Shown here in pieces: positions 1 through 53,433 of a DNA stretch of 53,433 nt; the first letter of the stretch is position 1, and each line of letters starts with the position of its first letter. The DNA is from Gammaproteobacteria bacterium. GTDB lineage: Bacteria; Pseudomonadota; Gammaproteobacteria; Steroidobacterales; Steroidobacteraceae. Below the pieces are notes generated by a model. That model had not been told where the DNA came from and did not search any database. It worked only from the letters and a program-made list of their open reading frames with translations. The DNA lies in the NCBI GenBank assembly GCA_028293805.1, contig JAQGOC010000141.1, positions 1-53,433 of the forward strand. Direction: 5' to 3'. A program made the position numbers and the translations under genes.

Positions 1-873
1 GCGCTCGCCGATAGTTACCTTCTGCCCTGGTCACTCTGGCTCGTCATGTTCACGATCGGGTTGGGTCTGAAGGTCGGCGATTTCGCCACCATCCTGTCGG
101 GGCGGCGCTCGTTCATTCTCGGCCTTCTCAGCATGCTCGTGGTGGTGCCGCTGTGTGGCAGCATATTGGCTGTGCTGTTTGCGCCCACCCCCGAGCTCAT
201 GGTGGGCCTCATTCTGCTTGCCACCACCCCGGGCGGCATTCTCTCCAATCTCATCACGGATATCGCCAAGGGCGATGTGGCCTTGTCAGTCTCACTGACC
301 TTGGCACTGAGCACGATTTATATCTTTACCCTGCCATTTATCGCCCATTTTGCGCTCTGGTTCGCCTTCCGGGAATCGCAGCCGATCGACATTCCGTTCG
401 AATCCTCGCTCACTCACGTCATGCTGGTGACGCTGATTCCCGTCAGCTGCGGGATGATTGCCGCACACCTGCGACCCCGCTGGTGGCCCCTCCTCGGACC
501 GCGCATCAAGACAGCCGCGACGACTATCCTGGTGTTCGTGTTCGGCTTGATCACCGTGCAACAGTGGCCTGTGCTGCGTGCTTCGTTCGGCACGCTGTTG
601 GCTATCGTCGTGGCGATGAACCTGACAGCAATCACGATAGCTTTGACGATCTCCAGGATCGGACGCCTCACACGGCGGGAGACCATCGCCGTTAGCGTTG
701 AGCACATGATCCGTCAGGAAGGCACTGCAATCTTCGTCGCAGTGACCCTGCTCCACCGTCACGACATGTCCCTGCCGATGATCATCAATACGTTCATCGG
801 TATGGCGCTGTGTATGACTTTTTTCGCCGTTACGCGCCGCATTCGCCCGGCCAACGGCATCATCGCCACCTGA
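1..873 (+). CDS. BASS-family (bile acid:Na+ symporter-like) transporter, 5' end missing
   Basis: Integral membrane transporter of the bile acid:sodium symporter superfamily, expected to move an organic anion across the inner membrane with sodium. The frame is open from base 1, so the N-terminus lies outside the window. About 290 residues are visible, close to a full family member of about 300. Hydrophobic segments follow one another with short loops. A glycine/threonine-rich stretch (LLATTPGGILSNLIT) and a C-terminal EGTAIFVAVTL segment resemble the conserved cores of BASS proteins. The stop lies 12 bp before the aminotransferase start, so the two are probably co-transcribed. The substrate cannot be read from the sequence; the neighbour suggests an amino or keto acid (inference). 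Confidence 0.8.
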   Translation, partial: ALADSYLLPWSLWLVMFTIGLGLKVGDFATILSGRRSFILGLLSMLVVVPLCGSILAVLFAPTPELMVGLILLATTPGGILSNLITDIAKGDVALSVSLTLALSTIYIFTLPFIAHFALWFAFRESQPIDIPFESSLTHVMLVTLIPVSCGMIAAHLRPRWWPLLGPRIKTAATTILVFVFGLITVQQWPVLRASFGTLLAIVVAMNLTAITIALTISRIGRLTRRETIAVSVEHMIRQEGTAIFVAVTLLHRHDMSLPMIINTFIGMALCMTFFAVTRRIRPANGIIAT

Positions 874-885
874 AGGCCGCCGCCC

Positions 886-2061
886 ATGTCCCGAATTGCC
901 GATCGCATCACTTCTACCGCGCAAAAAAGCTACGGCATGTACGCCAAGGCCGCCGGGCTTCCCAATCAGGACGGCCTGATTCATCTGGAGCTCGGCCAGC
1001 CTGCGCACGACACGCCGGACCACATCAAGGCGGCGACGATTGCTGCCATAACCGCCGGGCACGTCCACTACAGCGATCTGCCTGGTATCGCGCCGCTGCG
1101 CGAAGCGCTGGCCCATAAGTTGCGCACGTTCAATGGAATTCCTGTCACCGCCGCCGACCTCGTCGTCACCAACGGCCTGACGCATGGCTCATTCGCCGCT
1201 TTTTTCGCCATCATCAACCCCGGCGATGAAGTCATCCTCCTCGATCCGTATTACCCCCAGCATGTCGGCAAGATCGAGCTGGCTGGCGGTCGAGCGGTGC
1301 CCGCGCCATTGGACGCGGAGCACGGATTTTCCATCCGGGCTGATTGGATCGAAGCCAAGATCACCCCACGCACGAAGGCACTCGTACTCGTAAACCCATC
1401 GAACCCGACCGGTCGTGTATACACACGCGGCGAACTCGAGGCGCTGGCCGCGGTGGCCATTCGTCACGATCTGATTGTGATCGCGGACGAAGTGTATGAG
1501 TACAACGTTTATGGCGGGCAGCACATCAGCATCGCCTCGCTTCCTGGGATGGCGGAGCGCACGATCTGCCTGTACGCGTTTACGAAGAGCTACGCGATGG
1601 ATGGCTGGCGCCTCGGCTATGCCACGGCCGCAAGTGATATTTTGAGCGCGATGCTGAAGGTCACGGCGAACGACGTGACTCACGTCAATACTTTCGCGCA
1701 ACATGGTGCGCTTGCGGCGATTACCGGCGACCCCGCGGTGCTGCGCCATATGGTTGAAGACGAGAGAGTGAAGCGCGACTTTCTGGTCGCCGCCCTGAAT
1801 CGGATGCCGGGTGTGGTGTGTCCGCTCCCGCAAGGGTCGATTTATGCCTTTCCCGATATCCGTGGCACCCGGCTTGGGTCGCAGACCCTGGCAGACCGGC
1901 TGCTCGATGAGGCGCACGTAGTCGTCGAGTCCGGCGCCTTCTATGGCGCCCAGGGCGAGGGCTACCTGCGCATCTGTTTTGGGTCCCAATCTTTGCCCAC
2001 CATCAAGGAAGCGGTGGGGCGACTCGAGGATTTCTTCCATAGGCGCACCGCTCGTATCTAG
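886..2061 (+). CDS. Class I/II PLP-dependent aminotransferase
   Basis: Fold-type I aminotransferase of 391 residues, which would move an amino group between an amino acid and a 2-oxo acid. Visible PLP-site residues are Asn173 in NPSNPTG, Asp201 and Tyr204 in ADEVYEY, and the Schiff-base Lys234 in AFTKSYAMDGWR. A C-terminal arginine in GYLRICFG would bind the substrate carboxylate. Length and motif order fit the aspartate/aromatic aminotransferase group, which also contains arginine:pyruvate transaminase AruH. A role in arginine transamination is possible because 2-ketoarginine decarboxylase-like and guanidinobutyrase-like genes lie elsewhere in the window, but the enzyme cannot be assigned a substrate from sequence alone. 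It follows the BASS transporter closely. Confidence 0.88.
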   Translation: MSRIADRITSTAQKSYGMYAKAAGLPNQDGLIHLELGQPAHDTPDHIKAATIAAITAGHVHYSDLPGIAPLREALAHKLRTFNGIPVTAADLVVTNGLTHGSFAAFFAIINPGDEVILLDPYYPQHVGKIELAGGRAVPAPLDAEHGFSIRADWIEAKITPRTKALVLVNPSNPTGRVYTRGELEALAAVAIRHDLIVIADEVYEYNVYGGQHISIASLPGMAERTICLYAFTKSYAMDGWRLGYATAASDILSAMLKVTANDVTHVNTFAQHGALAAITGDPAVLRHMVEDERVKRDFLVAALNRMPGVVCPLPQGSIYAFPDIRGTRLGSQTLADRLLDEAHVVVESGAFYGAQGEGYLRICFGSQSLPTIKEAVGRLEDFFHRRTARI

Positions 2062-2123
2062 CCCGATGAGACGCCTGCCCACCTGTAAAATGACCCGGGG
2101 GAGGGGTGCAAGGTGTGTGAACA

Positions 2124-3194
2124 ATGAAGAAAATCGACTATCGCAAGCTGTGCCATCCGGCGCACCCCGAGTTTCGCCTGGCGACATCGCCGTTCTATCT
2201 GATGGCTCATGCGGATTTCGACTATCACGAGGACATGAGCACGGTGCTCGAGAAGTATGGCGTCAACCGGTCGATGTACCGGATCATGACGGTGCTGCGC
2301 GAGCATGAATCTGCAAATATCGGGTTCCTGGCGGAACGCTCGCTGACGAAGCGTAATACGGCGAGCCGCATCATCGAGCGCATGGTCGCCAAGGAACTGG
2401 TGAATGCGTTCCCCAATCCCCACGACAGCCGGGTCACCGAAGTTGTTCTGACGCAACGTGGCAAGGACCTGCTGGACTCCCTCACCCCCATCGTCGGCAG
2501 GCAGTTCCAGCGCGCCGTAGACGGAATCACCAACGAGGAACTCGAGCACCTGGTGCTCGTCCTGCAAAAGATTTCGAGCAACCTCAATCGGCTGCCGATC
2601 GAGGTGCCCGGCGACGTGCCCGCTCATGGGCGGGTCGGCATCACCCGGCTGCAGGCGGGCCAGGCGTGGGCCGCCAGTGAAACCGGCCCCGCCGGGATTA
2701 CGACAGTGTCACGAATCGAAGTCGCGGAAGCTCGCGGTCACGGGATCCGACTGCTCAATGAATCGCCCTCGGCAGCGCTGCGGGCGAGTGTCAAAACTGC
2801 GAAGGACTATCTGTATCTCCACGCCGCGGACCTGGTGGGCTCGCGCAATCCCAAAGATCACGAGCTGATCGTCGAAGTACATCCGCTCAACGGCAGCAAG
2901 GTCGGTGGGTCTTCCGACGTGGGCTTATTGCTTGCCTTCTGCTCCTCGTTACTGAAGAAGCAGCTGCGTGGCGGGTTGGTCATTGTCGGTGAGCTCGCCG
3001 GCGATGCCATCAAATCCATGCAACAGCCGACGGAGCTGGTCGAAACCGCCGTCCGGGAGGGCGCACGAGCCATTTTAATGCCGGTGTCTTGCCGCCGTGC
3101 GTTAGTAGACGTACCCGACGAGGTCGCTACAAACATCGAGATGCTCTTCTATGCAGACGCATCCGACGCGCTCAAGAAGGCATTGCAGGAATAG
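2124..3194 (+). CDS. MarR-type HTH regulator fused to a Lon-protease-like domain
   Basis: A 356-residue protein, over twice a normal MarR length of about 150. Residues about 30-155 form a MarR winged-helix domain (LAERSLTKRNTASRIIERM as recognition region, then a DSRVTEVVLTQRG wing). Residues about 168-356 resemble the Lon proteolytic domain. They include GQAWAA, SRIEVAEA, a PSAALRASVKTAKDYL helix, VEVHPLNGSK, LRGGLVIVGEL and ending FYADASDALKKAL. The pattern recalls the Lon-like C-terminus of BREX BrxL proteins (from memory, not searched). The usual Ser-Lys dyad is not clear: Ser263/Ser264 may sit near the nucleophile position, but no lysine lies where GGLKEK is expected. It may therefore be a ligand-sensing or inactive domain. 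No ATPase domain is present. It probably regulates the upstream aminotransferase and transporter. Confidence 0.8.
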   Translation: MKKIDYRKLCHPAHPEFRLATSPFYLMAHADFDYHEDMSTVLEKYGVNRSMYRIMTVLREHESANIGFLAERSLTKRNTASRIIERMVAKELVNAFPNPHDSRVTEVVLTQRGKDLLDSLTPIVGRQFQRAVDGITNEELEHLVLVLQKISSNLNRLPIEVPGDVPAHGRVGITRLQAGQAWAASETGPAGITTVSRIEVAEARGHGIRLLNESPSAALRASVKTAKDYLYLHAADLVGSRNPKDHELIVEVHPLNGSKVGGSSDVGLLLAFCSSLLKKQLRGGLVIVGELAGDAIKSMQQPTELVETAVREGARAILMPVSCRRALVDVPDEVATNIEMLFYADASDALKKALQE

Positions 3195-3250
3195 CCCGGA
3201 GACGTGGTATGAGCTGCGCACCTGCAATGCGGCCGCGTTTCGCACTGCGC

Positions 3251-4102
3251 TTACAGACGGCCTTCTTGAACGAGGCGCTTCTTGATCGACGCGATGTGCG
3301 CCTCAGCATCGCCAAGGGCCTCTGCCGACGTGTGCACCGAGTAGTAGCCGAGGACGAGATCGTGCTCGTGCGGAAAGGCCGAGCCGAGAACGAACTCGGT
3401 ATCGGTCAGCGCCTCGAATTCGACCGCTTTGCCCGACGGCTCGAAAGCCGCGAGGTCCCCGTGCCGCAGCTCGTCAGGCGCCGATAAGACGCCCGATGCG
3501 ACGGCGGCCCAGAGCACGGTGTGGCCCGTCGGGGGCTCGTAATGCCAGCGCTGGCCGGCCTTCAAGCGTACGGCGAGGTAGTTGATCGGCGAGGGCGCCG
3601 CAATGGCGCTCGATGCGGACCCGTAGCTGCCAAGGAGGACGCGCACCGAACCGTCTTGCAGCACATCTTCAGGGGCCTGATAGAGGCTGATGGTCGGACC
3701 CAATTCCAGTTCCGGCGGCAAGGCGATCCACAGTTGGAAGCCGCGCGTCCGGCCTGCCTTGTGGAGCCCTCCGCCGTGCCACATGCCGCGCCCAGCTTGC
3801 ATCCACTCGATGCCGCCGGCCGGCAGCGTGCCCCCTACGTTGTCAGGGTCGATATAGCTTACCGCGCCTTGCACGACATAGGTCAGGGTTGCGATACCCG
3901 AATGAGGATGGAGAGGCCCGTCGAACGGCGGCCCCTCATAATCGAAAAGGTCGAGAAACACGAATGGCTTCAGGAGCTTGCCGAAGTCAGACGGGCTCAT
4001 CAGACGTGTTACCGGACCGTGGGTGCGGCCGCGCGTGCGCTGCAAGATCGCCCGCGCCTTGCTCAGGGGCGGTGATTTCGTTCTAGCCTGGTTGAGATAC
4101 AT
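3251..4102 (-). CDS. Pirin family protein
   Basis: Bicupin protein of 283 residues, matching the usual pirin length of about 280-300. The N-terminal cupin shows PFVFLDLFDYEGPPF, then the metal-site pattern HPHSGIATLTYV and a later glutamate region (GGIEWMQAGRGMWHGG). A pirin C-terminal cupin follows. Pirins bind iron, and some act as quercetin dioxygenases or redox cofactors. I chose the ATG at 4102 because GGAG lies about 7 bases upstream. A longer frame to 4198 would overlap the FMN reductase. It lies 50 bp downstream of that gene and both are probably under the divergent LysR regulator. Pirin plus FMN reductase is a common oxidative-stress type pairing (inference). Confidence 0.9.
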   Translation of the reverse strand: MYLNQARTKSPPLSKARAILQRTRGRTHGPVTRLMSPSDFGKLLKPFVFLDLFDYEGPPFDGPLHPHSGIATLTYVVQGAVSYIDPDNVGGTLPAGGIEWMQAGRGMWHGGGLHKAGRTRGFQLWIALPPELELGPTISLYQAPEDVLQDGSVRVLLGSYGSASSAIAAPSPINYLAVRLKAGQRWHYEPPTGHTVLWAAVASGVLSAPDELRHGDLAAFEPSGKAVEFEALTDTEFVLGSAFPHEHDLVLGYYSVHTSAEALGDAEAHIASIKKRLVQEGRL

Positions 4103-4152
4103 TGGGTTCTCCAAAAAAGTAGCGTGGAAATTGCCGCGCGGTGGCGCTCCGG

Positions 4153-4737
4153 TCAGGACGCGCTGGCGCGCGCCGTCCTCAAGGCCGTGGTCCACCACAG
4201 CAGATCGTCGATCAGCGTCCCTGCAGGCGCGTCGAGCTCACCCAGTCCAGCGTCGACATCGCCGCCTGTGTAGTGAGCCCATAAGGTGGCCACAGGGATG
4301 TGGACTGATGAGCGAATCGGGGCAAGCTGAAGCTCGATCGCTGTTTCGCGCAGTTGTTGAACGCCGCGTGCGCCCATGGCGGATCCATAGCTCACGAAGC
4401 CGGCCGCCTTGCGATTCCATTCGGGATATACCCAATCAATCGCATTCTTGAGTACCGCTGAGGGGCCGTAGTTGTATTCAGGGGTGACAAAGACGAAGCC
4501 GTCGGACTGCGCGACCGCCGCGGTCCATCTCTGCACGACCTCGTTCTGATAAGGCGGGCGACCCGGAGTGGCCGGTGTCGCGGGTTGATCGAAGAACGGC
4601 ATCGGGAAGTCCCGGAGATCCAGAAGCCGGGCGTCGACACCCGCACGCTTCTTCAGCTGTTGAAAGATCCACTTCGCGGGCTTTTCCGAGAAGCGGCCCT
4701 CACGGGTGCTTCCCACAATGACGGAAATGACGGTCAT
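4153..4737 (-). CDS. NADPH-dependent FMN reductase
   Basis: Flavodoxin-like flavin reductase of 194 residues. It uses NAD(P)H to reduce FMN or quinone-like substrates in the cytoplasm. The flavin phosphate loop is visible at the N-terminus (GSTREGRFSEKPAKW). The flavin-contacting segment TPEYNYGPSAVLKNAIDW and a GSAMGARG loop follow. The start at 4737 is preceded by GGAGAG at good spacing; a longer open frame to 4848 has no such site. The gene is divergent from a LysR regulator, with a palindrome in between. The pirin gene follows 50 bp downstream, so the two probably form an operon. Confidence 0.9.
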   Translation of the reverse strand: MTVISVIVGSTREGRFSEKPAKWIFQQLKKRAGVDARLLDLRDFPMPFFDQPATPATPGRPPYQNEVVQRWTAAVAQSDGFVFVTPEYNYGPSAVLKNAIDWVYPEWNRKAAGFVSYGSAMGARGVQQLRETAIELQLAPIRSSVHIPVATLWAHYTGGDVDAGLGELDAPAGTLIDDLLWWTTALRTARASAS

Positions 4738-4825
4738 GCTTTTCTCTCCGATGTCGCAGTTGCCGAGATCACAAACGCTCGAGGACTTTACGCACCGGAT
4801 GACTGTAGGGGCGCAGGTCTGATAT

Positions 4826-4841
4826 AACAATCCATATTGTT
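4826..4841. promoter_or_regulatory. Palindrome in the FMN reductase/LysR divergent promoter region
   Basis: The sequence AACAAT-CCAT-ATTGTT is a perfect 6-bp inverted repeat with a 4-base spacer. It lies between the FMN reductase start (4737) and the LysR start (4869). On the minus strand a TTGTCA and a TTATAT-like element flank it, which could be the reductase promoter. LysR regulators typically bind such interrupted dyads between divergent genes. Assignment as the operator is inference. Confidence 0.4.
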
Positions 4842-4868
4842 TTGACAAGCTTGTTCAGAATTTTAGAT

Positions 4869-5777
4869 ATGACGAAGCCAGCCCCCCTCAGCCTCGATCA
4901 ACTGCAGGTGCTATTGTCAGTCGCGGAAGCGGGAAGCTTCGCCGGTGCCGCAAGGCGCCTGAACCGCGCGACGTCTGCCGTGAGCTACGCAGTCGACACT
5001 CTCGAGTCGCAACTGGGCATTGCCCTCTTCGATCGCGGAACGACCCGCCGGGCAAAGCTTTCAACTGCTGGGGAAGCTGTCGTTGCCGAGGCCAAGTCCG
5101 TTGCCTACAGCGCGCAAATGTTGCGTGCCCGGGTGAAGGGTCTTCGGGAGGGGCTCGAGACCGAAGTGTCAGTCGTCGTGGACGCCATGTTTCCGAGCGA
5201 ACGCCTGGTCGAGGCGCTGAAGAACTTTCATGTCAGATTTCCAACCGTGCCACTGCGGCTGAAGCTCGAAGCGCTCGGCGAGATCGAGCGCTCGCTCCGC
5301 AGTGGCACCGCCGTGATCGGGATCGGCGGCTCCGTTCACATGAAGAGCGAAGGACTGCGGTCCATTCAGCTTGCGGGAGTCCAACTCGTCCCCGTGGCTG
5401 CTCCGGGACATCCTCTGGCGCCTGGCGGTCGCGCAAAGCCGGGAGCCCCCAGGGAGCACCTTCAACTCATTCTGACGGAACAATCGGCTACGGACAGGCG
5501 AGACTTTGGCGTCGTCAGTGTGAACGTGTGGCGACTCGGTGATCTCGCCTCGAAACACGCGCTACTGCTGGCCGGTATCGGGTGGGGCGGCATGCCCGAG
5601 CCAATGGTGCGCGCCGACGTGGATGCCGGCCGACTAGTGCGGTTGCAGATGCCCGACTGGCGGGGAGGCGTGTATCCCCTGCAGGTGGCGCATAAAAACG
5701 ACTCGCCACCCGGTCCCGCGGGGCAATGGCTGATCGAGTGCCTCATCGCACAGGATGACGCCCTTGCGCGCTTCTAG
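4869..5777 (+). CDS. LysR family transcriptional regulator
   Basis: A 302-residue regulator of normal LysR length. The N-terminal winged HTH reads LDQLQVLLSVAEAGSFAGAARRLN, followed by SAVSYAVDTLESQLGIALFDR, the diagnostic LysR helix and linker. A periplasmic-binding-like effector domain covers about residues 90-295. I prefer the ATG at 4869, since an upstream TTG at 4842 overlaps the palindrome. It is divergent from FMN reductase and pirin and most likely regulates them, as LysR proteins usually control the adjacent divergent gene. Confidence 0.9.
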   Translation: MTKPAPLSLDQLQVLLSVAEAGSFAGAARRLNRATSAVSYAVDTLESQLGIALFDRGTTRRAKLSTAGEAVVAEAKSVAYSAQMLRARVKGLREGLETEVSVVVDAMFPSERLVEALKNFHVRFPTVPLRLKLEALGEIERSLRSGTAVIGIGGSVHMKSEGLRSIQLAGVQLVPVAAPGHPLAPGGRAKPGAPREHLQLILTEQSATDRRDFGVVSVNVWRLGDLASKHALLLAGIGWGGMPEPMVRADVDAGRLVRLQMPDWRGGVYPLQVAHKNDSPPGPAGQWLIECLIAQDDALARF

Positions 5778-5944
5778 CGGGGCTGAAACATCGGATCTGT
5801 TTGACTCGCTGGCAAATCGAGCAACAGGAGACCTGCGAACGGCACGCGCTGTCCGCCGCGGTTACCAGATGGAGCGCGGCGGATGTGAAAAATTCGGGTC
5901 TCGGCGGCGGACTGGAACTTCACCTCCGTTGAAACGTTTCTGCA

Positions 5945-6655
5945 ATGTTCAACGACGGAATTCCGATGCGCCCTTCCTTGCCGGTGGTAAGCATTTTCGA
6001 CGTCGAAGGGACTCTTGTGGACTGTGTTCCTTTGCAGCTCGAAAGCTGGCGGGCCACTCTGAGCGATGCCGGCCACTCATTTACGTGTACCGAGCTGCAG
6101 CCGTTCTCTGGAATGGACGGCATGTGGATGCTGGATCAACTGCTCCCGAAGGAGTCTCACGACAGCAAGCAGCGGCTCCTCAAAGCACAAGGCGAATCGT
6201 ACCGAAGCCGCTTCATTCTTCGCGCAGAGCCTTTCCCAGGCGTTCGGCAGTTATTCGAGGACCTCAAGCAGCGCAGCGTGCGGATCGGTATTGCAACGAC
6301 CTGCCAAAACGATGAGCTGGCAGCCTACGACAAACGGCTTCGAATCCTCGAGCTCACGGACGCGGTGTCGTGCGGAGAGATGGTACAGCACGGAAAGCCG
6401 AGTCCCTCCCTTTTTCAGGCATGTTTGGCCCAACTGCAAATCGCCGATCCTGCATGCGCAGTGGCCATCGGCGATACACCCTATGATGCGAAAGCGGCAA
6501 AGACGCTCGGAATGTTTTCTGTCGGTGTGACGACCGGCGGATTCTCGGAACAGGCGCTGCGGGAGGCAGGCTGCGATGGCGTCTTCGCACAAGTGCAGGC
6601 CGTCAATCTCATTTGGCGTCGACCTTTGGAGCCTCTGATTCGGTCGGAGAGATAA
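5945..6655 (+). CDS. HAD superfamily phosphatase (phosphoglucomutase/phosphatase-like)
   Basis: A HAD hydrolase of about 230 residues. Motif I reads IFDVEGTLVD: the nucleophile aspartate is present but the second acidic residue, normally Asp, is Glu. Motif II is the threonine in IGIATTCQND, motif III the lysine in HGKPSPSLF, and motif IV lies in AIGDTPYDAKAAKTLG. An alpha-helical cap lies between motifs I and II (residues about 25-95). Substrates in this subfamily are small phosphate esters; which one cannot be told. A start at 5966 (MRPSLP) is equally possible. The gene appears to stand alone, with about 760 bp of apparently non-coding sequence after it. Confidence 0.85.
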   Translation: MFNDGIPMRPSLPVVSIFDVEGTLVDCVPLQLESWRATLSDAGHSFTCTELQPFSGMDGMWMLDQLLPKESHDSKQRLLKAQGESYRSRFILRAEPFPGVRQLFEDLKQRSVRIGIATTCQNDELAAYDKRLRILELTDAVSCGEMVQHGKPSPSLFQACLAQLQIADPACAVAIGDTPYDAKAAKTLGMFSVGVTTGGFSEQALREAGCDGVFAQVQAVNLIWRRPLEPLIRSER

Positions 6656-7414
6656 CGGCCATTAGAGCAATCTCAACATCGCGGTCACCGCGAAGGAATC
6701 GACCAGCTTGCGCAGCTTCGTGAGCTCGGATGCAGGAACTCCTGCAAGATGCGACCGGCGAGTAGGCTGCTACTGCCGTCGGTACACGAGTGAATGCAAG
6801 ACTCCCCGGACTCTCAGCAAAGTCACAGCACGTGCGAATAGGTGCGCCGCAACTCGAGCGGCTTCTGACAAGCCCGCATTCCGGGGATGCTCCGCTCGCT
6901 GACGCTTTCCTCCGGGCACCGAGCTAGGCATGTCGCTCGATCTTGCGAGCTGTACCGCTCTGACCTGTGTCCACCAGACGTCGTAGGGGTTCCATCCCGG
7001 CCCGGGCGAATGCTGCGCGCTACGCACGTAGTTCTGCGGCTCCGAGACGCGTTCGCCCGGTGTAGTCCCACCAGGTAGATTGTGCCCAGGCAGTTTCGTG
7101 GCGATACGGCTGGTATCAGAGTTCGCTTCCATTCTTTGGCCGCATACGTTTCGAAGTGATGGCGCCCGCGATAACCCAGGACTCAGAGTGTGTCGTTGTG
7201 CTGGATCGAGACGATGACGGGGCTTATGTGAAGTTTGCACGTTTGTGCCCACTCAGCCGTTATGGCGTGGTGGCATCTCCCTTTGCTCCGGTTCGTAGCA
7301 AGCAACGTACCCAGCTCCGCAATTGCACACGTTGCGTGCTCTGAGTCCCTGAAATGGAATTGAATCCCCCGTTTGTCTCAGCGCCCCCGCCGGCCCACGA
7401 TGTGCACTCTCGGA
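6656..7414. other. Long stretch without a supported gene
   Basis: I see no reading frame here with recognisable protein character. A minus-strand frame of 160 codons (6770-7252) is open but arginine-, serine- and proline-rich, without family motifs. Near 6662-6725 the minus strand reads a short plausible C-terminus (ELTKLRKLVDSFAVTAML), which may be a remnant of a lost gene. No RNA gene or repeat was recognised. Confidence 0.4.
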
Positions 7415-8107
7415 TTACTCAACCGTCCCAAAGAACGACCCAACGCCTGCGGTCAAGGCCATGGCCAGCGCACCCCAGAACGTGACGCGTATTGCGCCGG
7501 TCATGACTCCCGCACCACCGGCGCGAGCAGCCACCCCGCCTAGAAGCGCGAGGAACACCAGTGAAGTCGCGGAGACAAGAGGGATCATCCCTGCCAGGGG
7601 CACCAAGGCAGTGACCAGGAGAGGCATGGCCGCGCCAGCAGAGAAACTGGCTGCCGATGCGAAAGCAGCCTGAATCGGGCGCGCACGCAGAGTGTCGGAG
7701 ATGCCGAGCTCATCGCGTGCATGTGCCCCCAGGGCGTCATGGGCCATCAACTGCTCGGCAACCTGCTTTGCAAGCGAAGGATCCAGCCCGCGCGAGACGT
7801 AGATTGCCGCCAGCTCCCTGTGCTCGCCCTTATTGTCCGCTTTGAGTTCCGCGCGCTCACGCGCCAGTTCGGCGTCTTCGGTGTCCGCTTGCGAGTGGAC
7901 GGATACATACTCACCGGCCGCCATCGACATCGCCCCGGCGACCAGGCCCGCGGCCCCTGTGAGTATTACGCTACTGTGAGACGCATGCGCAGCCGCGACA
8001 CCGAGCATTAGACTCGAAGTTGAAACGATGCCGTCGTTTGCGCCCAATACCGCCGCCCGCAGCCAACCGATTCGTCCGGTGCGATGTTGCTCGTGGCCTG
8101 CTGTCAT
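7415..8107 (-). CDS. VIT1/CCC1 family metal transporter
   Basis: A 230-residue membrane protein of the vacuolar iron transporter family, which moves Fe2+ or Mn2+ across the membrane. The first segment carries the family pattern LRAAVLGANDGIVSTSSLMLGVA. GLVAGAMSMAAGEYVSVHSQAD follows. A charged, alpha-helical cytoplasmic domain with many Glu/Asp/His residues (about 70-130) matches the metal-binding region, and three hydrophobic segments follow (about 145-228). Length is typical. It stands alone on the minus strand. Confidence 0.93.
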   Translation of the reverse strand: MTAGHEQHRTGRIGWLRAAVLGANDGIVSTSSLMLGVAAAHASHSSVILTGAAGLVAGAMSMAAGEYVSVHSQADTEDAELARERAELKADNKGEHRELAAIYVSRGLDPSLAKQVAEQLMAHDALGAHARDELGISDTLRARPIQAAFASAASFSAGAAMPLLVTALVPLAGMIPLVSATSLVFLALLGGVAARAGGAGVMTGAIRVTFWGALAMALTAGVGSFFGTVE

Positions 8108-8376
8108 TGCTGAATATTATCCCGGGTGCGATAGGGGTGGATGTGCGTATTTTACGCCATTGCCGCTCCTTCGCGGCGCCGCTGACCGCGGCTCCTGACC
8201 GCGGGCGGCGAAACTCGCCCTCAGGCGATCGGGTCGGCGCTCGTCTCCAGGTGCAACCGCTCACCCGTGCAGGGTGGCGCTTGACGAACTTGAACCGCCC
8301 CGGCATTCCCGGAGCCTCCATTACTCGAGAGGATGGAGCAACTGGCAGTCATTGTGCCGCCGCGATCGATCCCCGT
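8108..8376. other. Intergenic region without a supported gene
   Basis: Between the VIT-family gene and the next minus-strand gene I find no coding signal. Short GC-rich inverted repeats occur (for example CCGCGG near 8190), but none with a following T-run that would make a convincing terminator. Confidence 0.4.
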
Positions 8377-8976
8377 TCAACGTCGAGCTGGCTTTGTTCG
8401 GCATTCCTTCAAAGGCGCCAACTCACCTCTATTCGCACGTAGTCCACGGATCAGCTCCTCGATGTAAGGCAGAAACTCGAACAGGACAATGAGTGCGAGA
8501 ACCACGCTCACATAGAGGACCGGCAGTGGCTGCGCCTTTCGGGTGAGCTCGAAACCGGGCTGCTCATGTCCGGCGCCAAACGCCGCGAGAAACTGTCCCC
8601 AATGCAGTGAGACGATGCTCAGCAAAGCCATCAGCGGCATCAATTCCAAGAAGCTGTGTACGTGCTGTTCGAATGGCGTGACAACACGTGCGGTTACAGC
8701 ATAACTCACATCCCAGAGCGCTGTTGCCTCGTGGAGGAGAAATGCCACGATCATTATGGCAATGATGAGAGTGTTGACCTGGAGGAAGAGCGCAGCCAAT
8801 AAAGGGATCCCGAGCTCCGCAAACATCAGCAGATGAATGAGCGACTCCTGGGCACCAGTGGTCGTCTCGATGTGCGATGCGCGGTGACAAAGCCAGTCCG
8901 CAAATCCCGCCGACAGCCAGAGCGGTAGAATGAAATACAGCAGTATCAGGCGGGTCGGGTCCGACGTCGTGGACAT
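8377..8976 (-). CDS. Membrane protein of unknown function
   Basis: A 199-residue protein that I do not recognise. It has about five hydrophobic segments (near residues 8-28, 45-65, 66-85, 110-128 and 148-170). Histidines are clustered at membrane-adjacent positions (WLCHRASHIE, LHEATALWD, EQHVHSFLE, SLHWGQF). His and Glu at such positions can bind metals or heme, but this is only suggestive. The start is well supported: GGAGGGA lies about 8 bases upstream of the ATG at 8976. The C-terminus is basic. No neighbour gives a functional clue. Confidence 0.7.
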   Translation of the reverse strand: MSTTSDPTRLILLYFILPLWLSAGFADWLCHRASHIETTTGAQESLIHLLMFAELGIPLLAALFLQVNTLIIAIMIVAFLLHEATALWDVSYAVTARVVTPFEQHVHSFLELMPLMALLSIVSLHWGQFLAAFGAGHEQPGFELTRKAQPLPVLYVSVVLALIVLFEFLPYIEELIRGLRANRGELAPLKECRTKPARR

Positions 8977-8979
8977 CTA

Positions 8980-9941
8980 CACTCCCTCCTGCGACAGGGC
9001 GTACCGGGCCGACCGTCCACAGCGCGGCGTGATCACATTCACGTCGCGGGACACGTCAGCATCGGGCGCATAAAGCTTCCCGATGAAATGGCGGCTGGCG
9101 CAAAGCACCTGATGCCCGTTCTGCGACAGCTTACGAACGAGATGATGTTTAGTGAATCCAAACGCGCGGTCAGCAGGATCCCCATGGAGAACTGATTTAA
9201 CCGTCGAAGTCGATGTCCGGAGGTATTGCCGCGGCCAGTAGGTCGCGAGCGCACAAAGGAGCGATCTGTGCTGAACGCGATACATTCCCTCGCCGAGAAT
9301 TGCGGATTGATAAAACTGGCGCAGCAATTGGTGTGCCGCTGCGGAGTCCGCCGCTGCAATTTCGAATCCTGGTAGCGGCCATTCCAGAGACAATGGCGCA
9401 GCTTGGGGTCGCGCCCCTGCTCGGGGGCGGATCTCACGCTTAAGAGTAGCGCCGTTTGCCTCGATTTCCTTTTGACCAAATTCGCGGCGGAACGGCGCGC
9501 TTTTCCGTCCTCGGCAACGTGGGGGGAAGCCGATTGTGCGCACCCTGCCGCCCATCACCTGCCGGTTTCATACGGCCCCGCCCGACCCTTCCGAATTCGC
9601 CTTTCAGATTCGGTGTCAATAGCTCCCGTTTGAACTTCGCCGCAAGTCAATTGGCCTGGGTTGCCGTGTGGGCGGACTTCAGATGCATGACTGATAAACG
9701 CCATCGGTCAGCCGTCGACGATGATCCTGCACAACAATGTTGTTGAGGTAGCGACAGCTCCTCACGCGCAGGTGTTAACGGAAGAACCCAAGCAGCGCAG
9801 CGCTGGAGCAACAAAAACCCATAACAGCCTGATCATGGCGACCGATCGGAGACCGCGCATTTTAGTGCAATCTTGATCCCAGGTGGCCGAGCCGGTTGCC
9901 GGGCTATTGCGAACGGGGCCATCAGTGTACCCTGGAGCAAT
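8980..9941. other. Region without an intact gene, possible decayed epimerase-like piece
   Basis: The minus strand is open from 9558 to 8977 but most of it lacks protein character. A stretch around 9088-9162 reads HHLVRKLSQNGHQVLCASRH, which resembles the first nucleotide-binding turn of NAD-dependent epimerases (GFxGxHLVRxLxxxGHxV). The glycine motif itself is missing. It could be a remnant or coincidence. From 9559 to 9941 I see nothing except a small inverted repeat, CAACA-A-TGTTG, at 9732-9742. Confidence 0.25.
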
Positions 9942-10844
9942 ATGTCGGCTGAGACCCGTATTCTTCTGTTTGCTCTGGGCGCTCTCTCGGTCTGGTATAT
10001 CGTCCGTTGGACACTCCTCGAGAGACGCAAGTCCAAGGCGCCCGTGAGCCGACCGGGGGCATTGGATCTCCTCATCGGATTCGTGTGCAACTTCTTCGAC
10101 GCCCTGGGCATCGGAAACTTTGCAACCACTACAGCCATCTTCAAGTTCCGCCGGCGGCCCGTGGACGAAGATGTGCCCGGGACGCTCAACGTCGGTTATG
10201 CCTTGCCCACCGTGGCCGAAGCTTTGATTTTCATCGCGGCAGTCAACGTGGAAGTCACGACTTTGGTCAGCATGATAGCGGCAGCCGTCCTGGGGGCTTT
10301 GTCGGGCGTCGGCCTCGTCAATCGCCTGCCGCGCCGCGTCATCCAGGTTGGCATGGGAGTGGCGCTCCTGATCGCCGCAATGTTGCTGCTGGCCACCAAC
10401 CTCAACTGGATGCCCGGGGGCGGCAATGCCGAGGGCCTGACCGGCGGCCGACTCATTCTGGCGGTGAGCATCAACTTCATGCTTGGAGCGTTGAATACTC
10501 TGGGTATCGGCCTCTATGCACCGTGCCTGATATTGTGCAGCTTGCTTGGCATGAGCGCCCTCGCGTCCTTCCCCATCATGATGGGTGCATGTGCGTTCCT
10601 GATGCCCACCGCGGGCACGCGCTTTATCAGAGCGGGCCGCTATGATCTGCGCGCTTCGCTCGGACTCACCTTGGGTGGAATCCCAGGCGTGTTGGCAGCC
10701 GCGTTCATCGTCAAATCATTGCCTCTGTTATGGCTGCGGTGGCTGGTCGTCATAGTGGTGACCTATGCCGCTACGTTGATGCTGCTATCCACTCGTCGCC
10801 GCACGCGGATTCCCCGCCTGGCGGGCTCGAGCGATCTGTCTTGA
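9942..10844 (+). CDS. TauE/SafE family sulfite exporter-like permease
   Basis: A 300-residue integral membrane protein with about eight hydrophobic segments in two related halves, as in TauE/SafE permeases that export sulfite, sulfoacetate or similar anions. Each half carries a small-residue motif: GFVCNFFDALGIGNFATTTA early and INFMLGALNTLGIGLYAPC in the second half. The ATG at 9942 has GGAG five bases upstream, so it is preferred over the open frame from 9873. It converges with the creatininase-like gene, the stop codons being only a few bases apart. The substrate is unknown. Confidence 0.85.
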   Translation: MSAETRILLFALGALSVWYIVRWTLLERRKSKAPVSRPGALDLLIGFVCNFFDALGIGNFATTTAIFKFRRRPVDEDVPGTLNVGYALPTVAEALIFIAAVNVEVTTLVSMIAAAVLGALSGVGLVNRLPRRVIQVGMGVALLIAAMLLLATNLNWMPGGGNAEGLTGGRLILAVSINFMLGALNTLGIGLYAPCLILCSLLGMSALASFPIMMGACAFLMPTAGTRFIRAGRYDLRASLGLTLGGIPGVLAAAFIVKSLPLLWLRWLVVIVVTYAATLMLLSTRRRTRIPRLAGSSDLS

Positions 10845-10845
10845 T

Positions 10846-11691
10846 TCATCTGTCCCCGATGAAACCGCGGATCTGCTTGACCGCGTAGTCCACCTTCAAA
10901 TCGAAGAACTTATTGCCCAGCTGCGCAGTTGAGCGGCGGGCGTCACCCGTTATGCCGTTGTGCGGGCTGTTGGCGTCGATTTGCGCCTCGCCGTGGACTA
11001 CCGGGTCGCCCAGCGCCGCCTTCACCAGAGCCTTGCGGACCCAGGTGTTGTCTTTGTCCAAATACATCATTTCCGCCGTGTCCGACACGCCCCCATGCAG
11101 ATCGGGCGGATATCCATGCGCGGCCATGTACGCCTCGATCGCGTCGTTCGCAGCCGAGTAGACCTGGTCGCAGTAGTAGACGTGAATACCCTGGGAGGAA
11201 TACTTGTCGTTCAGCTTTCTGGCGACCTCTTCGTAGACTTTCGGTTGGCCTCCACCGTGATCGCCCATCACGATCACATTCTTGAAGCCATCGACGATAG
11301 ATTGCTCGGCAATGCGCTCGAGTAGCGCAGCGAGCAAGTCATTGGTGATACCGATGGTGCCCGGCAATTCTGCACTGGCGTTATTTGGCGTGAACGGCAA
11401 TACCGGCATGAAGATGGCGTTGCCGAGCTTCTCCGCTATTGCTGCGACCGTGGCATGAGCCATCAGATTGTGGCCGCCGTTCGCGTTTTGCGGACCGCGC
11501 TGCTCGACGCCGCCCGTGTATATGAGAGCCGTGGTTTTGCCCGCAGCCAGCGCTTCCTTCACTTCGACCCACGTCATCTTTTCAAACTCGACGAGGTGTC
11601 CTCTGGCGCCGCTGCCAGCGATGACTGGCGCCGCCGCCCATGCGCCGACCATGATCATTGCCACTATCGAGGTGGCGGATATTTTGCGCAT
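10846..11691 (-). CDS. Exported creatininase family protein
   Basis: A 281-residue protein of the creatininase (creatinine amidohydrolase) fold with an N-terminal signal peptide (MRKISATSIVAMIMVGAWAAAPVIAG), so it acts in the periplasm or outside. Family landmarks are GGVEQRGPQNANGGHN (residues about 60-75), VMGDHGGGQ and GGVSDTAEMMYL. Classical creatininase has Glu-x-His and Asp metal ligands here; this protein keeps Glu63 but has Arg65, and His74 where Asp is usual. It may bind metal differently or use another cyclic amide. The start at 11691 has GGAGAA upstream. It is divergent from the two amidohydrolases. Confidence 0.82.
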   Translation of the reverse strand: MRKISATSIVAMIMVGAWAAAPVIAGSGARGHLVEFEKMTWVEVKEALAAGKTTALIYTGGVEQRGPQNANGGHNLMAHATVAAIAEKLGNAIFMPVLPFTPNNASAELPGTIGITNDLLAALLERIAEQSIVDGFKNVIVMGDHGGGQPKVYEEVARKLNDKYSSQGIHVYYCDQVYSAANDAIEAYMAAHGYPPDLHGGVSDTAEMMYLDKDNTWVRKALVKAALGDPVVHGEAQIDANSPHNGITGDARRSTAQLGNKFFDLKVDYAVKQIRGFIGDR

Positions 11692-12024
11692 GCTCTGTTC
11701 TCCGCGTGTCGTTCGATCGAGCCGGAGCGGGATACTACAGTCCGGCAGCGAGCGAAAGAAAGGCCGGAAAGCCGGCAGCTGGAGCCGGCAGGCACGGTCA
11801 TGGGCTGCAACAGTGCGGCTCCGAGAGCGCAGTCCCGCCGGAAATGTCCCAGGCAAGGCGGACCGGACTGCGAGCCCGCAATTAATCGCGGACAGCGAGT
11901 CGCAAATATACAGTCTGCCAAGCCCACCGACGACGCAGCGGACGCGGCGGGGGGCCAGACCAACAGCACACCGCTACTGACGGAGTGTTAAGCTCGCTCG
12001 TCCTGCACACACGAGAATTCGTTC
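11692..12024. other. Divergent intergenic region, creatininase/amidohydrolase
   Basis: A 333-bp spacer that should hold both divergent promoters. I see no gene and no clear palindrome. A GAGAA element about 9 bases before 12025 may serve as a ribosome-binding site. Confidence 0.35.
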
Positions 12025-13281
12025 ATGAACAATGGGGTCTGGGGCATTCTGTTTCTGCTCGTAACCGTGCTGTCAGGTCAGGCCAACGCGAGCCCGGCCC
12101 TCGTCGCCACGGAACCTTCGCTGATATTGATTACGGACGTGGCGTTGGACGGCGTTGGCGGAACCCTGCACGACGCTCACATTCAAATCACTGACGGCAA
12201 GATAGTTTCGCTCTCGGCCGACGAGCGGAACAAGAAGATCATCGATCTGCGCGGTTACACCGTATTGCCGGGGTGGATCGACGCGCACGTACACATCGCT
12301 TCCCACTTCGACCGTACCGGGCAGCTCGCTACCGACAAAGAGCCGCAGTCCGAAAGCACGCTGGAGATGGCGCAAGCGGCTTGGGAAACCATGATGGCGG
12401 GCTTTACGACCATCCAGAGCGTTGGCGAGCTCAGCGAGGAACCTCTGCGCGATGCGCTGCGCGATCAGCGTCTTCCAGGACCCCGATTCCTGACATCACT
12501 GGCTCCGATTCAGGGCAACCTCTCGGCCAGCGCAGACGAGCTGCGGGCGCTGGTCCGAGAGCGCAAGGCCCAAGGCGCGGATCTCATCAAGATCTTCGCG
12601 TCCTCGAGCCAGCGAGTTGGGGCCAAGCCGACCCTGACCGAAGGGCAGCTCCGCGTGTTGTGTCACGAGGCGGAAGCGGTGGGACTCAGATCGATGGTGC
12701 ATGCCTATCGCGGCCAGGTAGCCACGGCGGCGCGGGCAGGCTGCAGAGAGATCGAGCACGCAACCTACGCCACACCGGCAGACCTGCAGGAGGCGGTTCG
12801 TGCGGGCGCCTTTCTGACTCCGCAGGTAGGACTGGTGGTCCAGAATTATATCGAGAATCGAGGCCACTATGTCGGGATCGATGGGTACACCGATGCGGGC
12901 ATGGAGATCATGCTCGGCGATCTTCCGCAGGATTTCGCGGTGTGCACCCTTCTCGTGCAGATGCGCGATGCCAAGGTGGTATTCGGAACTGATGCCACGG
13001 CTGGGGCGCACGGCCACAATGCCGAGGAGTTCATCGGTCGTGTCGAGCATTGCGGCCAATCTCCAATGGCGGCACTCGTCTCTGCGAATTCAACCGCCGC
13101 GGATGCCATAGGAATGGGCGACCATCTCGGTCGCCTGGCACCCGGATATGCCGCGGATATCATCGCTCTGGAAGGCAATCCGCTAAAGGACATTACTGCA
13201 GTACGGCGAGTCGCATTTGTGATGCGGGACGGGAAGGTCTACAAATGGACAGGCTCACATACGAGCGGAGCTGACAGGTGA
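12025..13281 (+). CDS. Exported amidohydrolase family protein
   Basis: A metal-dependent hydrolase of 418 residues with a TIM-barrel amidohydrolase fold and a signal peptide (first 23 or so residues). Visible metal-site elements are HxH in LPGWIDAHVHI, the candidate carboxylated lysine in GADLIKIFAS, histidines in MVHAYRG and IEHATYA, and the aspartate in FGTDATAGAHGHN. The composite beta-sandwich is closed by the C-terminal AADIIALEGNPLKDI. Homologues are annotated as imidazolonepropionase-like or Xaa-Pro dipeptidases. It overlaps the next amidohydrolase by 4 bp, so the two are translationally coupled and may be complementary in substrate or form a hetero-complex (inference). Confidence 0.87.
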   Translation: MNNGVWGILFLLVTVLSGQANASPALVATEPSLILITDVALDGVGGTLHDAHIQITDGKIVSLSADERNKKIIDLRGYTVLPGWIDAHVHIASHFDRTGQLATDKEPQSESTLEMAQAAWETMMAGFTTIQSVGELSEEPLRDALRDQRLPGPRFLTSLAPIQGNLSASADELRALVRERKAQGADLIKIFASSSQRVGAKPTLTEGQLRVLCHEAEAVGLRSMVHAYRGQVATAARAGCREIEHATYATPADLQEAVRAGAFLTPQVGLVVQNYIENRGHYVGIDGYTDAGMEIMLGDLPQDFAVCTLLVQMRDAKVVFGTDATAGAHGHNAEEFIGRVEHCGQSPMAALVSANSTAADAIGMGDHLGRLAPGYAADIIALEGNPLKDITAVRRVAFVMRDGKVYKWTGSHTSGADR

Positions 13282-14669
13282 AGACCTTCAGGCATTTCTA
13301 CCGAGGGGCGCCAATGCTCCTGCTTGCCTCGATGGTGGCGGCCACCCTACAGGCTGCGCAGCCCACGCGACTGGCGCTCGTCGGAGGCATGCTCCTGGAT
13401 GGATACGGCGGGGCGCCCGTGCATCACGCGGCAGTACTCATGGAGGGTGATCGAATTGTGGCCGCCGGTCCTGCCAGCGAAGTGGAGATCCCGGAAGGTA
13501 CGCCGATCATCGATACACGGGGTGAAACCATGCTGCCGGGCCTCATCGAGGTCCATGCACACCTGGTGATCGTCGGCGACGGCGACTATCCGCGCTGGTT
13601 CAAATGGCTCGAAGACCATAAGGCTCGGTATCCGCTGACCTCCATCATGGCGCTGTCAGCACGTCAGTTGCTCGCAGCCGGTGTGACTTCCGCCATCGAT
13701 CTCGGCGCGCCACTGAAAGAAAGTGTGGAGATTCGTGATCAGATCAATCGGGGAACCATCCCCGGACCGCGTCTGTCCGTCAGTGGGCCCTGGCTGACTT
13801 CCGAGCCCGCCATTTTTCCGCCGTATTGCCAGGTCGAGGTCCACACTGCGGCAGAAGCTGCCCGGGCCACCGAAGCGAACATCCGTGGCGGCGCGGATGT
13901 CATCAAGGCGCACGCCGGGCTCAATTTCGAACAGTACAAAGCCATAGTCGAAGTGGCGCACAGGTATAAAATCAAGGTCCACGCCCATCTTTACGACGAA
14001 CACGCAGTACGGGATGCGTTCAACGCAGGTGTAGATGTCCTGCAGCACGTGGGCTCCGCGGGTACGCCGCCGTACTCCGCGCAGTTGGTCAAGGACATCG
14101 CCGAAAGTGGGCGGCCTGTCGTACCCACAGCGGCACACCGCGTCTGGCTCTTCCCGGCAACTCGCGACTTCCCCGAGCGCCTGGACGACCCGGAGCTCGC
14201 GCGCGGTTTCCCGCCTGAGGTCTGGGCCGAAGTACACGACTCCCTGCGGCAATTCCATACGCTGGATTACTTCGTCGACCGCGAGCAGGAAGAATTCTTT
14301 GGCGATGCGTCCCTGGGGCAATGGATCCAGTCCGGCGCGGTACTGGGCATGGGCTCCGATAACGGAACACCGCTCAACTTTCACAAAGACGCTTTGTGGC
14401 GCGAAGCCAAGGTTTTCGTAGACCACGGCCTCCCGGCATCGCGTGTCATCACTGCGCTGACTTGGACCAACGCGCGCATACTCGGAAAGGAAAAGGACCT
14501 GGGAACCATCGAGCCCGGAAAACTCGCTGATATTGCGGTTGTGAGGGGGAATCCGCTGTTTGACATCGTGGCGCTGTCGCAGATCGACGTTGTTGTCAAA
14601 GACGGCATTCCATACCGGGACGCGGAGCGTATGGCCATAGCTGCCCGCGCTACAGGAAGCCCGCGGTAA
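13278..14669 (+). CDS. Second exported amidohydrolase family protein
   Basis: A 463-residue amidohydrolase, paralogous in fold to the preceding gene. The metal-site elements are LPGLIEVHAHL, lysine in GADVIKAHAG, histidines in KVHAHLYDE and VLQHVG, and aspartate in GMGSDNGTP. The GTG at 13278 overlaps the previous stop (GTGA) and has GGAG upstream. It adds MKTFRHFYRGAP before the hydrophobic signal. An ATG at 13314 with GAGGGG upstream is also possible. The signal peptide places it outside the cytoplasm. The conserved C-terminal ADIAVVRGNPLFDI is present. The substrate is unknown; peptides or cyclic amides are plausible given the creatininase-like neighbour. Confidence 0.87.
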   Translation: MKTFRHFYRGAPMLLLASMVAATLQAAQPTRLALVGGMLLDGYGGAPVHHAAVLMEGDRIVAAGPASEVEIPEGTPIIDTRGETMLPGLIEVHAHLVIVGDGDYPRWFKWLEDHKARYPLTSIMALSARQLLAAGVTSAIDLGAPLKESVEIRDQINRGTIPGPRLSVSGPWLTSEPAIFPPYCQVEVHTAAEAARATEANIRGGADVIKAHAGLNFEQYKAIVEVAHRYKIKVHAHLYDEHAVRDAFNAGVDVLQHVGSAGTPPYSAQLVKDIAESGRPVVPTAAHRVWLFPATRDFPERLDDPELARGFPPEVWAEVHDSLRQFHTLDYFVDREQEEFFGDASLGQWIQSGAVLGMGSDNGTPLNFHKDALWREAKVFVDHGLPASRVITALTWTNARILGKEKDLGTIEPGKLADIAVVRGNPLFDIVALSQIDVVVKDGIPYRDAERMAIAARATGSPR

Positions 14670-14705
14670 GGCGAGCTCCGACAAGGCTTGGCGTGCTGGA
14701 GCACT

Positions 14706-14807
14706 GTGCCCCTTGCGGAACCCGTCGCGCAACCCCTGGAGCAGGTCCGGGATTGGTACGAGCTGCGTATCTACCTGGCACTGACTGCCAACATGGCTGG
14801 CTCTTAG
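14706..14807 (+). pseudogene. Possible remnant of a GntR/FCD regulator
   Basis: The plus strand reads a 33-residue peptide ending at a TAG. Its middle part, EQVRDWYELRIYLALTA, resembles the start of the FCD ligand-binding domain of GntR regulators (xxDWYELRIALExxAA). No DNA-binding domain precedes it and the frame stops at once. It overlaps the 3' end of the FAD oxidase by 4 bp. The match is short, so this is tentative. Confidence 0.3.
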
Positions 14808-16168
14808 ATCCTGGCTCCGGCGAGGTGCAATAGCTCCGCGCCGTACTTGTAGGTGGCTTCCGCGAAAATCCGCAATCGCAGCGCGTGCGGTTCGGACACC
14901 GGTAACGGCAGATCCTCCACCCTCAGGCGACCGCTGATGAAATCGGCAAGGACGCGCCCAAAGACAGTCCCCGGCGCGATGCCCCGGCCGTTGTAGCCGT
15001 TAAAACCCACGACGTTGGGGCCGAACATGTGGAATCGCGGCAGGTTATCGACTGTCATGCCGATGTTTCCAAACCAGGCGCTCTCAAAGCGAGGTCTGGA
15101 GATCTGTGGGAACATCTTTTTGATCGCCCGCAGCGCCCACTGCTCGTGCACACGAGCTCCGCTGCCGTGCAGCGACCCGACACTTCCAAACACGAGGCGG
15201 CCGGCCGCATCGAGCCGAAACGACGACAGCACCGGCCGCGTATCCCATGCGCCTTCGCCACGAGGGAGGATTGTCTCGCGGACTGATCTTTCCAGCGGTG
15301 TCGTTGCAAAATTGAAGTACGGCAGATGCACCTGCTCGCGGCGTACCACGTTCCAGGGCCCGTGCGCATACGCGTCTGTTGCAACCACAATCCATTCGGC
15401 ACGCACCGATCCACTTGCGCAGTGGACTGCCCATCCTCGTTCGTCGCGCTGCGCAGCGAGTGCCGGACTGCCGATGTAGATGCGCGCGCCGGCCGCTGAT
15501 GCCGCTGCCGCCAGTCCCCTTGCGTAGGCCAGCGGTTGCACAGTACCTGCTCTGCGGTCGAAGAGCGCACCCGCGAATGCCGCTGATCCAGTGCGGACTC
15601 GCGTCTCGTGGTCGTTCAGAAGCTCCACCGGCGCGGACCGTGCCTGCCATTGAGCCATTCGCTGCTGCAACTCCTGCAGACCTTTCTTTCCCACACCGCA
15701 GTGAAGCGTCCCGCAGCGCTTGGCTTCGCATTCGATCGAATGCTGGGCGATGATTTCGAATACCAGGCCAGGCGCGGCCGCCAACAAGTCCAACAGGCGA
15801 TTGCCGTACGTCGCGCCGAGGCCTGCCACCACCGCATCGGGCATTACCCACATTCCCGCGTTGACCAGACCAACATTGCGCCCGGAGCCCCCGAAACCGA
15901 TGTCAGCCGCCTCGAGAACCACAACCGAGATATTTCGCTCACGAAGATGCAGGGCCGTGGACAGGCCCGTATAGCCGCCGCCGATCACGACAACGTCGGC
16001 AGCCACGTCTGTCGCCAGAGCTCCCAGCGGCGAGCTGCTCGGGGCCGTCCTGCTCCAGAGCCCATGACTCGCAGCTTGTCTTTGAATTGGACTCACGTCC
16101 GCCGTCTGTTTCATTTCCAGATTTCCATCCGCGCCCCGGCGTGGGGCGCTTGCCTGGCCGAGTGACAT
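14804..16168 (-). CDS. FAD-dependent amine oxidoreductase (PuuB/DAO family)
   Basis: A 454-residue flavoprotein of the D-amino-acid oxidase/glycine oxidase fold. The dinucleotide-binding motif is VVVIGGGYTGLSTALHLRER, followed by the second FAD element VVLEAADIGFGGSGRNVGLV. A C-terminal GFNGYNGRGIAPGTVFGRVLAD closes the flavin site. This layout matches gamma-glutamylputrescine oxidase and related amine oxidases that release an aldehyde and H2O2. The start is uncertain: ATG codons at 16192, 16168 and 16114 all lack strong ribosome sites. I chose 16168 because the operator-like element then lies 32 bp upstream, the same spacing as at the XRE-cupin gene. It is divergent from gabT. Confidence 0.85.
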   Translation of the reverse strand: MSLGQASAPRRGADGNLEMKQTADVSPIQRQAASHGLWSRTAPSSSPLGALATDVAADVVVIGGGYTGLSTALHLRERNISVVVLEAADIGFGGSGRNVGLVNAGMWVMPDAVVAGLGATYGNRLLDLLAAAPGLVFEIIAQHSIECEAKRCGTLHCGVGKKGLQELQQRMAQWQARSAPVELLNDHETRVRTGSAAFAGALFDRRAGTVQPLAYARGLAAAASAAGARIYIGSPALAAQRDERGWAVHCASGSVRAEWIVVATDAYAHGPWNVVRREQVHLPYFNFATTPLERSVRETILPRGEGAWDTRPVLSSFRLDAAGRLVFGSVGSLHGSGARVHEQWALRAIKKMFPQISRPRFESAWFGNIGMTVDNLPRFHMFGPNVVGFNGYNGRGIAPGTVFGRVLADFISGRLRVEDLPLPVSEPHALRLRIFAEATYKYGAELLHLAGARI

Positions 16169-16199
16169 TGTCGAATTGTTTGTGGCATTCAAAGCAGTT

Positions 16200-16215
16200 G
16201 CTCAACTTTATGGCC
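16200..16215. promoter_or_regulatory. Operator-like element, copy 1
   Basis: GCTCA-ACTTTA-TGGCC matches the 16-bp palindrome upstream of the XRE-cupin regulator (21725-21740) at 13 of 16 positions. The left arm GCTCA is intact. It lies upstream of the FAD oxidase and may be bound by that regulator (inference). Confidence 0.45.
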
Positions 16216-16245
16216 ACTGCTACATTAGTGCAAATTTGAGCGTGC

Positions 16246-16261
16246 GCTTGATTTTATGAGC
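16246..16261. promoter_or_regulatory. Operator-like element, copy 2
   Basis: GCTTG-ATTTTA-TGAGC differs from the palindrome at 21725-21740 at only two positions in the left arm. It lies 26 bp upstream of the gabT start. A further half site, TGAGC, lies at 16237-16241. Shared elements suggest coregulation of gabT and the oxidase by the XRE-cupin protein (inference). Confidence 0.5.
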
Positions 16262-16286
16262 GAGCCCGCCTCAATAGGAGGGGTCA

Positions 16287-17591
16287 GTGAGTCGCAATGC
16301 CGCGCTGTCCGAACGTCATCGCCTTGCCGTAACTCAGGCGGTCGCCACCAAATCGATCTATGCGGCCAGGGCCGCCGGCTCCGAGATCTGGGATGCCGAT
16401 GGCCGCCGCTATATCGACTTCGCCGCCGGCATCGCGGTCACCAACACGGGTCACTGCCATCCGAAGGTGATGGCCGCAGTCGCCGAGCAGGCGAAATTGT
16501 TCACTCATACGTGCTTTCACGTAACCCCTTTCGAGGGCTACGTCCGCCTGGCCGAGCGACTGAATCAACTCGCTCCCGTTCGCGGGAAGGCCAAGACACT
16601 GCTGGTCACCACTGGCGCAGAGGCGCTGGAAAACGCGGTTAAGATTGCACGCGTCGCGACGCAACGCACGGCAATCATTGCCTTTTCCGGGGGATTTCAC
16701 GGGCGAACCATGATGACCATGGCGCTGACCGGGAAGATTACGCCCTACAAGAAGGGCTTTGGCCCCTTTCCGGCAGACGTGTTTCATGCGCCCTTTCCCT
16801 ACGAGTATATGGGGGTGACCGGCACAGAAGCTCTCAGCGGGCTGAAAGCGCTTTTTGCCACGGACGTGGATCCGGACCGGGTGGCTGCCATAGTGATCGA
16901 GCCGATACAGGGCGAAGGCGGCTTCGTTCCGGCACCGCTTTCCTTCCTGCAGAATCTGCGGAGCCTCTGCGATGAGCATGGCATTCTGCTCATTGTCGAT
17001 GAGGTTCAGTGCGGCATGGCCCGCACGGGTAAGATGTTTGGGTGCCAGCATGCGGGTATCGAGGCAGACCTCGTAACGATTGCCAAGGGGCTCGCGGGGG
17101 GCTTTCCACTGGCGGCGGTGGTGGGGCGCGCGGATTTGATGGATGCCCCCTCTCCAGGGGCTCTTGGCGGCACATACGCTGGCAATCCTATCGCGGTAGC
17201 GGCCGCTAATGCGGTGCTCGACTTGATCGAGGAGGAGAAGCTCTGCGCGCGCGCTGAGAGCATCGGAGCGACCCTCTTTGAAAGATTACGGCGGATCTCG
17301 AGCCGCAGTCATATGGAAGCGATCGGGGATATTCGCGGCCGCGGCGCGATGGTCGCATTCGAGCTGGTAAAGGACCGCCTCACCAAGGAGCCCGATGCTG
17401 CTCTTTGTGCCCGCATCGTCGCTGCAGCCCAGGAGCGAGGCGCGATCCTGTTGAGTGCCGGCACGCGCGCGAATGTGGTCCGGTTGTTGCCGGCACTGAC
17501 TATGCCGGCCGACATTCTCGAGGAGGGATTGGACATTCTCGAAAAGTCCATCGAAGCCTCGATGTCCGTGGCGACGCGCAGTGCCGCGTAG
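16287..17591 (+). CDS. gabT: 4-aminobutyrate aminotransferase (class III)
   Basis: Class III PLP aminotransferase of 434 residues, the usual length of GABA aminotransferase, which converts GABA and 2-oxoglutarate to succinate semialdehyde and glutamate. Visible features are the phosphate-binding TTGAEALENAVKIAR, GGFHGRT, Glu210 in EPIQGEGG, Asp238 in LIVDEVQCGMARTG, and the Schiff-base Lys267 in TIAKGLAGGFP. The start is a GTG at 16287 with a strong AGGAGG upstream. It is divergent from a PuuB-like oxidase, with operator-like elements between them, which fits polyamine or guanidinobutyrate breakdown ending in GABA. Other omega-amino acids could be substrates. Confidence 0.9.
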   Translation: MSRNAALSERHRLAVTQAVATKSIYAARAAGSEIWDADGRRYIDFAAGIAVTNTGHCHPKVMAAVAEQAKLFTHTCFHVTPFEGYVRLAERLNQLAPVRGKAKTLLVTTGAEALENAVKIARVATQRTAIIAFSGGFHGRTMMTMALTGKITPYKKGFGPFPADVFHAPFPYEYMGVTGTEALSGLKALFATDVDPDRVAAIVIEPIQGEGGFVPAPLSFLQNLRSLCDEHGILLIVDEVQCGMARTGKMFGCQHAGIEADLVTIAKGLAGGFPLAAVVGRADLMDAPSPGALGGTYAGNPIAVAAANAVLDLIEEEKLCARAESIGATLFERLRRISSRSHMEAIGDIRGRGAMVAFELVKDRLTKEPDAALCARIVAAAQERGAILLSAGTRANVVRLLPALTMPADILEEGLDILEKSIEASMSVATRSAA

Positions 17592-17760
17592 CGTCCGTGA
17601 GTTCCCCTGCCCCGTTCGAAACCTCAAATTCGTGGAATTGGCCCGCATCCTGCCCGGCCCCTGGGCCGGGCAGGTCTTCGCGGATCTCGCGGCAAGGGTA
17701 GTCAAGGTTAGCGGGCTGGCGAACTGCAGCGCTGGCAGCGATGCGACAGTTGCCGCATGA
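17581..17760 (+). pseudogene. Truncated N-terminus of a CaiB-type CoA transferase
   Basis: In the frame from 17581 the sequence reads FVELARILPGPWAGQVFADL and then ARVVKV. This is the N-terminal signature of family III (CaiB/BaiF) acyl-CoA transferases (normally VLELARxLAGPWAGQLLADLGADVIKVE). After about 30 matching residues the similarity ends, and the frame stops at 17760 after 59 codons; a full member has about 400. The stop overlaps the ATG of the Lrp-type gene (ATGA). It is most likely the stub of a gene lost by internal deletion. Confidence 0.6.
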
Positions 17761-18659
17761 CTGACCTCACTGCACAGATGATCGCGATTCTCAGGCGCAA
17801 TGGACGAGCGTCCTATTCCGAGATCGCCCGCGAACTGGGAACGAACCGCGACTACGTGGCGAGCCGGATCAACCCGCTCATCGAGGCCGGAAAGCTCAGG
17901 ATCGCCGCCGGCATCCACCCTCGCCTGCTCGGACTCACAACCTCCGCTCACCTGTCGATCAAGGCCGAAGGCGATCTGCAGGAAATCACCGATGCGCTGG
18001 AGAGACTTGAGGATCCGGTACTGATCTCAGTGGTTACGGGGTCCTTTCAAATCGTAGTGGAGCTGCAGCTTCGCAGCCTGACCGAGCTGCGGCAGCAAAT
18101 AGCCGCGATCAGGGCCATCCGCGGAGTTAGCGAAGTGAATGTGCTCGTCTACGAGCGCGTTCTCAGCAGCTTCTTTCTCGGCGCCGAGCCCGACTCGCAC
18201 ACTCATCTCGATGAGATCGACATCAACATTGTCAACCGCCTGTTGCGCGACGGCCGGGCGAACTTCGCGGAAATTGCCGAGGTAGTCGGACTTTCGGTCA
18301 GCGGTTGCCGCACGCGGGTACAGCGACTCCTGGAATCCGGTGTCGTGCAGATTGGAGCCATCAAGCAACGCTCAGACATGGTGAACGATCTGTTGTTCGG
18401 CATTGGCGTGGCCGTCCGCGAAGATGATCGCGCGGCAATCGACGCCATAGCCGCAAGCTCCGGATTGGAATTCATCGCCCGCACCGTCGGACGGTTCGAC
18501 TTGCTCGCCACCGTGGAATTCACCTCGTTGCGCGACTTCAATCTGCTGATATCGAAACTGCGGTCGCTGCCGTCCGTCGCGTGCTGCGAGCAGTGGCTGC
18601 ACGTGCGAATCGTACGCGAACAGTATTTTCGGGCGGTGACCCAGCTCAATCACCAATAG
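17757..18659 (+). CDS. Tandem Lrp/AsnC-type transcriptional regulator
   Basis: A 300-residue protein, twice the normal Lrp length of about 150. It holds two copies of the HTH plus ligand-binding unit. The first HTH (residues about 2-50) reads MIAILRRNGRASYSEIAREL; the second (about 150-200) reads DINIVNRLLRDGRANFAEIA. Each is followed by a RAM-like alpha/beta domain. Siroheme decarboxylases share this tandem fold, but no heme d1 genes are near. Placement beside gabT suggests control of amine or amino acid catabolism. The start overlaps the stop of the CoA transferase stub. Confidence 0.82.
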   Translation: MTDLTAQMIAILRRNGRASYSEIARELGTNRDYVASRINPLIEAGKLRIAAGIHPRLLGLTTSAHLSIKAEGDLQEITDALERLEDPVLISVVTGSFQIVVELQLRSLTELRQQIAAIRAIRGVSEVNVLVYERVLSSFFLGAEPDSHTHLDEIDINIVNRLLRDGRANFAEIAEVVGLSVSGCRTRVQRLLESGVVQIGAIKQRSDMVNDLLFGIGVAVREDDRAAIDAIAASSGLEFIARTVGRFDLLATVEFTSLRDFNLLISKLRSLPSVACCEQWLHVRIVREQYFRAVTQLNHQ

Positions 18660-19212
18660 TCGTCTCAGGCAGGCGTGCCAGAAACGAGGTCTCGACACAT
18701 TTCGCCCTTCCAGGGTCGGACGCTCGAGTCGGCCGCCAAGCCACACGATTTTACGGTGTCTCATCCAAGCGACCCCAGGGACCGGTGTGACCCGGGATCC
18801 CCCTTGGCACGGCAGCGGCGGCGACCTGGTGCCCCCTGATCGGCGCGGCATTGGAGGATACCCCCCGGGGGCTTCCTTCAGGGAGCTCTCGGGCTGACAC
18901 TCGCATCGTCCTCCCCTAGCGTTACTTGACCGCATCTCTCCCAGCGAGCGCCGTGGCCGTTTAAGTGTACCTTCTGTTGAGTCGGCTGCACGAGCGCCAC
19001 CGTTGCAACTTCTCAGCGCCCCGTGATGAAAGGCCCGGTAATGTCGCGGCCAGACAATCTGATCCCGCTGGCAACGGCTAGAATCACAACAAACAGCGGT
19101 CAGTCGGCGCTGACTGGCCCGCTCGTATGGAAACCGTCGGTGCTTTTCCGGGCCTCCTGAGACCCTGGATGTGTAGCGGCGCAACACCAGTAGGTGCATC
19201 TGGAGGACTTAA
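18660..19212. other. Intergenic region without a supported gene
   Basis: About 550 bp between the tandem Lrp gene and the TetR gene. Open frames on both strands lack protein character. A CCCCCGGGGG palindrome lies near 18862, without a T-run. No RNA gene or promoter could be identified with confidence. Confidence 0.35.
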
Positions 19213-19884
19213 ATGCGGCCCACGCGTTCTATTTCGGCGAAGGACATGGTGCAGGCGAGGGGGCAGGACTCACCTCGTTTGCCAAGGAGCGGAAGTCGCG
19301 CCTCAGGCAAGCGAACGCGCGTGGAGATTCTTCGGGCGGCCAAGCACGTACTTGCTACGGACGGCTACGCGCGCTTCACATTGAGGCGGGTAGCAAGCGA
19401 GGCCGCCCTGACCGTGGGCAATCTTGCCTATCACTATCCGTCGAAGCATGAGCTCGTAAGAGCGTTGATCATGTTGCTGATCGGGGAATACCGCACGCAG
19501 GTCGCGACGCACATGCGTAGCACCCCGAGCAAGTCGCCGCGGGCATTCAGGTCGCTGCTCTCGTGGTTGATGCGCGACTCCGCGTCCACGCAGACCAGCC
19601 GATTGTTCCGGGAATTCTGGACAATCGCCCTGCATGACCCGTTCATCGCGAAGGCAATCGACACGTTCTACGCCGAAGTACAGGAAACGGTTTCCACCCA
19701 TTTGCGTCACAATTTCCCGAAGCTGCCGTCCGGCACCGTTCGCGAGATCGCACAACTGATCGGGATTATCAGCGAGGGCTCCAACGTACTGTACGGGACG
19801 GCGCGCAATCCGACAGCGCCGTTTGACCGCGTGACGAAACTAGCCTGCGGGCTGCTGCTTCAGGCCGCCCAGCGCTCGCCATGA
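19213..19884 (+). CDS. TetR family transcriptional regulator
   Basis: A 223-residue regulator. The N-terminal HTH reads TRVEILRAAKHVLATDGYAR, FTLRRVASEAALTVGNLAYHYPSKHELVRAL, which is the classic TetR DNA-binding domain, at residues about 33-80. It is followed by an all-helical ligand domain. About 30 basic residues precede the HTH, longer than usual. The start at 19213 has GGAGG six bases upstream; an internal ATG at 19246 is possible. The next gene (GcvT-like) starts 52 bp downstream on the same strand, so it may be co-transcribed and regulated. Confidence 0.87.
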   Translation: MRPTRSISAKDMVQARGQDSPRLPRSGSRASGKRTRVEILRAAKHVLATDGYARFTLRRVASEAALTVGNLAYHYPSKHELVRALIMLLIGEYRTQVATHMRSTPSKSPRAFRSLLSWLMRDSASTQTSRLFREFWTIALHDPFIAKAIDTFYAEVQETVSTHLRHNFPKLPSGTVREIAQLIGIISEGSNVLYGTARNPTAPFDRVTKLACGLLLQAAQRSP

Positions 19885-19936
19885 GTGCTCGCCTACCCCA
19901 GGTGTGGTATTGGTGGGGCAGAGCGGATTTGCGATC

Positions 19937-21052
19937 ATGGCAGCCATGAAGCTGACACCGCTCTTCCACAAGCACCTGGCGCTGGGTGCCAAGATGTACA
20001 CAACCGGCACGGGATACCAGATGCCGGCGCACTACCGGGCCGCACACGACGAGGTTCTTGCTGTCCGGCAGGGGGCCGGCATGATTGATCTGTCTTTGAT
20101 GAGCCGGCTCGACCTGAAGGGAAAGGATGCACTGCGCCTGATCCAAAGGCTCATCGTCAACGATGCCGGACGCCTGCAGGATGGGCAGGCTCTGTATTCG
20201 ACCATGTGCAACGAGCATGGGCTGATCGAAGACGATGTTGTCGTCATGCGCTTCGACGAGGAGCATTTTCGCGTGATTACGTCGTCGATGTTCCGGTACA
20301 AGACGGCGGCCTGGATTCACCGGCACAAGGCCGACTGCAACGTACATCTGACCGATATCAGCTCGGCCATTGCCATGATTGCAGTGCAGGGCCCGCGATC
20401 GCGCGAGCTCTTGCGCGGCATCACCGACATCGATATGGATAAGTTGGGCTTCTTCCGATTCGCGAGCGGCACGCTGGCAGAGCTGCCCTGCACGATCGCG
20501 CGGGTGGGATTCTCGGGCGAGCTCGGTTACGAGTGCTATTTCAATACGGAGGATGGACTCGCGGCGTGGGATGCCATCGCGGCCGCGGGCAAGGTCTGCG
20601 AAGTAGTGCCGTACGGCATGGATACTCTGGACCTGCTGCGCCTGGAGAAGGGCTTCATTTTCTTCGGCTACGATGTGACGGCCCGTGAAAACCCCTACGA
20701 ATGCGGGTTATGGCCACTGATCAGGTACGACCACGGCGATTTCATCGGCAAGCAGGCTCTGCAGGCCATCCGGGAGCGCGGGCCAGCAAAAAAACTCGTG
20801 GGTCTGGAGACCGGCGGCGATCAGCCGGCCGCGGCCGGTCAGACGCTGCTGTCGGGAAATACCAATGTTGGGCGAGTCGTCACTGGATTCCGCTCCCCGG
20901 TCCTCGACAGAAACCTCGCGTATGCCTACCTGGCCGGGCCCCACTTCGAGCCCGGGACGGTCGTCGCATTGGAAATCGAAGGGCGGCGGCAGTCAGCCAA
21001 GGTCGTCGAAATGCCGTTTGTCGATCCGCAAGGCAAGCGAATGCGGCAGTGA
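19937..21052 (+). CDS. GcvT-like aminomethyltransferase family protein
   Basis: A 371-residue protein of the glycine cleavage T-protein fold. These proteins bind tetrahydrofolate and take a one-carbon unit from a methylated or aminomethyl substrate. The N-terminal part shows GAGMIDLSLMSRLDLKG, then QGPRSRELL and RVGFSGELGYECYF. The LLRLEKGFIFFGYDV segment follows, and a C-terminal barrel (TGFRSPVLDRNLAYAYL) closes the protein. The standard glycine cleavage P and H genes are absent here. It may therefore act on another substrate, such as an N-methyl compound made by a nearby oxidase (inference). Start choice is uncertain (GTG 19904, ATG 19937 or 19946). Confidence 0.82.
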   Translation: MAAMKLTPLFHKHLALGAKMYTTGTGYQMPAHYRAAHDEVLAVRQGAGMIDLSLMSRLDLKGKDALRLIQRLIVNDAGRLQDGQALYSTMCNEHGLIEDDVVVMRFDEEHFRVITSSMFRYKTAAWIHRHKADCNVHLTDISSAIAMIAVQGPRSRELLRGITDIDMDKLGFFRFASGTLAELPCTIARVGFSGELGYECYFNTEDGLAAWDAIAAAGKVCEVVPYGMDTLDLLRLEKGFIFFGYDVTARENPYECGLWPLIRYDHGDFIGKQALQAIRERGPAKKLVGLETGGDQPAAAGQTLLSGNTNVGRVVTGFRSPVLDRNLAYAYLAGPHFEPGTVVALEIEGRRQSAKVVEMPFVDPQGKRMRQ

Positions 21053-21078
21053 GCGCCCGGTCGGCCTGCCAGCGGCCG

Positions 21079-21693
21079 TCATAGATACGGCGGCGTACAC
21101 GCAGAGATCACGATAGCGTCGCGAGGCCCGGGATTGCGGAATCGATGCGGCTTGCGGCTGTCAAACAGGTAGGCATCGCCGGTTCGCAGCAAATGAGTAT
21201 CGGCTCCCACGGTGAGCTCGAGCGCGCCGGAGACGACCACCCCGCCTTCGTGCGCATTGTGCTCGAGCATCGTCGGCCCCGTATCCGCACCAGGTGCGTA
21301 GCGCTCATGAAGGATCTGCAAGTTGTGAGTTCTGGCATCACCCACTTGCCGCAGTGCGATCCGCGCCCGGCCGCTCGTCACGGTGTTGATCCGCGAGGTG
21401 AGATCCAGGAGGTCCTTGTTGCGGAAAACGACCTGATTGCTCGGCGATCGATCCGGCTCAAAGAACTCCGCCAGCGTCATGGGCACGCCCCCCAGTATCT
21501 TCCGCAGCGAGGCGACCGATGGGCTGCTGGTATTCGTCTCCACCAGAGAGATCTGACCGTGAGGTACGCTGGCACGACTGGCTAGGCGGCGCTGACTAAA
21601 TCCGGCCGCAACCCGGACCTCCTTCAGACGCGCCCCCACATCAAACTCCTTCATTCGATCCTCATTCGAGCGGCCTTCCCGCTGCTCTGCCAT
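21079..21693 (-). CDS. XRE-cupin transcriptional regulator (PuuR-like)
   Basis: A 204-residue regulator with two domains. Residues about 20-75 form an XRE/Cro helix-turn-helix (GARLKEVRVAAGFSQRRLASR, then SVPHGQISLVE). Residues about 125-200 form a cupin sensor (MLEHNAHEGGVVVSGALEL, GDAYLFDSRKPHRFRNPG). This is the architecture of PuuR, the E. coli putrescine utilisation repressor. It lies among amine catabolism genes. A perfect palindrome ends 32 bp upstream of its ATG and recurs near gabT and the FAD oxidase, which fits an autoregulated repressor of the cluster. A start at 21651 (MKEFDVG) is also possible. Confidence 0.88.
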   Translation of the reverse strand: MAEQREGRSNEDRMKEFDVGARLKEVRVAAGFSQRRLASRASVPHGQISLVETNTSSPSVASLRKILGGVPMTLAEFFEPDRSPSNQVVFRNKDLLDLTSRINTVTSGRARIALRQVGDARTHNLQILHERYAPGADTGPTMLEHNAHEGGVVVSGALELTVGADTHLLRTGDAYLFDSRKPHRFRNPGPRDAIVISACTPPYL

Positions 21694-21724
21694 GCCGCCA
21701 GATGCTAGCCGATCCGCAGCGATT

Positions 21725-21740
21725 GCTCAATTTTATGAGC
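21725..21740. promoter_or_regulatory. Palindromic operator-like element, copy 3 (best)
   Basis: GCTCA-ATTTTA-TGAGC is a perfect 5-bp inverted repeat with an AT-rich 6-base centre. It lies upstream of the XRE-cupin gene and on the minus strand includes a CATAAAAT stretch that could serve as a -10 box. Near copies lie at 16200-16215 and 16246-16261. Autoregulation is inferred. Confidence 0.5.
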
Positions 21741-21803
21741 GGTCTGGGCCGGGCGCCGCAAAGCGTTTGATCCCGCGGTTGCACCATCCCGGGGCAACCG
21801 CCA

Positions 21804-22706
21804 TCAACGCTTTGACCGATGGTACTGCGCCAGCGGATCGCACCCGATGGCATACCGCGTCTGTCCGACCACTTCCAGAAAGAGCGTGAATATCTCGGCC
21901 TGGGAGTTGATGTTGAGCTTTGAATAGATGTGCTTGCGATGTACCTTCACCGTGCTGACCGCGATAGCGAGAAGTCGCGCGATGAAGTCAACCGACTTTC
22001 CGTGCAACAGGTGTTGCAGGATCTCGAATTCCCGGTCGGTCAGCACCGAACGGCCGAAATTCAAACGCGTGTTTTCGATGTGGTGGTGATGAGCATCGTC
22101 TGTGTCGGCGCGTGGCGAAGGACTGCCGGACGCCAGAGCTCGCCAGCTTGTGCGTAGCGCAGAATTCACCAGCGGCGCTAGCGCACGAGCCGCTTCGATC
22201 TCGGCTGCTGTGAAATGATTCTTGCCGATCGTCCGGCCGAGCGAGAAATTCAAATGCCCGCGCTCCCCGTCCCCGCTGCAGAAGCACAATTCGTCGATCA
22301 GGCCGGCGGACTGGTAGTGCACCTTGTAGTACTCACTCGAGGCGAAATCCTCTTCGATCACCTCACGCAGGGACGCCATTTCCTGGCTAGAGCAGTAATC
22401 ACGGCGCACGTAGAAGGGATCGAGCGCGTAATGCCCTGACAAATAGTCATCCACCTTGTTTGCCCGATGCCTGTCGTCAGTGCGTCCGTACAGCAGCTGT
22501 GGTGATGCGCCAGTCGGATAGTGCAGGATCAGGATACTGTCGACATTCAGGCGCATCGCGATTTCGTCGGCGAAACCGATCGTCATGGCTGCTGTGAAGG
22601 AGCCGCCGCACAACCGGGCAAGCCCCTCGTACCAGTCGGCCGAGGCCAGCACATGTTTTGAAAAGCTTCTCTTCTTGAATGACACAGACAGCTCGAACGA
22701 TGTCAT
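21804..22706 (-). CDS. LuxR-type HTH transcriptional regulator
   Basis: A 300-residue regulator. The C-terminal GerE/LuxR HTH reads VLTDREFEILQHLLHGKSV and then IARLLAIAVSTVKVHRKHIYSKLNINSQAEIF, which is canonical. The N-terminal about 190 residues form a sensory domain of GAF-like or autoinducer-binding type, without a recognised ligand signature. I chose the ATG at 22706; an open frame to 22892 would run into the oxidoreductase gene. A His-rich linker (ADTDDAHHHH) precedes the HTH. It lies 55 bp downstream of the PYROXD2-like gene on the same strand and may be the last gene of that operon. Confidence 0.83.
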   Translation of the reverse strand: MTSFELSVSFKKRSFSKHVLASADWYEGLARLCGGSFTAAMTIGFADEIAMRLNVDSILILHYPTGASPQLLYGRTDDRHRANKVDDYLSGHYALDPFYVRRDYCSSQEMASLREVIEEDFASSEYYKVHYQSAGLIDELCFCSGDGERGHLNFSLGRTIGKNHFTAAEIEAARALAPLVNSALRTSWRALASGSPSPRADTDDAHHHHIENTRLNFGRSVLTDREFEILQHLLHGKSVDFIARLLAIAVSTVKVHRKHIYSKLNINSQAEIFTLFLEVVGQTRYAIGCDPLAQYHRSKR

Positions 22707-22761
22707 ACCGAGGCTGAGCAATTCTGTGGTCGTCCCATGGCGACTGCATGGGTCCGCAGGA

Positions 22762-24369
22762 CTACAGGCGGCGCCAATCCTTCTGTATCTCGCGCGCAGC
22801 GTTGTGGCCGCAGATGCCGGAAACACCACCGCCCGGATGCGTGGTCGCGCCGCACAGGTACAGCGCCCGGATCGGAGTCCGATAGTCGGCAAAATGCGGC
22901 GCCGGCCGCTTGAAGAAAAGCTGGTCGACCGACAGCTCGCCGTGAAAGATATGGCCGTTCGGGCTGCCTATCATCCGCTCGATGTCTGGCGGAACGAGCA
23001 CCTGCATGGCAATGATGTCCTGCCGGAATCCCGGCGCAAACTCCTCCACAACGTCCAGTACCAGGTCCGCGAATTTCTGGCGATGGTCTTCCCAGTTTGC
23101 CCCTCCCTTCAAGGTGTAAGGCGCGTGCCCGCAGAACAGGTTGATGACATGTTTTCCAGGCGGAGCCAGCGTCTTGTCGACCGTTGTCGGCGCCGTCACA
23201 GTCACAAATGGCCGTTGCGAATACCAACCTTCCTTGGCCTGTGCGTAAGCCTGCTCGAGATAGGCGACATCCGGAGCAATGTGCGCGTACGAAGGATAGT
23301 CGAATCCGCAAATCGCACTGTCGAAGGCCGTGAACTGCGGCAGCCGCGCGCACGCGATGTTAAGTTTTGCAGCCGCCGACTCCGTGCGGAACGTCTCGAG
23401 GTGCCAGCGGTACTCCTCGGGAATCTCCGCGCCGTTCATCATCTTGGTGAACAAAAGCTTCGCGCTCACATTGGAGACGACCACGCGCGCCTGGAATTCC
23501 CTGCCGTCCGTACACACCACCCCCGTGGCGCGCCCGCCACGCGTTTCGACATGAGCCACGCCCGCATCCGTCAGAATGTCCAGTCCATGTGCTTCGCCCG
23601 ATTGCGCTATCGTTTCCGATATCTTGCCCATCCCGCCTTCGACAAAGCCCCATCCGCCGGCGCCCTCGTGCTCTCCCATCAGATGGTGCAGCAATATGTA
23701 AGCGGAGCCTGGTGTCTTCGGTCCCTGGAAACTGCCGATTCCGGAGTAGTACGCGTAGACGCCCTTTACGATGTCCGACTCGAACCATTCGGACAGAAAG
23801 TCGTAGGCGCTCATCGTCAGGATGTCGTACAGGCCGTAGAACTGGCGGACCGACTTGCGATTCTCCCAGACAAAGCCGGCAAGCTCCGCCAGGCCCCGCA
23901 AGGAGGTATTCTGAGGGTCGACCGGCGTCTGCAACATCAGCTTGCGCGCCGCCGCGGCGATCTGATCGAGATAGACCTTGAATTTCGGGTACTGCTGCGC
24001 GTCGTGCGCGGAAAAACGCCCGATTTCTGCGACGTTGCGCGCATCATCCCCAGTGAAGAGGATGTGATCCCCGCCTGGCAATGGCGTGAACATGTCGGCC
24101 GCCGGCAGGATCCGCAGGCCGAACCTCTCCAGCTCGAGGTCACGAATGATCTTCGGATGCAGCAGACTCATCAGGTAGGAGAATGTGGAAGCGCGGAATC
24201 CGGGTGCGAACTCCCGCGTGACGGCCGCGCCTCCTACGTGCCCATTGCGTTCCAGGAGCAGGACTTTCCTGCCGGCTCGGGCCAGGTACGCGCCACACAC
24301 CAGGCCATTGTGGCCGCCGCCGACGATGATGACGTCGTATTTGGCCCGGATGTGCATGTTGTCCTTCAT
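22762..24369 (-). CDS. NAD(P)/FAD-dependent oxidoreductase, PYROXD2/phytoene desaturase-like
   Basis: A 535-residue flavoprotein of the phytoene desaturase/PYROXD2 group. The Rossmann motif is YDVIIVGGGHNGLVCGAYLA near the N-terminus, followed by VLLLERNGHVGGAAVT. A C-terminal FAD-contacting motif reads LYLCGATTHPGGGVSGICGHNAA. The substrate is unknown. Bacterial members of this group often sit in catabolic clusters with aldehyde dehydrogenases, as here. The ATG at 24369 overlaps the stop of the aldehyde dehydrogenase (ATGA), so the two are translationally coupled. Confidence 0.87.
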   Translation of the reverse strand: MKDNMHIRAKYDVIIVGGGHNGLVCGAYLARAGRKVLLLERNGHVGGAAVTREFAPGFRASTFSYLMSLLHPKIIRDLELERFGLRILPAADMFTPLPGGDHILFTGDDARNVAEIGRFSAHDAQQYPKFKVYLDQIAAAARKLMLQTPVDPQNTSLRGLAELAGFVWENRKSVRQFYGLYDILTMSAYDFLSEWFESDIVKGVYAYYSGIGSFQGPKTPGSAYILLHHLMGEHEGAGGWGFVEGGMGKISETIAQSGEAHGLDILTDAGVAHVETRGGRATGVVCTDGREFQARVVVSNVSAKLLFTKMMNGAEIPEEYRWHLETFRTESAAAKLNIACARLPQFTAFDSAICGFDYPSYAHIAPDVAYLEQAYAQAKEGWYSQRPFVTVTAPTTVDKTLAPPGKHVINLFCGHAPYTLKGGANWEDHRQKFADLVLDVVEEFAPGFRQDIIAMQVLVPPDIERMIGSPNGHIFHGELSVDQLFFKRPAPHFADYRTPIRALYLCGATTHPGGGVSGICGHNAAREIQKDWRRL

Positions 24370-25868
24370 CCCAGATGAATCCAAGCCGACTTGGTCTGTG
24401 TGTAGCCGATGAGGCTCTCGAGGCACTTGTCGCGTCCGTAGCCCGACTGTTTGTAGCCCCCAAATGGCTGAGTCATGTCACCATGGTCGAAGCAATTGAC
24501 CCAGATGACACCGGCCTCCAGGCCGCGAACCGCCTCGTGGGCCTGTCGCAGGTCACGCGTCCAGACGGAGGCCGCGAGGCCATAGATCGAATCATTCGCA
24601 ACGCTGAGCGCGTGCTCCAGCCCGTCGACCTCGATGGCGGAGGCAACCGGCCCGAAAATCTCCTGCTGCGCAATCGCCATGCTGTTGCTGACACCGGAAA
24701 ACAGCGTTGGATTGATGTAGTTTCCGGGCAGTTCCGGGACGTCGCCGCCGAATTCGAGGCGCGCGCCTTCCTGTCTTCCCTTGCCGATGTAGCTCAGCAC
24801 ACGCGCTTGATGCTGTGCCGTGACCAGCGGTCCGAGGTTCGTCTGCGGATCCAGCGGGTCGCCCGGCCGGTACGCGTTCTTACCGCGCTCCACGAAGCGC
24901 GCCACGAAGTCTTGCGCAATCCGCCGGTCGATCAGCAGTCGCGAGCCGGCATTGCAGACCTCGCCCATGTTGCCGATGATACCGTTGATCGCATAACTCA
25001 CAGCGCGATCCAGGTCTTCGAGATCGGCCAGAAAGATCTGTGGCGACTTGCCGCCACACTCCAGACTCACGCGCTTCATGTTGGACTGGCCCGCATAGAC
25101 GAGCATCAACTTGCCGATCTGCGTCGAGCCCGTGAACGCGATCTTCGCGACGTCGGGGTGCAAAGCCAGCGCTGCGCCCGCGGCCTCGCCCATGCCGTTC
25201 ACGACGTTGAAGACCCCTGGGGGTCCGCCCGCCTGGACAAAGAGTTCCGCCAGCAACAAACCCGACAAGGGCGACTGCTCAGCAGGCTTGAGCACAACGG
25301 AATTGCCGGCAGCCAGCGCGGGAGCGACCTTCCATGAGGCCATCAGAAGCGGATAGTTCCAGGGTACGATGCACCCAACGACGCCGAGCGGCTCGCGCAA
25401 AATATAGTGAAAGGCATCCCTTGCCGTAGGAGTCACAGCGCCGTCAATCTTGTCGGAAAGCTCAGCGAAATAAGCAAACGTCTGTGCTGCCGAGGGCACG
25501 TCGATCGTTAACATGTCGCGTATGGGCTTACCCATGCACAACGTATCCAAAAGCGCGAAGCGCTCCGCGTTGGCTTCGATCAGTTGTGCCATCCGCGCCA
25601 GCACGGCGAGCCGCTCCCGGGGGGCCATGTGGCGCCAGACTCCTTCACGGAAAGTTCGCCGGCAGGAGGCTACCGCTCGATCGATGTCCACGTGGCTGCC
25701 GGCTGCGAATTCGCACAGCAGCTGGCCGGTTGCCGGGTTTGTTACGCTAATTGGTCCGTTCTTTCCTCCCTTTCCCGGTACGTGCTCGCCATCGATGAAG
25801 TGCCCGGTGGGATACTCGATATCTCGCGCACGAGCATGCCAGTCATCAACCGTCACAGCTATGTTCAT
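24366..25868 (-). CDS. NAD(P)-dependent aldehyde dehydrogenase
   Basis: A 500-residue aldehyde dehydrogenase that oxidises an aldehyde to an acid in the cytoplasm. Catalytic landmarks are Asn171 in PWNYPLLMA, Lys194 in LKPAEQSP, Glu270 in LECGGKSPQ and nucleophile Cys305 in GEVCNAGSR. Overall pattern fits the betaine/aminoaldehyde group (PuuC, KauB), whose members accept omega-amino or omega-guanidino aldehydes. It lies 30 bp after a 2-ketoarginine decarboxylase-like gene, so 4-guanidinobutyraldehyde is a reasonable substrate (inference). A GGAGGG ribosome site supports the start at 25868. Confidence 0.92.
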   Translation of the reverse strand: MNIAVTVDDWHARARDIEYPTGHFIDGEHVPGKGGKNGPISVTNPATGQLLCEFAAGSHVDIDRAVASCRRTFREGVWRHMAPRERLAVLARMAQLIEANAERFALLDTLCMGKPIRDMLTIDVPSAAQTFAYFAELSDKIDGAVTPTARDAFHYILREPLGVVGCIVPWNYPLLMASWKVAPALAAGNSVVLKPAEQSPLSGLLLAELFVQAGGPPGVFNVVNGMGEAAGAALALHPDVAKIAFTGSTQIGKLMLVYAGQSNMKRVSLECGGKSPQIFLADLEDLDRAVSYAINGIIGNMGEVCNAGSRLLIDRRIAQDFVARFVERGKNAYRPGDPLDPQTNLGPLVTAQHQARVLSYIGKGRQEGARLEFGGDVPELPGNYINPTLFSGVSNSMAIAQQEIFGPVASAIEVDGLEHALSVANDSIYGLAASVWTRDLRQAHEAVRGLEAGVIWVNCFDHGDMTQPFGGYKQSGYGRDKCLESLIGYTQTKSAWIHLG

Positions 25869-25898
25869 TTCAACCCTCCGGCGCGACGCTCGATGGAG

Positions 25899-27500
25899 TC
25901 ACGCAAATTCGTCAGCAGAAATCTCGAGGATGATCGCCTGCCTCCGGGCACCGAAGTCTCGCAGCGCGGCCCCGAGCGCGTCGCGGGAAGTGATCCTTCG
26001 ATACGTCAGCCCGTACGCCTGCGCCACGTGCGCAAAATTCGGCGGCTTGACGTCAACGCCCGCGGGCTCTATCCCGGCTGAGATCATGGAGGTACGGATC
26101 TCGCCGTACCCCTGATTGTTCCAGATGATGACCGCATTCCAGCCGCCGAGGTCGGCGAGCGCCGCGAGCTCGCTCATTGAAAATTGCAAGCCACCGTCTC
26201 CGACCAGACACACTACCGGCCTGTCCGGGTCGGCCAAGCTGGCACCGGTCGATGCGGGAAGCGCATAACCGAGCGTGCCGTAACCCGTTGCTGAATTGAA
26301 CCAACGACCCGGAGAATCGACATTGAAGCCGAGGTTTCCGGCGTAGACGAGCTGGGTCGAGTCACCCACCAGCACGGCGGTCGGGAGAGCGGCCCGAATG
26401 ACCTCGAGAGTGTCGATGTGCTCTCGAAGTGAGGGCGAGAATTGCGTGATGGCTTCGAGTGCTGCTCTGCGTGTCTCCGCGGACCGTGCGGCGCCATTGC
26501 CTGGGCGAGCGGGCTTGAGGTCGAGCGATTTCAGCTGCCTGAGGGTTGCTTTGGCATCGCCGCAGAGGCCGATGAGCGGCTTAGCTCCACGGGAGAGCTG
26601 CTCTTCGTCGATATCGATCCGAATCAACTGAGCTGGGGTCGGGAAATCGGCGCGCAGGTCGATGGAGTAGTCCGTCGGTCCGATCTCCGTACCTATTGCG
26701 AGCACGACGTCCGCGTCCGCAATCAGCGCCCGCACCGGCGAAAGCATCGGGCTCATCGGTACCGCCAAGCGATGACCGTGCGGTAGAATTCCGCGCGCAT
26801 TAGCCGTCATGACCACCGGTGCATCGAGTTCTTCGGCCAACCTGCGCAGTTCAGCCGCGGCCGAGATGGCGCCTCCTCCAGCGAGCAGGACGGGACGACG
26901 CGCCGAGCGGAGTATCGCCGCAGCCGAAGCCAAATCAGCTGCGCGTGGGCGTGGTACTGAGTGCACTACTTCTGGGAGCGGCAGTCCTGTCGCATCCGCC
27001 GCAAGCACATCGAGCGGTATTTCTATGTACACCGGGCGCGGGCGGGCGGAGGCAAACCGGGAGAATGCCTTACCGAGCGCTACGGGAAGCTCCGCCGGGT
27101 GCCGAATCGAGAAGCTCTCGCCAGCGACCCCGGCGGCAAGTGCGCACTGATCGCGCAGCTCGTGCAAAAAGCCGCACCCCCTGCCCGACTCAGTGGTTCG
27201 ATTCTGGCTGGAGATCACGAGCAGCGGAATCGAGTCGCCATAGGCCTGACCCATGGCGGTGGCGATGTTGGTGAGGCCGGGACCGGTAATCGTGAAACAG
27301 ACTCCCGGCTGGCCGCTCACGCGGGCATAGCCGTCCGCCATGAAGCCCAGGCCCTGTTCGTGGCGGCCACTGATGTGCCTGATGGGGCCCTGCGCGAGAC
27401 CCCGGTACAGCTCCAGATTGTGCACACCCGGGATGCCGAACACATGGCGTACGCCCTGCGCTTGCAAAGCCTCGACGAGGTAGAGCCCCAACTTCTTCAT
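25899..27500 (-). CDS. aruI: TPP-dependent decarboxylase, 2-ketoarginine decarboxylase (AruI)-like
   Basis: A 533-residue thiamine diphosphate enzyme of the acetolactate synthase fold. The cofactor-activating Glu48 lies in SGRHEQGLGFMADGYAR. The TPP/Mg motif begins GDGGLQFSMSEL and ends in WNNQGYGEI. Early text (HVFGIPGVHNLELYRGL, PGVCFTITGPGLTNIATAMG) closely resembles AruI-type 5-guanidino-2-oxopentanoate decarboxylases as I recall them. That enzyme turns 2-ketoarginine into 4-guanidinobutyraldehyde. Other 2-oxo acid decarboxylases of the family remain possible. The ATG at 27500 gives the normal N-terminus; the frame is open further upstream but overlaps the MFS gene. An aldehyde dehydrogenase follows 30 bp downstream. 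Confidence 0.8.
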   Translation of the reverse strand: MKKLGLYLVEALQAQGVRHVFGIPGVHNLELYRGLAQGPIRHISGRHEQGLGFMADGYARVSGQPGVCFTITGPGLTNIATAMGQAYGDSIPLLVISSQNRTTESGRGCGFLHELRDQCALAAGVAGESFSIRHPAELPVALGKAFSRFASARPRPVYIEIPLDVLAADATGLPLPEVVHSVPRPRAADLASAAAILRSARRPVLLAGGGAISAAAELRRLAEELDAPVVMTANARGILPHGHRLAVPMSPMLSPVRALIADADVVLAIGTEIGPTDYSIDLRADFPTPAQLIRIDIDEEQLSRGAKPLIGLCGDAKATLRQLKSLDLKPARPGNGAARSAETRRAALEAITQFSPSLREHIDTLEVIRAALPTAVLVGDSTQLVYAGNLGFNVDSPGRWFNSATGYGTLGYALPASTGASLADPDRPVVCLVGDGGLQFSMSELAALADLGGWNAVIIWNNQGYGEIRTSMISAGIEPAGVDVKPPNFAHVAQAYGLTYRRITSRDALGAALRDFGARRQAIILEISADEFA

Positions 27501-27513
27501 GTTCGTACCTGCT

Positions 27514-28818
27514 TCAAACGGTAACCGAGCTGCGAACCGCCGCAGCGTCTCGGGACCAATCCAACGGCTCGATCCGCGGCAGCATCCAGAGCCAGCCGAC
27601 CAGGCCGAGCACGTTGAGCGCGCCAGCGAGCACGAAGGCGCTCGAAAAGGTGCCCGTGGCATCGAGCAGCATGCCGGTGATTGCAGGAGCAAACACCCCC
27701 GCAAGATTTCCGCAGGCATTCTGCACACCCACCCAGCGGCCCGCCGCCAGCGGGCCGGCGATGATTTGCGGGATTGCATAAGTCCCCGGCGATGAGACGC
27801 CCACCGCGAGTTGGAATAGGCACAGGCATGCAATGCTGCCTTTCACGGGCAATACGACCATGCCGACCATTGCGATCATGGAAGCGATGTGGGCGAATGC
27901 CATGATGGATTTGTAGAAGCCGTTCGAGGACCGTCCGGAACGCGTCCATGCGGCGACTGCCCAACCGGCAGCCAACGCGCTCGTGGCGTTGATCAGGTAA
28001 GCGATGCCGGCCACGTACGCCATTGCCTGCATGGAGAATCCACGCTCCCTCACGAGGTACTCAGGCAGCCATGCGAGTATGAAATAGAAATTGTAATTAC
28101 TGGCAAAGTGTCCCAGAGAGGCACCCCATAAGCCAGGCTGGCGCAGGATGCGCGCGAAAGAGGGCTTGTCCTCCTCGGCCGCCTTCCCCGCCGTTGCGAT
28201 AGCGGGGGCTCGATCCAGGCCTCCCGCGGCGAGCGCCTTCGTGGGTTGGAGCAGCCGCGCGATGGGCCAGACCCAAAGCAGGGAAATGGCACCAAATACC
28301 AGGAACACCGCCCGCCATCCATAAACCGGCATCAGGACGCCACCGAGCACTGTGCCGATTGAGGGTCCCGCCAGATAGCTGAAGCCTAATACCCCGTTGG
28401 CGAAGTCGATCTGAGACAGTCGCAGGCCGCGGGCAAACAGCAACGACGCGCAGGGAAAGCCAGCACTCTCACCGAAACCCAGCAACAGTCTCAGCAGCAG
28501 CAACGACCAGAAACCGCTGGCGAATCCGGTCAGCAACGTTGCAACCGACCAGATGGCGATACCCGCTGCCAGCACACGGTTCGGGCCGTAGCGCTCCGCG
28601 AGCCACCCAGCCGGTATCATGGCGGCCACGTAACTGTAGTAGAAGGCCGAGAGCAGAAAGCCGAGCTGAGTTGAAGACAGCCCCAGCTCGTCGTGTATCA
28701 GCGGCACCGCCGTCGCCAGATTTCCGCGATCGATATAGTTGATCAGCAACGCAACCGACACGAACAGAACCAAACGTGCAGGCGTTGCAGGTCCGCGCAC
28801 GTGAGCCGAATCCGTCAT
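27514..28818 (-). CDS. MFS transporter (ACS-type anion:cation symporter)
   Basis: A 434-residue major facilitator with about 12 hydrophobic segments. The N-terminal NYIDRGNLATAVPLIHDEL is the hallmark of the anion:cation symporter (hexuronate/glucarate/phthalate) group, and the RYGPNRVLAAGIAIWS loop matches the MFS signature between helices 2 and 3. Members import carboxylates with protons. A RBS (AGGGGG) precedes the ATG at 28818. It lies 13 bp upstream of the decarboxylase gene, so it is probably the first gene of the MFS-decarboxylase-aldehyde dehydrogenase-oxidoreductase operon and may import the starting substrate. Confidence 0.9.
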   Translation of the reverse strand: MTDSAHVRGPATPARLVLFVSVALLINYIDRGNLATAVPLIHDELGLSSTQLGFLLSAFYYSYVAAMIPAGWLAERYGPNRVLAAGIAIWSVATLLTGFASGFWSLLLLRLLLGFGESAGFPCASLLFARGLRLSQIDFANGVLGFSYLAGPSIGTVLGGVLMPVYGWRAVFLVFGAISLLWVWPIARLLQPTKALAAGGLDRAPAIATAGKAAEEDKPSFARILRQPGLWGASLGHFASNYNFYFILAWLPEYLVRERGFSMQAMAYVAGIAYLINATSALAAGWAVAAWTRSGRSSNGFYKSIMAFAHIASMIAMVGMVVLPVKGSIACLCLFQLAVGVSSPGTYAIPQIIAGPLAAGRWVGVQNACGNLAGVFAPAITGMLLDATGTFSSAFVLAGALNVLGLVGWLWMLPRIEPLDWSRDAAAVRSSVTV

Positions 28819-28912
28819 TTCGCCCCCTGGATCGCCTGGCCCCGCAATGGCGCACCGGTCGGCGCGCCATCGCGGGGGAGGACTGACCCGCCTTGCGGAC
28901 CGCGATTATCCC

Positions 28913-31414
28913 TCAGAACCGCTGTCCCAGCTGCAGTCCGATGAGCCGCGGCGGCGCCACCACTTCGTAGGTAGCCACCGGTCCGCAGTCGACCGTTCCA
29001 CAGTTTGCATAGCGATACAGGCTGGCGCGGCGGTCGAACGCATTCTTGACCAGCAATTCGACCGACAAGCCGTTCTTTTCAACGCCCAGGAAAAGGTTGG
29101 TGATGGCATAAGCGGGCTGCTGACCCAGGATGCGGGTATCGACCACCCGCAGCTGCGGTGAGACCGAGGTCTGATAGACCACGTCCCCCGCAACGTGCCC
29201 CTCCCAGTCCATCACTGGGAACACATAACGCGCACCGGCACTGGTCTTGACCTTTGGCGTCCCGGGCAGCTTCGTGCCTTGTGGAGCAAGAGGCGCAAAC
29301 GGGGTCTTGCCCGGCAATACACAGGGATTGGTGGTGACCGGCTTGCCGTTGGCAGCCAGCGCGCCGCAGTAGTTCTCCGTGAGATAGGCATCCGAGTAAG
29401 TCGCCGACGCCCTGAGGGTCAAGTCTCTGGTGGCGGCCCATTCGAGGCTGAGATCGGCACCCTTCACCGCAGCATTGCCGGCATTGGCGATGGCGGGAAT
29501 GCCGAATTGGCCCTTGAAAGTGAACTGGAAATTGTTCCACTGCTCGTAGTACAGCGAGCCGTTCAAACGCAGGCTGTTGTCGAGCCACATGGTCTTCCAG
29601 CCCACCTCGTAGTTCTTCAGGAAGTCGGATGTGTAGGGTGGCGCCCCATTGGTGCGGTTGACACCTCCGGGCCGGAACCCTTTGGAGTAGGTCGCATAAA
29701 TCAGGTGCTGGTTGTCGATTTTGTACGACACGTTGAATTTGGGTGTCCAGCCGGTACCGGACGTGCTGGTCCGGATGTTTTCGCACGGCGCCGTTCCGTG
29801 CCAGACCGTTGTGGTGAAACACGTCTGCTGCCCGCTGATTCCCCCGGGGCCCGGAGGACCACCCGGAACCAGTGGGGGCGGTGCAGTGGTGGCGAATGCG
29901 TTGGGGCCGAACCCGTAGAATCCCTCGAGCGAGTTGTCGAACTTGAATCTGCGGATTCCGCCGAGCAGGCTCAGCTTGGAAGTAACGTCCCAGGTCAGCT
30001 CCCCGAATACCGCGCTGTCGCGATTCACCCGCTGCTCATCCAGCAGGTATTCGGTGCCGCCGTAGCCGGTCGGCGGATTCGGATAGCCGACTTCGTACTG
30101 TGGGCGATCGTTCGCCGGTGTCGCGATGTTGTTGTATATATTCTGCAGCTGGCGCTGCTGGTACAGCCCCCCCACGAAGCGCACCGGATACTCCTTCGGC
30201 GATGCGATGCGTAATTCGTTGTTGAACTGTTGATACGTGTTCGACGGGAAGTTCACGAAACCGTAATCTGCCGGCCAGTACTGCGTATATTGCTGGTAGG
30301 CGAACTCATAGTCGGCATAGTCGGAGGCGCCGTGGGTGTCGCGCTTGAGGAACGCGCCGGCATAGGTGATATCGAAGTTGCCGATCTTGCCCTGCACCGT
30401 CAGGGCCGCGTCGACCCAGTTGTCCTTGCTGAAATTCTCGGCAAACTGCCTGACCTTCAGGTCAGGGTCGAAGGCCGGACCGATATTGAGCGCCTTCCAA
30501 TACTCCTGCGCGAAGATACCGGTGTCCTTGGTGTTCTGTGCCATGACCATCGGCGTAATCGACCAATTGTCGTTGAGATCGACCTTGAGCGCCGCGCGGC
30601 CTCCGTAGGTTTCGACGGAGTTGAAGTGTTTCTTGACAAAAGGCGCATTGTCGAAGGTGTGCCCGTTGGAGGTCACCGTCCCGAACACGTTATCGATGTA
30701 TCCGGAGTCACGCTCGTACCAACCGACTACACGCGCCGCGATGTCGGATGACAGCGGCATGTTGACGAAGCCCTCGACGATGCCGCCCGCGGTTCCGTTC
30801 TTGATCGTGTTGCCCTGCAAGTCGTACCCGGCCGCGAAGTGCGACGGGTCCGGCTTGTTGGTGATCACCTTGATGGTGCCTGATTCGGAGCTCGCTCCAT
30901 ACAGCGTGCCCTGCGGTCCGGGCAGCACTTCGACGCGCGCAATGTCGTACATGTGGACGTCGATCGCGCCCTGAATCGTCGTAATGGGCTGCTCGTCCAG
31001 ATACATGCCTACGGTCGGCAACGATCCGGAGGAGTTCCCGCCGCTGCCGCTGGAGATACCCCGCATGCTCACGATCGCATGTCCGGGCTCCGCGGACTGA
31101 AACGTTACCGAAGTCAGGGTCTGGGCATAGTCATTGAAGCTCTGCACATTCATCTGCTCCAGCCCCTTGGAGCTGAGCGCCTGAATGCTGATGGGCACGC
31201 TTTGCTGGTCCTCGCTGCGCTTCGTTGCGGTCACAGTAACTTCTTCCAGCACACCGCCACTGCTTTCCTCCGCCGGCGTTTCGGCGGCGTGCACTCCGCG
31301 TAGAATCGAAAAGATCGCAGCCGCCACCGGCGTGTAGCGCCCCAGCGCGGGCAGCAGGACGCGAGTGGCAGGCTTCGAGGCGCGGGTCCGCGTTACCGAT
31401 GGACTGCAATGCAT
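28913..31414 (-). CDS. TonB-dependent outer membrane receptor
   Basis: An 833-residue receptor with a signal peptide (about 40 residues), then a TonB box-like EEVTVTATKRSEDQQSVP, and a plug domain (MRGISSG, DEQPITTIQGAIDVHMYDIARVEVLPGPQGTLYGASSESGTIKVITNKP). A long beta-barrel with aromatic strand ends follows (ATYSKGFRPGGVNRT), and the C-terminal phenylalanine of outer-membrane proteins is present. It imports a ligand across the outer membrane using TonB energy. The start at 31414 has GGGGAG upstream. It lies 25 bp after a TPR-sulfotransferase gene, a pairing seen in several proteobacteria with many such receptors. The ligand is unknown. Confidence 0.93.
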   Translation of the reverse strand: MHCSPSVTRTRASKPATRVLLPALGRYTPVAAAIFSILRGVHAAETPAEESSGGVLEEVTVTATKRSEDQQSVPISIQALSSKGLEQMNVQSFNDYAQTLTSVTFQSAEPGHAIVSMRGISSGSGGNSSGSLPTVGMYLDEQPITTIQGAIDVHMYDIARVEVLPGPQGTLYGASSESGTIKVITNKPDPSHFAAGYDLQGNTIKNGTAGGIVEGFVNMPLSSDIAARVVGWYERDSGYIDNVFGTVTSNGHTFDNAPFVKKHFNSVETYGGRAALKVDLNDNWSITPMVMAQNTKDTGIFAQEYWKALNIGPAFDPDLKVRQFAENFSKDNWVDAALTVQGKIGNFDITYAGAFLKRDTHGASDYADYEFAYQQYTQYWPADYGFVNFPSNTYQQFNNELRIASPKEYPVRFVGGLYQQRQLQNIYNNIATPANDRPQYEVGYPNPPTGYGGTEYLLDEQRVNRDSAVFGELTWDVTSKLSLLGGIRRFKFDNSLEGFYGFGPNAFATTAPPPLVPGGPPGPGGISGQQTCFTTTVWHGTAPCENIRTSTSGTGWTPKFNVSYKIDNQHLIYATYSKGFRPGGVNRTNGAPPYTSDFLKNYEVGWKTMWLDNSLRLNGSLYYEQWNNFQFTFKGQFGIPAIANAGNAAVKGADLSLEWAATRDLTLRASATYSDAYLTENYCGALAANGKPVTTNPCVLPGKTPFAPLAPQGTKLPGTPKVKTSAGARYVFPVMDWEGHVAGDVVYQTSVSPQLRVVDTRILGQQPAYAITNLFLGVEKNGLSVELLVKNAFDRRASLYRYANCGTVDCGPVATYEVVAPPRLIGLQLGQRF

Positions 31415-31439
31415 CTGGACTCCCCTATGTTTCAGTGCG

Positions 31440-33503
31440 TTAGTTATCGAATTCATGACTCTGCAGGTGTGGTACGGCCCGCTGGCCATCGAGCACGGGC
31501 CCGAGCGCCGCTTTGAGCGGACCGAGCCATTCTTCATAGCAGCGCCATTGCTCCAGACCGTGGCGAAATATGGGCTGGCGTACCTGCTCGGAGCTGGCGG
31601 TACGAACCGCGCGTTCGTTCTCGTGAAACCGCAGACAAGACTCTTCGAACGGCAGGCCGCAATAGTTCAGAAGCGCGCGGACCTCCGCCTCGGTGTTCTC
31701 GACGAGCGACTCGTAGTGCACTCGGTGGACTCGGCCCGGAAGGACCTTGTCGAGGTGCTCCATTAGCTCGAGGTAGTCGCGGTAGTAGCGGCCCACATCC
31801 GCCAGGTCGTAGCTAAAATGTTGTCCGCGGGCGAAATGTTGCTTGAACGCCGAGAAGCAGCCGCCCAATGGATGGCGGCGCACGTCGATGATCTTCGCGT
31901 TCGGCAATGCCAGCGCAATCAAGCCGACATGCATACAGTTGTTGGGCATCTTGTCGATGAAGTAAGGAGCGTCGGTCTTGCGCTGCACCCGCGTTCTGCG
32001 CAGGTATTGATCGCCGATGTCGCGCAGCTGTCCGGCGCTCAGCGTCGCCACGATTCCGGGATACTGGCCAGCGGCTCCCGGCGCCGCGGCGGCATTCAGG
32101 CTCCACGCCAGGTCGATCATGTCGTAGAGCTCCATCGTGCCTTCGACCTGCGAATGGCTCGACAGAATCTGGTCCACCAGGGTGGATCCGGCGCGCGGTA
32201 GACCCACTATGAAGATCGGATCTCTGGCGGGCGATCCGCCTCCGGCTCGCTCGGTGAACAACTCGCGCGTATACACCTGCCGGGAGCGCTCAACGAGCCG
32301 CGTCGTATCCTCGGCGCGGTAGGAGATCTGACTTCTGCGCAGGCGATTGCCTTCGGCGTAGTGCTCGAATGACTTCCCATACGATGCGGCATCCTCGAAT
32401 GCCTTGCCGAGCGCGAAGTGCAGGTGCAGCCGGTCATCGATCGAGGCGTCCTCGCGCTCCACCGCGCCTTGCATCGCGGTCACGTCGGCAGGGCTGAAGC
32501 GATAAGTCTTGAGATTCGCCAGCGTGAACCAGGCGTCACCGAAATGAGGGGCAATCTCCAGACACTTGCGATAGGCGCGAATGGCTTCCTCCTGCTGCCC
32601 CGCCGTCTTCAGCACGTGGCCATAGCTCAGCCATATCTTCGCCTTCCGCGGGAATTCGGCAACCAGGCCGCCGTACAGCTCGATGGCCTGTTGGTATTCG
32701 CCGACGGCGACGAGGATCGAGGCCTTGAGGTTGCGATGATTGGGATTGCGGGGCTCCGCTTGCAAGAGCCGGTCTAACTGTGCCAGTGCCTCGATATTGC
32801 GGTTCTGGCGATTCAGGACTGTCGCGTAGTGAGCGCGCGCCTCTGCAAAGCCGGGCGCCAACTCCAGGCAGCGGGTCAGCAGCGATTCGGCATCTGAGTA
32901 GCGCCCCACGCGTGCGGCAACCTCCGCGAACATTCGAATCGCGGCGATATCTGTCGGATGCTGTTTCAGGTGCTCGCGCAGCAGAGACTCAGCAGTTGGA
33001 ATGTCGTTGGCCGCGAGCGCCGCTCCCGCGCGCATGAGTCGAGGATCGCGGGTGGCAGCGACCATATGGCGCGCTCGGGCGGCATCCGCGCCGCCCGCAT
33101 CGCCAATCGCCGTGAGGTGGTCCGCGAGCATGCGCCAAGCTCCCGGGATATCGGGGCTCAACTCAACGGCCCGCCGCAGGGAGCTGACTGCCGCCTCATC
33201 CCGTCCGCACGCCGACAGCGTCAACCCGTACTCGTAATGCGCTACGCCGGCGCTCGGCTGCAGCGTGATCAAGCGCTCCAGAGTTGCCATCGCCGCCCGG
33301 GTGTCACCCAACGAACGCTGCGCGATACCCGAGATGAGAATGGCGAGGGGATGATCTGGGGAAATTGTCAGAATGTCTTGCGCAAGCTCCAGCGCGTCCC
33401 CAGGGCGCTGCTCGAGCTGCTCGAAGGCGCTAGCAACTGCCGGGTCGATCGACCCGAGTGGCTTCGCGACAGGCGCGATCACCTCGTTCGTTGCCAAGCT
33501 CAT
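31440..33503 (-). CDS. TPR-repeat sulfotransferase
   Basis: A 687-residue fusion. The N-terminal about 400 residues are tetratricopeptide repeats (for example AHYEYGLTLSACGRDEAAVS and KIWLSYGHVLKTAGQQEEAI). The C-terminal part is a PAPS-dependent sulfotransferase: the 5'-phosphosulfate loop reads PIFIVGLPRAGSTLVDQILS, and KIIDVRRHPLGGCFSAF resembles the 3'-phosphate site. Such proteins transfer sulfate to a hydroxyl or tyrosine. The start at 33503 has a GGGGGGA site. It is the first gene of a two-gene unit with the TonB-dependent receptor. Whether it modifies the receptor, its ligand or something else is unknown. Confidence 0.88.
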   Translation of the reverse strand: MSLATNEVIAPVAKPLGSIDPAVASAFEQLEQRPGDALELAQDILTISPDHPLAILISGIAQRSLGDTRAAMATLERLITLQPSAGVAHYEYGLTLSACGRDEAAVSSLRRAVELSPDIPGAWRMLADHLTAIGDAGGADAARARHMVAATRDPRLMRAGAALAANDIPTAESLLREHLKQHPTDIAAIRMFAEVAARVGRYSDAESLLTRCLELAPGFAEARAHYATVLNRQNRNIEALAQLDRLLQAEPRNPNHRNLKASILVAVGEYQQAIELYGGLVAEFPRKAKIWLSYGHVLKTAGQQEEAIRAYRKCLEIAPHFGDAWFTLANLKTYRFSPADVTAMQGAVEREDASIDDRLHLHFALGKAFEDAASYGKSFEHYAEGNRLRRSQISYRAEDTTRLVERSRQVYTRELFTERAGGGSPARDPIFIVGLPRAGSTLVDQILSSHSQVEGTMELYDMIDLAWSLNAAAAPGAAGQYPGIVATLSAGQLRDIGDQYLRRTRVQRKTDAPYFIDKMPNNCMHVGLIALALPNAKIIDVRRHPLGGCFSAFKQHFARGQHFSYDLADVGRYYRDYLELMEHLDKVLPGRVHRVHYESLVENTEAEVRALLNYCGLPFEESCLRFHENERAVRTASSEQVRQPIFRHGLEQWRCYEEWLGPLKAALGPVLDGQRAVPHLQSHEFDN

Positions 33504-33527
33504 CTGGTCCCCCCTACTGCCTTTCAA

Positions 33528-34132
33528 ACCAGGCCGCCCCCGTGTAAGCCGTGTATCCGGCTTTCAGCACGCATCAGCTCACACGTCAGTCGCCGCAATG
33601 CCATCTCGGAGCGCGGGACGCGCTCCCCGTGTTTGAAACGGCGCACTCCCTTTTTTGTGACGCCGGTAAACTCGGTGGACGCAGGCGGTGCGGCGCAGGA
33701 CTAGGTCAGATGTTCAAACAAACGCACACCTGAGTCAATCGTCGGCGCTGGCGGCGAGCCGGGGCGTGCGTCGGTCCACTACAAAATTGAAGTACGCCAC
33801 TCGCATATTTTCGAGATTTGCACCTCGGAGGATGCGTGACCAGCAATATTGAAGCCCGGGACCTGCGTAACTTTGTTTTGCCGCCGCTGGCACGGTTGCC
33901 GGAGGACGCCACCAGTCGCCGCTGCCACGAGGCAGGCTCGTCTGCAGCTTCCGTCCGTGCACCCGGGCAGGTCCAATGGCTCGTAAATGCGGGAAAGTCT
34001 CACCAACATGGCAGCGCCGCGCTGTTTGATTGCAGAGCGGTTGCACGCGGTCCGCGGCTCGTGCGGGCTTGCGGCCATCTGACCTACTCGCTAGTCTGTG
34101 GAGCCCGCAGAGCTGATCAGGAGATCCGACCC
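33528..34132. other. Divergent intergenic region, TPR-sulfotransferase/HiPIP
   Basis: About 600 bp that should hold promoters for both flanking genes. The frame of the HiPIP is open further upstream to 33818, but that part lacks conserved protein character. I see no RNA gene, palindrome or repeat worth naming. Confidence 0.35.
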
Positions 34133-34432
34133 GTGGATGAGCTGCCCCGCAGAGTTCTTCTCCAGCGCGTCTTGCAATTCGCCGCGGCGCTCGCGATCGT
34201 CCCCCGCGTGGTCGGGACCGCCCGGGCAGCGGATTCCTGCGTCGATCCCACTTCCGAATCGCTGCGCGCCTCGCTCCACTACGCCAGCGTGTCCCCGAAA
34301 GCCGACGAGACCTGCGGTGGGTGCGGATTCTTCAGCCGCGATGGCAGCAAGCCGGCCTGTGGCAGCTGCCAGATCATGAGCGGGCCGGTGGATGAGAAGG
34401 GGCATTGCGACTCCTGGGCCGCGAAGAGCTGA
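34133..34432 (+). CDS. High-potential iron-sulfur protein (HiPIP)
   Basis: A small periplasmic electron carrier of 99 residues with a 4Fe-4S cluster. The cluster cysteines fit the HiPIP pattern: CGGC, then GSCQIMSGPV and GHCDSW. Two additional cysteines (DSC and PAC) are present. The N-terminus carries a twin-arginine stretch (PRRVLLQRVLQFAAAL), consistent with Tat export of the folded protein. I chose the GTG at 34133 because AGGAG lies about 9 bases upstream. A cytochrome c' gene follows 59 bp downstream. HiPIPs donate electrons to heme proteins, so a link with the nearby cytochromes is plausible. Confidence 0.85.
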   Translation: MDELPRRVLLQRVLQFAAALAIVPRVVGTARAADSCVDPTSESLRASLHYASVSPKADETCGGCGFFSRDGSKPACGSCQIMSGPVDEKGHCDSWAAKS

Positions 34433-34491
34433 CCGGGCCGGCGCTGCAGCGGCGCGCATACGAACTCGAAAACGAACCGAGGAGCGTCAGA

Positions 34492-34929
34492 TTGAGACGA
34501 ACAGCGAAAGGGCTGGCCCTCGCGGCATTGCTGGCCGCATCCGCTATCGCAGCCGCAGACGATCAGGATGCAATCGATTACCGCAGACACGTCATGAAGA
34601 CCCTGGGCGAGCAGCTTGCCGCTATCGACATGATCCTCGCCAAGAAGGCTCCTGCTGACAGCTTCGCGGTCCACTTGAAGGTGATTGCCGCCACGGCAAC
34701 GCAGGCAAAGAAGGCGTTTGAGCCCAAGATTCAGGGCGGCAGCTCGAAGCCGGAGGTTTGGTCGAACTGGCCGGACTTCGCCAGGCGCCTCGACGGCCTG
34801 GTGGCCTCGAGTGATGAGCTGGCAAAAGCGGCGAAAGACGCCGGTGCGGCCGCCGTGGGACCCAAGATCAAGTCTACACTCGACTGTGAAAGCTGCCACA
34901 AGGTATACATGCTGCCGCCGAAGCCGTAG
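34492..34929 (+). CDS. Cytochrome c' family protein (paralogue 1)
   Basis: A periplasmic heme protein of about 145 residues with a signal peptide (RRTAKGLALAALLAASAIAAAD). The mature part is an all-helical four-helix bundle with the heme motif CESCHKVY near the C-terminus. The helix pattern (DYRRHVMKTLGEQLAAID, KPEVWSNWPDFARRL) is typical of cytochrome c'. A TTG at 34492 with GAGGAG upstream gives the best start; the frame is open to 34405 within the HiPIP gene. It is clearly paralogous to the gene at 36264-36710. The gene converges with the triheme cytochrome. Confidence 0.85.
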   Translation: MRRTAKGLALAALLAASAIAAADDQDAIDYRRHVMKTLGEQLAAIDMILAKKAPADSFAVHLKVIAATATQAKKAFEPKIQGGSSKPEVWSNWPDFARRLDGLVASSDELAKAAKDAGAAAVGPKIKSTLDCESCHKVYMLPPKP

Positions 34930-34983
34930 CCCGCTGGGGCAGCGCAGGCAGGACGTCGACGAATGCCTGGAGCACCCCTAGGT

Positions 34984-35009
34984 CGACCGCTCTAGACCTC
35001 GGGCGGTCG
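34984..35009. terminator. Inverted repeat between convergent cytochrome genes
   Basis: CGACCGC at 34984-34990 and GCGGTCG at 35003-35009 form a 7-bp stem with a 12-base loop between two convergent genes. No T-run follows on either strand, so a role as a bidirectional terminator is only possible. Confidence 0.3.
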
Positions 35010-35010
35010 T

Positions 35011-36249
35011 CTAGCGCAGGCTCCTGACGGCTGCGGGACTGACCGGCCCGGCCTGATTCCCCCAGCTACCCCGCACGAAGTTGCTGACGGCAACTACCTG
35101 GGAATCGTCGAGGACATCTCCATATGCGGACATGGTCTCCCATCCCCCATATGAGACGCCCTTTGCCCTCGACGGCCCGTGGATGATTATGTTGATCAGC
35201 GACGCCGGGTCCTCCCCTTGGACGACTGCGCTGCCCGCCAGCGGCGGTCCGCTAAAAAAGCCGCCGCGGCCCGAAGCGCCGTGGCACTTCTCGCACCGTT
35301 CCTTGTAGATTGACGCGCCGGCTGCCACGAGCTCAGGCGGTACCCGATCACCGGCATACGGCTCTGCCTGCAAGCTCTTCACGTACACGGCCATCGCGTG
35401 CAGGTCGGCAGGCGTGAGCCATTTCAGGCTGTTCACGATCACTTCATTCATGGGCCCGAACGTGCCGGCTCGAGAACTCACACCCGTGCGAAAATATTTC
35501 TCGAGGTCCGCAACGGACCACGAACCGAGCCCGTGCTTCGCGGAGGTCAGGTTTACAGCGAACCACCGGCCCACCTTCCCTCTGCTGAGCTCATCCCGAA
35601 TGACCCCTCCGGTGTACGCCTTGTCCTGTTGTTCCGCGAGAAAGGCATTTCGCGGGGTGTGGCACGCGCCGCAATGTCCTAATCCCTCGACGAGATAGGC
35701 GCCGCGATTCCACTCCGCCGATTTCCCGGGATCGGGAACATATCGCCCCGTCGTGAAGAAGAGGCTATTCCATAAGGCCACGGGCCATCGCATCTTGAAC
35801 CACAGGCCATTCGCGGGGGGCGTGTAACGTTTTGGAGGCAGAGTGCGCAGATACGCGTAAATATCGGCCACGTCGGCGTTGCTGACTTTCGTGAACGACG
35901 TATAGGGAAAGGCAGGAACCAGGTGCGAGCCGTCCCGAGCAATCCCCTCGTGCATTGCTCTTTGCAGATCCCCGACGGTCCACCGTCCAATGCCCGTTTC
36001 CGGCTCCGGCGTGATGTTCGTCGAATATAGGGTACCCAGCGGAGTCTCGAATGCCACTCCTCCCGCGAAGGGCTCACCGCCTGGCCGTGTATGACAGCTC
36101 AGACAATTGCCGGCCGCTGCAAGGTATCTCCCGCGCTCGATGGGTGAGTTGGCTATCGGGGAGGCACTATGATCCTGCGCAAAGCACGTTGCGCTGGCCA
36201 ACAGAAAGACCGTGCCCAGCAACTGACGTATCAGTTTTGCAGCTCCCAC
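35011..36249 (-). CDS. Triheme cytochrome c (dehydrogenase cytochrome subunit-like)
   Basis: A 412-residue exported protein with a signal peptide and three c-type heme motifs: CLSCH, CGACH and CEKCH. Each lies in its own cytochrome c domain (about 35-150, 180-300 and 315-400), with methionines suitable as distal ligands. This is the layout of the cytochrome subunit of membrane-bound alcohol, gluconate and aldose dehydrogenases, which passes electrons to the quinone pool or an oxidase. No flavin or PQQ dehydrogenase subunit is present next to it. The start is a GTG at 36249. It is the last gene of the minus-strand redox run, 14 bp after cytochrome c'. Confidence 0.9.
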   Translation of the reverse strand: MGAAKLIRQLLGTVFLLASATCFAQDHSASPIANSPIERGRYLAAAGNCLSCHTRPGGEPFAGGVAFETPLGTLYSTNITPEPETGIGRWTVGDLQRAMHEGIARDGSHLVPAFPYTSFTKVSNADVADIYAYLRTLPPKRYTPPANGLWFKMRWPVALWNSLFFTTGRYVPDPGKSAEWNRGAYLVEGLGHCGACHTPRNAFLAEQQDKAYTGGVIRDELSRGKVGRWFAVNLTSAKHGLGSWSVADLEKYFRTGVSSRAGTFGPMNEVIVNSLKWLTPADLHAMAVYVKSLQAEPYAGDRVPPELVAAGASIYKERCEKCHGASGRGGFFSGPPLAGSAVVQGEDPASLINIIIHGPSRAKGVSYGGWETMSAYGDVLDDSQVVAVSNFVRGSWGNQAGPVSPAAVRSLR

Positions 36250-36263
36250 CGTAAACGAGCTGC

Positions 36264-36710
36264 CTACTGCTTTGGCTTTTCCTTGCGGTAAGTGTCGTGA
36301 CAGCTCTTGCAGCTGAGCGCATCCACGACATTCGCAAGCCCGGCGTCCTTACCATGCTCGTGTGCCGTCTTGGCCATCTCCGCGGTCATACGTGCGAAGT
36401 CGTTCATCCGCTTGGAGAAGTCCGCCCAGTTCGCCCAGACGTCCGGCTTCGCCTCCCCTCCGGGAACCTTGGACATAAAGGCCTTCAGCGCGGTGGACGC
36501 CGTAAGCGCGATCGCATCGAGATGCGCAATCACATTGTCGTCCGGAACCGACGCGGACAAAATCTGCCCCAACGCCGCGGCCTGCTCATTCAGGGTGTTC
36601 ATGATGTGCTGTCGATAATCAATCACATCCTTGTCGTCGGCATGGGCCGCCGGCAGCAGCGCAAGCAAAGCGAGCGCCGCAACGCACCGCAGTTTGGACG
36701 AAGATCTCAT
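36264..36710 (-). CDS. Cytochrome c' family protein (paralogue 2)
   Basis: A 148-residue exported four-helix heme protein with signal peptide (MRSSSKLRCVAALALLALLPAAHA) and a C-terminal CKSCHDTY motif. It shares with the protein at 34492-34929 the order DYRQHIMNTLNEQAAALGQIL, KPDVWANWADFSKRM and the C-terminal heme site. Cytochromes c' bind NO or handle electrons at a five-coordinate heme. Its ATG overlaps the stop of the VOC gene (ATGA), showing translational coupling. Confidence 0.88.
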   Translation of the reverse strand: MRSSSKLRCVAALALLALLPAAHADDKDVIDYRQHIMNTLNEQAAALGQILSASVPDDNVIAHLDAIALTASTALKAFMSKVPGGEAKPDVWANWADFSKRMNDFARMTAEMAKTAHEHGKDAGLANVVDALSCKSCHDTYRKEKPKQ

Positions 36711-37225
36711 GGCAGGCTCATCAGTTTCCGGCTGGCGATCTGCAAATCATAACCGTCAGGATCCTTGACGTGAAAACTTTCGTCGGTATCCGGCCGCGGG
36801 TCCATGCCACGCCGCCGGAGCTCTTCCGCGACGTATTTCTGGTCCCATGTGTCGATTGTGTACGCAATGTGATCCACGTACGGCTTGCCGTCAGGCTGGC
36901 GCGATTTGCGCGCAATGACGTAGTTGTCCCCAAACTGCAGGTTGCACTGCTTCCCATCGTCACCGCTGACCTGCATGCCGAATAGACCCGCGTAGAAGTC
37001 CCGGGTGCGCGCATAGTCCGCGACACCGTAGGAGATGTGATTGACAGCTATTGCCTTGAACGGGCTGCGTCGAGACGGCACTCCGAGAGCCGGCGCGCTT
37101 CCCGCAGCCGCAGCTAGAGCCCCCAGAGTCAGGCCTTGCACGAGCTGGCGCCGGGAGATCTTACCGCGCTCGAACTGGCCGAGCAGCTCGATGACAACCT
37201 TTTCCACTGTGACCGACCCCCTCAA
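36707..37225 (-). CDS. Tat-exported VOC (glyoxalase-like) family protein
   Basis: A 172-residue protein. The N-terminal about 45 residues carry a Tat signal (KISRRQLVQGLTLGALAAAAG). The rest is a single vicinal-oxygen-chelate domain: NHISYGVADYARTRDFYAGLFGMQVSGD, a central YVDHIAYTID and an ending HVKDPDGYDLQI. Conserved His/Glu/Asp positions could bind a metal. VOC proteins are mostly cytoplasmic, so a Tat signal is unusual. Export of a folded, probably metal-loaded protein fits the periplasmic redox cluster. It overlaps the cytochrome c' gene by 4 bp. The reaction is unknown. Confidence 0.82.
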   Translation of the reverse strand: MRGSVTVEKVVIELLGQFERGKISRRQLVQGLTLGALAAAAGSAPALGVPSRRSPFKAIAVNHISYGVADYARTRDFYAGLFGMQVSGDDGKQCNLQFGDNYVIARKSRQPDGKPYVDHIAYTIDTWDQKYVAEELRRRGMDPRPDTDESFHVKDPDGYDLQIASRKLMSLP

Positions 37226-37299
37226 CGCTCGTGACCTGGCCGCGGTCGTGTTGCAACTCGCCTTTTCTCAAGGCATCGCTGAGCGCACGCGCTCTGGAG

Positions 37300-38508
37300 C
37301 TATTTTTCTCCCGGACCGGTTGTCGCGGCGACCTTTGCACCATTCTCAGCAGTCTCTTCCTCGACAGATCGGGGGAAAGGAGGACCTGCATAGGGAACCA
37401 CCGCAGGTTGCAGCGACATCGAGGCAACCTGATTTTTCGAAGCGGGGACGATGACGATTTGCGTGAACTTCGCCAGCAACGCCGATGAGATCGCCGAATT
37501 GGCGCCGGTCTTCGCATCTGGGTAGCCATCGGCCAGCCGCCGCAGCGCTTTATAGATGGACGGCGCGGAGGACTGACCATAGCTTTGATGATGGGTCGAA
37601 TAAGACCTCATCATTTGCGAATACCAGGTCTCGATGTCCGTATATCCGCCGAGCATTCCCTCAGCTCCCGTCGGCGACAGCTTGAGCTTGAATCGCGCGG
37701 CGTGCATGAACTCGTCGGTGGGAATGTAGAACACGGCCCAGGGATAGACGAGGTCCGCCGGATCGGTGGTCAGCACACCGTCGGTGATCCTGCCATGCAG
37801 CTTCTGAACGAACTTGGCACCCCACCGGGTGTCGATACGCTGCGAGGCGCCGGGGATCGCATTTTTCCCCGTCGAGTCGAGAAGAATGGGGTCCCGCCCG
37901 CGGTACACCATGACCTGCACATCATTGTCGTTCACCAGGCTTTCCACGCCTGATAGCTCGATGATGATCCGATTGTAGACGTCCTTGGTCACCTCATCGT
38001 TGTCGAAGCCTTGAATGGCGCCTTCCGGAGGCCGGTAGTTGCGGATGCAGCCCAACACGCGGTAAAGCTGATTGTCGATGCCCTTCTCGCCGTCCGGGCC
38101 GGCGAAGTCGTTCGGGCCCAGCTTGCCGTCGAGATTCAAACCGTATGCCGTCGGTCCGCCCGCTTCATGAAACTCGAATGGCTCCGGCGCCGTACTGGGA
38201 TACCAGCCATCGATCTCGCGCCGCAACTGGGTGTCGAGCAGCGTCCGGGTCGTGCCGTTTTCCGGAAAGAGCTTCTTGAAGTGTTCCCGATTGCCTTCGT
38301 TGAAACCCGCCGGACATTCTGTCTTACCGTCCGCGCTTTCGTAGACAGCCCAGTGGAGATCCGTCAGGACGTATGCAACGGTGCCGTCTTTGGGAGCGGT
38401 CGCATCAGCAGCTGACGCGCTATCCGATCCAATGGCGAGCAGCGTCAGAACGGCCAACGCGCCTGTAAGCGCCGACTTGCGCAAGGTTCCGTCTGCTTCA
38501 GATTGCAT
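37300..38508 (-). CDS. Exported protein of unknown function in the redox cluster
   Basis: A protein of about 402 residues that I do not recognise. It has a signal peptide (LRKSALTGALAVLTLLAIGSDSASA) and no transmembrane segment or heme motif after it. Notable text includes VAYVLTDLHWAVYESADGKTEC, the paired cysteines CPAGF and VLGCIRNYRPP, and LVYPWAVFYIPTDEFMHAARF. The start at 38508 has GGAGAGG at good spacing, and a GTG directly precedes it. It lies 24 bp after the secreted repeat gene and 74 bp before the VOC gene on the same strand. Context alone suggests a role in the extracytoplasmic redox system. Confidence 0.75.
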   Translation of the reverse strand: MQSEADGTLRKSALTGALAVLTLLAIGSDSASAADATAPKDGTVAYVLTDLHWAVYESADGKTECPAGFNEGNREHFKKLFPENGTTRTLLDTQLRREIDGWYPSTAPEPFEFHEAGGPTAYGLNLDGKLGPNDFAGPDGEKGIDNQLYRVLGCIRNYRPPEGAIQGFDNDEVTKDVYNRIIIELSGVESLVNDNDVQVMVYRGRDPILLDSTGKNAIPGASQRIDTRWGAKFVQKLHGRITDGVLTTDPADLVYPWAVFYIPTDEFMHAARFKLKLSPTGAEGMLGGYTDIETWYSQMMRSYSTHHQSYGQSSAPSIYKALRRLADGYPDAKTGANSAISSALLAKFTQIVIVPASKNQVASMSLQPAVVPYAGPPFPRSVEEETAENGAKVAATTGPGEK

Positions 38509-38535
38509 CACTTGTCCTCTCCAGCTCGCAGCCGA

Positions 38536-39903
38536 TCAGCCCGCGCGTCTGTTGAAATCGTCTCGCACCCAATACGCCTTGAATCCCTCGCGCTCGCCCC
38601 TGAACTCCCCGATCCCGTCGGCATTGGTATCACCTGCTCGCTGGTCCCCGGCATAGGTGTAAACCGGCCGGCCTCTGTAAGCCCAGACATGCAGCGCATC
38701 CGGCTGACCACGAGCCGCCAGATGGCCGCTCTTCGGATCGATGTCGATCACACTCCAGGAGCGATTGCTGCTCCTGGCACCCTTTGGCGCCAAAACGTAT
38801 GGAAATGTATGCAGACACCTTTCGGGATCACCGGCTCCGCACATGGCAAGCCGGTAGGCCTGAGTCTCGTCCGGGTGATCGCAACTCAACTGATCTATCG
38901 CATCGTCGCCGCACGAGTACATATAGACCGTTTTGCCGTTTGCATCCGCGACAACCTGTCCCGCCGTCGTGTTTTGCACGGTAAATCCGGCGGGAATTGG
39001 CGGCGCGAGCTGGGTGAAAACATTGTGCCAGCCCGGCTCATCGCTTCCCTGGAAGCTGTGAGAGTATGAATCCAGGGCGAAACGATACAGCGGCCGTTTC
39101 CGAAACGCCCACTGCCTCACTCCCGGCGAGCGCTCGAAAATGGCCCAATCCCCGTGCGGGTGCGCCGACTGCGGAGCGAGCATGGGTACCCAGGTCTTGG
39201 CGCACTCGGAATCGCAATTCGACTTATTGGGCCCATCCGCATCGGAGGCATATATGGAAAAATCTCGACCGTTCAGCAGTAACCGGCCAACACGCGTCGT
39301 GGCTACATTGAATCCCGGGGGCAGGTCGGGCGGTGGCTGCACTGGCACTCGCTCGGCGGGATCGTCGCCCTTGTGATCATATGTATCAGCACCCAGGACA
39401 TCGCCAGGCCGTTTGTCGAGAGCCGACGTATAGAGCGCAAAGCCGTCGAATGCCCACTGCTTCGCTCCGTCCTTTCTAGTGATTATCGTCCACTTGCCAA
39501 TCGGCTTCGCATTTGCAGGCGCGAGCGCTGGAGGCCACGCCTGCGTGCAGCTCGGCCGCCGATCCAGCTCAGGAAGAGTGAATCCCCCCGGGTAAGGACT
39601 CATGTAGCCGGCGTTTGTCGTGCTCTTCGCAGCGGTGCAGTTCGACTCGCCCTTGGGGTCGCCGGTATTGCCCACGCGCAAATTCTTGAATGGCCAACGA
39701 TATAACGTACGGCCATTCGCGTCGGCGAATACCGGACCATCCAACTCGGTCGCCTCGACACGGAAGTGTGGCGGCATGGGGACGTGGACGTAATCCTCAG
39801 TCTGGCGGGCGCCGAACGCCCTGCAGTCCGGGGTTACGGTCAAGAAGAAGAAACAGGATCCTGCCAGCATCGCAATCCTGATCACACCTACCCCTCGCTT
39901 CAT
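38536..39903 (-). CDS. Secreted repeat protein (COG4315-like)
   Basis: A protein of about 455 residues with a signal peptide. It contains three copies of a secreted repeat of about 100-130 residues. Each copy starts with a predicted beta segment (GPVFADANGRTLYRW, GRLLLNGRDFSIYAS, GQVVADANGKTVYMYS). Cysteine pairs and a tryptophan motif follow (QWAFDGFALYTSAL, QWAFRKRPLYRFAL, HVWAYRGRPVYTYAGD). These repeats resemble the Lipoprotein_15/COG4315 family, whose function is unknown. The preferred start is 39903, where a signal peptide begins; the frame is open to 39939. It lies between DUF1552 and an unknown exported protein. Confidence 0.8.
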   Translation of the reverse strand: MKRGVGVIRIAMLAGSCFFFLTVTPDCRAFGARQTEDYVHVPMPPHFRVEATELDGPVFADANGRTLYRWPFKNLRVGNTGDPKGESNCTAAKSTTNAGYMSPYPGGFTLPELDRRPSCTQAWPPALAPANAKPIGKWTIITRKDGAKQWAFDGFALYTSALDKRPGDVLGADTYDHKGDDPAERVPVQPPPDLPPGFNVATTRVGRLLLNGRDFSIYASDADGPNKSNCDSECAKTWVPMLAPQSAHPHGDWAIFERSPGVRQWAFRKRPLYRFALDSYSHSFQGSDEPGWHNVFTQLAPPIPAGFTVQNTTAGQVVADANGKTVYMYSCGDDAIDQLSCDHPDETQAYRLAMCGAGDPERCLHTFPYVLAPKGARSSNRSWSVIDIDPKSGHLAARGQPDALHVWAYRGRPVYTYAGDQRAGDTNADGIGEFRGEREGFKAYWVRDDFNRRAG

Positions 39904-39971
39904 CCGGCACGCTCGCTGTTGTTCCGAAGGCTGTCCCATCGAGTTTGAAGTCGCACGGCGGTCAGAGCCGC

Positions 39972-41327
39972 TCAGGACAAAATCTCTCCCAGCTCCTTGG
40001 ACGTGTTGTTACTCTTGGTGCCCCAGGACTGCGTGTCCACGCCCATGACCTTCATCGCCGTATAGCCCAGTCGCGCTGCAGGCCCGGCAGCGCCGTCAAT
40101 GTGCAGACCCGTCTTGATGCGGCCGCCGGCACGCCCGGCAGTAAACATGGGAATGCCGTCCAGAGAGTGGATCCGGGCCCAGGCGGTATCCGTGGTGGCA
40201 TAGATCAGAACGTTGTCCAGCAACGTTCCATCGCCTTCCTTGACCTTGGTAAAGGCCTCGACAAAGTATGCCCATGACTCCATCGAGCGCCGCAGGAACC
40301 ACGACGCCGTAGGCTGATAGCCCAGCGCTTGATCAACAGGCTCTTCGTGCGTACAGGTATGGTGCGGCTTCTCGTAGCCAGCCTTGATAGTCGAGGCAAA
40401 CGCAGCGGAATACGCCATGTTGAACACTCGGGTCTGATCGCACGCCACTGCCATGACCATGAGATCGGTCAGCATCCGATGACGTAGTGCGACCACCTCC
40501 GAATCAACCGTGGTCCTGGGATCCTCCGTCGGTGCCGTGACGGCGTGACAGGCCGCGATGGGCTCAGGCTTGGTGAGCTGATGATCGAACTGCCGCTCGA
40601 GATCGCGCAGGTCGGTGTAGTACTGCTCGAGCCGCGCCCGATCTTCGGCGCCGACCATCTTCGCAAGCTCTTTTGTCTGGTCCAGCACTCCCGACAGGAC
40701 GCTCTTGCGCGCCATGATGCGCGGATTCGGGGTGAACGAGCTGGCGTTGGGATCCTGATAGTCCGTACCGAACAGCTGCTTATAGAAGTTCAGGGGCGAG
40801 GCTTCCGCGGCATTGATCGAGTTGGCGTTCTCGTAGCTGAAGCTGGTGCGTACATCGCCATTCGCAGTAGCCGTAACCGTCTGGAAGCGCGTCGTTCGGC
40901 CGATGACACGGGAGATCGTGACATCGATCGTCTCGCCCGGACGGTCCTCGGAGCCAATCGGCGCCGAGCCCGTGCGCAGGATGACCCAACCTGAGTAGTG
41001 GCAGAGGTTGGGTGCGGAATCCCGCATTGCGTTGAAGTTCGTATAGACGTTCACATGCTGGCGCACGGCAGCCAGTGCGGCCAGCTCTTCGGGAAGCTCG
41101 TAGTCCGCCCCCACCTTGGCCGGAACAAACACCTTGGAGTTCATTCCCAGCCCCCAGGACCAGGTGCCAAAGCGCATCGGCAGCGACGCGCCGTTGGCCA
41201 TCGCCGTGCCGTTCTCATTCAGGAAGCAATTGAGGAGGGGCAGACCCAGCGTCACCACGCCACCATTCAACATGCCCCGCAAGAATCGGCGCCTGCCGAG
41301 GCTTTCGAGGCGGCTCAATGTCTTCAC
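39972..41327 (-). CDS. DUF1552 family protein, Tat-exported
   Basis: A 451-residue protein with a Tat signal (LGRRRFLRGMLNGGVVTLGL). The mature part matches DUF1552 as I know it: PMRFGTWSWGLGMNSKVFVP near the start, CHYSGWVILRTGSAP, and a C-terminal IYATTDTAWARIHSLDGIPMFTAG, related to the alkaline phosphatase/sulfatase-like DUF1501 group. The GTG at 41327 overlaps the stop of the DUF1592 gene (GTGA). DUF1592 and DUF1552 genes are commonly adjacent, mostly in planctomycetes, myxobacteria and some gammaproteobacteria. The biochemical role is unknown. Confidence 0.87.
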   Translation of the reverse strand: MKTLSRLESLGRRRFLRGMLNGGVVTLGLPLLNCFLNENGTAMANGASLPMRFGTWSWGLGMNSKVFVPAKVGADYELPEELAALAAVRQHVNVYTNFNAMRDSAPNLCHYSGWVILRTGSAPIGSEDRPGETIDVTISRVIGRTTRFQTVTATANGDVRTSFSYENANSINAAEASPLNFYKQLFGTDYQDPNASSFTPNPRIMARKSVLSGVLDQTKELAKMVGAEDRARLEQYYTDLRDLERQFDHQLTKPEPIAACHAVTAPTEDPRTTVDSEVVALRHRMLTDLMVMAVACDQTRVFNMAYSAAFASTIKAGYEKPHHTCTHEEPVDQALGYQPTASWFLRRSMESWAYFVEAFTKVKEGDGTLLDNVLIYATTDTAWARIHSLDGIPMFTAGRAGGRIKTGLHIDGAAGPAARLGYTAMKVMGVDTQSWGTKSNNTSKELGEILS

Positions 41328-43117
41328 TTTTGTGCTCCAGTCAGTCTGTCGGATGCCGCGACCCTATTGCTGGCCACGGGAGGCGCGGCAGATGGCACGC
41401 TAGCGGCCTTCGTAGGCGCTGGCGCAGCGGCCGCATCGGTGACACGGGAAAATGCGTTGCTCAGAGCGATGGTTCGCAGCAGATCCGGCAACCGGTATTG
41501 CCCCGCGGCAAATTGACTGTTCAGGTACGGCAGCACGCTAGTGTCATTCGCCTTGATAGGGCCGCCGGTTCCGTACGTGTACACGCGTTTGACCAGGCAG
41601 GCAGGCAAACCCGGGCTGTCGTGCAACGCTTGGGTCAACCCAACGGGGTCGGTAAAGCTCTTCCCATCGAGATTGCCGCTGGCATCGATCGGGGCCCCTC
41701 TCTCGGTATCCCGGTACTGACCTGCGCCGTCGAAATTCTCCAAGGCCAGTCCGATCGGATCGGTAATCTTGTGACACCCGGCGCAAACAGGATTCGCACG
41801 GTGAGCGGCCAGGCGCTCGCGCGCAGTGCGGAGCGTGGACTTCGGATCTTCGATCAGAGAAAAGTCGACGTTCGGCGGTGGACGAGGAACCTGTTGACAC
41901 AGGAGCAGCTCTCGCAGTGCTTTACCGCGCAGCGTCGGCGAGCTTCGCCCGGGATGCGCATGCGAGGCGAGAAAGGCGATCTGGGTGAGCAGGCCCACTC
42001 TCTGGCTATCCTCGGGGATCTGATAGGACGTCCATCCCGGGGGCGTCGGCACGCCGTACAGCGTGGCAAGCGAGGGAGACATGAATGTATGTCGTGTCGT
42101 GAACAGATCCCGATAGTCGAGCTTTCTGACGAGCAGGTGATCGACAATGGTGCGCAGGGTCTGTTCGCGCGCATCCTGGACAGTGTCGCCGACGAACGCA
42201 GGATAAATGCCGGGATCCTTCGCAAGCACGGCAAAATCATCAAAGCCCAGCATATCGTCGAAGAAGGCGCGCACCCCGGTTTCCAGTCGTGGGCTGCGCA
42301 GCATGTAGTCAACAGCCCGCGAGCGCCCCTGTAGCGTCTGCAAGTCCCCGTGCTCCGCCATCTTCAACAATTCGTCATCGGGCGCGGCATTCCAGAGGAA
42401 AAAGCTGAGCCGGCTCGCCAGTGAGAACGAGTCGAGGCGGCGGTAGCCGGGTCTCGTCGGATCCGGCTCCGATCGATCCATGATGAACAACAGGTCGGGT
42501 GAGACGAGAATTCCCTCGAGAGCGACGGCCAGCCCCGCGTAGAAGTCCTTGAGGCGATTGGCCGCATCCCCCGCCTGGGCGATGAGATTCGCCTGCTGGG
42601 CCTTGCTCATCGGCCGCCGATAGAGCACCCGGCCAACGGAGGTGAGAAACGTGGTGGCGCAGCCTTTGTCGGCGGCATCCTCGTGCCGCGGCGTACACGG
42701 AATCAGGAAATTCCGGTGCGCGGGGCTGACAACCATCTCTGCCAGTGCGGCGGCAGTGCGCTGAAACTCCTGCATCTGTCCGGAGGTGATGCCCGCGGCA
42801 GCTGCCCCGATCTCCAGAAGTCCATCGGTTCGCCGGAACGGCGCGAAGTGCGCGGACACACTGATGTCGGGGCCGAACACATAGGCCAGGGTATTGAAGT
42901 ATTGTTCTTGGGAAATGAGACGAACACGGGCCGGCGAGGTTGCCTCTAGCGATTCGCTGGCACCGGCAGCGGGCCGGTTTGCGCCCTGCGAGTCGCTCGC
43001 TGGCGCCTCCGTACCGTGAGCTATGGCTAGGCCAAAGGATAGTGTCAGCCCGAGCAGCAGTGCGCCAACTACCGATGGAAGTCTTCGCGGAAATGAATGG
43101 GAAAGCGCTTTTGTCAT
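41324..43117 (-). CDS. DUF1592 family protein with c-type heme motif
   Basis: A 597-residue exported protein with the DUF1587/1592/1588/1585 domain series: an N-terminal signal peptide, RVRLISQEQYFNTLAYVFG near residue 65, FSLASRLSFFLWNAAPDDELL, RVGLLTQIAFLASHAHPGRSSPTLRG and CAGCHKITDPIGLALENFD. The CAGCH sequence is a c-type heme-binding motif. A C-terminal Ala/Pro-rich tail follows. The start at 43117 has AAGGTGG upstream. It appears to be the first gene of the seven-gene minus-strand run down to 35011. The family is uncharacterised as far as I know. Confidence 0.88.
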   Translation of the reverse strand: MTKALSHSFPRRLPSVVGALLLGLTLSFGLAIAHGTEAPASDSQGANRPAAGASESLEATSPARVRLISQEQYFNTLAYVFGPDISVSAHFAPFRRTDGLLEIGAAAAGITSGQMQEFQRTAAALAEMVVSPAHRNFLIPCTPRHEDAADKGCATTFLTSVGRVLYRRPMSKAQQANLIAQAGDAANRLKDFYAGLAVALEGILVSPDLLFIMDRSEPDPTRPGYRRLDSFSLASRLSFFLWNAAPDDELLKMAEHGDLQTLQGRSRAVDYMLRSPRLETGVRAFFDDMLGFDDFAVLAKDPGIYPAFVGDTVQDAREQTLRTIVDHLLVRKLDYRDLFTTRHTFMSPSLATLYGVPTPPGWTSYQIPEDSQRVGLLTQIAFLASHAHPGRSSPTLRGKALRELLLCQQVPRPPPNVDFSLIEDPKSTLRTARERLAAHRANPVCAGCHKITDPIGLALENFDGAGQYRDTERGAPIDASGNLDGKSFTDPVGLTQALHDSPGLPACLVKRVYTYGTGGPIKANDTSVLPYLNSQFAAGQYRLPDLLRTIALSNAFSRVTDAAAAPAPTKAASVPSAAPPVASNRVAASDRLTGAQK

Positions 43118-43342
43118 CGAGCCACCTTGCAGACCCGTCGCCGTAGCCGCCGGCACCACCTGGGGATGAATCCCCTGCCCCTTGCTGTGTTTCGTACATC
43201 TTCTACAAATAAGGTGGCAGGTCAACCCTCCCCTAGCCGGATTTAGTTAATGAAATCAATGATAAACAGATAGTGCGGCCCTATCTCGGCAGATTGTTTG
43301 CGAGGCTCGCATTTCAGGCGCCCTCCTCGAGCGGAATGACGC

Positions 43343-43356
43343 TCCGCAATTGCGGA
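43343..43356. repeat. 14-bp perfect palindrome
   Basis: TCCGCAATTGCGGA is a perfect palindrome in the gap between the Rieske gene (3' end at 43380) and the DUF1592 gene (start 43117). It could be a regulator site for the redox operon, but it lies 226 bp upstream of that start. No T-run directly follows, so it is not a clear terminator. Confidence 0.35.
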
Positions 43357-43379
43357 ACAATTTCTGGCATTTTTTTCTG

Positions 43380-44600
43380 CTACCCGGCGGCCCGCATGGT
43401 TGCCACGTACCACTGCAGGAAAAGCCCCGTGAATTCCTCCATCGGCGAGAGCGGCCCAGGCCGGTAGAATCTCGAGTCAACACCCGCCTGGTTGCGCTCG
43501 ATGATCTGCTTGTCCGCGACAGTAGTCACGTCCCACAGCCAGGTGAGCTCGGCGAGATCGTAATCCTTGCCTTCAGCGGCCGAACCGTTGACGAGCCACG
43601 TGATTTCGCAATCGGTGTTACGCGGCCCGCGCGGGGTGAATCGATACAGCACCACGTGATCACAATAGGCCAGGCCAAACATCATCGGCCCAAAATGCAG
43701 GTCGGTTGCGCCGCCGTCGTAATCCTTGATCGTGCCGAGAAATGGCGCGAGCGGGCTGCCATCGCGACTCCCGGTCTTGTGCCCGCGCAGCAGCGCATAT
43801 CGCTTATAGCCGCGATCGGTCCCCAAAGCGCCTGCCGCCAGCCAGGAATTGCGTACGTACGACTCTTCCGTCAGGCCAGCAGCCGCCGCACGGGCCATCA
43901 CTGGCGCGAGTAAAGTGGCCAGCTCGTCGCCCGGTATGGCCCGTCCGTGTCCCACGGAATATTCAGGGTGCGCGGGTGCGCAGTGATAGCACTCACAGTA
44001 GTTCTCGACGGCCAGCTTCCAGTTGCTCGCGATCGGATAGTTCTGCCGGTGAGCCACCTTGGCGCGGTCGAGCTGATAAGGCGCCAGGGGCGCGGCCAAG
44101 TCGTTCTCGATCGGATCGAAAGGCACCGGGCTGGGATCAAAGTTGATGAAAATCAGCCCCGCGAACACCCGCAACTGCAGGCGGTGGAGGCCGTAAAGCG
44201 AGCGATCGAACCCGTCGGACATGCGGCTCGCCGCTCGCAGGGAACCATCGAGACCGTAAGTCCAACCATGGTAGCGGCACACCAGGCGCGACTCGTGCCC
44301 GGTTGCAGTGTCGCAGAGCCGCGAGCCGCGATGGCGGCAAACATTCAACAATGCGTTGATCCGGTCCTCAGACTCGCGAACGATAATGACCGACTCGCCC
44401 GCCATCTCGAACAGGAAGTAGTCGCCGCGCTGCGGGATCTGACTTTGATGCCCCACACACAGCCATGATTTCAAGAAAATCGCCCGGATCTCCTTCTCGT
44501 AGACCTCGGGATCCCGATACAGGCCGCCTGGCAGCGAATGGCCGTTTCGACAGCCATCCAACAGACGCGTCAGCGATTCGCTCAAACTTTTCTCCCGCAC
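43380..44600 (-). CDS. Rieske-type ring-hydroxylating oxygenase alpha subunit
   Basis: A 406-residue oxygenase. The Rieske 2Fe-2S site is CRHRGSRLC followed by CRYHGWTYGLDG (residues about 88-120). The mononuclear iron site lies in NWKLAVENYCECYHCAPAHPEYS, with the two histidines visible and a later aspartate expected. Its length and core resemble the GbcA/carnitine and stachydrine monooxygenase group, which demethylates quaternary amines, as well as aromatic dioxygenases. No reductase or beta subunit is nearby. The start is a GTG at 44600 without a strong ribosome site, so the N-terminus is uncertain. Substrate unknown. Confidence 0.88.
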   Translation of the reverse strand: MREKSLSESLTRLLDGCRNGHSLPGGLYRDPEVYEKEIRAIFLKSWLCVGHQSQIPQRGDYFLFEMAGESVIIVRESEDRINALLNVCRHRGSRLCDTATGHESRLVCRYHGWTYGLDGSLRAASRMSDGFDRSLYGLHRLQLRVFAGLIFINFDPSPVPFDPIENDLAAPLAPYQLDRAKVAHRQNYPIASNWKLAVENYCECYHCAPAHPEYSVGHGRAIPGDELATLLAPVMARAAAAGLTEESYVRNSWLAAGALGTDRGYKRYALLRGHKTGSRDGSPLAPFLGTIKDYDGGATDLHFGPMMFGLAYCDHVVLYRFTPRGPRNTDCEITWLVNGSAAEGKDYDLAELTWLWDVTTVADKQIIERNQAGVDSRFYRPGPLSPMEEFTGLFLQWYVATMRAAG

Positions 44601-44772
44601 GCGGCACGGCCGCAGGTCGAGCCTATGCCCGCCACATCGGATGCGCTGCCGCTACCCACCGATTTCTCAGACCTTGAACACTTCCAGCGGGCTGATCAAT
44701 ACCACCGGAAGGGTAGTCGCGGCCAAGGCCCTCTTCTGATCCCGTTGGCCGGCGACGCATTCGACAGTGGCT

Positions 44773-45210
44773 TCAGGGCTTTAGCTGCGCGCGGATCTCG
44801 CCGGGCGGGTGCTCAGCGCTGTGGACGTTCACATAAAGCTTGCCACTCTTGAAACTGGCGTATTGCTCATCCGTGAGCTTCGAGCCTGCCGGTACCGTCC
44901 AAGTGCCGTCGGCCCCCTGAGTGAGGGTAATGATAGGTGGTCCGCTCTCGCCGGGAGCTCCCGTGTGTATATGAGCGGCCGTGCCCTTCATCCCCTGGGT
45001 CTTGATCGACCCACTGACGGACTTGTCCTCGTTCACTGTGATGGTTCCGGTGCCGGACGCCGAGGTCGTCACGGCCGGCGTCTCTTCGGCCCCGGTCAAA
45101 GCGACTTTTACATCTTTTGCCTCTACGGAGGCTGCCGCGAGCAGCAACCCAGCCGCCGCGACCGCAATTCGACCCGAAAGCACTCTCGAGCACCCAGCTG
45201 ATAACTTCAT
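44773..45210 (-). CDS. Exported CHRD domain protein
   Basis: A 145-residue exported protein with a signal peptide (ending near VEAKDV) and a single CHRD domain. The pattern VALTGAEETPAVTTSASGTG, AAHIHTGAPGESGPPIITL and LYVNVHSAEHPPGEIRAQL is the hallmark of CHRD proteins. This beta-sandwich fold is also found in chordin and is of unknown function in bacteria; conserved histidines might bind copper. A GGGGGAGA site precedes the ATG. It stands alone between the Rieske and guanidinobutyrase-like genes. Confidence 0.9.
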   Translation of the reverse strand: MKLSAGCSRVLSGRIAVAAAGLLLAAASVEAKDVKVALTGAEETPAVTTSASGTGTITVNEDKSVSGSIKTQGMKGTAAHIHTGAPGESGPPIITLTQGADGTWTVPAGSKLTDEQYASFKSGKLYVNVHSAEHPPGEIRAQLKP

Positions 45211-45341
45211 CGCAGTCTCCCCCTCTCATTGATACGAAGTAACGGGCTCAAACGTAGCATGTGCTGCCTTCGCAGGGCTACGGGGACGCACGTCGCCTGC
45301 CATGCGGCGGGCACTCATGTCGGGGCTCCCTCCCACCGCCG

Positions 45342-46334
45342 TCAGGCCGGAGCGGACCTTCTCTTGCAGCCGGGAAAGCTGCACAACATCTCGAACAGGA
45401 GATTTGCGGCGAGCAACGAGGTGTTGCCGGAAACGTCATAGGGAGGCGATACCTCCACGAGATCCGCGCCGACCAGATTCGTTCCGAATGCGCCGCGAAT
45501 CACTTCCAACCCCTGCGTGGCCGTCAGTCCACCTACTTCCGGCGTGCCTGTTCCGGGCGCAACCGACGGATCCAGTCCGTCTATGTCGAAGCTCAGGTAG
45601 GTAGGAACCTGTGATCCGATCCGTGCCCGCACCTCCTGCATCAGCGGGTCGAGTGACCTATACCAGCACTCTTCAGCCTGTACCACTACGGCTCCCCGTT
45701 GGCGCGTCCAGTCAAAATCCTCGGCACTGTACCCGGTGCCGCGCAATCCGATCTGATACATCCGCTTCGCATCGACCAGACCTTCCTCGATTGCGCGACG
45801 GAAGATGGTGCCATGCGCCACTTTCTCGCCGAACATCTCGTCGTTTACATCAGCGTGAGCGTCCACATGAATCAGGGCCATCGGTCCATGTCTGCGGTGC
45901 AATGCGCGCAGGATCGGCAGAGTAATGGTGTGATCCCCGCCCACTGACAACGGCTTGACGCCATTGTGCAGGACGGCATCATAGAACTGTTCGATGATGC
46001 CGATCGAGGCGGCGAGATTGTAGGTGTTTAGAGGAACATCGCCGAGATCGGCCACCTGAAAGCTTTCGAACGGTGCCGCTCGCGTTGCCATGCCGTACGG
46101 ACGGATGAGCGCCGATTCACTCCTGATTTGTCGAGGACCAAAGCGGGTCCCCGCGCGATTGCTGGTGCCGATATCCAGAGGAACGCCAATGATGCCGATC
46201 CCAACTCCGCGCGATGTGTGCTGGACCGGCAGGCGGAACATCGTCGCGGTACCGGCAAACCGCGGCATGACATTGCCGCCGAGCGGCTCGTTGAAGGCGC
46301 GCTCGGCAGACTCATCCGACTGTGCAATCGCCAT
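45342..46334 (-). CDS. gbuA: Guanidinobutyrase-like ureohydrolase
   Basis: A 330-residue Mn-dependent ureohydrolase of the arginase/agmatinase fold. Metal-ligand motifs are GGDHT, HVDAHADVND and SFDIDGLDP. The sequence closely resembles Pseudomonas guanidinobutyrase as I recall it (NEPLGGNVMPRFAGTATM, IRPYGMATRAAPFESFQVAD, EECWYRSLDPLM). That enzyme splits 4-guanidinobutyrate to GABA and urea. Agmatinase or guanidinopropionase remain possible. The ATG at 46334 has GGAG upstream; the frame also opens from a TTG at 46346. It would supply GABA to the gabT enzyme of this window. It is transcribed alone, away from the other amine genes. Confidence 0.85.
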   Translation of the reverse strand: MAIAQSDESAERAFNEPLGGNVMPRFAGTATMFRLPVQHTSRGVGIGIIGVPLDIGTSNRAGTRFGPRQIRSESALIRPYGMATRAAPFESFQVADLGDVPLNTYNLAASIGIIEQFYDAVLHNGVKPLSVGGDHTITLPILRALHRRHGPMALIHVDAHADVNDEMFGEKVAHGTIFRRAIEEGLVDAKRMYQIGLRGTGYSAEDFDWTRQRGAVVVQAEECWYRSLDPLMQEVRARIGSQVPTYLSFDIDGLDPSVAPGTGTPEVGGLTATQGLEVIRGAFGTNLVGADLVEVSPPYDVSGNTSLLAANLLFEMLCSFPGCKRRSAPA

Positions 46335-46362
46335 TTGATTCTCCAATCGTCATTGATTCTCC
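46332..46362 (-). repeat. Duplicated ribosome site/start segment before gbuA-like gene
   Basis: On the minus strand GGAGAATCAA occurs twice, each copy followed by an ATG (ATG at 46353 and ATG at 46334). The upstream ATG opens a 13-residue frame (MTIGESNGDCTVG) that ends inside the start of the gbuA-like gene. It may be a tandem duplication of the translation start, or a leader peptide coupled to the gene. Confidence 0.45.
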
Positions 46363-46605
46363 ATTACAGTCGGGCATCAACAGCGGATGGCAGCGATGCC
46401 GCCCCGCGACAAGGGACGCAGGATCATTTCGATGATAACTGACATCATCCTGTCCGACGATACATCACGCCACTCGCGCGCGTTGCGCGGCAGAGGTCCC
46501 GCCGTCAATGTGCAGGCCAACGGCCGTGGCGAATGTCTGATTTCGGGCAAAGCCAGCCGCCGAACTGAAAATTCGCGCGGCCGGGGACTCGCATTGCTAC
46601 TTTCG

Positions 46606-46706
46606 CGCAAGAAGTAATGGGGCGGGCTCTACCGGGCGCGCCATGTACGGCCGACCGGGGCCTTGTGGCGAGCATGGCGGTGACTCGTCTTCTGACCACG
46701 CGGTCG
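46606..46706. other. Short non-coding gap
   Basis: No gene seen between the region upstream of the gbuA-like gene and the remnants that follow. A plus-strand frame from 46387 to 46617 is open for 76 codons but has no family character. Confidence 0.3.
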
Positions 46707-46832
46707 TCATTGATTGCTCATCCGCTCGATGTGCTCGCGATACCGGGCTCCTCGTATCGTAATTTTCGAGGCGGCGCTTGCGATCTCCAAGAGGTAGTCC
46801 CTCGTAAGTTCGATGTCGCCCCCTCCAATGTT
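46707..46832 (-). pseudogene. C-terminal fragment of an unidentified gene
   Basis: The minus strand reads a coherent 41-residue tail (GGGDIELTRDYLLEIASAAS, then ITIRGARYREHIERM) ending at a TGA at 46707-46709. An in-frame TAG lies immediately upstream, so no complete gene exists. The composition and helix pattern look like real protein, but I do not recognise the family. Confidence 0.4.
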
Positions 46833-46906
46833 CTACATCAGGAGTCGAAAGGTGCCGTAGAGAACAGCTCCTCGCATGGTTTTCGCTCCTCTGTTTCAGC
46901 ACATGA

Positions 46907-47266
46907 TGAAGCCGCCATCCACTCGAAAGTAACTGCTGCGCCGCTGAACTGTCCCGCTCCCGGAGCTTGGAACAGCTGCTCAGTCACAATTGCATCAATC
47001 TGCGCCTGCCCACGCATGGCGGACTGTACGCCTGGGAGTTTGAGAGAGGAGGCCGCGAGTTGAAAGTGCGCGTTGAAGGCCAGCTCGTCTTCAACATGAC
47101 CAACCAGATGCTTGTTGCGGCGCTGACCGGACTCGGCTTGGCCTATGTGCCGGAGGACCCTGTGGAGACCCAACCCTTTCGTGACCGCCCGGAACAGTGC
47201 CGGCCGGGGGCGCGCTCTGCGCAAGTCGCCGCTGCCCCCACACCTCCGGTACACTCGGCGAAGTAA
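46907..47266 (+). pseudogene. Fragment of a LysR regulator effector domain
   Basis: The plus-strand frame reads LLSHNCINLRLPTHGGLYAW, EFERGGRELKVRVEGQLVFN and LVAALTGLGLAYVPEDPV. This is the central part of the effector-binding domain of LysR regulators. The DNA-binding domain is absent, a stop lies at 46904-46906, and after about 47165 the sequence no longer matches. About 70 of an expected 300 residues remain. A start codon is lacking apart from a TTG at 46967. Confidence 0.7.
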
Positions 47267-47333
47267 TTCGAGGCAACTCCAACAGTCCGGCCACCGCCCG
47301 AGCCCGACCGGTGCGCACCTAAGCTCAGGCTAT

Positions 47334-47486
47334 ATGGCCGATGCAACGCCTCTGCGGCTGAGAATCAATGGGTTCGAGCTGGACGAAGCGAATGCTCGAC
47401 TGGTACGAAACGGGCAGCGGTTTCGCTGCCGTCCAAGGCTGTCGGGCGCGTCAAGCTCCAGGAATGGGTCAGGCACACGGGGCTGA
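47334..47486 (+). pseudogene. N-terminal stub of a winged-helix (CadC/OmpR-type) regulator
   Basis: From the ATG at 47334 the frame reads LRLRINGFELDEANARLVRN GQRF, matching the start of a transcriptional-regulator C-terminal-type winged helix (FELDxxNxRLxRDGQPVxLxPKAF). The expected continuation, SLPSKAV, appears in a different frame near 47425, so a frameshift has occurred. The frame stops at 47486 after 50 codons. The gene is broken. Confidence 0.55.
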
Positions 47487-47575
47487 ATGGTTGCATCGTC
47501 TGTGAAGGTCGCGACGGGTTAGCCGCGAAAGGAGAATACTCGGCGAAATCGCTGCGATTGGCGTGAGGCGGCACG

Positions 47576-48673
47576 ATGTCGATTACCACAGCGAGCGATT
47601 CAGGTACAGGTGATGATGCCGTGAGCGTTGTGCTGCAAGGCCGAATCACGGCCTACACGGCTGCGCCCGTCTGGAAATACGCTATCGACACGCTCACGCG
47701 TAATCCGAACCGTCGGGTAATCGTCGATGCCTCGCGGCTCGAGTATGTCGACGACGTCGGCATTGCGCTCCTGTTCGATCTCATTCGGCGCGATCGTCCG
47801 GCGGATGCGCAAGTCGAAATCCGGGAGCTCGCTCCCAACCTCGCCGCCCTGATTCGCGACTACGAGCCCAAGGACTTCGTCGCGGCAACCCGCGCCCGGC
47901 GGCCGATCGGCATCCTCGAGCAGACGGGCCGCGCGACTGCGCAGCAGATGGCTTACTTGAAGGAGATAGCCCGGTTCCTTGGAGCATGCGTGCGTGCTTT
48001 CCGGCAGGCTCGCACGGTGAACTGGGGCGATGTGTTCGACGTCGCCACCGAAGCCGGTGCGAATGCGGTCCCAATCGTCCTGTTGATGGGCTTCCTCATG
48101 GGCGTGATCATCGCCTTCGAGGTGGGGCTCGTGGCGCGCGAGTTCGGTGCGGTGATTTTCGTTGTGAATGGCGTTGGGGTCGCCATGCTGCGCGAACTCG
48201 GCGCGCTGATGACGGCCATCGTGCTTGCCGGACGCACCGGGGCGGCGTTCGCCGCGCAAATCGGCACGCAGAAAGTCAACGAGGAACTGAACGCGATCTC
48301 GACTTTCGGACTCGATCCGATCCACTTCCTGGTCCTGCCGCGGCTGCTCGCGGCGATGCTGGTCGTGCCGCTGCTCACGGTCCTGGCCGATGTCGTGGGA
48401 ATCTTCGGTGGGGCGCTGGTGATGGCCACCTTCGACATCGGCTTCCTGCAGTTCTACAACCAACTGCTTGGGGCGGTGACGGCCACGGACTTCATGCTCG
48501 GCATCGTCAAGAGCGCTGTTTTTGGCCTGACGATCGCAGCGGTCGGATGCCACCGCGGGCTTACTACCGGCGCCGGTGCGACCTCGGTTGGCCTTTCGGC
48601 GACCAGCGCGGTCGTCACGAGCATCGTGTTGATCGTCGTGATCGACGGCCTCTTCGCCGTCTTCACGAGCTGA
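47576..48673 (+). CDS. mlaE: MlaE-type ABC permease with N-terminal STAS domain
   Basis: A 365-residue inner-membrane permease of the Mla/MCE lipid transporter class, moving phospholipids or other hydrophobic molecules between membranes. Residues about 15-110 form a STAS domain (VSVVLQGRITAYTAAPVWKY, VIVDASRLEYVDDVGIALLF), a function supplied in E. coli by separate MlaB. Residues about 130-365 are the MlaE permease: VPIVLLMGFLMGVIIAFEV, LRELGALMTAIVLAGRTGAAFAAQIGTQ and the five or so membrane segments. The ATP-binding gene follows 9 bp downstream. First gene of a four-gene operon. Confidence 0.93.
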   Translation: MSITTASDSGTGDDAVSVVLQGRITAYTAAPVWKYAIDTLTRNPNRRVIVDASRLEYVDDVGIALLFDLIRRDRPADAQVEIRELAPNLAALIRDYEPKDFVAATRARRPIGILEQTGRATAQQMAYLKEIARFLGACVRAFRQARTVNWGDVFDVATEAGANAVPIVLLMGFLMGVIIAFEVGLVAREFGAVIFVVNGVGVAMLRELGALMTAIVLAGRTGAAFAAQIGTQKVNEELNAISTFGLDPIHFLVLPRLLAAMLVVPLLTVLADVVGIFGGALVMATFDIGFLQFYNQLLGAVTATDFMLGIVKSAVFGLTIAAVGCHRGLTTGAGATSVGLSATSAVVTSIVLIVVIDGLFAVFTS

Positions 48674-48682
48674 ACGAGCAAG

Positions 48683-49504
48683 ATGATGCACACCCAAGCG
48701 CGCGCCGACAATGCCGCCGCGACTGCGGGCGGCGCGCTGCCGGCCATCAGCGTGCGCAACCTGCGCATGGGGTACCCCGCGCGCGTCCTCCTCGACAACG
48801 CCTCGTTCGACGTGGGGCGCGGCGAAATTCTGGTGATCCTGGGTGGATCGGGCAGCGGCAAGTCGAGCCTGATGAAGACTATCATCGGCCTGTACAAGCC
48901 GATGGCGGGCGACATCTTCGTCAACGGAGCCAACATTGCGACTGCTGGCGTGGAGGAGAAGGCGCAGACGCAGCGCAAGCTCGGGGTGATGTACCAGAGC
49001 GGCGCCCTGTTTGGCTCGCTGAACGTGCTCGAGAACGTGCGCTTTCCGCTCGATCAGTTCACCGATCTGGCGCTCGCGGACAAGAACCTCACTGCGCGCA
49101 TGCTACTGCACCAACTCGAGATGGCCTATGCCGAGTCGCTGATGCCCGCGGAGCTATCCGGCGGAATGTTGAAGCGCGCAGGCATCGCTCGCGCGATGGC
49201 GCTCGGTTGCGACATCCTGCTGCTAGATGAGCCCTCGGCCGGTCTGGACCCCATCACCGCCGCAAACCTGGACCGGACCATTCTGTCGCTTCGCAAGAAT
49301 CTGGGCTTCACCTTCGTGGTGGTGACCCACGAGCTGCAGAGCATCCTCGCCATTGCCGATCGCTCCATCATGCTGGACCCGGTCTCGCGCAGCATCATCG
49401 CCGACGGAAAGCCGGCCGACTTGCGCGATCACAGCACCGACGCTCGGGTACGTCAGTTCTTCAACCGCCAGCCTGACCTGGGCAAGCAGCAAGCGAGGAG
49501 CTAA
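48683..49504 (+). CDS. mlaF: MlaF-type ABC transporter ATP-binding protein
   Basis: A 273-residue ATPase that powers the Mla-type transporter. Walker A is GGSGSGKSS, the signature motif LSGGMLKRAGIARAMALG, Walker B DILLLDEPSAGLDP, and the switch histidine lies in VVVTHELQS. The Q-loop MYQSGALFGSLNVLENVRFPL is the version found in MlaF. It lies between the permease and MCE-domain genes with spacings of 9 and 3 bp. Confidence 0.95.
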   Translation: MMHTQARADNAAATAGGALPAISVRNLRMGYPARVLLDNASFDVGRGEILVILGGSGSGKSSLMKTIIGLYKPMAGDIFVNGANIATAGVEEKAQTQRKLGVMYQSGALFGSLNVLENVRFPLDQFTDLALADKNLTARMLLHQLEMAYAESLMPAELSGGMLKRAGIARAMALGCDILLLDEPSAGLDPITAANLDRTILSLRKNLGFTFVVVTHELQSILAIADRSIMLDPVSRSIIADGKPADLRDHSTDARVRQFFNRQPDLGKQQARS

Positions 49505-49507
49505 AAC

Positions 49508-50542
49508 ATGGACGAACGCAAGCGCTACATTCGACTCGGTTTGTTCGTGGTGGTCTGTCTCACGATTCTGTTTGCCATGCTCTTCCTGCTGGGCGGCCGC
49601 AAGCTGTTCCAGCCGACATTCACCTTCGAGACTTACTTCAACGAGTCGGTCGCCGGACTCGATCTCGGTGCTCCGGTGCGCTTCCGCGGCGTCCCGCTGG
49701 GTCAGGTCTCGGAGATCCTGACTTCGTCGGCTACTTACGAAAGTGGCGTCTCATTGGACAAGCGCAGGGAATACATCGTGGTCCGGGCAAACGTCAACGT
49801 CTCCGCGAAGGAGGCCGAGCAGCTGAAACGTGATGCGATCCTGATGGTGAGGAGGGGGTTGCGTGCCCAGACTCAACTCGCTGGCCTCACCGGTCAGCAG
49901 TATCTCGCGATCGACTTCCTCGACCCGGCGAAATACCCTCCGCTCGAGTTCCAGTGGACTCCGAAGTACACCTATCTGCCCTCCGCGCGGAGTCTCACCG
50001 GCGAGATCGTCGCCAATGCCCAGGGATTTCTGGCGAACCTCCACGAGGCGGACATCAAGTCGCTGGGCCAGAATCTGAATGTGCTCATCGTTGATCTGGA
50101 CAAGAAACTCGGCGAGGCGCCGGTCGGGGAGCTCATCAAGAACGCCAACACGACGGTTGAGCGCATCGACGGGATCCTGGCCGCGGCGCCGATCGACAAG
50201 ACGCTGCGGACGTTCGACGCGGCCTCTGGCCGGCTCAATGCGCTCCTCGCCGGACCGGGCCTCGAGCAGACGGTCGACAACCTCGCGGGCATCACCGCGC
50301 GGCTGCGCAAGCTTGCAGACGATGGTGACCTGGACCGCATGGTCACGCGCATCGATGCCACGGTCGAACGGCTCGATGCCCTGATCGGCGACAATCAATA
50401 CGACGCCCGCGTGATCGTCCAGGATTTGCGCGTAACCGCGGACAATCTGCGTACGTTGTCGGAAACCGTCAAGCGGTACCCCGCCGGCGCACTCGTCGGC
50501 GGCCCGCCCGACAAGGTTCAGCTCCCCGGGAATTCTCGATGA
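49508..50542 (+). CDS. mlaD: MlaD-type MCE domain protein
   Basis: A 344-residue periplasmic substrate-binding component with one N-terminal membrane helix (residues about 10-30) and an MCE domain (about 37-125, TYFNESVAGLDLGAPVRFRGVPLGQVSEI). A long helical tail follows, with an amphipathic series (TLRTFDAASGRLNALLAGPG, NLRTLSETVKRYPAGALVGG). The length is more like PqiB/YebT-type or long MlaD proteins than E. coli MlaD of 183 residues. It lies 3 bp after the ATPase gene and overlaps the lipoprotein gene by 4 bp. Confidence 0.93.
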   Translation: MDERKRYIRLGLFVVVCLTILFAMLFLLGGRKLFQPTFTFETYFNESVAGLDLGAPVRFRGVPLGQVSEILTSSATYESGVSLDKRREYIVVRANVNVSAKEAEQLKRDAILMVRRGLRAQTQLAGLTGQQYLAIDFLDPAKYPPLEFQWTPKYTYLPSARSLTGEIVANAQGFLANLHEADIKSLGQNLNVLIVDLDKKLGEAPVGELIKNANTTVERIDGILAAAPIDKTLRTFDAASGRLNALLAGPGLEQTVDNLAGITARLRKLADDGDLDRMVTRIDATVERLDALIGDNQYDARVIVQDLRVTADNLRTLSETVKRYPAGALVGGPPDKVQLPGNSR

Positions 50543-51156
50543 ACGCGGAACGCGTTGTCTGGGCAGCGTGCGCTGCGCTGACCCTCGCCGCCTGCGCGAT
50601 TGGCAAACCGATGCCTAAAACGACGACATACGTCGTGGATCCGCCAATGGCCGCGGCTGGCTTTCCCTCAGCTCGGCGCCCGGAAACGCTCCGCATGGGG
50701 AACGTGCGCGTCGCCGCGGCGTATGCTGGCAATGCGCTCGTCTACCGCCTGGACGACGTGCAATACACGTCCGACCCCTATCATGCTTTCATCGCCGAGC
50801 CCGGCGCGATGCTGGCCAACCAGATGGCGGCGTGGCTCGAGCGCGCCGGTCCCTTCGAGACCGTCGCCCTGCCCGGGAGCACTAGACCGACGCGGTACGT
50901 GCTCGAGGCAACAGTCGCCGAGCTCTACGGCGATTTCCGCGAAGGAAAGCCTCCGGCGGCGGTGCTCGCCATGCAGTTCGCCCTCGTCGACCAGGCCGGC
51001 GCGCGCCCGCAGGTGGTGTATGAGTCCACGATCGCCCGCCGCGTCGATCTCCCTCAGGCATCGCCCGATGCGCTGGTGCGTGGGTACGGCAAGGCGCTCC
51101 AGGAAATCCTCTTGCAGCTCGTTCCCGCAATCACCGCCGAAAACCGCGTGCCATGA
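50539..51156 (+). CDS. ABC-type transport auxiliary lipoprotein (PqiC-like)
   Basis: A 205-residue lipoprotein with a lipobox (LAAC near residue 19), so it is anchored in the outer membrane. The body resembles the auxiliary lipoprotein family of MCE transporters: YVVDPP, RVAAAYAGNALVYRLDDVQYTSDPYHAFIAEPG and a C-terminal helical tail. In Pqi-type systems this component helps transfer across the envelope. The ATG overlaps the MCE gene stop (ATGA). It is the last gene of the operon. Confidence 0.85.
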   Translation: MNAERVVWAACAALTLAACAIGKPMPKTTTYVVDPPMAAAGFPSARRPETLRMGNVRVAAAYAGNALVYRLDDVQYTSDPYHAFIAEPGAMLANQMAAWLERAGPFETVALPGSTRPTRYVLEATVAELYGDFREGKPPAAVLAMQFALVDQAGARPQVVYESTIARRVDLPQASPDALVRGYGKALQEILLQLVPAITAENRVP

Positions 51157-51960
51157 AACCAACCCGACGATCAACAAGGTGCGGGTTGGTGCGATCGATA
51201 AAGGCTCGACTAAAAGGTTCTGGTGCATTGGCGGCAGCCCACATCGAAGAAGAATCAGGCAATCTCCAATCGGCCCGTTCCCACCGCGACGTCAGCCGCG
51301 CCACGATTCTCCGGCTGGCGAATTCATTGTCGGAACAAGAGCCGCTGCGAGAGATTTTCCTGTCAGCGCCCGCTGTTGCCCGGATTCTCAGCAGGGATTC
51401 GTAGCCGCAACCCGGACTCCCGATGCCGTGCACCGTATGGATCAGACGGGCGGTGAACGGCTCATCGATTTCCTGCCGCAGCCGGCGCACCGCGACCCGA
51501 CGACGTTGCTATTGCTGTCGAATTCATGCCCCACCCGCGCGATGCGATCAGCGCTCGGGACAGCACCTGTCCTTGATGCTGCACGAAGAACTGCAGCTGC
51601 GCGCAACACGACTTAACACTCGCCGCGCCTCGATCTGACTGCGCAACGGGCGCACCAGCCTTGGAACGGGGCCTGCATCGTTGGGACATCGAGGACGATC
51701 TGCAGGCCCGGGAACGGTCCCATTTTGAAAGTGCGAGCCGATTCGCAGGGAACTCTCTTGGGCGTTCGTTACTCTTACACCGAATGCTGCACCAATTTCC
51801 AAAGAACCCCGCGAGGACAGTTCGGCCGCAGTGCAGCAGCCAAGTACGCCTTCCACACTTCCGACACATCCCGTTGTGTATGCCATTAATCCTACAACTT
51901 CTGACATTTTTTCAAGCTGATAGCTTGAAGGGAATCACCTGCGTGCACAAGCTGCGATCC
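51157..51960. other. Region without a supported gene
   Basis: About 800 bp follow the Mla operon. A frame of 83 codons starts at 51153, overlapping the lipoprotein stop (ATGA), and ends at 51404. Its sequence (RSHRDVSRATILRLANSLSE) is vaguely helix-turn-helix-like, but no family is recognised. Minus-strand frames look like noise. No RNA gene seen. An AT-rich stretch at about 51885-51930 may contain the promoter of the next lipoprotein. Confidence 0.3.
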
Positions 51961-52371
51961 ATGAGAAAAATCGCCGCGCTGGCCGGTCTGTTGTCCAGCG
52001 TCCTTCTATCCGGCTGTCAGTTGAGCCCGGCGCACACCGCGGCCCACAGCTATTCGACCGTCATCAACGTAAAGCTATCCGACTGGCAGCCCGCCACCAA
52101 CACAGCCGGGCAGAAGGGCTTCGCGGTCGACCGGACCGTGCCCGAGTTGACCGACGAGGTCGTGGACCACGATGGTGTCGCGGTTTACTACATGTTCGAA
52201 GGATCGGATCGGTATGAGCCGTTGCCGCTGGTGTTCAACAGCGTGATCTATCACGCCTATCATTCAAAGGGAAAACTGTCCCTGCGCATGTTTTCCGCTA
52301 TCGGCCAGAATCTGGGGGAGCGACCTCCGCCGGAGGTCACGGACCTCAAAGCAAAAATTGTAATCTTCTGA
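51961..52371 (+). CDS. Lipoprotein of unknown function
   Basis: A small lipoprotein of 136 residues that I do not recognise. The signal ends in a lipobox (LLSGC at about residue 19), so the mature protein is lipid-anchored. The body looks like a beta-rich domain (TVINVKLSDWQPATNTAG, AVYYMFEGSDRYEPLPLVF, GKLSLRMFSAIG). The ATG at 51961 gives the signal peptide; the frame is open to 51661, which I consider non-coding. It lies alone in a gene-poor stretch. Confidence 0.7.
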   Translation: MRKIAALAGLLSSVLLSGCQLSPAHTAAHSYSTVINVKLSDWQPATNTAGQKGFAVDRTVPELTDEVVDHDGVAVYYMFEGSDRYEPLPLVFNSVIYHAYHSKGKLSLRMFSAIGQNLGERPPPEVTDLKAKIVIF

Positions 52372-52840
52372 CGGTTGCCACCGCCTGCGGCCGCGCGCGG
52401 TTCGGCGCCGGTACCGTGGATTGCAGCGATGCCCACGTCGGCGCGCGAGGCTTACTTTTGGGGCAGAATGCTGTGCGGTGCTGCTGCCCTATCTCTGACA
52501 TGTGCGGGAGTCCTCATTGGAGTGCATTTGAATCGCGGTGTGCTTTGCGCATGAGGACGCGGCAGAACACGTTTTCTTATCCTGAGTGTTGCCTCTTTAT
52601 TACAGGCGGCACACAAACGGGCGTACCCACGATCCGACGCACGTCCTCCGCGCCTTCTGATCGAACAGATGTTCGACTTGCCGGGTCATGACCCGGCTCG
52701 CTCGCCATAGGGCCGGATTGGGCGCACGTCTCGCCGGAGCAGCAGAAGGCTCAATCGCGGCGTTTGCACGGCTCGCAATCGAGCGCTGCGCGCCAGGTCC
52801 CACGAGGCCTATGCGCCATAGCTCAACCCATACGGGGCAA
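52372..52840. other. Region without a supported gene
   Basis: About 470 bp with no credible coding sequence. Frames on both strands are short or lack protein character. It continues into the remnant that follows. Confidence 0.3.
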
Positions 52841-53113
52841 GGTGACGAGCGCTTCCACATCAGCGGCCCGTCCTATCTCGCCCGAGGTGTCTCGAAAATG
52901 AACCGGGAGGCTATCAGGCGAGACCTGAACATCCTGATGGATGAAGCGCTCAGGGCAAGGATTCCGATACTCATTGGCACATGCGGTACTTGCGGGACCG
53001 ACTCTGGTGTCAACTGGACCCGGGACATTGCGATAGAAGTGGCTCGAGAGCTGGTGTTACTCCGAAGATCGCTAGTTGGTGTTGCAACCGCCCGGAAGTG
53101 GGCGGGTCATTAG
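52841..53113 (+). pseudogene. Broken AtuA-like (DUF1446-type) gene fragment
   Basis: The plus-strand frame reads SGPSYLARGVSKMNREAIRR, DLNILMDEALRARIPILIGT and CGTCGTDSGVNWTRDIAIEV. I recall such segments (STDSGPxYLGxGxxK, IPLIIGSCGTSGTDxGVDW) from the acyclic terpene utilisation family and relatives. At the expected STDSGP, the DNA fits a 1-base deletion (TCCACATCAGCGGC), which shifts the frame. Similarity ends after about 70 residues and the stop is at 53111-53113. No full gene remains. The family assignment is from memory and tentative. Confidence 0.45.
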
Positions 53114-53208
53114 CGCATCGGGGAAATTGCTGAAGCGGGAGTGCTTCTCCGGAAACCGCGCTCCCGGCCTGCGGTTTTCTTGACTCAGGCGGCCGCGCTC
53201 AGGAGGAG

Positions 53209-53433
53209 TTACTTATCGGCTCCCTCGCCCGGCGGCAGCGCCGGAAACGGCAGCCGAACCTGGTTAGCGTTCGCCTCCGGCAGGTCCCAGCTCAGAAACT
53301 GATTCACGTGGTCCACGAAGAGCTCCGGGTATTGGTATTGCGAACCGTGGTTTGAATCGGGATAAAGAATCAGCGCGGCGTTCGGCAGGTTTTGCTGCAG
53401 GTGATAGGAATTGACCGTCGGCACGATGACGTC
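53209..53433 (-). CDS. Alpha/beta hydrolase, C-terminal part only
   Basis: The minus-strand frame is open to the right edge, so the N-terminus lies outside. The 75 visible residues contain VPTVNSYHLQQNLPNAALIL followed by YPDSNHGSQYQYPELFVDHV, the end of an alpha/beta hydrolase, with the catalytic histidine in DSNHG. The acidic residue of the triad would lie just upstream of the visible part. The tail ends PFPALPPGEGADK. Substrate unknown. Confidence 0.75.
   Translation of the reverse strand, partial: DVIVPTVNSYHLQQNLPNAALILYPDSNHGSQYQYPELFVDHVNQFLSWDLPEANANQVRLPFPALPPGEGADK

What the first reader, a model, noticed from the sequence alone, without database searches (positions are those of the whole stretch)
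35011..43117. Seven-gene run of exported proteins, many of them redox proteins, built around DUF1592/DUF1552
Seven minus-strand genes follow with gaps of 14-74 bp or 4-bp overlaps: DUF1592 (heme motif), DUF1552 (Tat), secreted repeat, unknown exported protein, Tat-exported VOC, cytochrome c' and triheme cytochrome c. All carry signal sequences (seen). Three contain c-type heme motifs. Facing them is a HiPIP and another cytochrome c'. I know of no described pathway with this set. A periplasmic oxidation system feeding electrons through HiPIP and the cytochromes is my inference.
Basis: partly seen in the sequence, partly recalled or inferred. Interest (0 to 1): 0.75.

Follow-up and report, generated by a model that had tools for sequence, protein, structure and literature searches.

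The report
Conserved four-gene exported redox module
The seven-gene run is real, and its first four genes form a conserved exported redox unit in several groups of bacteria that may oxidise small nitrogen compounds outside the cytoplasm and pass the electrons to a three-haem cytochrome; I found no published description of it.

Summary
Observation confirmed: seven minus-strand genes, gaps -4 to 74 bp, export-type N-termini, three with CxxCH. The conserved core is four genes: a one-haem DUF1592 protein, a Tat-type DUF1552 protein, a PF03640 protein and an exported protein without Pfam or NCBIfam match ("unk"). A genome search with unk alone gave 77 loci with 96 unk genes; 64 have all three partners within 5.5 kb on one strand (66 after a re-check), in three rotated orders. 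The core differs from ordinary DUF1592-DUF1552 pairs: one haem not two, HxxTHEE not HxxSHH. A triheme cytochrome c accompanies it in 30 of 81 loci; its closest solved relatives are cytochrome subunits of glucose, alcohol, fructose and aldehyde dehydrogenases, but no GMC-flavin, PQQ or molybdenum subunit was recognised beside it in the window. HiPIP and cytochromes c' recur in some loci, so the "facing" window genes belong to the same set. Best reading: a periplasmic dehydrogenase whose catalytic part is this core. Neighbouring creatininases, 2-oxo-acid enzymes and aminotransferases suggest amino-acid or guanidino substrates (weaker). Catalysis is inferred, not shown.

The parts
41324..43117 (-). 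DUF1592-type protein (PSD5, PSD4, PSCyt3, PSD2), one CAGCH haem site, export-type N-terminus
   Evidence: one CxxCH in 67 of 68 core DUF1592 genes, the other being cut at a contig end
39972..41327 (-). DUF1552 protein, RRRFL twin-arginine start, motif HHTCTHEE; predicted alkaline-phosphatase/sulfatase-like fold
38536..39939 (-). exported Lipoprotein_15 (PF03640) repeat protein, SCO0930-like below cut-off
37300..38511 (-). unk: 403-aa exported protein without Pfam/NCBIfam family; fourth core gene
36707..37225 (-). VOC (glyoxalase-fold) protein with RRQLV start; occasional accessory
36264..36710 (-). cytochrome c' (CKSCH), accessory
35011..36249 (-). triheme cytochrome c like the cytochrome subunit of membrane-bound dehydrogenases; presumed electron acceptor
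34492..34929 (+). second cytochrome c' (CESCH), same set, flipped in this genome
34133..34432 (+). HiPIP with RRVLL start, same set, flipped in this genome
44773..45210 (-). CHRD protein with export-type N-terminus; homologues beside the core or the triheme c in L035, L051, L052, L054, L058
43380..44600 (-). Rieske oxygenase alpha subunit, GbcA-like (below cut-off); neighbour, probably part of a separate MFS-AruI-Rieske set
25899..27833 (-). TPP enzyme, 5-guanidino-2-oxopentanoate decarboxylase model NF005712 over cut-off (AruI-like); catabolic neighbour
45342..46346 (-). agmatinase/guanidinobutyrase-type ureohydrolase (TIGR01230 over cut-off); catabolic neighbour
10846..11856 (-). creatininase-family protein, one of two found in this genome, about 25 kb from the core

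Best explanation
The run encodes an exported dehydrogenase system. SHOWN by comparison: a four-protein core that keeps together (one-haem DUF1592, HxxTHEE-type DUF1552, PF03640 protein, unk), in 30 of 81 loci with a triheme cytochrome c of the kind that serves membrane-bound dehydrogenases, and in some loci with HiPIP and cytochromes c'. INFERRED: the core replaces the flavo- or quinoprotein catalytic subunit that normally partners such a triheme cytochrome; the DUF1552 protein, perhaps with unk, binds and oxidises the substrate in the periplasm, the DUF1592 haem takes the electrons, and the triheme c (here backed by cytochromes c' and HiPIP) carries them to the respiratory chain. INFERRED, WEAKER: substrates are small nitrogen compounds, mainly amino acids or guanidino or amide derivatives, converted to 2-oxo acids; in this locus perhaps arginine.
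For: Core recurrence: 64 of 96 unk genes found by the unk search alone, 68 of 100 with the window and three copies found otherwise, have all three partners; rotated orders; median gaps 6, -4 and -1 bp; distance correlations r 0.905-0.947 with 0 of 999 permutations as high. Triheme c: PDB relatives are glucose, alcohol, fructose and aldehyde dehydrogenase cytochrome subunits, best E 6.7e-82; it directly precedes DUF1592 on the same strand in 16 loci and its distances track the core in 24 loci, r 0.877-0.903, 0 of 999. Second haem site missing in 67 of 67 uncut core DUF1592 proteins but present in 11 of 11 complete DUF1592 proteins outside the core type, as if the external cytochrome stands in for it. 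Export-type N-termini. Context: creatininase family in 21 of 81 loci and 6 of 8 genomic copies on core contigs in three genomes; AruI and ureohydrolase beside the core in the window and in L029; 2-oxoisovalerate dehydrogenase parts; a branched-chain transaminase over cut-off directly downstream in L042.
Against: No catalytic activity, substrate or cofactor is demonstrated. DUF1552 has a hydrolase-superfamily fold match, not an oxidoreductase one. Triheme c was not found in 51 of 81 loci, though many end early. In L059 a Tat-type flavin amine oxidase and a di-haem protein stand directly upstream of the triheme c, so there a flavoprotein partner is possible. L15 and unk without DUF1592/DUF1552 occur with long flanks (L078, L125). 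Distance correlations are inflated by shared species descent. AruI is not exclusive to core loci: 26 of 58 genus genomes have one over cut-off, and in G002, without the core, an MFS-AruI-Rieske set exists that is 63-76% identical to the window's, so the arginine neighbours may be independent. The genome also has a transaminase 51% identical to the one beside AruI in G441.
Confidence: 0.45

Rival explanations
1. The core is a hydrolase complex: the DUF1552 protein works like an alkaline-phosphatase-superfamily hydrolase, the haem protein only stabilises or senses, and the triheme c is a neighbour.
For: Fold search of the DUF1552 model: 8 matches at E<=0.001, seven choline sulfatase chains and one LtaS; creatininases, amidases and M20 hydrolases are among the commoner neighbours.
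Against: TM-scores only 0.31-0.39; no sulfatase CxPxR motif in the aligned nucleophile region, an invariant His stands there. The haem site is kept in 67 of 67 uncut proteins and the triheme c tracks the core.
Confidence: 0.2
2. Carbohydrate oxidation, as proposed for planctomycete-type cytochromes (PSCyt) in Verrucomicrobia.
For: He et al. 2017 (PMC5615132, passages read) link PSCyt genes with carbohydrate-binding modules and sulfatases; the triheme relatives serve sugar and alcohol dehydrogenases; some hosts carry agar-related species names.
Against: No glycoside hydrolase is among the 25 commonest neighbour families shown in either scan (204 neighbours); creatininase, 2-oxo-acid and aminotransferase families are there instead. 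Only 25 of 90 and 25 of 109 families were shown.
Confidence: 0.12
3. A nitric-oxide or redox-stress system: cytochromes c' bind NO (recalled), HiPIP and the others shuttle electrons.
For: Two cytochromes c' and a HiPIP at this locus.
Against: Cytochrome c' has strong matches in only 6 of 81 loci; TonB receptors (17 loci) and catabolic genes point to nutrient use.
Confidence: 0.08
4. A core of unknown biochemistry with loosely attached genes: the four genes are a unit, but the cytochromes, VOC and catabolic genes are chance or lineage-specific neighbours.
For: VOC in 3 other loci plus the window; HiPIP in 9 of 81; triheme c not found in 51 of 81; MFS-AruI-Rieske exists without the core.
Against: Triheme c directly precedes DUF1592 in 16 loci and covaries with the core; creatininase clustering (binomial 5e-7, contigs chosen post hoc).
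Confidence: 0.15

Closest known systems
PSCyt3-type DUF1592 + DUF1552 gene pairs of Planctomycetes/Verrucomicrobia (He et al. 2017, PMC5615132)
   Same: Same domain families, adjacent genes, haem CxxCH in the PSCyt3 domain. The paper says PSCyt3 genes usually sit next to an unknown family and that nothing is known of function (passages read); that this family is DUF1552 is my inference.
   Different: One haem not two, HxxTHEE not HxxSHH, plus two further genes that usually accompany it and, in many loci, a separate triheme c.
Three-component membrane-bound dehydrogenases with a triheme cytochrome c (8hdd, 8gy2, 7w2j, 8gy3)
   Same: Homologous triheme cytochrome subunit over almost its whole length.
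   Different: Their flavo-, quino- or molybdo-catalytic subunit (recalled) is not recognised beside it in the window; the four-gene core stands there instead.
Arginine transaminase pathway (AruH, AruI, KauB, GbuA; pathway names recalled)
   Same: Window and L029 carry AruI over cut-off and a ureohydrolase over cut-off; the window also has an ALDH most like PuuC, below cut-off.
   Different: No transaminase directly beside AruI in the window or L029, while G441, G027, G010:C9 and G444:C162 have one.
SCO0930-family lipoproteins (PF03640)
   Same: L15 matches PF03640 and, below cut-off, NF040526.
   Different: 91.9 bits against a cut-off of 275; part of a four-gene unit.

Membership tests
PSCyt3-type DUF1592-DUF1552 pair | PSD5-PSD4-PSCyt3-PSD2 domains in one haem protein | tested here: met
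   PF07637, PF07631, PF07627, PF07624 over cut-off; CAGCH
PSCyt3-type DUF1592-DUF1552 pair | adjacent DUF1552 gene | tested here: met
   (4-bp overlap)
PSCyt3-type DUF1592-DUF1552 pair | second N-terminal haem (as in the comparison proteins) | tested here: not met
   1 CxxCH in 67 of 68 core proteins, none in one cut at a contig end (no length filter); 2 in 11 of 11 complete comparison proteins (a twelfth row, L034, is a cut copy of one of them)
PSCyt3-type DUF1592-DUF1552 pair | HxxSHH signature of DUF1552 | tested here: not met
   THEE in 65 and SHEE in 5 of 71 core hits, the last an 81-aa fragment without the region; HxxSHH in 13 of 13 comparison proteins
Triheme-cytochrome membrane-bound dehydrogenase | triheme cytochrome c subunit | tested here: met
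   8hdd_B E 6.7e-82, residues 15-412
Triheme-cytochrome membrane-bound dehydrogenase | GMC-flavin, PQQ or molybdenum catalytic subunit beside it | tested here: not met
   none in the window proteins given to Pfam (about 21.8-46.3 kb). Elsewhere incomplete: none among the families shown, but L059 has a flavin amine oxidase upstream. Unscanned genes and genes elsewhere in the genome are not excluded
Triheme-cytochrome membrane-bound dehydrogenase | substrate oxidation coupled to the triheme c | not testable with these tools
   needs purified proteins or mutants
Alkaline phosphatase / sulfatase superfamily (DUF1552 protein) | overall fold | tested here: inconclusive
   Foldseek E 1.2e-5, prob 1.00, but TM 0.31-0.39 and rmsd above 10 A in the 8 rows at E<=0.001
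Alkaline phosphatase / sulfatase superfamily (DUF1552 protein) | sulfatase CxPxR formylglycine motif (recalled) | tested here: not met
   the region I take as equivalent, by sequence comparison only, reads NLCHYSGW with invariant H110
Arginine transaminase pathway | AruI 2-ketoarginine decarboxylase | tested here: met
   NF005712 688.4 bits, cut-off 500
Arginine transaminase pathway | AruH transaminase beside AruI | tested here: not met
   no transaminase among the proteins scanned around 21.8-46.3 kb; one at 874-2034 with 32% identity to the G441 enzyme

The most novel reading that the evidence does not exclude
A new class of periplasmic dehydrogenase: a four-protein catalytic unit (one-haem DUF1592, HxxTHEE-type DUF1552, PF03640, unk) without a recognised flavin, PQQ or molybdenum subunit, plugged into a classical triheme cytochrome c and multiplied in paralogues for different amino-acid or guanidino substrates, deaminating them to 2-oxo acids outside the cytoplasm.
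Probability: 0.28. Interest if true: 0.82.

Novelty: new variant of a known kind. Interest (0 to 1): 0.6.

Why it matters
DUF1592/DUF1552 proteins can be present in many copies in one genome (14 DUF1552 matches in G055) and the literature I could search gives them no function. A compact four-gene version tied to a well-understood dehydrogenase cytochrome and to recognisable catabolic genes, present in named cultured species, makes that question testable. If it is a dehydrogenase, it adds a new catalytic solution to periplasmic oxidation and a route for amino acid or guanidino compound use.

Tried and rejected
Seven genes as the unit: rejected, because VOC, cytochromes c' and HiPIP are present in only some loci. 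I first took the VOC for a one-off insertion; one search found VOC relatives (50-53% identical) in L095, L099 and L100, and it is now listed as an occasional accessory.

PDB sequence relatives of the four core families: none useful; unk had one hit at E 0.77 (troponin C), the other three none at E<=1. Fold of unk: model pLDDT 88, but 0 matches at E<=0.001 in the PDB; the weak LbpB/YceI-like rows are not evidence.

A function from the literature: DUF1592/DUF1552 occur in 4 papers of the library. One search (PSCyt, PSD1, DUF1501, DUF1553, DUF1549, HXXSHH) found 537 papers, 25 listed, mostly about unrelated proteins called PSD1; (planctomycete-specific cytochrome, COG4315, SCO0930, secreted repeat of unknown, Lipoprotein_15, DUF1588) found 16. 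I read matching passages only of PMC5615132, PMC6004670 and PMC7789669; none gives a function. The rest I saw as search listings. 'No published description found' rests on these searches of open-access PMC only.

Arginine as the proven substrate: rejected as proven, because of G002, 26 of 58 genus genomes with AruI over cut-off and transaminases elsewhere in the genome. Promoter and terminator scan: nothing above the shuffled expectation.

Full report
OBSERVATION. The seven minus-strand genes are present at 35011-43117 with gaps of -4, 32, 24, 74, -4 and 14 bp. The 403-aa protein, here 'unk', has no Pfam and no NCBIfam match. CxxCH counts are 1 (DUF1592), 1 (cytochrome c') and 3 (last gene). 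By a hydropathy heuristic six of seven have a clearly hydrophobic N-terminal stretch, the VOC a weaker one with a twin-arginine pair; the DUF1552 protein also has a twin-arginine pair. The heuristic is not specific (an agmatinase-type neighbour also passes). HiPIP (34133-34432) and a second cytochrome c' (34492-34929) lie opposite. The window is contig C262 of a draft genome of 5.77 Mb in 392 contigs, 89% complete with 4.9% contamination.

PARALOGUES. The same genome has a second copy on C307 (L028): DUF1592, DUF1552, PF03640, unk, two cytochromes c', HiPIP and a triheme c of which only the C-terminal part (about 200 aa) matches, all on one strand. Genome G010 of the genus has two further full cores. 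So the window's plus-strand HiPIP and cytochrome c' belong to the same set and lie flipped here.

RECURRENCE. I searched the genome collection with an alignment of four unk proteins only, so its neighbours were not part of the query: 149 stretches matched, 110 were confirmed, the best 80 were kept as 79 loci. Two of them (L057, L089) repeat L029 and L030 and were dropped, leaving 77 loci with 96 unk genes; 64 of 96 have all three partners within 5.5 kb on the same strand. With the window and L028-L030, which were found through DUF1552 and so are biased, it is 68 of 100 in 81 loci; 25 of the 100 are incomplete with an end of the stretch within 4.5 kb, and 7 are incomplete with at least 4.5 kb on both sides. 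One search shows that my gene caller missed the DUF1552 of L102 and the L15 of L088, so 66 of 96 (70 of 100) is the better number. L074 looks like an inverted duplicate within one contig, so its two unk are probably one gene. Exceptions exist: L078 has L15 and unk divergent without the other two, and L125 (G010, outside the 100) has TonB-receptor-like gene, L15 and unk alone. Orders are DUF1592-DUF1552-L15-unk (52 strict cases in 49 loci), unk-DUF1592-DUF1552-L15 (L108, L109, L112, L113) and L15-unk-DUF1592-DUF1552 (L099, L100, L104). Median gaps are 6, -4 and -1 bp, with a wide range that partly reflects start-codon choice. For 44 full-length canonical sets the pairwise distances of the four proteins correlate at 0.905-0.947, and 0 of 999 permutations reach this; shared species descent contributes. 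Named hosts include Peristeroidobacter agariperforans and soli, Steroidobacter agaridevorans and gossypii and Bradyrhizobium iriomotense; the rest are mostly metagenome-assembled. The module is rare: 1 of 369 class genomes, the window's own, and 3 of 58 genus genomes.

DISTINCT SUBTYPE. DUF1592 proteins of ordinary pairs in this genome (C235) and in G055 (nine of its regions fetched, ten of its 14 DUF1552 matches) have two haem sites (11 of 11 complete proteins; a twelfth row is a cut copy; L126 showed a DUF1552 without a DUF1592 in my ORF calls). Core DUF1592 proteins have one in 67 of 68, the last being cut at a contig end; the longest is 677 aa (one search gave 46 of 46 on a length-filtered set). 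Comparison DUF1552 proteins read HxxSHH (13 of 13); core ones read THEE (65) or SHEE (5) of 71 hits, the last a fragment (58 of 58 in the aligned set). In a FastTree with midpoint rooting the two types fall on opposite sides of the root; a core-type protein from G038 (L031) falls with the core type (support 0.683 for that side, 1.0 for the other). In the earlier motif alignment only 5 of 16 comparison loci gave a usable frame, which is why one search was made with longer stretches.

ACCESSORIES. Profile searches find the triheme c in 30 of 81 loci at E<=1e-90 (plus a weak match in L110), HiPIP in 9 of 81, and strong cytochrome c' matches in 6 of 81 (plus weaker ones in L085 and L030). In 16 loci the triheme c directly precedes DUF1592 (gaps 7-269 bp). 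In 24 loci its distances correlate with those of the core at 0.877-0.903 (0 of 999 permutations). Its solved relatives are glucose dehydrogenase beta (8hdd, E 6.7e-82) and the cytochrome subunits of alcohol, fructose and aldehyde dehydrogenases. In L059 a flavin amine oxidase and a MbnH/MauG-like di-haem protein precede the triheme c, so a flavoprotein partner is possible there. VOC relatives lie beside the core in L095, L099 and L100; CHRD relatives in L035, L051, L052, L054 and L058. TonB receptors are in 17 loci (named by one representative).

STRUCTURE. unk: AlphaFold model, pLDDT 88.1, helices then a beta-rich part, 0 PDB matches at E<=0.001. DUF1552: pLDDT 87.4, 8 matches at E<=0.001, seven choline sulfatase chains and one LtaS, with low TM-scores (0.31-0.39) and large rmsd. 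An invariant His110 stands where I would place the sulfatase cysteine; this placement is by sequence comparison, not by superposition.

CONTEXT. A creatininase-family cluster is in 21 of 81 loci, 19 of them from the unk search (the window's own creatininase lies outside the stretch counted). In G000, G010 and G444 together 6 of 8 creatininase genes lie on contigs with the core, against 5% of their DNA (binomial 5e-7; genome sizes rounded, the choice of contigs post hoc, distances up to about 25 kb). Pfam was run on 204 neighbours within 3 kb: one search listed 237 for 65 loci after I had dropped near-duplicate loci and the window; 27 over 700 aa were dropped, six more left out (one cytochrome c' and five I judged antisense or artefact), and one antisense frame was replaced by the VOC frame. 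Creatininase is the commonest family of the first set (9 of 98) and second in the other (4 of 106, after Response_reg with 6). Others: 2-oxoisovalerate dehydrogenase E1 N-terminal domain 3 of 98, aminotransferase I/II 3 of 98, Amidase 4 of 204, M20 peptidase 4 of 204 and Hydantoinase_B 2 of 106, but two of the M20 and both Hydantoinase_B appear to be the mirrored copies in L074, so three and one independent cases (only the top 25 of 90 and of 109 families are shown, and there was no matched background set). Beside the window's core lie AruI (688.4 bits, cut-off 500), a PuuC-like ALDH (529.4, cut-off 850) and an agmatinase-type ureohydrolase (197.4, cut-off 174.3); L029 has AruI (831.6) and such a ureohydrolase (197.7) too. 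In L042 a branched-chain transaminase over cut-off directly follows unk. In L030 a CstA-family transporter (best NCBIfam row: pyruvate symporter, below cut-off) and an Lrp/AsnC-type regulator are near.

AGAINST THE ARGININE IDEA. AruI over cut-off occurs in 26 of 58 genus genomes. In G002, without the core, MFS, AruI and Rieske oxygenase 63%, 65% and 76% identical to the window's stand together. In G441, G027, G010:C9 and G444:C162 a transaminase stands beside AruI; in G441 and G027 its best NCBIfam row is the arginine-acting PLP enzyme GntC, below cut-off; that it is AruH is recall. The missing transaminase beside AruI in L029 fits a replacement by the core but does not prove it.

CONCLUSION. 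A real, conserved exported four-gene redox core, undescribed as far as my searches reach (the DUF1592/DUF1552 pairing itself is known). That it is a dehydrogenase whose electrons leave through the triheme cytochrome is the best-supported inference (0.45). Nitrogenous substrates are likely but weaker; arginine here is a guess.

Noticed in passing
window 10846-28818: The same contig carries a nitrogen-compound catabolic stretch: creatininase, two amidohydrolases (Xaa-Pro dipeptidase model, far below cut-off), a DAO protein most like L-pipecolate oxidase (below cut-off), tandem Lrp/AsnC-type regulator, GcvT-family protein, PuuR-like regulator, CrtO-like FAD protein, ALDH, AruI-like enzyme and an MFS transporter.
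   Followed up: partly
window 43380-44600 and L155:8467-9678: A GbcA-like Rieske oxygenase (76% identical between the two) sits in one set with AruI and an MFS transporter in a genome without the core; its role is unknown.
   Followed up: partly
L059:1278-4172: A Tat-type flavin amine oxidase and an MbnH/MauG-like di-haem protein (below cut-off) lie directly upstream of triheme c and the core; a possible cofactor-making link or a rival catalytic partner.
   Followed up: no
L030:12152-13156 and L157:4100-5164: Proteins that look alike by eye, with signal-like N-termini (the L030 one has a sub-threshold HpcH/HpaI aldolase match), each lie beside an Lrp/AsnC-like regulator near core loci.
   Followed up: no
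L125:9003-14865: TonB-receptor-like gene, PF03640 protein and unk without DUF1592/DUF1552, so L15-unk may work on its own.
   Followed up: partly
L028:4145-4900: The triheme c of the second copy matches only over its C-terminal 200 aa, so it looks broken or truncated.
   Followed up: no
L074: The locus reads as an inverted duplicate (same gene lengths mirrored, identical match scores), probably an assembly artefact.
   Followed up: no
G055 (L126-L134): One genome of the same order holds 14 DUF1552 matches; of the nine regions looked at, most show two-haem DUF1592-DUF1552 pairs.
   Followed up: partly
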